Positions 1-37,380 are shown, counted from the stretch's first letter. The stretch is 37,380 nucleotides of DNA from an uncultured Bacteroidales bacterium (GCA_947367315.1 CANBDX010000021.1:1-37380), one strand, 5' to 3'. The notes: generated from the sequence alone by a model not told the origin. A program made the numbers and translations.

Positions 1-187
1 TAATTGATCACATCTGCCGGTTTTTCGTCCGCGACGCAGGGTTTTTGCCTGATTTTCTTGCGTCGCGGTTCAAGCGGGGCTAATTATAGCGGCTCAATGA
101 CTAAATTTCCAACCAGTATTTTCACTTGATCCCGAAAGTGACTATCAAAGTTTTAAAAAATTACATAACTATCCCAGTATTAACTAC

Positions 188-233
188 TTATGCATATAGA
201 CCTGCGGCAATTGGCACAGGTCCATATGCATAA
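188..233. repeat. Near-perfect 17-nt inverted repeat (hairpin) with 12-nt loop
   Basis: ttatgcatatagacctg (188-204) versus caggtccatatgcataa (217-233); reverse complement matches with a single mismatch; loop cggcaattggca. Confidence 0.85.
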
Positions 234-263
234 CCGTCAGAATACCAAATAGTTGAGTGATTT

Positions 264-488
264 TTGTTTATCAACCGACCTTTTCAGTTGATCCGTAGTT
301 CTCGAAACAAGTGTTCTTTACAAGATTTCCTATTAAACCATTTTACATTGAAAGAAACACTTAGGATTTCGCTGAAACTTCATATTGAAGTCAGTACACA
401 AAAGGTTGTCAAGGTAAAGGCGTACAAACGTGTTACCAATGGCAAGATAGTGAAAGTCCGTTCTCACTACCGTACTATTGAGGGATAG
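264..488 (+). CDS. Small basic ORF with C-terminal tandem repeat (VVKVKAYKRVTNG / IVKVRSHYRTIEG); possible gene fragment
   Basis: ORF of 74 aa; only the C-terminal ~32 aa look protein-like (13-residue internal repeat); start uncertain. Confidence 0.35.
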   Translation: MFINRPFQLIRSSRNKCSLQDFLLNHFTLKETLRISLKLHIEVSTQKVVKVKAYKRVTNGKIVKVRSHYRTIEG

Positions 489-550
489 TCCGATAGATAA
501 CTGACGGAAAACCGCTTCCTTGCGGTGCTTCTTCCCCTCGGTGTTCATAG

Positions 551-581
551 CAAAGACACAGCTGATCCAGCAGTGTCTTTG
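551..581. terminator. Symmetric hairpin, possible terminator
   Basis: CAAAGACAC-a-GCTG-atc-CAGC-a-GTGTCTTTG: 9+4 bp stem with one A/A mismatch, 3-nt loop. Confidence 0.45.
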
Positions 582-754
582 TCTCATTAAGAGAAATTCG
601 TATTGAATTTTCTATGATTGGTTTCTTAGCAATTGAGATGAGTATATTAAAGTACTCTGATAATTCTTTGTATTATATGAATACGATACGAGTATCAAAA
701 AAGTGCATTCAGATAGAATTTTCTGAACACACTTGATTTTTGAATACATCAGTA

Positions 755-1480
755 TTAGTATCGGAGTTCTCCTCTATTTTTGATGTCGTTGTTAATCGTT
801 TTTGCAAGAACATATCCCTTTTCGGGTTCACCTGACATAAGTCTTTCAATTTCTGCGGGAGTAGTAGCATATTCACTTAACTCGTCAAGCATTTCATCTA
901 CCATCTGACGATACTCTTGATACTTATCCATATCTCGTGTTGTTGAGATGTGAATGATTGAATTTGCCAATGCTCGTCCGAACTCTTTTCCGTCATTCAA
1001 TGCAGTCATATAAAATGTTGCTATGATTCCGTTAGTGGTTTTATTCGACTTATTGTTTTCTGATATGGAATCATTCAGTTGTTTTTCATAGTCAGACAGA
1101 TTCCTACGGGCAATTCTTGTCGATAACTCGCACGAATCCCATAGGAGTTGAGCGAATAGCAATTCTGTGCTGTCTCGTACTATCCAATATGATTCTGATT
1201 TATCAACTGCTGCACAGAAGTACGCCTTTTCGCACATAGTCTTCCAACCCTTTTGGGTTTTAGGTACATCTAATACCGCCCATAATCCTTTTGAGAGTAC
1301 GTGCCCGATTCCCATACCTTTTAACTCCTCAAACTGAACGGAATCAGTTGGTTCGCTTTGTAGCATCTCCAATGTGAGTTTAACGTCGGGTTGCCATACG
1401 ACATACCTATCATTGTCCTTCTGTGCATACGATATTAGAGGCAACATTGAAATAAGGATAAGTAAGATTGTTCGTTTCAT
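755..1480 (-). CDS. Secreted protein of unknown function
   Basis: ORF track 755..1576; the internal Met at 1480 gives a clean signal peptide MKRTILLILISMLPLISYAQ; no domain recognised. Confidence 0.7.
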   Translation of the reverse strand: MKRTILLILISMLPLISYAQKDNDRYVVWQPDVKLTLEMLQSEPTDSVQFEELKGMGIGHVLSKGLWAVLDVPKTQKGWKTMCEKAYFCAAVDKSESYWIVRDSTELLFAQLLWDSCELSTRIARRNLSDYEKQLNDSISENNKSNKTTNGIIATFYMTALNDGKEFGRALANSIIHISTTRDMDKYQEYRQMVDEMLDELSEYATTPAEIERLMSGEPEKGYVLAKTINNDIKNRGELRY

Positions 1481-1757
1481 ATATGTGTTATTTAGATTCA
1501 GACAAATATAGTAATTAAAATTTTCTCCACCTTGGTAATAGGGTAGTTTCGTAAATTTGCTGTGTAACACTATCAATAATAGCGACTTGATTAACCTTAG
1601 ACGTGTTAGTTTTCGTGTCAGAACATAGGCGTAGGACAGTTTGTTGTGAAAATTTTACCTGTTACCTTGACTTTTTATCAGTTAGACTATATTTATTATA
1701 TGAACTACATTGAGTATTCCTCATTGATAGCACATAATAACTTACTAATAACTGATA

Positions 1758-1978
1758 ATGAATATGGTACAACCGAAGAAAAGACTTTACAGAAACGACG
1801 TGTCGGCAGAGACACGTGAGAAACTGAGTGTGGAGAACATTCCAACGTCTTGAACTTACTCGGAATGTCCGAGTTCCGACTTGCTATGTTCCTCGATAGT
1901 GCAGACAGATTAATCTACTTTCGTAATAAGAAAACCCGAGAGAAGATAAGTCTTATTGAACTCGCCTCGGGTATATAA
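1758..1978 (+). pseudogene. Possible degraded gene: two coding-like fragments in different frames
   Basis: MNMVQPKKRLYRNDVSAETREKLSVENIPTS* in one frame, then NVLNLLGMSEFRLAMFLDSADRLIYFRNKKTREKISLIELASGI* in another frame. Confidence 0.3.
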
Positions 1979-2109
1979 CCAATATACCTGAGCGAGCATT
2001 TAACCCCTTGAAAACGGCAGACGAAAAAGAAAAACTTTACTTATCTTTGCAGAGAGTTACTGAAAATACAATAGAAGATATTGTAAACCGTAGTGTAAAC
2101 CATAAAAAT

Positions 2110-2622
2110 ATGAATAATTCTAACGATTTGAATATCAATAACAAATATAAAGTCCTTTTCGTGTGCCTTGGAAATATATGCCGATCTCCGGCTGCTCAGG
2201 GAATATTCGAGCATTATGTGCGTGAAAACGGGCTGCAGGATAGGATCGAGGCCGATTCAGCAGGCACTTATGGCGGCCATCGAGGAGAACTTCCAGACCG
2301 TCGCATGCGCACGGCTGCTCTTTACAGAGGCTTTGCCCTGACACATCAGTCGCGTCAGGTAAGGTCCATCGACCTTCTTGATTTCGACCTTGTTATCGCC
2401 ATGGATGATCAGAACTACGAAGACCTCATGCACATAGCCCCTTCTGTGGAGGCCACCCATAAGATAAGACGTATGTCTGACTTCCTGACTACCCGCAGGA
2501 TGTCCTATATCCCAGACCCATATTATATGGGTGCTGAGGGCTTCAGCCATGTCCTGGACCTTCTGGAGGACGGCTGTCAGAATCTTTTGAATCTAATATC
2601 CAAGGCTGAATTCTCCAAATGA
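2110..2622 (+). CDS. Low molecular weight protein-tyrosine phosphatase
   Basis: VLFVCLGNICRSPAAQG (CX5R P-loop) and DPYYMG (general acid Asp); ATG at 2110 preferred over the TTG at 2008. Confidence 0.88.
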   Translation: MNNSNDLNINNKYKVLFVCLGNICRSPAAQGIFEHYVRENGLQDRIEADSAGTYGGHRGELPDRRMRTAALYRGFALTHQSRQVRSIDLLDFDLVIAMDDQNYEDLMHIAPSVEATHKIRRMSDFLTTRRMSYIPDPYYMGAEGFSHVLDLLEDGCQNLLNLISKAEFSK

Positions 2623-3407
2623 TATTAAGTCTCCTATATGTGCTGATTGCAGGTATAGCTCTGCCGGTGGGCGGAGTGCAGATGCAATATCTCTGGCGCA
2701 ATCAGCTCGGCGATGTATATAGTCTCGGACTGGGCAGTGCTGCATGTCTTGGTGCAGCTGCGGCCACAATGTCCGGATGGTGCTCCCTGACGGTGGGCAG
2801 TTTCATCTGTACCCTTGTCTGCACCCTGATCTGTTTTGTCGTCACCCTGCGTGTAAGCACGCAGAACCTTATCACCTTCGGTATCCTTTTCGGCACCTTC
2901 GTCGGCTCCCTGGGCACCATCGTAGTGACCAATGCCCCCAACGGAGACCTCCTGAAACAGTACTATCTCTGGGGAGCTGCCAACTTCAATCTCGAGGGAG
3001 TGACAACGTGGGATATCGTCTTCTCCCTTTGCCTCTTTGCCATAGGCCTTGCTGCCGCATTGCTCACTTCGCGGAGCCTTACCCGGCACATGAAAGGTGA
3101 AATCGAACTCAGCAATATCCATAAGGCGCTTCTTCTTCTTGCCATCATGTTTCTTGTCACCAGCGCTGTATCCATCTGCGGACCTATAGGATTCATATCG
3201 CTCGGCGTTCCTAACCTGAGCCGCATACTCTGCAAAAGCGAGGACATACGGAAACACTACCTGATCTCAAGCGCCATGGGTGTTGGGCTGCTTCTGGTTA
3301 CCTACCTCGTGGCCAATCATGTCAATCTCGGCATCTACCTGCCGATAAGCGCAACAATGGCCATCCTCGCGCTTCCGCTGATGGCCATTCTGTTCGTGCG
3401 TAAATAG
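2619..3407 (+). CDS. FecCD-like ABC transporter permease (short)
   Basis: Polytopic; RNQLGD...LGLGSAACLGA and GPIGFISLGVPNLSRIL resemble the conserved FecCD motifs; overlaps the upstream gene by 4 nt (ATGA). Confidence 0.7.
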   Translation: MILSLLYVLIAGIALPVGGVQMQYLWRNQLGDVYSLGLGSAACLGAAAATMSGWCSLTVGSFICTLVCTLICFVVTLRVSTQNLITFGILFGTFVGSLGTIVVTNAPNGDLLKQYYLWGAANFNLEGVTTWDIVFSLCLFAIGLAAALLTSRSLTRHMKGEIELSNIHKALLLLAIMFLVTSAVSICGPIGFISLGVPNLSRILCKSEDIRKHYLISSAMGVGLLLVTYLVANHVNLGIYLPISATMAILALPLMAILFVRK

Positions 3408-3443
3408 ATGTCAAAGCATCAAACCGGCTGAAAAATAAATATT

Positions 3444-4217
3444 TTAGAATACGCATGGCAGGGCCATCAGCTGATAGTACACGCAGAGTGCAAGTCGGCG
3501 ATGGCCTTCTGTATTTGGATGCAGATTGTCGTTTCCTCCCGGGACATAGATCGAATGCTCGGGTCTTGACGGCATGAGACCGCTTAGGGAATAGGTGTCA
3601 ATGACCGGGATGGACCAGATCGCAGATGCTTCTTTGATGGAATTGACATATGCGTCGATGTATTCCCCGCATTTGTTACAATATTCCTCTGACGGCTGCA
3701 CATTTTTCTCACTGAACTGAGCGAATCCTCTATGAATAGGTGTGAGCATGACAATCTGCTTGGTCGGATACATACTTTTCAAGCTGTCCAGCGCTATGTT
3801 TATCCGACCTCTGAAAGTGGACTCGTCAAAGACAGGCGTTCTGTGCTGTCGCTCGACCATCTTGCCATTTGCATTTACGGTCTCTGTGGAGTAGGTGAAC
3901 CATTCGCCGATCGGAGTTCCGCTATTGTAGTCGTTAGTGCCCATGAATATCATGATGGCATCAACCTCTTCTCCGTGCTCCTGTTTCAGCTTGTTTGCCT
4001 GAGAAAGGACATGCTTCCATTGTCTGCCGCTGATTCCATAGACGTATGATTCAGAGTGCAGCCATTCCTCTAAAAAGCCCCAATAACGGGTAGCTTCAAC
4101 ACCTTTCGGATCGGTAATGGAGTCTCCTAAGTAAGCGATTCTTTTATTCTCCCATGGATGTGATGCCGTCAGCAATATGACAGCAGAAAGTATAAAAATG
4201 ATTTTCTTCATGATCAT
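3444..4217 (-). CDS. SGNH/GDSL hydrolase, secreted
   Basis: Signal peptide; GDSIT block, GTND block, DNLHPN catalytic Asp/His block. Confidence 0.85.
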   Translation of the reverse strand: MIMKKIIFILSAVILLTASHPWENKRIAYLGDSITDPKGVEATRYWGFLEEWLHSESYVYGISGRQWKHVLSQANKLKQEHGEEVDAIMIFMGTNDYNSGTPIGEWFTYSTETVNANGKMVERQHRTPVFDESTFRGRINIALDSLKSMYPTKQIVMLTPIHRGFAQFSEKNVQPSEEYCNKCGEYIDAYVNSIKEASAIWSIPVIDTYSLSGLMPSRPEHSIYVPGGNDNLHPNTEGHRRLALCVYYQLMALPCVF

Positions 4218-6949
4218 TGGTTTTTCTTTAAGTATTCTGATGGTGTGCAGCCGATGAAGCGTTTGAAGGCTGCTGCGAAGTAGGATGGGGTGGCAAAGCC
4301 GACCATATCGGAAATCTCGGCGATTGAATGTTTCTTTTCGTGCAGAAGTCGGCAGGCTTCGTTGAAACGCACTGTCTTTATGAGCTCCAGCGGTGAAGTC
4401 CCGAAGAGTGCTCTTACCTTGAGGTTGACGTTCGTTCTGCTCATACCTATGTTGACAGACAGATCATCTACGGAAAAATTGGAGTTGGCGAGGTTTTCCT
4501 TGATGACCTTCATAGTCTTCCTCATGAATTTTTCATCAGACATATCGAAACTGACAGGTATATTCTCTTTGCTGGCTGATTTGTTCGCACCGATTCCGAC
4601 AAATTCCAACGAAAAGTCTCGAAGCAGGTCGCTGCGGAGCTTATCCATCTGTATTTTGTGTTTCTTCTCCTTTTTTGTGAGCTGCCATGAAATCAGAAAT
4701 ATGACTCCTCCTAAAAGAGATAATATTAAAACAAAGCGGAATGCTAAAGTCTCATACCAATGCGGACTGATCTTAATTCGTAAACTTTCAATGTTCAGAA
4801 TTTCTGTGCCGGAACTGTCTACATGTCTGAGCATGAATGTGTACTCTCCATGTGAAAGGTCGTGATACATTGCACGCCAATCTGTATCGACACTCTGCCA
4901 TTCAGAATCAAGACCATTCAATTTGTAATAGAATTTTCCATTCTTGCCGGAAATGTAGTCTGGTGACGAGAAAAATATGCTTATATCCCGTTCATTCGGT
5001 TTCAGTATAATTCTTTCTTTCGGATTGCCTTTCCATATTCCGTTTGCCTCCAGGCCGCAGATCATTGGGGAGACTGCTTTTCGTGTCATATTGATTTTTT
5101 CCGGGTCAAAGTAAATGACTCCGTGCAGACTGCCGAAGTACATCATCCCATCTTTGGTCTTACAGTGTGCATAAGTAGTAAAGCGGTTGTCTAACAGACC
5201 GTCAGCTGTAGTAAACCTCCATTTCTTGCCTGACTTCGGGTCGAGTCGAACAAGTCCATTGTCCGTACTTATCCAAAGGATTCCGTTCAAATCCTCTTCG
5301 ATTCCATGTATGACTTGGTCTGGGAAACCGCTCTTATCTGAGAATATCCCTACCTTTCCTGTCGAGACGTCGTAATTGAACAGACCGACGCGTGAGCCAA
5401 TCCATATTATTCCGACAGAGTCTTCCATGATGACCTCAGCGTATTTTATATTGGATAATTCAGCAGGAAGTTCAACGATGTTTCCGCTGCTTCTCTCTAT
5501 AGCGGTTATGCCATTTTTCTTTCCTATCCATAAAACCCCTCTGGAATCAAGTTTCAACGATTTTACATTTGAGATGTCTCCGGATATGTAAATTCTTGAA
5601 ATTGTACCTGTCTTTTCATTGAATTCGTAAAGACCGTCTATGGCACCTATATATAAAGTGTTTTTCTGGCTTTGTTCTATGGCGTAGCATGATTCGGGCG
5701 CGACATGACCTGTAGGAACTAATTTAAGGTTCCGCCGGTCTACTTTTAAAAGTGCCGAGCGGTCAGCTGCAACATATATTGTTCCTGAGTGTGGACTGAC
5801 ATATATACATTTGATGTCCACTTGAGAGTTACTCTGGTCTATGTGGTTTATGTGCTCAAATCTACCATCGGAACATAAGTGATTAAGCCCTCCGGAGTTT
5901 GTTCCGATCCATAGCGACCCATCCTGATCTTCTACTATGTCGCTGACGATATTGCCTTGCAGGTAACGTTTGTCAGTGCTGGAAGCGATGCATGTGAATT
6001 GTGAAGAATGTGGTGTGTAGTAACAGACACCGCCATAGTAAGTCCCCAACCACATTGTGCCTTGCCAGTCAACATAAATATCTCCGATACTGTCATGTGA
6101 TATGCTTCCAGGCTTGGCATTATCATGTCTGAAACTGAATATCTTGCCATCTTTAAGTATTGAAAGTCCGTTTTTGGAACCAATCCAAAGATTGCCCTCA
6201 TTATCTATATTTAGAGACTTTATGATTTTTGTGGATTTGGATCCGGTCATATCGCTGACTTTACTGCACGAATTATCGTCAAGGGATATCTCCCATAGTC
6301 CGGCATCTTCAGTCCCGATCCAGATATGGTCATCACCGGCTTGCATCATGCAGTTGATCTGACTGTCCGGTATGTCTGCAGATATACGTCTTACGTTTTT
6401 CAGCAGCCTGTCTGTGCAAAAGCATTGCCCATCTTCAGTACCAATGAATATCGAATCCTTATAGATGTAGAGAACTGTAGCCATCAAAGAAATTAAGTCA
6501 GAAGGCAAGTTCTCTTTTGTGAATTTTCCGTCTTCCTGATCGAAAATCATCAACCGTTTCCCTACAATCGTGAGATAATGTTCCGGATATAGTTCTGCAA
6601 TGTGTGTTACAGGACCATTAGGAGAAATGAAATTCTTGAATGTGTCGGTGTTGTTGTCGTAGACAGATAAACCACTGACATGTCCCACCCATATCTGTCC
6701 CTTGGAATCGCAGAGTATCTTATAGGCTGGCATGTCTGGGAATTGCTCTCCAGACCTTATGTCGGGCTTGAATCGGGTGTACCGGTTTCCGTCATATCTG
6801 ATCACACCTTCAAATCCACCGAACCACATGTTGCCTAAACTGTCTTGGCATATGGTGGCTACGTTGATTCCGCAGTCTTCTATCGGTAATGACTTGAAAT
6901 TCAATTCAAGACTTAGTAAAGATGTCAGAATAATGGTTAGTAAATTCAT
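4214..6949 (-). CDS. Membrane-spanning sensor/AraC-family regulator: reg_prop beta-propellers, Y_Y_Y-like domain, TM, HTH_18; no HisKA/HATPase/REC
   Basis: Repeated 'D..G..WIGT..GL' propeller motifs; TM LAFRFVLILSLLGGVIFLISW; C-terminal AraC domain ...IAEISDMVGFATPSYFAAAFKRFIGCTPSEYLK; only a ~60 aa linker between TM and HTH. Track start is 6970; Met at 6949 is likelier. Confidence 0.9.
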   Translation of the reverse strand: MNLLTIILTSLLSLELNFKSLPIEDCGINVATICQDSLGNMWFGGFEGVIRYDGNRYTRFKPDIRSGEQFPDMPAYKILCDSKGQIWVGHVSGLSVYDNNTDTFKNFISPNGPVTHIAELYPEHYLTIVGKRLMIFDQEDGKFTKENLPSDLISLMATVLYIYKDSIFIGTEDGQCFCTDRLLKNVRRISADIPDSQINCMMQAGDDHIWIGTEDAGLWEISLDDNSCSKVSDMTGSKSTKIIKSLNIDNEGNLWIGSKNGLSILKDGKIFSFRHDNAKPGSISHDSIGDIYVDWQGTMWLGTYYGGVCYYTPHSSQFTCIASSTDKRYLQGNIVSDIVEDQDGSLWIGTNSGGLNHLCSDGRFEHINHIDQSNSQVDIKCIYVSPHSGTIYVAADRSALLKVDRRNLKLVPTGHVAPESCYAIEQSQKNTLYIGAIDGLYEFNEKTGTISRIYISGDISNVKSLKLDSRGVLWIGKKNGITAIERSSGNIVELPAELSNIKYAEVIMEDSVGIIWIGSRVGLFNYDVSTGKVGIFSDKSGFPDQVIHGIEEDLNGILWISTDNGLVRLDPKSGKKWRFTTADGLLDNRFTTYAHCKTKDGMMYFGSLHGVIYFDPEKINMTRKAVSPMICGLEANGIWKGNPKERIILKPNERDISIFFSSPDYISGKNGKFYYKLNGLDSEWQSVDTDWRAMYHDLSHGEYTFMLRHVDSSGTEILNIESLRIKISPHWYETLAFRFVLILSLLGGVIFLISWQLTKKEKKHKIQMDKLRSDLLRDFSLEFVGIGANKSASKENIPVSFDMSDEKFMRKTMKVIKENLANSNFSVDDLSVNIGMSRTNVNLKVRALFGTSPLELIKTVRFNEACRLLHEKKHSIAEISDMVGFATPSYFAAAFKRFIGCTPSEYLKKNQ

Positions 6950-6967
6950 GCTGTCTTGGTTTTTGTG

Positions 6968-6975
6968 CAAATTTA
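6968..6975 (-). promoter_or_regulatory. Candidate Bacteroidetes -7 box for the regulator gene (TAAATTTG on minus strand)
   Basis: CAAATTTA on plus = TAnnTTTG on minus, about 19 nt upstream of the preferred Met at 6949. Confidence 0.4.
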
Positions 6976-6980
6976 ATATA

Positions 6981-7050
6981 ATGTTTGAAATTAAAATATC
7001 CTCTGTTATAATATGTTTGAATTTAATATTATTGTGTTGAAATTTAATAG
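6981..7050. promoter_or_regulatory. Three related AT-rich direct repeats in the divergent intergenic region; candidate regulator operator
   Basis: ATGTTTGAAATTAAAATA (6981), ATGTTTGAATTTAATATT (7013), GTGTTGAAATTTAATAG (7034); TTGA cores at 6985, 7017 and 7037, spaced 32 and 20 nt. Confidence 0.45.
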
Positions 7051-7071
7051 GGGGGGGCAGTAGCGTTCATA

Positions 7072-7079
7072 TATCTTTG
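7072..7079 (+). promoter_or_regulatory. Candidate Bacteroidetes -7 box (TATCTTTG) for the PUL operon
   Basis: Matches TAnnTTTG; 30 nt upstream of the ATG at 7110. Confidence 0.5.
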
Positions 7080-7109
7080 CGGTTGTAATAACACTTGACC
7101 CACCAACCA

Positions 7110-7955
7110 ATGAAAACTATCTTACGAATTACGTATGTCTGCTTAGCCGCACTGATTTTGTCTTCCTGCAGTCCCCGTATCACTGTCATGAGTTTTAATG
7201 TCAGGCAGAGCAAGGCGAAAGAGGTTGATCCGAATAATTCATGGACCAACAGGAAAGATGCCTGCTTGACGATGCTGAAGGAAACCATGCCGGACGTCGT
7301 AGGTTTTCAGGAGGTCCAGATGGGCGATCAGTGGCCGTTTTTCCGAGATAGCCTCAAAGCGTTGTATGATGGATATGCGCTCGGCAGAAGAGATGGAAAG
7401 GTAAAGGGAGAGACATCCGGATTTCTCTATAACCGCGATAAACTTACATTGCTTGAACATGGTACATTCTGGCTCTCGGAAACTCCCGAGCAGCCTTCTT
7501 TGTCGTTTGATGAGAAGTATTACCGTTCCGCAACATGGGGAATATTAAAAGTTGCCAGATCCAACAAGTGCTTTCTATACATCAACACTCACATGGGCTT
7601 GACCTATAAGTCTCAGGTTGAGGGCTTTAAAGTTATTCTCGCGAAACTATCAGAAATTAATCCGAATGGTTATCCGGTAGTCATCACAGGAGACTTCAAT
7701 GTTCCGATGGATCATGATGCATTTGCGACTGCCCGTCAGACTATGAATAATGCAATCGAGGTAGCTGAAAAGAAGCTCAATGCGGACGCACCTACCTATA
7801 ACGCATGGGGAAATGAACACAAGTATGCGGTAGTCGATCACATCTGGCTTTCCAAGGATGTGAAGTGTCTCCTTTATGTTACAGACAACAAAGAATATGA
7901 TGGTCACAAGTTCATATCTGATCATTTCCCTATAATGACTGAATTAAAATTCTAA
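7110..7955 (+). CDS. Endonuclease/exonuclease/phosphatase (EEP) family hydrolase, lipoprotein (EEP-1)
   Basis: Lipobox-like LSSC; MSFNVR, GFQEV, INTH, TGDFN, VDHIW, SDHFP motifs; ATG at 7110 (track start 7095 is TTG). Confidence 0.88.
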   Translation: MKTILRITYVCLAALILSSCSPRITVMSFNVRQSKAKEVDPNNSWTNRKDACLTMLKETMPDVVGFQEVQMGDQWPFFRDSLKALYDGYALGRRDGKVKGETSGFLYNRDKLTLLEHGTFWLSETPEQPSLSFDEKYYRSATWGILKVARSNKCFLYINTHMGLTYKSQVEGFKVILAKLSEINPNGYPVVITGDFNVPMDHDAFATARQTMNNAIEVAEKKLNADAPTYNAWGNEHKYAVVDHIWLSKDVKCLLYVTDNKEYDGHKFISDHFPIMTELKF

Positions 7956-7979
7956 ACACAATTACAAACATTAATAACT

Positions 7980-8840
7980 ATGAGAAGAAAAATTCTTTAT
8001 CTATTTTCTCTCTGTCTTTTCGTCCTTGCTTCTTGTGAAAAAGAGCCTGAAGTAAAGAACAACAGACATAATCTCGGCCCGAATGAGTTGAAGATTATGA
8101 GTTTCAACATGAGAGAGCCCGCTGATGGCGGAAAGGATGAATGGGCTGTGCGAGCGGGTGCAGTCATGGCAATGTTCGACGATCAGCAGGCTTCTTTGAT
8201 GGGTTTTCAGGAGGCCGGCCATGAGTCAATTAATCGCTATCTGAAGGCGATCATTCCAAGTCACGGCTATGTTTTTGTTGATGAACTGGAGAACAAGAAC
8301 TCAATGGCGTACAGGCCGGAGTTGTTGAAGGTTGTAAAGAAAGGTCTGATCTGGCTTACTGACACTCCAAGTGTACCTTCTTTGAGCACAAGCGGTTATG
8401 TGAGAACAGCACGATGGGTCATTTTTGAGATTGTTGCAACCGGAACACAGTTTTTCTACATCAACACTCACTTTGACTTGTCTTCGACTGACCAGAAAGC
8501 GAACCTCAGGTACATTAACAAGCTGATCGCCCAGCAGAACAAGGATAATCTACCTATGGTCATGACAGGTGACTTCAATGTAGAGTCTTACACATCTGTT
8601 TTTGATTCTATACAGGAAACAATGGTATCAACCCGTGATGTCGCCCCTGTCACAGATAGCCATATGACATATAATGCATGGGGTAACACTTCGAAGCAAA
8701 GAATCATTGACCACATCTTCATGAGCAAGGAACTCGAATGCTCTGAGTACAAGACTGTTACTCAGTCATATGAGAACCACTACTATGTTTCTGATCACTA
8801 TCCAGTATATTCTATTATAAACTTTGATACCCATGAATAA
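7980..8840 (+). CDS. EEP family hydrolase, lipoprotein (EEP-2)
   Basis: Lipobox LASC; MSFNMRE, GFQEA, INTHFD, TGDFNVE, IDHIF, SDHYP motifs. Confidence 0.88.
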   Translation: MRRKILYLFSLCLFVLASCEKEPEVKNNRHNLGPNELKIMSFNMREPADGGKDEWAVRAGAVMAMFDDQQASLMGFQEAGHESINRYLKAIIPSHGYVFVDELENKNSMAYRPELLKVVKKGLIWLTDTPSVPSLSTSGYVRTARWVIFEIVATGTQFFYINTHFDLSSTDQKANLRYINKLIAQQNKDNLPMVMTGDFNVESYTSVFDSIQETMVSTRDVAPVTDSHMTYNAWGNTSKQRIIDHIFMSKELECSEYKTVTQSYENHYYVSDHYPVYSIINFDTHE

Positions 8841-11800
8841 CTTTTTCAAATATTTTCTATTGGTTATCGGTCTCTGTCTTATCTCGTTGACTGCCGTAGC
8901 GCAGAATATGATAAATGTGACCGGTAAGGTAATGGATGAAAGTGGCGAACCTCTTCCGGGAGTCGCCGTGATTGTTTCTGGTACTTCAAATGCAACAATC
9001 ACTGATTTTGACGGTCTATATTCGATAAATGCAGCAACCGGTAGTTTATTGGAATTTTCATGTCTCGGTTATGAGACCAAATCTGTAACTATTGGTCAAC
9101 AGGCCATTATCAACATCACTCTCAAGGAGGAGTCTTTCGCTCTTGAGGAGACAATCGTTGTGGGTTACGGTACTCAGCGTAAGGTCGACCTTACAGGATC
9201 TGTAGAGCAGATCGGCAGCGATGTCTTTGCTTCAAGACCTAACTCGAATGTGACACAGATGCTTGAGGGTGCGATTCCGAACCTCAATATCTCACTTGCC
9301 GACGGTAAGCCTATCCGTTCTGCCGAATTCAATGTCCGTGGTACAACTTCTATCGGACAGGGTGGTAGCGCGCTAATCCTTATCGACGGTGTGGAGGGTG
9401 ATCCTGCAATGATCAACCCTGATGATATCGCGTCAGTTTCAGTATTGAAAGATGCTGCTTCATCAGCGATCTACGGTTCACGCGCTCCTTACGGCGTGGT
9501 CCTCATCACAACCAAGAATGCAAAGAAGGGTAAACCGGTTGTGTCATACTCAAATAACTTCACTTTCTCGAATCCCGCAACAGATCCTGAATATGTGACA
9601 GACGGTTTCCAGTGGGCATGCATGTTTTACGAGGCGTGGTGGAATGAGAACGGTAGCAACCCAACTCACGCAAACACTATTATCAACTTCACAAAGGACT
9701 GGCTGAGAGAGTATCGCTATCGTAAGGATACTAATCAGCTGGGAACAGTTATCAGCGACGGTTCGTGGAGGATTGATGCTGGTAATTATGCATACTTCAA
9801 CGAAGGAACTGACTGGTTTGGCATTCTTTATAAGGATAATGCTTTTGCCCAGACACACAATATCTCTGTATCTGGATCAACAGACAAGTTCGACTACTAT
9901 GTGTCGGGCCGTATGTATAACTTCTATGGTCTTTACGACTCAAAGACTAATACTGATGATTGCCAAAGCCAGAATATGAGAGTGAAGGTGGGTTACAAGG
10001 CGTATGACTGGCTGAGAATCTACAATAACTTCGAGCAGGGACACCGTAAGTACAATAACCCGTTCGTATCAAGTGGTGCAGCCGGTAATATCTGGGCAAA
10101 TCTGCAGACAACTGCATTCCCTTGCGTTCCTTTCTACAACCCAGATGGTACAATGACTAAGGCCGCTGCTTATTCTGTCGGAGGTTTCCTCTATGGCAGC
10201 AGTAAGAGTGTGTATGAAACTGACTATATTAAAAATACTATCGGATTCAACGCGACATTCCTTGACAATGCTCTTACAGTAAACGGAGATGCAACTTATA
10301 AGCTTGATGACTACAACGGAATGAAGCGAACATATCCGGATGCATATTCCCCAGCTCCTGGTGTTATGGAGACCAAACCTGGCGTCGTTTCATCAATTCT
10401 TCAGGACCATAGCGATAAGAAGTACATCAGCTTGAACTTCTTTGCTGATTACACCAAGACACTTGGTAAGCACTACATCAAGGGTATGGTCGGATATAAC
10501 TACGAGCAGCGTACATATTCTGTTCTTTCAGCTCAGAATACTGACATCCTTACAGAGGACGTTGAGAACATCAACCTTGCATTGGGTTCTGACAACAAGA
10601 CAATCTCCGGCAAGTATAATAAGTGGAGATCTGTAGGTGTATTCTCACGTATCAACTACAGCTACGATGACAGATACCTCTTCCAGTTCAACGGCCGTTA
10701 TGACGGATCCTCTAAGTTCCCTGCAAATGAGCGCTGGGCATTCTTCCCATCTGCATCAGGAGCGTGGAGACTTTCTGAGGAACCTTGGTTTGAGGATAAT
10801 GTGAGTGATAAGTGGGTGTCGAACATCAAGTTCAGACTCTCGTACGGATCACTTGGAAACAGTAATGTGGATCCATATTACTATGATGAGTCCTTTGCTA
10901 TCGGAAATAGCCGTCTTATCAACGGACAGAAATATAGAAAAACATCCGCTCCTGACCCGATTCCGGACAATCTTACTTGGGAGACATCTACAACTTATAA
11001 TGTCGGAATTGACCTTGGATTCTTTAATGATCGGTTGAGCATTACAGGTGATGCATATCTTCGTAAGACATACGATATGTTTACAGCAGGTCCTACAATT
11101 CAGTCAGTATATGGAGCAGAAGCACCTGAAGGAAACTATGCCGAGCTTTCTACTCGTGGATTCGAACTCTCTGTAACCTGGAAAGATGGATTCAAACTTG
11201 GTGGCAAACCGTTCAACTACAGCATCAAGGGTACTTTGGCCGACTATACTTCAACTATCGACAAGTACAACAATGCAACCGGATATATCGGTGGTGGAAA
11301 CCATCCTGAGTACTATGCCGGAATGACTGTCGGCGAGATCTGGGGATTCGTGTCAAACGGACTCTGGCAGTATCAGGAGGATATTGATGCTGCAAATGCA
11401 AAAGCGCAGGCTGCAGGTCAGTCAAGATATGACTCTATCCACCAGCAGACCAACAACTATGACCTTTATCCTGGTTCTGTGAAGATCGAGGACCTTAACG
11501 GAAACGGGTATATTGATCGTGGCGACCAGACTCTCAGCAATCCGGGAGACCGTACTATAATCGGTAACTCTGAACCTCGCTATATCTACAGTTTCACACT
11601 TTCTGCAGATTGGAACAATTTCTATGCTTCAATCTTCTTCCAGGGTGTTGGAAAGCAGGACTATACAACTGACGGAGACTCAGGTATGATCTGGGGACAG
11701 TATAACCGTGCTTACAACCAGATTCCTAAGTGGATTCTCGGAAATTATTGGACTGAAGAAAATCGTGATGCATACATGCCACGTTATAACGCCCATTCAG

Positions 11801-12114
11801 AGCCATTTGCTCAGCAGACACGTCGTGCCAATACGCGCTATATGCTTGATGTGTCGTATATCCGTCTCAAGAATATTCAGTTCGGTTACCATCTTCCTGA
11901 GAAATGGCTCAAGCCTCTCCATATTTCTAAGGCAAGCCTGTTCTTCTCTGGTGAGAACCTTTGGGACTGGTCACCAATGTACAAGTACATCAAGAATACT
12001 GTTAACGTACTTGCACTTGGAGATGACCCGGAGAACTCTGATACAACAGCTGGAACAGGTGGATGTTATCCTGTACTCAGCTCATACAGTTTTGGTGTGA
12101 GTCTAACCTTTTAA
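8833..12114 (+). CDS. SusC/RagA-type TonB-linked outer membrane protein
   Basis: CarboxypepD_reg-like N-terminus (GKVMDESGEPLPGVAVIVSGT), plug region EETIVVGYGTQRKVDLTGSV, C-terminal SYSFGVSLTF; ATG at 8833 overlaps the EEP-2 stop. Confidence 0.95.
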   Translation: MNNFFKYFLLVIGLCLISLTAVAQNMINVTGKVMDESGEPLPGVAVIVSGTSNATITDFDGLYSINAATGSLLEFSCLGYETKSVTIGQQAIINITLKEESFALEETIVVGYGTQRKVDLTGSVEQIGSDVFASRPNSNVTQMLEGAIPNLNISLADGKPIRSAEFNVRGTTSIGQGGSALILIDGVEGDPAMINPDDIASVSVLKDAASSAIYGSRAPYGVVLITTKNAKKGKPVVSYSNNFTFSNPATDPEYVTDGFQWACMFYEAWWNENGSNPTHANTIINFTKDWLREYRYRKDTNQLGTVISDGSWRIDAGNYAYFNEGTDWFGILYKDNAFAQTHNISVSGSTDKFDYYVSGRMYNFYGLYDSKTNTDDCQSQNMRVKVGYKAYDWLRIYNNFEQGHRKYNNPFVSSGAAGNIWANLQTTAFPCVPFYNPDGTMTKAAAYSVGGFLYGSSKSVYETDYIKNTIGFNATFLDNALTVNGDATYKLDDYNGMKRTYPDAYSPAPGVMETKPGVVSSILQDHSDKKYISLNFFADYTKTLGKHYIKGMVGYNYEQRTYSVLSAQNTDILTEDVENINLALGSDNKTISGKYNKWRSVGVFSRINYSYDDRYLFQFNGRYDGSSKFPANERWAFFPSASGAWRLSEEPWFEDNVSDKWVSNIKFRLSYGSLGNSNVDPYYYDESFAIGNSRLINGQKYRKTSAPDPIPDNLTWETSTTYNVGIDLGFFNDRLSITGDAYLRKTYDMFTAGPTIQSVYGAEAPEGNYAELSTRGFELSVTWKDGFKLGGKPFNYSIKGTLADYTSTIDKYNNATGYIGGGNHPEYYAGMTVGEIWGFVSNGLWQYQEDIDAANAKAQAAGQSRYDSIHQQTNNYDLYPGSVKIEDLNGNGYIDRGDQTLSNPGDRTIIGNSEPRYIYSFTLSADWNNFYASIFFQGVGKQDYTTDGDSGMIWGQYNRAYNQIPKWILGNYWTEENRDAYMPRYNAHSEPFAQQTRRANTRYMLDVSYIRLKNIQFGYHLPEKWLKPLHISKASLFFSGENLWDWSPMYKYIKNTVNVLALGDDPENSDTTAGTGGCYPVLSSYSFGVSLTF

Positions 12115-12129
12115 GACGGTTTAACGATT

Positions 12130-13914
12130 ATGAAGAAATTTATCAAAATATTTACTCTTATCTCAATGTCTGCCGCCGCTTTTGTAGGCTGCGACCTGAC
12201 TGAGACACAGAAGGCAACTGCCGACAAGGCCTTGATCTTTGGTAGTGAGACCGGTTTGAGAGCATATACCATGTCGTTCTATGGTATGCTCCCTTCCAGC
12301 GATAAGGCTCATAGGCAGGAAGGAATGGCAGATTATCTGGCAAAAACTTCATTTGAAGACTATGAACTTGGAATCATTACATCTGAGAACTGTGGAACAT
12401 GGGACTGGTCTGATATCCGTGAGGTGAATTATTTCCTCGACAATAATACCTACGAATCAGTCCCTGAGGATGTCCGTAATAACTATAGCGGTATAGCTCT
12501 CTTCTTCAGAGCAAAGCTTTACTACGATAAACTTGTTAATTTCGGAGAAGTTCCATGGATCGGCCGCGTCTTGAATCCTGGTGACCCTGAACTTACAGCA
12601 CCAAGAGAAAGCAGAGATGTGATCGTTCAGCATATCATTGATGATCTTGACCAAGCTTATGAGTGGATTAAGTCGGAATCATCTTCTGATAGTCAGGCAT
12701 GTCTTCTGAACAAGTATTGTGCTATGCTTCTCAAATCACGAGTTTGTCTGTTTGAGGCATCATGGCGTAAGTATCATGCAGGAACTGACTATGTGAAGAA
12801 CTGCAAGATTACTTCATCCGAGTTGTTCAATCTTGCAGCCCAGGCCGCTGAGGAAGTGATGAAAAGCGGCAAGTTCTCACTCAACACAGGAACTTACAAA
12901 GACGGTAGCGGACCTTACAGCGCACTCTTCTCAAGTGATGTAGTTCCAACAAATGAGGTTATGCTTGCTGTGGCTAACGACACTGAACTTAGCGCAGGTT
13001 TCGGTAACTACTATTTCAATGTTCAGGAAACCCGTCCGTCACTTACACGTGCTTTCATGAACTCATACCTTAATATCGACGGTACTCCGTATTCAGAAAA
13101 ACACTCAAACGGTGCTTACAAGACTTTCCAGGAGGAGACAACTGGCCGTGACCTTCGTCTGAATCAGACCATCAGAGCGTATGATTACAAACGCACAAAC
13201 GCAAGCGGTGCAAGCGAACTGACTGTACCGAACTTCAATTATAGCCTTACAGGTTATCATATCACTAAGTATACAATTCCTGACGCAGCGTACGATGTGT
13301 ATGGAGCAAACAATAACGATATCCCTGTAATGCGTTATGCTGAGGCTCTTTTGAACTATGCTGAGGCTAAGGCAGAGCTTGGCTCATTGACAGACAAGGA
13401 TTGGGAGAATACTATCGGTGCTCTCCGCGCAAGAGCAGGTATCACAGGAGGCCTTAAAACAAAGCCTACAACAGTTGACCAGACATTCAAGTCAACATAC
13501 TTCCCTAAGATCAGTGATCCTGTAATCCTTGAAATCCGCCGTGAGAGAGCGATTGAGCTCTGTCTTGAAGGATTCCGTATGAGGGACCTCAAAAGATGGG
13601 CACGTGCAGATCTTTGGCAGACAGCAAAATGGTATGGTGTGTTCATCCCTGGATATGACAAACTTATCGATATCAATGGAGATGGAACAAATGATGTTTA
13701 CTTCAACAATCCATACGTATCTAACGTGCCAGCGGGAATGGAGCAGTACGTGGTAGCATTGAACGCCAATGTCGAAACAGTTACTGTAAACGGAGGTTTC
13801 GTACTTAACTACACACTTAAAGGTCGTGTGTGGGATGAAAGGATGTATCTCGACCCTATCTGCAGCGATGATATCCTTATGAATCCAAATCTTACTCAAA
13901 ACCCAGGATACTAA
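12130..13914 (+). CDS. SusD/RagB-type outer membrane lipoprotein
   Basis: Lipobox FVGC; typical SusD C-terminal region (VMRYAEALLNYAEAKAELG, LEIRRERAIELCLEGFRMRDLKRWA). Confidence 0.95.
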   Translation: MKKFIKIFTLISMSAAAFVGCDLTETQKATADKALIFGSETGLRAYTMSFYGMLPSSDKAHRQEGMADYLAKTSFEDYELGIITSENCGTWDWSDIREVNYFLDNNTYESVPEDVRNNYSGIALFFRAKLYYDKLVNFGEVPWIGRVLNPGDPELTAPRESRDVIVQHIIDDLDQAYEWIKSESSSDSQACLLNKYCAMLLKSRVCLFEASWRKYHAGTDYVKNCKITSSELFNLAAQAAEEVMKSGKFSLNTGTYKDGSGPYSALFSSDVVPTNEVMLAVANDTELSAGFGNYYFNVQETRPSLTRAFMNSYLNIDGTPYSEKHSNGAYKTFQEETTGRDLRLNQTIRAYDYKRTNASGASELTVPNFNYSLTGYHITKYTIPDAAYDVYGANNNDIPVMRYAEALLNYAEAKAELGSLTDKDWENTIGALRARAGITGGLKTKPTTVDQTFKSTYFPKISDPVILEIRRERAIELCLEGFRMRDLKRWARADLWQTAKWYGVFIPGYDKLIDINGDGTNDVYFNNPYVSNVPAGMEQYVVALNANVETVTVNGGFVLNYTLKGRVWDERMYLDPICSDDILMNPNLTQNPGY

Positions 13915-13934
13915 TAGTTTTAAACCAATTATAT

Positions 13935-16274
13935 ATGAAAGCACTAAAAAACATTCTTTGGTCAGTCGCATTAGTTTGTGCGCTGCCAATGTTCTTTGGC
14001 TGTAACAACGAGTTGGAACAGCCTCAGATCAAGGAGCTTGCTGCTCCTGTGGTAACGGCTTCTCTTGAGGGACTTAATGTAGAACTTGAGTGGGATGCCG
14101 TTGTAAACGCTATGTCTTATAAGGTAGAGTACAAGAAGTCGACTGAGACTGAGTTTACTGCTGCAGGATCTGTAAACTACAGCCCATGCGTTGTGGAAGG
14201 TCTTGAACTTGACAACGTCTATGAGTTCCGCGTGAAGGCGGTTAACGGTGAAACAGAGTCTGCATGGTCTGAACTTGTCTCTGTTGAGATCGTTAAGTTG
14301 CTTGATAAGCCGGCACCTACATTCAACACAAGTATCTCTTTCATCGAGGTTAAGTGGGAAGCTGTAGAGGGCGCTGAGTCTTATAGAGTAGAATATAAGG
14401 CTACAGAAGCAACTGAGTTTACTGAAGCATATAAAGGTAACGGCGAGGACACAGAATTCAAGGTGAAGATCGGAAATCTTGAGGGCAGCACATCATATGA
14501 TGTACGCGTTTCATGCCTTGCAGAGGGCTTCAGCGAGACATTTACTGATGTCTTTACAATCACTACAACTGCAGCCCCTTCAAATGTTATCAGATCCGCA
14601 GATGAGTTCATTGCATGGCTTAAGGTAATTGATGGTCTTAATGAGGAGACTGCAGCCCTTGGAACAGACATTGATATGGCTGGTAAGGACTTCACAAGTG
14701 CAACAGGTTTTGCTGGTACTCTTGAGGGTCAGGGCTATGCAATCAAGAACCTCAAGACTGACAAGCCGCTCTTTGAGAAGAACAGCGGTACAATCCGTGA
14801 CCTCGTAATCGATGAGTCTTGCGAGTTTACTGTAAAGAACCAGAAATTCGGTGCTCTTGTGGCAGATGACCTCTATGGTAAGTATATTTCAGTAGTCAAT
14901 AACTCTACCATTACTTTCAAGGCTACTGCCAATGTAACTGATTGGTATATCATTGGTGGTCTTGTTGGAGTCGCTAAGGGATCTAACTTCACAGATTGTG
15001 CAAACAATGGTACAATTCTTTTCGATGCAACAGGTTATACTCATATTGATACTTCTATAGGTGGTATTGCCGGTTTTGTTGATGCAAGAGAGGTAGGAGC
15101 TATCTTTACATCATGTGAGAATAATGGTCCTCTTTCGATCAAGGCGAAGTATGGCGTTCCTAGAACTACTTCATTCCTTGACTTTAACTCTGGTTGGGCA
15201 TGCGGTATCAGTATAGCTGGTATTGCTGGATCTGCATTTGGTGTTGACTACGGCGGAGAGGAAGTAAAATTCGAGTCTTGCTACAATAAGGTAGATGGTA
15301 AACTTTACCTCCTTCATACTGAAACTAACTCAGTACCAAGTGTAAATAGTACAGCAGCTTGTTCTCTCGCAGGTATTTTGGGAACAGGTGGTACTGGAAC
15401 ATTCAACAAATGTCAGAATCATGCACTTATTAAGGCAGACTGCCTTGTGGCAGGAACTGTAGACCCTGCTAATATGAAACTGCGTAATTACCTTCTTGGA
15501 GTTGGCGGTATTGCAGGATATGGATGGGATTCTTTCAAAGAAATAGCATCTTGTCAGAACCATGGTGATATTGAAGTAGAGTATTATGGTACTAATAACT
15601 CGTCATCAAATTATCGTGCTTCTGTTGGTGGCATCATCGCAAATACTTACAAGAATCCAAGTACTCCTGTCAATTATTGTAAGATGAAAGGTGATATTAC
15701 TGTTAAAGGTAATTCAAGTATTGCAGTCGGTGGAATCTCTGGATTCAATGGTAAGCAGATCAAGAATGAAGTGACATCAGATGTTACAATCAACGTGGTA
15801 GCTAATACATCATTTGTTGGAGGTCTGACTGGCTATATCGAGGGTTCTGCACATCTTCACCAGATCAAAGGCTGTACTTGTGCTGCAACAATCATTGCAG
15901 AAACAACTGATCCAGAAAACTCAAGCGTAACCAAGGGATATGCAGCAGCCGGTGGCTTGTTGGGAAGATGGGAAGGAAACAAGACAGAAGGAAGCCCATG
16001 CTTTATTGACTACGATGGTGATCCTTGCGTATTCAAGGGTTCTATCTCGTCAACCACTCTTGGACACGTTGGTCTAGTAATGGGCGTTTCTAACAATGCT
16101 AGTAATGCAAAGGTATTCGGATCTGTAGAAAGTCCTATCCAGATACTTAATACTGTTACTATCGCTAAGAAGGGAACAGAAGCAGTTGCGGTTACTTCTG
16201 CAAATGTCAAGGATCTTGCTATTGCACTTGATGCAGGAAATACAACTGTATATGTAACTTGTCCAAATAACTAA
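13935..16274 (+). CDS. Lipoprotein: two fibronectin type III domains plus GLUG-like repeat (beta-helix) module; probable surface glycan-binding protein
   Basis: Lipobox FFGC; FN3 patterns (NVELEWDAVVNAMSYKVEYKKS, SISFIEVKWEAVEGAESYRVEYKA); repeated GG(I/L)(A/V)G...C.N.G.I. Confidence 0.8.
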   Translation: MKALKNILWSVALVCALPMFFGCNNELEQPQIKELAAPVVTASLEGLNVELEWDAVVNAMSYKVEYKKSTETEFTAAGSVNYSPCVVEGLELDNVYEFRVKAVNGETESAWSELVSVEIVKLLDKPAPTFNTSISFIEVKWEAVEGAESYRVEYKATEATEFTEAYKGNGEDTEFKVKIGNLEGSTSYDVRVSCLAEGFSETFTDVFTITTTAAPSNVIRSADEFIAWLKVIDGLNEETAALGTDIDMAGKDFTSATGFAGTLEGQGYAIKNLKTDKPLFEKNSGTIRDLVIDESCEFTVKNQKFGALVADDLYGKYISVVNNSTITFKATANVTDWYIIGGLVGVAKGSNFTDCANNGTILFDATGYTHIDTSIGGIAGFVDAREVGAIFTSCENNGPLSIKAKYGVPRTTSFLDFNSGWACGISIAGIAGSAFGVDYGGEEVKFESCYNKVDGKLYLLHTETNSVPSVNSTAACSLAGILGTGGTGTFNKCQNHALIKADCLVAGTVDPANMKLRNYLLGVGGIAGYGWDSFKEIASCQNHGDIEVEYYGTNNSSSNYRASVGGIIANTYKNPSTPVNYCKMKGDITVKGNSSIAVGGISGFNGKQIKNEVTSDVTINVVANTSFVGGLTGYIEGSAHLHQIKGCTCAATIIAETTDPENSSVTKGYAAAGGLLGRWEGNKTEGSPCFIDYDGDPCVFKGSISSTTLGHVGLVMGVSNNASNAKVFGSVESPIQILNTVTIAKKGTEAVAVTSANVKDLAIALDAGNTTVYVTCPNN

Positions 16275-16286
16275 TAATTAACAATC

Positions 16287-19200
16287 ATGAAATTTAAATC
16301 GTATTCAATGATTAGCCTTCTATTTGCGGCAGCTCTTGCGAGCTGCTCGCAGGTAGATGAGCTGACTCCACCAGAGAATGAGTATGCGTACACATTCAGG
16401 GTGGCAGATGATGCTCTTACAAAGGCATCATACGGTGAGAATCATATTGTCTTTGAAAAAGATGATCTGGTTGCTTCTTATGCTTCTACTTCAGTCAATA
16501 AGTCTACACCTGTCGAGGTGGCAGAAGACGGAGAGAAGATTATCACAATCAGAAGCTCTGTAGCTCTTCAGGCAGGTGATAAGGTTTATGCTTATTACCC
16601 ATATTCATCAGCTAATGATAAAGCTGAGAAAACTGCAGTTTCTATGGAGATTCCAAGAAACCAGGTGAGCGGAGATGCTGACGCTATGCCGATGGTTGCT
16701 CTTCCATTCACTTTGACAGATGTTGTCAATAGCGATGAAGCTACTGAAGTCGGTACTCTTGAGTTCCTCAATCTTGGTTCAGTTATCAAACTTAACATCT
16801 ATTCTTCTGACAGCAAGTACCAGGGTGAGACTATCGAGAATGTAACATTCATCGAGGAGAAGCCGGTCGCTGGTTCGTTTACATATGACATTACTAGTGT
16901 CGATGTGGAAAATCCTGCTGCTATCTCAGGCTACACTGAGACTGATGTTGTGGTAACAGGTCGCGCTACAGTTGGTACAAGCGCTGATGATGCAGGTGTA
17001 TTCTATATGGTAGTCGCTCCTGGTAAGTACAAGGGTAAATTCGTTGTACGCACAAACAAGGCTGATTACACATATGATTCAAGCGCAAAGGAAAGAGAGT
17101 ACTCACGCGCAACCGTGAAGCCTCTCAATATCAACCTTGCAAGTACCAACTGGTTAGCAAACGACAAGTATGACACAAGCATTGATTCTCCTCGTGAGTT
17201 CGCTGCATTCTTGAAGGGTACATCTGCTGATGATACTGCAGAGTATACAATTTCTGCTGATCTTGATATGACAGGCTACACTATCACAAGTGCAAGCGGT
17301 TTCGGTGGTACTCTTGATGGTAAGGGACACTCTATCAGCAATCTCATTTCATCAGTACCACTCTTTACCGAGAACAAGGGTACACTCAGCAATATTACAC
17401 TCGATGAGTCTTGTGTGTTTACAGCAGGTAGCAATGTATTTGCACCATTTGTTAAGAATGACAATGCGGGTACATACAACTCTCTTGTAAATAAGGCATC
17501 AGTTACTTATAAGGCAACTGCTGATGTTGAAACATATGTAGTTATCGCGGGTCTTGTTGCCTATGTTGATGGTGCGACATTCAACAACTGCGAGAATCTT
17601 GGCGTTGTTACCTTCGATGCTACAGGAAAGACTCATCAGGCTACATCAGTAGGTGGTATTGCTGGCTTCATCAATTGTAGAAATTCAACGTCTACTTTCA
17701 ATAAATGTATCAATGATGGTCCTCTTACTATCAAGGCGAAGTATGGAAATCCTAGACCATGCTTCTATGACTATGCTTCAGGTGATGCAGTTGGTATAAA
17801 TATCGGTGGTATCGCAGGATGTGCTTATGGAGATGGCGGTGCGAGTGTAAATCATTATTTCAAAGAGTGTTATAATAATGAGAAAGGAGTTCTTTATCTT
17901 CTTCATACAGAAACTAATGCACTCACTTCTAAGAGCGAAACAGCATTCTGTTCTATAGCTGGTATTCTTGGAGCAGGATCATGCGGAGCAACCAGCAAGA
18001 CCGATAATTTCAACAAGTGTCGAAACTATGCTCTTCTCAAAGCTGACTGTCTTGTTACTGGTTCACCTTCAGCTTCAGCTATGAAATACCGTAACTACTT
18101 CCTTGCTGTTGCTGGTATCGCTGGATACTCATGGGATCACATGGGCGGTATGGCTTCTTGTCAGAATCATGGAAACATCGAAGTTGAATACCATGGTACA
18201 GATGACAGTAGTGGCGCTAGACGTGCATGTATCGGAGGTATTGCTGCAATGGCTTATAAGGGTACTGGTACATATGCAAACTACTGTAAGATGACAGGTG
18301 ATATTACTGTAAAGGGTAAAGGTTCACTAGCAGTCGGTGGTATCTTCGGATTCAACGGAAAGCAGATCAAGAACGAAGTTACTGCAGATTGTACTATTGA
18401 CGTAACAGGTCTTAAGTGTCATGTCGGAGGCCTTGTAGGATATTTGGATGGTAATGCTCAGTACAATCAGATTAAGGGATGTACTTGTGCTGCTACTGTT
18501 ATTTATAATACAACTGACGCAAGTGTAGACGGAGAATGGGCTTCACTAGGTGGTCTGATCGGACGTTGGGAAAGTCCAGCTACAGGAAATTATTCGAGTC
18601 TTATTAACTATAATGAGGATCCATGTAAGTTCTCAGGTTCTGTGTCTACAAGTAATTTGTCTGTGGCAGTCGGTGCTGTTATTGGAGTTTCAAATGACAG
18701 TAGTAAGGCAAAGACATTTGGATCAAGCTCATATCCTATTCAGGTATCAGGAACTCTTCAGAAAAAGGGAACAGAGAAGATTTATATCAATTCAACCAAT
18801 ATTGATACTTATGCAATCGGCAGGAATGAGGGAAATACTACAATTTATGTTGAAGCTACTCCTGCTTTCACTGTTATGAGCTTAAACCTTCGTGAGTCTA
18901 ACCTTACTACTCGTATGCCTGCAATCATTGAGATGATCAAGGGTGAGAAACCAGACATTCTTGGTCTTCAGGAGGTGAAGGTACTTGAGGGATGGGATGC
19001 ATTCTTTGAGTCAGATTCATGGAAGGAGGTCCTCAATGGTGTTGATGAGATGTATGACGGTTATCGTCCTACAGGTCAGACAAATGGTATTCTTTACAAT
19101 CCAGAGGTATTCGAGGCGTCTAATACTGGCTTCTTCTATCTAGGTGAAGATCACACTCTAAGTGGTACAGCAAACAGTTGGGATGATTATCAGAGAACAG

Positions 19201-19649
19201 CAGTTTATGCTACACTGCTGCACAAAGCATCAGGCAGGTATATCTTCTTTGTCAACACTCACTATCCACTGAATCTTGACGGTTGCAAGAAGTCCTCTGC
19301 TCTTGTCGAGGAGCGTATTGCTGCACTCAATGCAAATAAGTATCCTGTCATGGTGATCGGTGACTTCAACCAGGTGCTCAGCTCGGGAGCATTTGAAGCC
19401 TTCAAACAGTCAATGAGAGACGCAAGAACATATGCTGATAGTTACTACAGTGAAGATAACAAGAATCTCTACACCTATAATGCATTCGGTGATGCATCAG
19501 CAGTCCGCAATAAGGTAGATCACATCTGGTACTCTCATCCATCTCTTGATGCAAAGTACTATGAGACCCTTACTCAGGAAATCACAAAGTATGGTGAGGT
19601 AGATTATCTTTCAGACCATTATCCTATCTCAGCAGTAATCTCATTCTAA
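16287..19649 (+). CDS. Lipoprotein: fimbrillin-like N-terminus, GLUG-like repeat module, C-terminal EEP hydrolase domain (EEP-3)
   Basis: Lipobox LASC; fimbrillin-like region with VYAYYPYSS; GLUG-like repeats paralogous to the upstream gene; C-terminal MSLNLRES, GLQEV, VNTHYP, IGDFNQ, VDHIWYS, SDHYP. Confidence 0.85.
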   Translation: MKFKSYSMISLLFAAALASCSQVDELTPPENEYAYTFRVADDALTKASYGENHIVFEKDDLVASYASTSVNKSTPVEVAEDGEKIITIRSSVALQAGDKVYAYYPYSSANDKAEKTAVSMEIPRNQVSGDADAMPMVALPFTLTDVVNSDEATEVGTLEFLNLGSVIKLNIYSSDSKYQGETIENVTFIEEKPVAGSFTYDITSVDVENPAAISGYTETDVVVTGRATVGTSADDAGVFYMVVAPGKYKGKFVVRTNKADYTYDSSAKEREYSRATVKPLNINLASTNWLANDKYDTSIDSPREFAAFLKGTSADDTAEYTISADLDMTGYTITSASGFGGTLDGKGHSISNLISSVPLFTENKGTLSNITLDESCVFTAGSNVFAPFVKNDNAGTYNSLVNKASVTYKATADVETYVVIAGLVAYVDGATFNNCENLGVVTFDATGKTHQATSVGGIAGFINCRNSTSTFNKCINDGPLTIKAKYGNPRPCFYDYASGDAVGINIGGIAGCAYGDGGASVNHYFKECYNNEKGVLYLLHTETNALTSKSETAFCSIAGILGAGSCGATSKTDNFNKCRNYALLKADCLVTGSPSASAMKYRNYFLAVAGIAGYSWDHMGGMASCQNHGNIEVEYHGTDDSSGARRACIGGIAAMAYKGTGTYANYCKMTGDITVKGKGSLAVGGIFGFNGKQIKNEVTADCTIDVTGLKCHVGGLVGYLDGNAQYNQIKGCTCAATVIYNTTDASVDGEWASLGGLIGRWESPATGNYSSLINYNEDPCKFSGSVSTSNLSVAVGAVIGVSNDSSKAKTFGSSSYPIQVSGTLQKKGTEKIYINSTNIDTYAIGRNEGNTTIYVEATPAFTVMSLNLRESNLTTRMPAIIEMIKGEKPDILGLQEVKVLEGWDAFFESDSWKEVLNGVDEMYDGYRPTGQTNGILYNPEVFEASNTGFFYLGEDHTLSGTANSWDDYQRTAVYATLLHKASGRYIFFVNTHYPLNLDGCKKSSALVEERIAALNANKYPVMVIGDFNQVLSSGAFEAFKQSMRDARTYADSYYSEDNKNLYTYNAFGDASAVRNKVDHIWYSHPSLDAKYYETLTQEITKYGEVDYLSDHYPISAVISF

Positions 19650-19659
19650 GTCTACGATT

Positions 19660-19785
19660 ATGAAAAAGTATATTGAACCAAACACATTCGTTATAGATCT
19701 CGAATCCGCTCAGGTTCTATGCGCTTCATTCGATTCGCAAGACCACACTGAGAACTGGCAATTCGACGATACAGAAACTATCTAA
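19660..19785 (+). CDS. 41-aa peptide MKKYIEPNTFVIDLESAQVLCASFDSQDHTENWQFDDTETI, absent from the ORF track
   Basis: ATG 19660 to TAA 19783-19785, in the short gap between two large co-directional genes. Confidence 0.6.
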   Translation: MKKYIEPNTFVIDLESAQVLCASFDSQDHTENWQFDDTETI

Positions 19786-19803
19786 AATTTAACACAACTT
19801 ATA

Positions 19804-22800
19804 ATGTTTAAACACATATTAGTTGCACTTATTCTTCTGGGGGGAACTTTTTCTGCCCGTGCGGATGAGGAAAGGAATATCCTCCAGAAGACCTTACAGA
19901 ACGTAGATATAGCCCCATCTCTGGTGATGAACCAGGGGTGGGTGCCATATCCCGTTTATTCAGACAGAATAGGATGGAACTCACTTCTTGACGAGTTCGT
20001 GCCATCAATCATAGAGATGGGAGATAAGTATCTTGACTTCAAGTGGATCGAGATTACTGATGATGACTATCTTGCTTATGACCGTTTTGGAGATAGAGCG
20101 GTGATGGAGAATAAACTGATAGAAAATAGCTGCACTTTGGGCCGCCTCCTTATAGCTGAGTTGGCAGAAGGCAAGGGACGCTATCTTAATGATATCACCA
20201 AGGGAGTCGAATATTTCTGCAACTTGCGTTCTTGGGCGCTATCAGTCCATCTGGCAAAGTTTCAGAAGTCGATGAGTCCGCTTCCAGATCCGTCTGAAAA
20301 TATTCTGGCTTTATATCAGGGTAACAATTCGCAGTTGCTCTCATGGATATGGTATTTCTTGAGAGAAGAAATCACGAAGATTCAGCCAGGTCTTCCTGAA
20401 AGATTGAGAGCTCTTTTACAGGAAAGAGCCCTTGACCCATATCTTGAACGTGATGATTTCTGGTGGATGGGCTTTGATAAGACATCCAAAAGGAAGATCA
20501 ATAACTGGAATCCATGGTGCAATCAGAATCAATTGCTCTGCTTCATGCTGCTTGAAAACGATAGAGATATTCTTGCACAGGCAGTAGAGAAGTCAATGCT
20601 CTCGCTTGATAAATATCTCAATATAATAGCAGCTGATGGAGCATGTGATGAGGGCACAACTTATTGGTATAAATCCACTGCATATGTTATGGATTATGCC
20701 AAATATATGGATATGCTTACCCAAGGCAAGGTCGCATTCTTGCACAATGACCTGGTTAGGGGCCTAGGTGAGTATATCGTCAATGCAGACATAGGAGACA
20801 ATTGGCAGGTGAACTTCGCAGATGGTACACCGTCCCGTCGTCCTATATCATTTACAATCTATAGATATGGTAAGGCTGTTGGCAATGAACGTATGAAGTC
20901 ATTTGCCATCAATACTTATAAGCAATACGGTGCAGATCCGTTGGGAGCAGACTGGACTTTGTTCTATCAGGCTCTTGAAAATCTGCTTGCTGTCCGCGAG
21001 ATGAAGAATTCTGCTCCGGTGGATTATACACCATCTGACTTTGCCGTATATCCGGACAGTAAAGTGTGTTTCATGCGTTCAGGAAAAGCTTTCCTTGGAG
21101 CAAAAGGTGGAAACAATTTTGAGAACCACAATCATAATGATGTGGGTTCTTATGTTTATTTTTATGACTATAAACCGGTCCTCGTGGATGCTGGTGTGGG
21201 AGCTTACACCAGGGATACATTTGGACCGAACAGATATAAGAACTGGTTTGTAAACAGTGACTGGCATAACCTACCAAGCATAAACGGCTGTAAGCAGTCT
21301 TTTGGTAAGGAATATAAGTCCGGTCCGATGTCTGCAGATAAGCGCAGCCATAGTTTCGGGGTAGACATCGCAGGAGCTTATCCTGATGCAGCAAAAGTTG
21401 AGTCTTGGAATGTGAAGTATCGTCTTGATATGAAAGGCAATCTTGAGATGGTTCATACGTTTGAACTTGATAGCCTTGTAGCTGAGAACGTCCTTCATTT
21501 CCTTGCAGCCAATGAGCCTGTAATTGTTTCTAAAGGTAAGATCAACCTAGGAAACGGCATGGTGATGAATTATGATTCCAAGGACTTTACAGCAAGTGTT
21601 GAGGAGAAGAATCTTGTCGGACTTGATTTCAGCTACAGATGGGGTGACAATCTATATAGGATCAATCTCACTGCAAACAAACTTGAAAAGAAAGGGGAGT
21701 ACACCATCAACATAAGTTATCAGGGTGAGGAGACAATTGCTCAGATAGCCAAGAGAGTTGCAGATGTTGCCAAGGCTCAGTATCCTCTTCTTGAGGCAAG
21801 ACTTGGTAAGGGCATGACTCCGCGTGGAATCAATCAAGATGGTACCATGAAGGACAGGAATGTCGGATCGTGGACCAGCGGATTCTTCCCGGGCAACCTG
21901 TGGTATCTGTATATGCTTTCTCCAGATGCTGATGTCCTGGCGATGGCCGAGCGTCAGACTCATACCTTGGATTCTTTGTTGTCATTCCCACAGAGCCACG
22001 ACCTCGGATTTCAGGTGAACTGCAGCTATGGCAATGCATATAGAATTACTGGAAAACAGGAATATCTGTCTCATATTGAAAATGGTACAAGAGCTTTGGC
22101 AAGTCGTTATAATCCGAAAGCCGGGGTTACTTTGAGTTGGGAGCCGGGCCCTCAGGGCAAGTTCCCTGTCATCATTGATAATATGATGAATCTGGAGCTT
22201 CTGACTTATAGTGCCAGCCTTTTTGGTGCGGACTCTCTCGTAGATATGTCTGTCAAGCATGCTCAGACTACAATGAAGAACCATTTCAGAGACGATTATT
22301 CATGTTACCATCTTGTGGATTACGACCCTGAGACCGGTGAGGTTTTGAGAAAGGCTACCGTGCAGGGATATGCTGATGAAAGTGCTTGGTCTCGTGGTCA
22401 GGCCTGGGCTGTCTATGGCTACACAATGATGTTCCGTGAGACCGGCCGCAAGGAGTTTCTTACTCAGGCTGAGGCAATCGCAAAGATGCTTTTGAGCAGA
22501 CTCCCTTATGATGGAGTTCCTTTCTGGGACTTTGACGATCCGTCAATACCTTATACATATAAGGATGCATCAGCCGGAGCTGTCATGGCCTCTGCGTTCG
22601 TAGAGTTAAGCACTCTTACAAAGGATAAGAATCTATCTAAGAAATGCCTGGCAAAGGCCGAGAAGCAGATCCGTGCACTTGCATCCAAGGAATATCTCGC
22701 TCCGGTGGGTGAGAATGGAAACTTCCTCCTGATGCATAGTGTCGGCAACCTCAACAGTATGGCAGAGGTTGATTCTCCGCTCATCTATGCTGACTATTAT

Positions 22801-22836
22801 TTCCTTGAAGCGCTTTACCGATATATTAACTTATAA
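19804..22836 (+). CDS. Bifunctional heparinase II/III-like polysaccharide lyase plus GH88 unsaturated glucuronyl hydrolase
   Basis: Signal peptide; N-half NNWNPWCN, NHNHNDVGSYVYF, WHNLPSINGCKQSFG; C-half from ~21735: SWTSGFFPGNLWYLY, IIDNMMNLELL, DESAWSRGQAWAVYGY. Confidence 0.88.
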   Translation: MFKHILVALILLGGTFSARADEERNILQKTLQNVDIAPSLVMNQGWVPYPVYSDRIGWNSLLDEFVPSIIEMGDKYLDFKWIEITDDDYLAYDRFGDRAVMENKLIENSCTLGRLLIAELAEGKGRYLNDITKGVEYFCNLRSWALSVHLAKFQKSMSPLPDPSENILALYQGNNSQLLSWIWYFLREEITKIQPGLPERLRALLQERALDPYLERDDFWWMGFDKTSKRKINNWNPWCNQNQLLCFMLLENDRDILAQAVEKSMLSLDKYLNIIAADGACDEGTTYWYKSTAYVMDYAKYMDMLTQGKVAFLHNDLVRGLGEYIVNADIGDNWQVNFADGTPSRRPISFTIYRYGKAVGNERMKSFAINTYKQYGADPLGADWTLFYQALENLLAVREMKNSAPVDYTPSDFAVYPDSKVCFMRSGKAFLGAKGGNNFENHNHNDVGSYVYFYDYKPVLVDAGVGAYTRDTFGPNRYKNWFVNSDWHNLPSINGCKQSFGKEYKSGPMSADKRSHSFGVDIAGAYPDAAKVESWNVKYRLDMKGNLEMVHTFELDSLVAENVLHFLAANEPVIVSKGKINLGNGMVMNYDSKDFTASVEEKNLVGLDFSYRWGDNLYRINLTANKLEKKGEYTINISYQGEETIAQIAKRVADVAKAQYPLLEARLGKGMTPRGINQDGTMKDRNVGSWTSGFFPGNLWYLYMLSPDADVLAMAERQTHTLDSLLSFPQSHDLGFQVNCSYGNAYRITGKQEYLSHIENGTRALASRYNPKAGVTLSWEPGPQGKFPVIIDNMMNLELLTYSASLFGADSLVDMSVKHAQTTMKNHFRDDYSCYHLVDYDPETGEVLRKATVQGYADESAWSRGQAWAVYGYTMMFRETGRKEFLTQAEAIAKMLLSRLPYDGVPFWDFDDPSIPYTYKDASAGAVMASAFVELSTLTKDKNLSKKCLAKAEKQIRALASKEYLAPVGENGNFLLMHSVGNLNSMAEVDSPLIYADYYFLEALYRYINL

Positions 22837-22839
22837 TTT

Positions 22840-25800
22840 ATGAAGCAACTGAAACTAATTGCCCTGTTTATGCTGTTGTGTCCATACATTGCAATGGCAG
22901 ATGGCAAAGCCCCGATCGAAACACGCATACTCGAAGTGTCTGCAGATGACCTTTCGAGCGAGGCGGTATATCTCCGTCTCGAGGATGTGGATACGTTCTG
23001 TGATGTCAGCGTCAATGGACATTATGTCGGTTCTACAGCTAACAGATTCCGTCGTTATGAGTGGGACGTAAAGCAGTACCTTAAGGAGGGACAGAATACA
23101 CTCACAGGAGTCTTCCACGATGCTGAGGCAATCTGCAATGAGAGAAATGAGCAGTTGACTCTGCCTATCCCGATGAGTGGAATGGGCATGGTGCCGCATT
23201 TGAACCTTATCCGTAAGCCTGGCTATCATGGTGGCTGGGACTGGGGGCCGAAGTGCATGTATTCTGGTTTCTATGGCACAGTGGAACTCATTCCAGTGAA
23301 TACCGCCCGCATAGATTATCTTGAGTCTGTTCAGGATAATTCGGTCAAGGGACAGTGTACGCTTACTCTTAAAGCAGAGGTAACTTCTCCAAAGGGTGGA
23401 GAGACCGTGCTTGAGTTCAGCTGTGGCAAGAAGACCAAAAAGGTGAAGGTGAACTTGAAGGCTGGCAAGAACACAGTTTCAGAAACATTCGAAATCAAGA
23501 ATCCGAAACTCTGGTGGCCTGCTGGAATGGGCGAGCAGTACCTATATAATATAGGTGTAAAGGCAGACGGTCAGACCTTGAATAAAAAGGTCGGTATCCG
23601 TACAATCGAAATCGGAGAAAATCTTGCGTTCAAGGTAAACGGCAAGAAGATTTTCGCGGCTGGTGCTAACTGGATTCCATGTGACCTGGATGAGAATATG
23701 CACACTTACGAGCGCTATTATGATCTACTTGCTTCAGCAAAGGATGCCAATATGAATATGATCCGCCTTTGGGGAGGTGGAAAGTTTGAAAGGGATGCTT
23801 TCTATGAGATCTGCGACGAACTAGGTCTTCTTATCTGGCACGATTTCATGTTTGCATGTGCAGTGTATCCTACTGATGCAGACTTCCTGAATGAGGTTAC
23901 TGAGGAAATCACTCACCAGATCAAGCGTCTTCAGAGTCATCCGTCACTTGCAATGTGGTGCGGTGATAACGAGGGTATGGACAACAAGAACAAACGCGTT
24001 GTAAGACGCCACCCGGAGTATTATCACAACGAGTATAAGAGAATCATCGACCTCAAGGGTGACCTTGTTGCAACCCTTGATCCAGGACGCCTTTATTGGC
24101 CTACATCTCCTTGCGGAGGTCCTGGAGACTATGAGACAAACGGATGGAAGGATGATTCCAAGGGCGATATGCATCTTTGGGATGTATCTAAGTTTGTAAG
24201 ACCGCTTGCCGATTACTATAAGTTCAAGCCTCATTTCATGTCGGAATTCGGCCACTCATGCTTCTCAGGCAATCTTGAGACTTTGGAGCAGCAGAAGGAG
24301 AATATGCGTGAGAAAGGTGGATACGAGAATATCCAGGAGCGTATAAAGATGCATTTCAATCCAAAGTCTGGCTCTGCTGCAAATCTTGTATATCTCTCAC
24401 AGATGGAGCAGGCTCTCGGTCTTGAAACAGCGTCTTCATATTGGCGCTCACTCGACAAATGCAACGGAATTCTTATCTGGCAGCTGAACGACATCTGGGC
24501 AGGTTCTTCATGGGCTACTGTCGAGTATGACGGTACTTGGAAACCGGCACATTATCATGCAAAGAGGTTCTTCGCGCCTAAGGTTGTGACCGCTGTTCCT
24601 GAGGGAGACAGACTCCTGATTAAGGCTACAGACTCAGAACAGGCGCTTGTTACATTGTATTCTTATGACGGTACAAAGATCTGGACTAAGACAGATGCTG
24701 AGTTTGCACTGTCAGACTTCGGTACTCCAGAGGAAAGAGCAGGAAGATTCCTTCAAATTGAACTCACTTCTGATCCTTCGGTAACCAAGACATGGTTGTT
24801 TGAGGAACCTAAGAATTGTTCTATCCAGCAGGCAGATGTGAAATTTGCCGTTGCTGAACGCAAGGGTAAATGGGTAGTGTCATTGACTGCAGACAAACCT
24901 GCATTCTATGTGTGGGTGACTGCTCCTGGATTCAAGGGCCATTTCAGCGATAACAGCTTTACCCTTCTTCCTGGTCAGACCAAGGAGATAGAGTTCAATG
25001 GCAAGGGAGAGTTTTCTGATTTTGCCAAGGCATTGAAGGTTACTCATCTGTATAATGAGACTTCTCCTCGTTATGACGCTTTGCTTAAGGAGTGGAAGTT
25101 TACCCGTGAGGCATCGGAAGGTGCTCATCTGCGTGACTTTGACGATTCATCATGGGAAAAGGTTACTATTCCGCACGATTGGGCAATCTCAGGTCCGTTT
25201 GATCGCCAGAATGATATGTGGATGGAGAATGGGGTGGAAATGCCGGGTCGAACAGGATCTCTCCCGTGGACTGGTCTTGGCTGGTATCGCAGAGAGTTCA
25301 GTGCACCTGCCGGAAAGAAGGTTTTCCTTGTGTTCGACGGAGTCATGTGCAATGCACGGGTTTACGTAAACGGTAAGGAAGTCGGCTATTGGCCGCTCGG
25401 ATATGTGGCTAATCGTTTTGATGTTACTGATGTTGTCGAGCCAGGTAAATCAAATACGGTAGCTGTCAAGATTGAAAATGAACCGTATTCATCAAGATGG
25501 TATCCTGGCGCTGGACTTATCCGCAATGTGCATCTTGTTACTACTGATGAGGTGCATTTGCCAGATTGGGGACCTTTCATCTACACTCCTGAGGTGTCTG
25601 CCGAGCAGGCTAAGGTGAATGTGGGGATTGAAGTCGCAGGAGCTGAGAGCAAGAATGTCATCTGTCGCACAGCGATTCTTGATAAGGATGGATTCACTGT
25701 AGCAAGCGTGGAAACTCCGTTTAAGGGTGATAAGCTCGTTCAGGAACTTACAATGGCTAAGCCTAATCTTTGGAGTCCTAAGTCGCCTTATCTATATAAG

Positions 25801-27456
25801 ACTGTAGTTCAGGTGTTTGCTGACGACCGCATGGTTGATGAATATTCAAGCAATCTTGGTGTCCGCAAGGCAGAATTCATTGATGGAAAAGGCTTCTTCC
25901 TTAATGGCGAGATTACTAAGTTCAACGGCGTGAGCATGCATAGCGACCTCGGTCCTCTTGGTACTGCAATCAACAGAGCTGGTATCCGTCATCAGATCGA
26001 GATTCTTCAGGACATGGGATGTAACGCAATTCGTACTTCTCACAATCCTCCGGCTCCGGAGCTTGTAGAACTTTGTGATGAGATGGGAATAATGCTGATG
26101 ATTGAAATCCTTGACGAGTGGAATGCTGCAAAGGTAGGCAACGGTTATCACAAGTTCTTTAATGATTGGCATGAAAAGGACGTGGTGTCTGTAATGGAGC
26201 AGTTCCGTAACCATCCGAGTGTAATGATATGGAGCAATGGAAATGAGCCTTGTACGGTAAAGGAAGATCCCCAGGAAGGTCTGGCCGAAGCTCAATTGCT
26301 TTATCCGATCTGTAAGAGAGTCGACCCTACTCGTCCGGTGACTATGGGAAATCACTATTGGGCCCGCTACCTGGTGAAAGAGTGGCGTGATGCATTTGAT
26401 ATCGTCGGTGTCAATTATCATCCTGAAAGGTTTATTGAAATCCGTAAGGAAATGAGTGCAAATAAGGAGGATAAGCTTATCCTTACTACCGAGAGTGCAT
26501 CTACCCTCAGTTCCCGTGGAGTATATCATTTCCCTGTTGTCAAGGGACGCGAGTGGGAGGAAATTATTAAGCAGGATCAGCAGTGCACTTCCTATGATAT
26601 GATATGTGCGCCATGGTCTAATCTTCCGGATCTGGATTTTGCTGTGGTTGAGGATTATCCATGGGCAATAGGTCACTTTGTCTGGACTGGATTTGATTAT
26701 CTCGGCGAACCTACTCCTTATGGTGACGATTCTTGGCCGAATCATAGTTCTATGTTCGGATGTGTTGATCTGGCTTCTATTCCGAAGGACAGATTCTATC
26801 TGTACAGAAGTGTATGGAACAGGGATGAACATACGCTGCACGTGCTTCCTCATTGGAACTGGGAGGAGGGTCAGACTGTTCCGGTATATGTATATACCTC
26901 TTCACCTGCAGCAGAACTCTTCCTCAATGGAAAGAGTCTTGGTGTGCAGAAGAAGGTTGTGCCTACGGAGAAATTCGTCGGTGACAGAACTGCAGATGTA
27001 GAACCACGCTACCGTCTCAGATGGATGGATGTGAAGTATGAACCGGGTGAACTCATGGTTGTGGCCCTTGATGAGAACAATCAGCCTGTAGATACTGCTT
27101 ATGTACGTACGGCAGGCGAACCTGCAGGTATCCGTCTTGACTATGACGGACGTCGCATAAAGGCAGACGGTGATGATCTGGCATACGTGACTGTGAATAT
27201 AGTGGATGCTGACGGCAATGTATGCCCGTTGGCTGATAATGAGGTTACGTTTGAAGTGACAGGTACCGGATTCTTCAAGGCTTGCGCTAATGGTGACCCT
27301 ACCTGCATCGAGCCGTTCGCCGGGCCGTCAATGCATGCATTCAACGGAAAGCTTACCGCAATAGTTCAGGCAACCGAGCCTGCTGGAAAGATGTATCTCA
27401 AGGCGACTTCGCCAGGACTTAAGGAGGCGGTCTTGACTGTTCGTTCGCAATACTGA
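22840..27456 (+). CDS. Tandem GH2 fusion: beta-mannosidase-like GH2 plus beta-galactosidase-like GH2
   Basis: First half AGANWIPCD, MIRLWGGG, MWCGDNEG, FMSEFGHSCF; second half WEKVTIPHDWAISGPFD, WYRREF, RTSHNPPAPELVELCDEMG, MIWSNGNEP, TTESASTLSSRG. Confidence 0.9.
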   Translation: MKQLKLIALFMLLCPYIAMADGKAPIETRILEVSADDLSSEAVYLRLEDVDTFCDVSVNGHYVGSTANRFRRYEWDVKQYLKEGQNTLTGVFHDAEAICNERNEQLTLPIPMSGMGMVPHLNLIRKPGYHGGWDWGPKCMYSGFYGTVELIPVNTARIDYLESVQDNSVKGQCTLTLKAEVTSPKGGETVLEFSCGKKTKKVKVNLKAGKNTVSETFEIKNPKLWWPAGMGEQYLYNIGVKADGQTLNKKVGIRTIEIGENLAFKVNGKKIFAAGANWIPCDLDENMHTYERYYDLLASAKDANMNMIRLWGGGKFERDAFYEICDELGLLIWHDFMFACAVYPTDADFLNEVTEEITHQIKRLQSHPSLAMWCGDNEGMDNKNKRVVRRHPEYYHNEYKRIIDLKGDLVATLDPGRLYWPTSPCGGPGDYETNGWKDDSKGDMHLWDVSKFVRPLADYYKFKPHFMSEFGHSCFSGNLETLEQQKENMREKGGYENIQERIKMHFNPKSGSAANLVYLSQMEQALGLETASSYWRSLDKCNGILIWQLNDIWAGSSWATVEYDGTWKPAHYHAKRFFAPKVVTAVPEGDRLLIKATDSEQALVTLYSYDGTKIWTKTDAEFALSDFGTPEERAGRFLQIELTSDPSVTKTWLFEEPKNCSIQQADVKFAVAERKGKWVVSLTADKPAFYVWVTAPGFKGHFSDNSFTLLPGQTKEIEFNGKGEFSDFAKALKVTHLYNETSPRYDALLKEWKFTREASEGAHLRDFDDSSWEKVTIPHDWAISGPFDRQNDMWMENGVEMPGRTGSLPWTGLGWYRREFSAPAGKKVFLVFDGVMCNARVYVNGKEVGYWPLGYVANRFDVTDVVEPGKSNTVAVKIENEPYSSRWYPGAGLIRNVHLVTTDEVHLPDWGPFIYTPEVSAEQAKVNVGIEVAGAESKNVICRTAILDKDGFTVASVETPFKGDKLVQELTMAKPNLWSPKSPYLYKTVVQVFADDRMVDEYSSNLGVRKAEFIDGKGFFLNGEITKFNGVSMHSDLGPLGTAINRAGIRHQIEILQDMGCNAIRTSHNPPAPELVELCDEMGIMLMIEILDEWNAAKVGNGYHKFFNDWHEKDVVSVMEQFRNHPSVMIWSNGNEPCTVKEDPQEGLAEAQLLYPICKRVDPTRPVTMGNHYWARYLVKEWRDAFDIVGVNYHPERFIEIRKEMSANKEDKLILTTESASTLSSRGVYHFPVVKGREWEEIIKQDQQCTSYDMICAPWSNLPDLDFAVVEDYPWAIGHFVWTGFDYLGEPTPYGDDSWPNHSSMFGCVDLASIPKDRFYLYRSVWNRDEHTLHVLPHWNWEEGQTVPVYVYTSSPAAELFLNGKSLGVQKKVVPTEKFVGDRTADVEPRYRLRWMDVKYEPGELMVVALDENNQPVDTAYVRTAGEPAGIRLDYDGRRIKADGDDLAYVTVNIVDADGNVCPLADNEVTFEVTGTGFFKACANGDPTCIEPFAGPSMHAFNGKLTAIVQATEPAGKMYLKATSPGLKEAVLTVRSQY

Positions 27457-27466
27457 TGTCAGATGC

Positions 27467-28114
27467 ATGAAACGTTGCTTTCTCATATTATTGCTATTGT
27501 CCCTGTGCATCCCTGCGATAGCTCAGGAAACTGAATCGGGAAAGCCTGATGATGCTTTTGCGATATGGACGGACTATGTCGTGCGCAAGGATATCGGTAA
27601 ATGGCATGTCGGAGGAGTTTTTGAATATGCTTCAATAGACCAAGGCGAAGGAATGAAACATAATGAGTTGATGCTCAGGCCTGTTGTCGGATATAACCCT
27701 TTGTCTTGGCTCAGATTACAGATGCAGGTGGATTTTATCTATTCCTTCTTTACCGGTTGGACGTTCAGATATTTGCCGGATGTAATTTTTGCATGGAAGG
27801 CAACCGATGATTTGAAGTTCGCTTTCAGGACCAGACTGAACTTGAGTCATCGCATCGCTACCGGTAACTTTTCTCCTGCTGTCAGAAGCCGTCTTAAAAT
27901 GGATTACAGTATTCCTAAAACTCCAGTGGGGCTTCACGTTTCAGCCGAGCCATATTGGTGGGACAGGTTTATTAAGACCCGTTATATAGTAGGTGCAGAT
28001 TTTAAGATCAATAAGCACCTTACATTAACTGCGGATTTTATGCGCTACCAGCATTATGATATAAATGCAGCACATCAGAACGTGTTATACTTGACCGCAA
28101 ACATAAGACTATAA
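27467..28114 (+). CDS. DUF2490-like secreted/outer membrane beta-strand protein
   Basis: Signal peptide; FAIWTDYVVRKDIGKWHVGGVFEY..., alternating beta-strand pattern. Confidence 0.65.
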   Translation: MKRCFLILLLLSLCIPAIAQETESGKPDDAFAIWTDYVVRKDIGKWHVGGVFEYASIDQGEGMKHNELMLRPVVGYNPLSWLRLQMQVDFIYSFFTGWTFRYLPDVIFAWKATDDLKFAFRTRLNLSHRIATGNFSPAVRSRLKMDYSIPKTPVGLHVSAEPYWWDRFIKTRYIVGADFKINKHLTLTADFMRYQHYDINAAHQNVLYLTANIRL

Positions 28115-28117
28115 GTC

Positions 28118-30307
28118 ATGAACAAAACTCTATATATTCTTTTATCGTTGATAATTGCCGGGTGCAGTGTCATAGGAGTGGATAAATTTGACCAGGAATC
28201 CAGTCGTGCAAGATGGATTACCGCTTCAGCATCAGATTCGACTGATGCTCCTAATACATGGATGTTATTTGAGAAGACTTTCGTGTTGGATAAGGTTCCC
28301 TCGCAGGCTATCGCCCGAATCGGTGCTGATAGCAAATATTGGCTGACGATCAATGGCCAGGAGGTGGTGTTTGAAGGTGGTTTGAAAAGAGGACCAGAGC
28401 CTGGGGCAGGATATTATGATGAAATCGATGTCGCAGAGTATCTTCATGTAGGTGAGAATACGATTGATGTGCTTTTGTGGTTCTTCGGCAAGGATGGTTT
28501 TTCGCATGTGAGTTCTGGAAAGGCAGGCTTGATATTTTCTCTTGAAAACAACGGGCTCGAGGTCGTCAGTGATTCGAGCTGGCTTTGCTGTGTCCGTCCT
28601 GAATACAGTACTCCAGGTGAACCATACCCGAATTACAGACTCTCTGAATCTAACATCAGATACGATTCAACAGTGCCTCAACCTCAGATGCAAAATGCAA
28701 CTGAATTAGGAACTTGGGGTGACGCTCCTTTCGGCAAGATGTTTCCAAGACCTATCCCAATGTGGAAGGACTTCGGAATCAAGACAGGTGAACTCATCAG
28801 AAAGGGTGATACAACTATCCTGAAACTGCCATATAACATGCAGATGACTCCTGTTATAAAGGTATCTGATGAGGTTGGCGGAAGTCTTGTGAATATCAAT
28901 ACGGATCATTCTACGTCAGGAAAAACTCATTGTATCCGCGCAGAGTACATTACTTCAAAAGGTGAGCAGACTTATGAGTCTCTTGGCTGGATGAACGGTC
29001 AGCAGATTATCGTGATAGCTCCTGAGAATGTCAAGGTGCAGGAGATCAGCTATCGCGAGACAGGTTACAATACTGAACTTGAGGGCAGTTTCAATTGCTC
29101 GGATCAGTTCTACAACCTTTTCTGGGAGAAGGCAATGCGCACTCTCTATGTCAATATGAGGGATAACTTCTTTGATTGCCCTGAAAGAGAACGAGCTCAG
29201 TGGTGGGGTGATGTAGTGGTGCTTATGGGTGAGTGCTTTTACAGCTATTCAACCTCTACTCATGCGCTGATGAACAAGGCAATCCATGAACTTTGCGCTC
29301 ATCAGGCTGAGGATGGAACACTCCATTCTCCGATTCCTGGTGTGTATACAAAGGAACTTCCTGGCCAGATGCTGGCATCAGTCGGCAGATACGGTTTCTG
29401 GAACTACTATATGAATACCGGTGATATCCAGACCATCAGAGATGCTTATCCGTCTGTAAAGAGATATTTGGCAGTTTGGCAGACCGATGAAACGGGATTG
29501 ACTGTATATAGGAAAGGCGGATGGGCCTGGGGTGATTGGGGAGACAACAAGGATAGACGCCTTATATTTGCAGGATGGCATTATCTTGCTCTTGAGGGTG
29601 CGGCCAATATGGCCGAAACTCTTGGCTATAAGGAAGATGCAGAGTATTTCCGTAAGGTGATGACTGATGTGGCCAAAGGATTCAACGCTTGCTGGACAGG
29701 TTCGGAATACAGACATCCGGAATATAATGATCTGACCGATGACAGAGTAAATGCCCTGGCAGTGCTTGCAGGTATCGCGAAGGAGGATAAGTATCCGATG
29801 ATCATTGATCTGCTCAAGAAGACTGAGCATGCGAGTCCGTACTTTGAGAAATACGTTATGGAGGCATTGTTCATGTTGGGAGAGGGCGAGTACGCTATGG
29901 AAAGATGCAAGAATCGCTTCGGCGAGATGGTCTCTCATCCGGATTATACCACCTTGTTCGAGGGATGGGAAATCGGAAGCTCGAAATATGGTGGTGGTAC
30001 AACCAACCATGCATGGAGCGGCGGTGCAATTACAGTCATCGGTGCAGAACTCTGCGGTATCAAGCCCGTCGAGCCTGGATACAAGAAGTTTGAGGTGAGA
30101 CCTCAGATTGCAGGTGTGGATGAACTCTCTCTTGAGTTCCCTACAGTAAGAGGCCATGTGTCTTATTGTCATAAGGTAGATGGCAAGGATATCAAATTCT
30201 CTATCACTGTTCCAGCAGGCACAAAGGCTCATTTCGTATATAATGATGTTGACAAATGGCTCAGAGCCGGAACTCATGAGGTTGTAATCGATGGCTATGA
30301 TGAATAG
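28118..30307 (+). CDS. GH78-like alpha-L-rhamnosidase, lipoprotein
   Basis: Lipobox IAGC; FFDCPERERAQWWGD motif, GGWAWGDWGDNKDRR, EGWEIGSSKYGGGTTNHAWSGG, C-terminal beta domain. Confidence 0.87.
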   Translation: MNKTLYILLSLIIAGCSVIGVDKFDQESSRARWITASASDSTDAPNTWMLFEKTFVLDKVPSQAIARIGADSKYWLTINGQEVVFEGGLKRGPEPGAGYYDEIDVAEYLHVGENTIDVLLWFFGKDGFSHVSSGKAGLIFSLENNGLEVVSDSSWLCCVRPEYSTPGEPYPNYRLSESNIRYDSTVPQPQMQNATELGTWGDAPFGKMFPRPIPMWKDFGIKTGELIRKGDTTILKLPYNMQMTPVIKVSDEVGGSLVNINTDHSTSGKTHCIRAEYITSKGEQTYESLGWMNGQQIIVIAPENVKVQEISYRETGYNTELEGSFNCSDQFYNLFWEKAMRTLYVNMRDNFFDCPERERAQWWGDVVVLMGECFYSYSTSTHALMNKAIHELCAHQAEDGTLHSPIPGVYTKELPGQMLASVGRYGFWNYYMNTGDIQTIRDAYPSVKRYLAVWQTDETGLTVYRKGGWAWGDWGDNKDRRLIFAGWHYLALEGAANMAETLGYKEDAEYFRKVMTDVAKGFNACWTGSEYRHPEYNDLTDDRVNALAVLAGIAKEDKYPMIIDLLKKTEHASPYFEKYVMEALFMLGEGEYAMERCKNRFGEMVSHPDYTTLFEGWEIGSSKYGGGTTNHAWSGGAITVIGAELCGIKPVEPGYKKFEVRPQIAGVDELSLEFPTVRGHVSYCHKVDGKDIKFSITVPAGTKAHFVYNDVDKWLRAGTHEVVIDGYDE

Positions 30308-37380: not shown

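Follow-up and report, generated by a model that had tools for sequence, protein, structure and literature searches.

Classical surface glycan-binding proteins (SGBPs) of polysaccharide utilization loci (PULs) carry Ig/CBM-like domains. Phosphorylated glycans are common on microbes, and few glycan-harvesting loci are known to handle the phosphate. Among PDB entries with a named function, the nearest relative of the protein described here is BT3783 (PDB 4c1r), an EEP (DNase I-like) phosphoesterase deposited as a mannosyl-6-phosphatase, an activity that we take from the title of the PDB entry. Proteins joining DUF1735 to GLUG repeats are on record in PULs in 32 cases (PMC11216935), and nucleic-acid targets have been proposed for SusC/D loci that have phosphodiesterases but no CAZymes (PMC6499787). 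Our literature search for EEPs in SusCD loci found little; in the literature searched, we found no description of the fusion reported here, of its conservation or of its pairing with two other EEPs in one locus.

The stretch of DNA that we analysed (the window; 37,380 nucleotides from an uncultured Bacteroidales bacterium) encodes a protein in which a fimbrillin-like module, a GLUG-type solenoid and an EEP domain are fused. As judged from the genes around it, the fused gene is part of a SusCD polysaccharide utilization locus, where it encodes the second predicted lipoprotein after the SusC-SusD pair:

4214..6970, minus strand: hybrid two-component-type regulator (HTCS; Reg_prop, Y_Y_Y, AraC HTH)
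7095..7955, plus strand: EEP1, a free-standing EEP lipoprotein (PF03372, E 2e-14; lipobox LSSC)
7980..8840, plus strand: EEP2, a free-standing EEP lipoprotein (PF03372, E 3.9e-10; lipobox LASC)
8824..12114, plus strand: SusC-like TonB-dependent transporter (PF07715, PF13715, PF00593)
12130..13914, plus strand: SusD-like lipoprotein (PF07980, E 1.4e-41)
13935..16274, plus strand: Fn3-solenoid protein, a paralogous lipoprotein with two Fn3 domains and the same solenoid (53% identical), without EEP
16287..16346, plus strand: signal peptide II of the fused protein, lipobox LASC with C20 (sequence, orthologue alignment and N-termini of further loci)
16374..17156, plus strand: fimbrillin-like (Mfa_like_1-type) module, residues ~30-290 (PF13149 in homologues)
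17172..18860, plus strand: GLUG-type beta-solenoid, residues ~296-858 (AlphaFold2 model, fold match, GLUG in homologues, repeat count)
18864..19646, plus strand: EEP (DNase I-like) phosphoesterase domain, residues ~860-1120 (PF03372, active-site residues, PDB neighbours)
19660..19785, plus strand: conserved small ORF of 41 aa with a CASFD..NTE motif
19804..22836, plus strand: PL33-type lyase fused to a GH88 unsaturated glucuronyl hydrolase (8r73, E 1e-152; 3wiw, E 1e-101)
22840..27456, plus strand: double GH2 of 1538 aa, with a beta-mannosidase-like and a GalB-like half
28118..30307, plus strand: GH78 alpha-L-rhamnosidase-like lipoprotein (PF17389, E 8e-34; 2okx; N-terminus LIAGC)
30291..31367, plus strand: GxDLY/GDSL esterase
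31397..32062, plus strand: GDSL acylhydrolase with a probable lipobox
31950..33251, plus strand: PHP/CehA-type metallohydrolase (weak family matches only)
34745..36172, plus strand: SASA-type carbohydrate acetylesterase (PF03629, E 9e-16)

The lyase is assigned to PL33 on the strength of its match to 8r73, a structure from a study of that family (PMC11848413). A DUF2490 protein is encoded between the double GH2 and GH78, and a rhamnulokinase between the PHP/CehA-type protein, possibly a further phosphoesterase, and the SASA esterase. The small ORF between the fused gene and PL33-GH88 reads MKKYIEPNTFVIDLESAQVLCASFDSQDHTENWQFDDTETI; ORFs of 40-44 aa with a similar CASFD..NTE-like motif occupy the equivalent place in all ten loci examined, the window included. 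In the window, EEP1, EEP2, the fused protein and the Fn3-solenoid protein each have a lipobox, as do most of the examined orthologues; the window's PL33-GH88 and GH2-GH2 proteins have none. Judging by the enzyme families, the sugars handled are suggested to include uronic acid, rhamnose and Gal/Man-type beta-linked hexoses, with O-acetyl groups. Our guess is that the glycan resembles a gellan-like microbial exopolysaccharide more than a glycosaminoglycan, and to our knowledge phosphate has no place in a gellan-like exopolysaccharide.

The arrangement is not peculiar to one contig. Orthologous loci repeat the order HTCS-EEP1-EEP2-SusC-SusD-(Fn3-solenoid)-(fused protein)-PL33.GH88, differing slightly in gene order and in the number of copies. 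They keep the PL33-GH88 fusion, and most encode SASA, GDSL and GH2 enzymes within reach of the fetched stretches. Those of the records that are titled come from rumen or reticulum metagenomes (sheep, water buffalo), the RUG series and one UBA assembly.

Positions 16287-19649 translate as a single uninterrupted frame of 1120 aa. The initial annotation, made from the sequence alone, had described a single 1120-aa lipoprotein with a fimbrillin-like N-terminus, a ~560-aa GLUG-like repeat module and a complete EEP catalytic domain; the frame coincides exactly with one ORF whose lipobox cysteine is C20, and the three-module layout stands. Pfam matches only the C-terminal EEP domain of the protein itself. 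The annotation had further claimed that no characterised protein has this architecture and had proposed an architecture search as a check: Pfam and NCBIfam hold no annotated architecture of such kind, and the full-length relatives found with the profile come from the window's genus only, so the claim is uncontradicted. A full-length AlphaFold2 model, built from 7 sequences, was poor overall (pLDDT 62.7) and served for the EEP fold match only.

C20 is invariant in all seven aligned orthologues. It is followed by an acidic stretch, SQVDE in the fused protein and QKEE-like in its orthologues. QKDDE is an export motif in Capnocytophaga canimorsus, where the optimum is C-X-K-(D/E)2 (PMC5080379); the orthologues' QKEE resembles it, but stands one position off that optimum. 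Lipoboxes together with this suggestive export signal make surface exposure of the fused protein likely. Support for the fimbrillin-like reading of the module behind the anchor comes from its homologues: PF13149 (Mfa_like_1) is matched by 10 of the 33 members of its alignment (best E 7.9e-6), but not, in the Pfam scan, by the fused protein itself. A PDB search with the module's profile gave no match, and a structure-based fimbrillin assignment was dropped. No pilus genes are annotated among the scanned ORFs of the window. In one homologue (L071:3846-6329) the module shares a chain with a DNA/RNA non-specific endonuclease, and an Endonuclease_NS match occurs in 5 of the 19 other homologues scanned.

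Modelled by AlphaFold2 from a 35-sequence alignment, a check that the initial annotation had proposed, the GLUG-like module is confidently predicted to fold as one solenoid (pLDDT 92.3, pTM 0.93). Its sequence contains eight [VI]GG[IL]xG-type repeats against a mean of 0.14 in shuffled sequences (0/2000 shuffles as high), and three C.N.G motifs (1/2000 shuffles as high). GLUG (PF07581) is not matched by the fused protein itself at E<=1, and is matched by 4 of 13 solenoid homologues (best E 7e-10); together with the repeats and the model, this bears out a GLUG-like module. By fold, the closest PDB entry is 3n6z, from Bacteroides ovatus and putatively an IgA1 protease (E 3.7e-3, prob 1.00, TM 0.33/0.52); the match is one of fold only and of moderate size, and a Gemella IgA1 protease is among the next. 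Against PDB sequences, the solenoid profile found nothing significant.

The same solenoid family recurs beside phosphoesterases. In 5 of the 13 homologues it is fused to a calcineurin-like phosphoesterase; the solenoid relatives at L068:1728-5588, L070:483-4490 and L123:968-4834 carry such an enzyme at the C-terminus (MetallophosN/Metallophos/MetallophosC). In two related SusCD loci (L182:13656-16569 and L183:11048-15118) the solenoid protein, headed by BACON or otherwise, and an EEP come from two adjoining genes, and another EEP-bearing protein is encoded immediately upstream of SusC. Going by these predicted domains, the solenoid has three links to phosphoesterases: fusion to an EEP, adjacency to one and fusion to a calcineurin-like enzyme. 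Its repeated pairing with two unrelated phosphoesterase superfamilies suggests a function for the putative binding module.

The catalytic domain is complete, as had been claimed. PF03372 (Exo_endo_phos) is matched over its whole model at residues 864-1111 (E 2.3e-13; 50.9 bits against a cut-off of 24.5), and the EEP active-site residues N867, E896, Y937, H992, D1026, N1028, D1078, D1110 and H1111 are all present. No fused copy compared has lost any of these nine, and free EEPs largely retain them. Three PDB neighbours, 3g6s, 4c1r and 3mpr, are about equally close by sequence, so the likeness to BT3783 (4c1r: phmmer E 1.8e-10; Foldseek rank 6, E 4.5e-10) is of superfamily level only. In NCBIfam, exodeoxyribonuclease III and MnuA are weakly similar, with scores that fall far short of the cut-offs. 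Within the window's genus, we also observed EEPs fused to GH97+GDSL, GH13, GH78, SASA and GDPD (L058, L060, L061, L062 and L063). A sequence search also turned up an EEP of Bacteroides finegoldii whose gene has GH92 on one side and GH76/GH125/GH130 genes on the other; glycan loci with an EEP are thus nothing exceptional.

When 400 sampled genomes of the genus were searched with a profile of the full protein, 11, the window's included, contained the unbroken fusion, one of them in two copies. These 11 genomes come from several separate assemblies, and the fusion stands at the same place within the same locus. Seven fused orthologues align end to end with the window's protein at 46-55% identity. 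Full-length matches were confined to the window's genus in a profile search of 393 genomes from 206 genera of the order, as were matches among 300 genomes from 26 genera of the family. A tree built from 54 EEP domains sets the fused EEPs apart as one side of a branch (support 80/96, 82% of bootstrap trees), and EEP1 and EEP2 fall in two other groups, each its own clade; this pattern fits a single fusion event. A mobile or phage origin was rejected, as phage and plasmid records gave no protein-level match spanning most of the gene.

Two orthologous loci hold second copies of a different make-up: that of L044 lacks the EEP (892 aa), and that of L050 lacks the fimbrillin-like part, its lipobox, solenoid and EEP being present. 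At the level of predicted domains, these copies show modules shuffled at the same boundaries. In L051 (6165-9589), and also in L137, the fused gene appears split into two frames, a fimbrillin part and a solenoid-EEP part, the latter lacking a lipobox. The split is probably a frameshift of assembly or strain, and we did not use it as a natural variant.

We propose that the fused protein is a surface glycan-binding lipoprotein whose phosphoesterase head would remove or cut phosphate esters on the glycan of the locus before or during import, a reading to which we give slightly more than an even chance. Anchored by its predicted lipid, the protein would use the fimbrillin-like module as a spacer or anchor, and the solenoid, to judge from its fold and the position of its gene, would hold the glycan near SusCD. 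The EEP, with its active site intact, would hydrolyse a phosphate monoester or diester on the glycan; SusCD would then take the glycan up, and periplasmic PL33-GH88, GH2s, GH78 and acetylesterases, going by their families, would finish it. The proposal draws on the synteny of the locus, the intact EEP residues, the pairings of solenoid with phosphoesterase, the fusions of EEPs to glycoside hydrolases, the Bacteroides finegoldii EEP with its glycoside hydrolase neighbours, the likeness to 4c1r and the lipoboxes; the case for a glycan phosphoesterase is one of guilt by association. The initial annotation had suggested a surface-displayed catalytic adhesin or glycan-binding protein. A probable glycan-binding and catalytic role is retained, and the adhesin is not, since a PUL that has SusC-SusD and encodes two more EEP lipoproteins, together with a lipoprotein bearing the paralogous solenoid, fits a glycan-foraging enzyme better.

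Four points count against the proposal. We know of no phosphate-bearing substrate that specifically fits PL33, GH88, GH2 and GH78 together. The fusions of the fimbrillin-like module to Endonuclease_NS would suit a target of nucleic acid, and the stretch behind the lipobox cysteine is no more than QKEE-like and off the C. canimorsus optimum by one position. In addition, the free-standing EEPs of the genus mostly lie away from SusC: 6 of 20 have it as a neighbour, compared with 0 of 20 random stretches (one-sided p 0.01), and with 6 of 20 only we refrain from generalising that SusCD loci are where the EEPs of this genus belong.

A bolder version is rather unlikely, namely that the glycan chain or its side chains are joined by phosphodiesters and that the EEPs are its surface depolymerases. 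The solenoid would bind the polymer and the EEP would cut phosphodiesters, leaving fragments that fit SusCD. Among the lipoproteins of the locus we see no canonical endo-glycanase, and its lipobox-bearing catalytic proteins are the three EEPs, GH78 and a GDSL esterase. If this version is true, a phosphodiesterase takes the surface step in place of a glycoside hydrolase or lyase.

Among explanations that leave the glycan phosphate aside, an extracellular nuclease or phosphate scavenger, its EEP cutting nucleic acids or other organic phosphodiesters and its solenoid binding DNA or matrix, strikes us as improbable. DNase I-like nucleases belong to the EEP fold, to which the sub-cut-off NCBIfam similarities add, and there is the published proposal for CAZyme-free SusC/D loci with phosphodiesterases. 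The present locus, however, is rich in carbohydrate enzymes (PL33-GH88, GH2-GH2, GH78, esterases), and related EEPs are fused to glycoside hydrolases. The Endonuclease_NS fusions of the fimbrillin-like module do speak for a nucleic-acid role.

We think it quite improbable that the EEP is inactive or a binding module and the protein purely an adhesin or glycan-binding protein. The EEP-less Fn3-solenoid paralogue next door and the EEP-less copy in L044 indicate that binding alone is useful, but the conservation of all nine EEP residues in every fused copy speaks against a dead domain. Equally improbable, in our estimate, is that the EEP removes a surface decoration unrelated to the glycan, such as phospholipid, lipopolysaccharide or glycolipid phosphates met in foraging. 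Lipid phosphoesterases do occur among EEP relatives, and one EEP of the genus is fused to GDPD; that the protein is conserved together with the glycan enzymes of a single locus argues otherwise. Finally, the joining of two separate genes at ~18860, whether by chance or by faulty assembly, the latter raised by the initial annotation, has a negligible probability and can be set aside: the same junction recurs in 11 genomes from several assemblies, the frame is intact and the G+C content (0.44/0.41/0.43) shows no composition break.

On the preferred reading, that of a surface glycan-binding phosphoesterase, the locus suggests feeding on a phosphate-bearing glycan. Three surface-type EEPs in a conserved locus, with a probable binding rod attached to one of them, point to a phosphorylated glycan in the rumen.

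Set beside the described systems, the fused protein shares its EEP fold and active-site residues with BT3783 (4c1r), 3g6s and 3mpr. In contrast to 4c1r, a single-domain EEP, it carries its EEP in one chain with a fimbrillin-like anchor and a solenoid. The BT3783-type mannan-locus context of GH92/GH76/GH125 is replaced by PL33/GH88/GH2/GH78, with no Pfam or NCBIfam match to GH92, GH76 or GH125 among the scanned locus proteins. With GLUG-repeat solenoids (PF07581; the IgA1-protease-like 3n6z) it has the fold and repeat pattern in common; unlike 3n6z, it has no protease domain and ends in an EEP. The calcineurin-like solenoid proteins of L068, L070 and L123 likewise place a C-terminal phosphoesterase behind a solenoid of the same family, but theirs is a Metallophos domain, from a superfamily unrelated to EEP, and their N-terminus differs. 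SGBPs at the SusE/SusF position resemble the fused protein in being lipoproteins encoded directly after SusC-SusD, with an N-terminus like a spacer and a large domain that probably serves binding. Unlike classical SGBPs, the fused protein has a predicted phosphoesterase domain, and a solenoid takes the place of Ig/CBM-like domains: it is a new architecture assembled from known parts.
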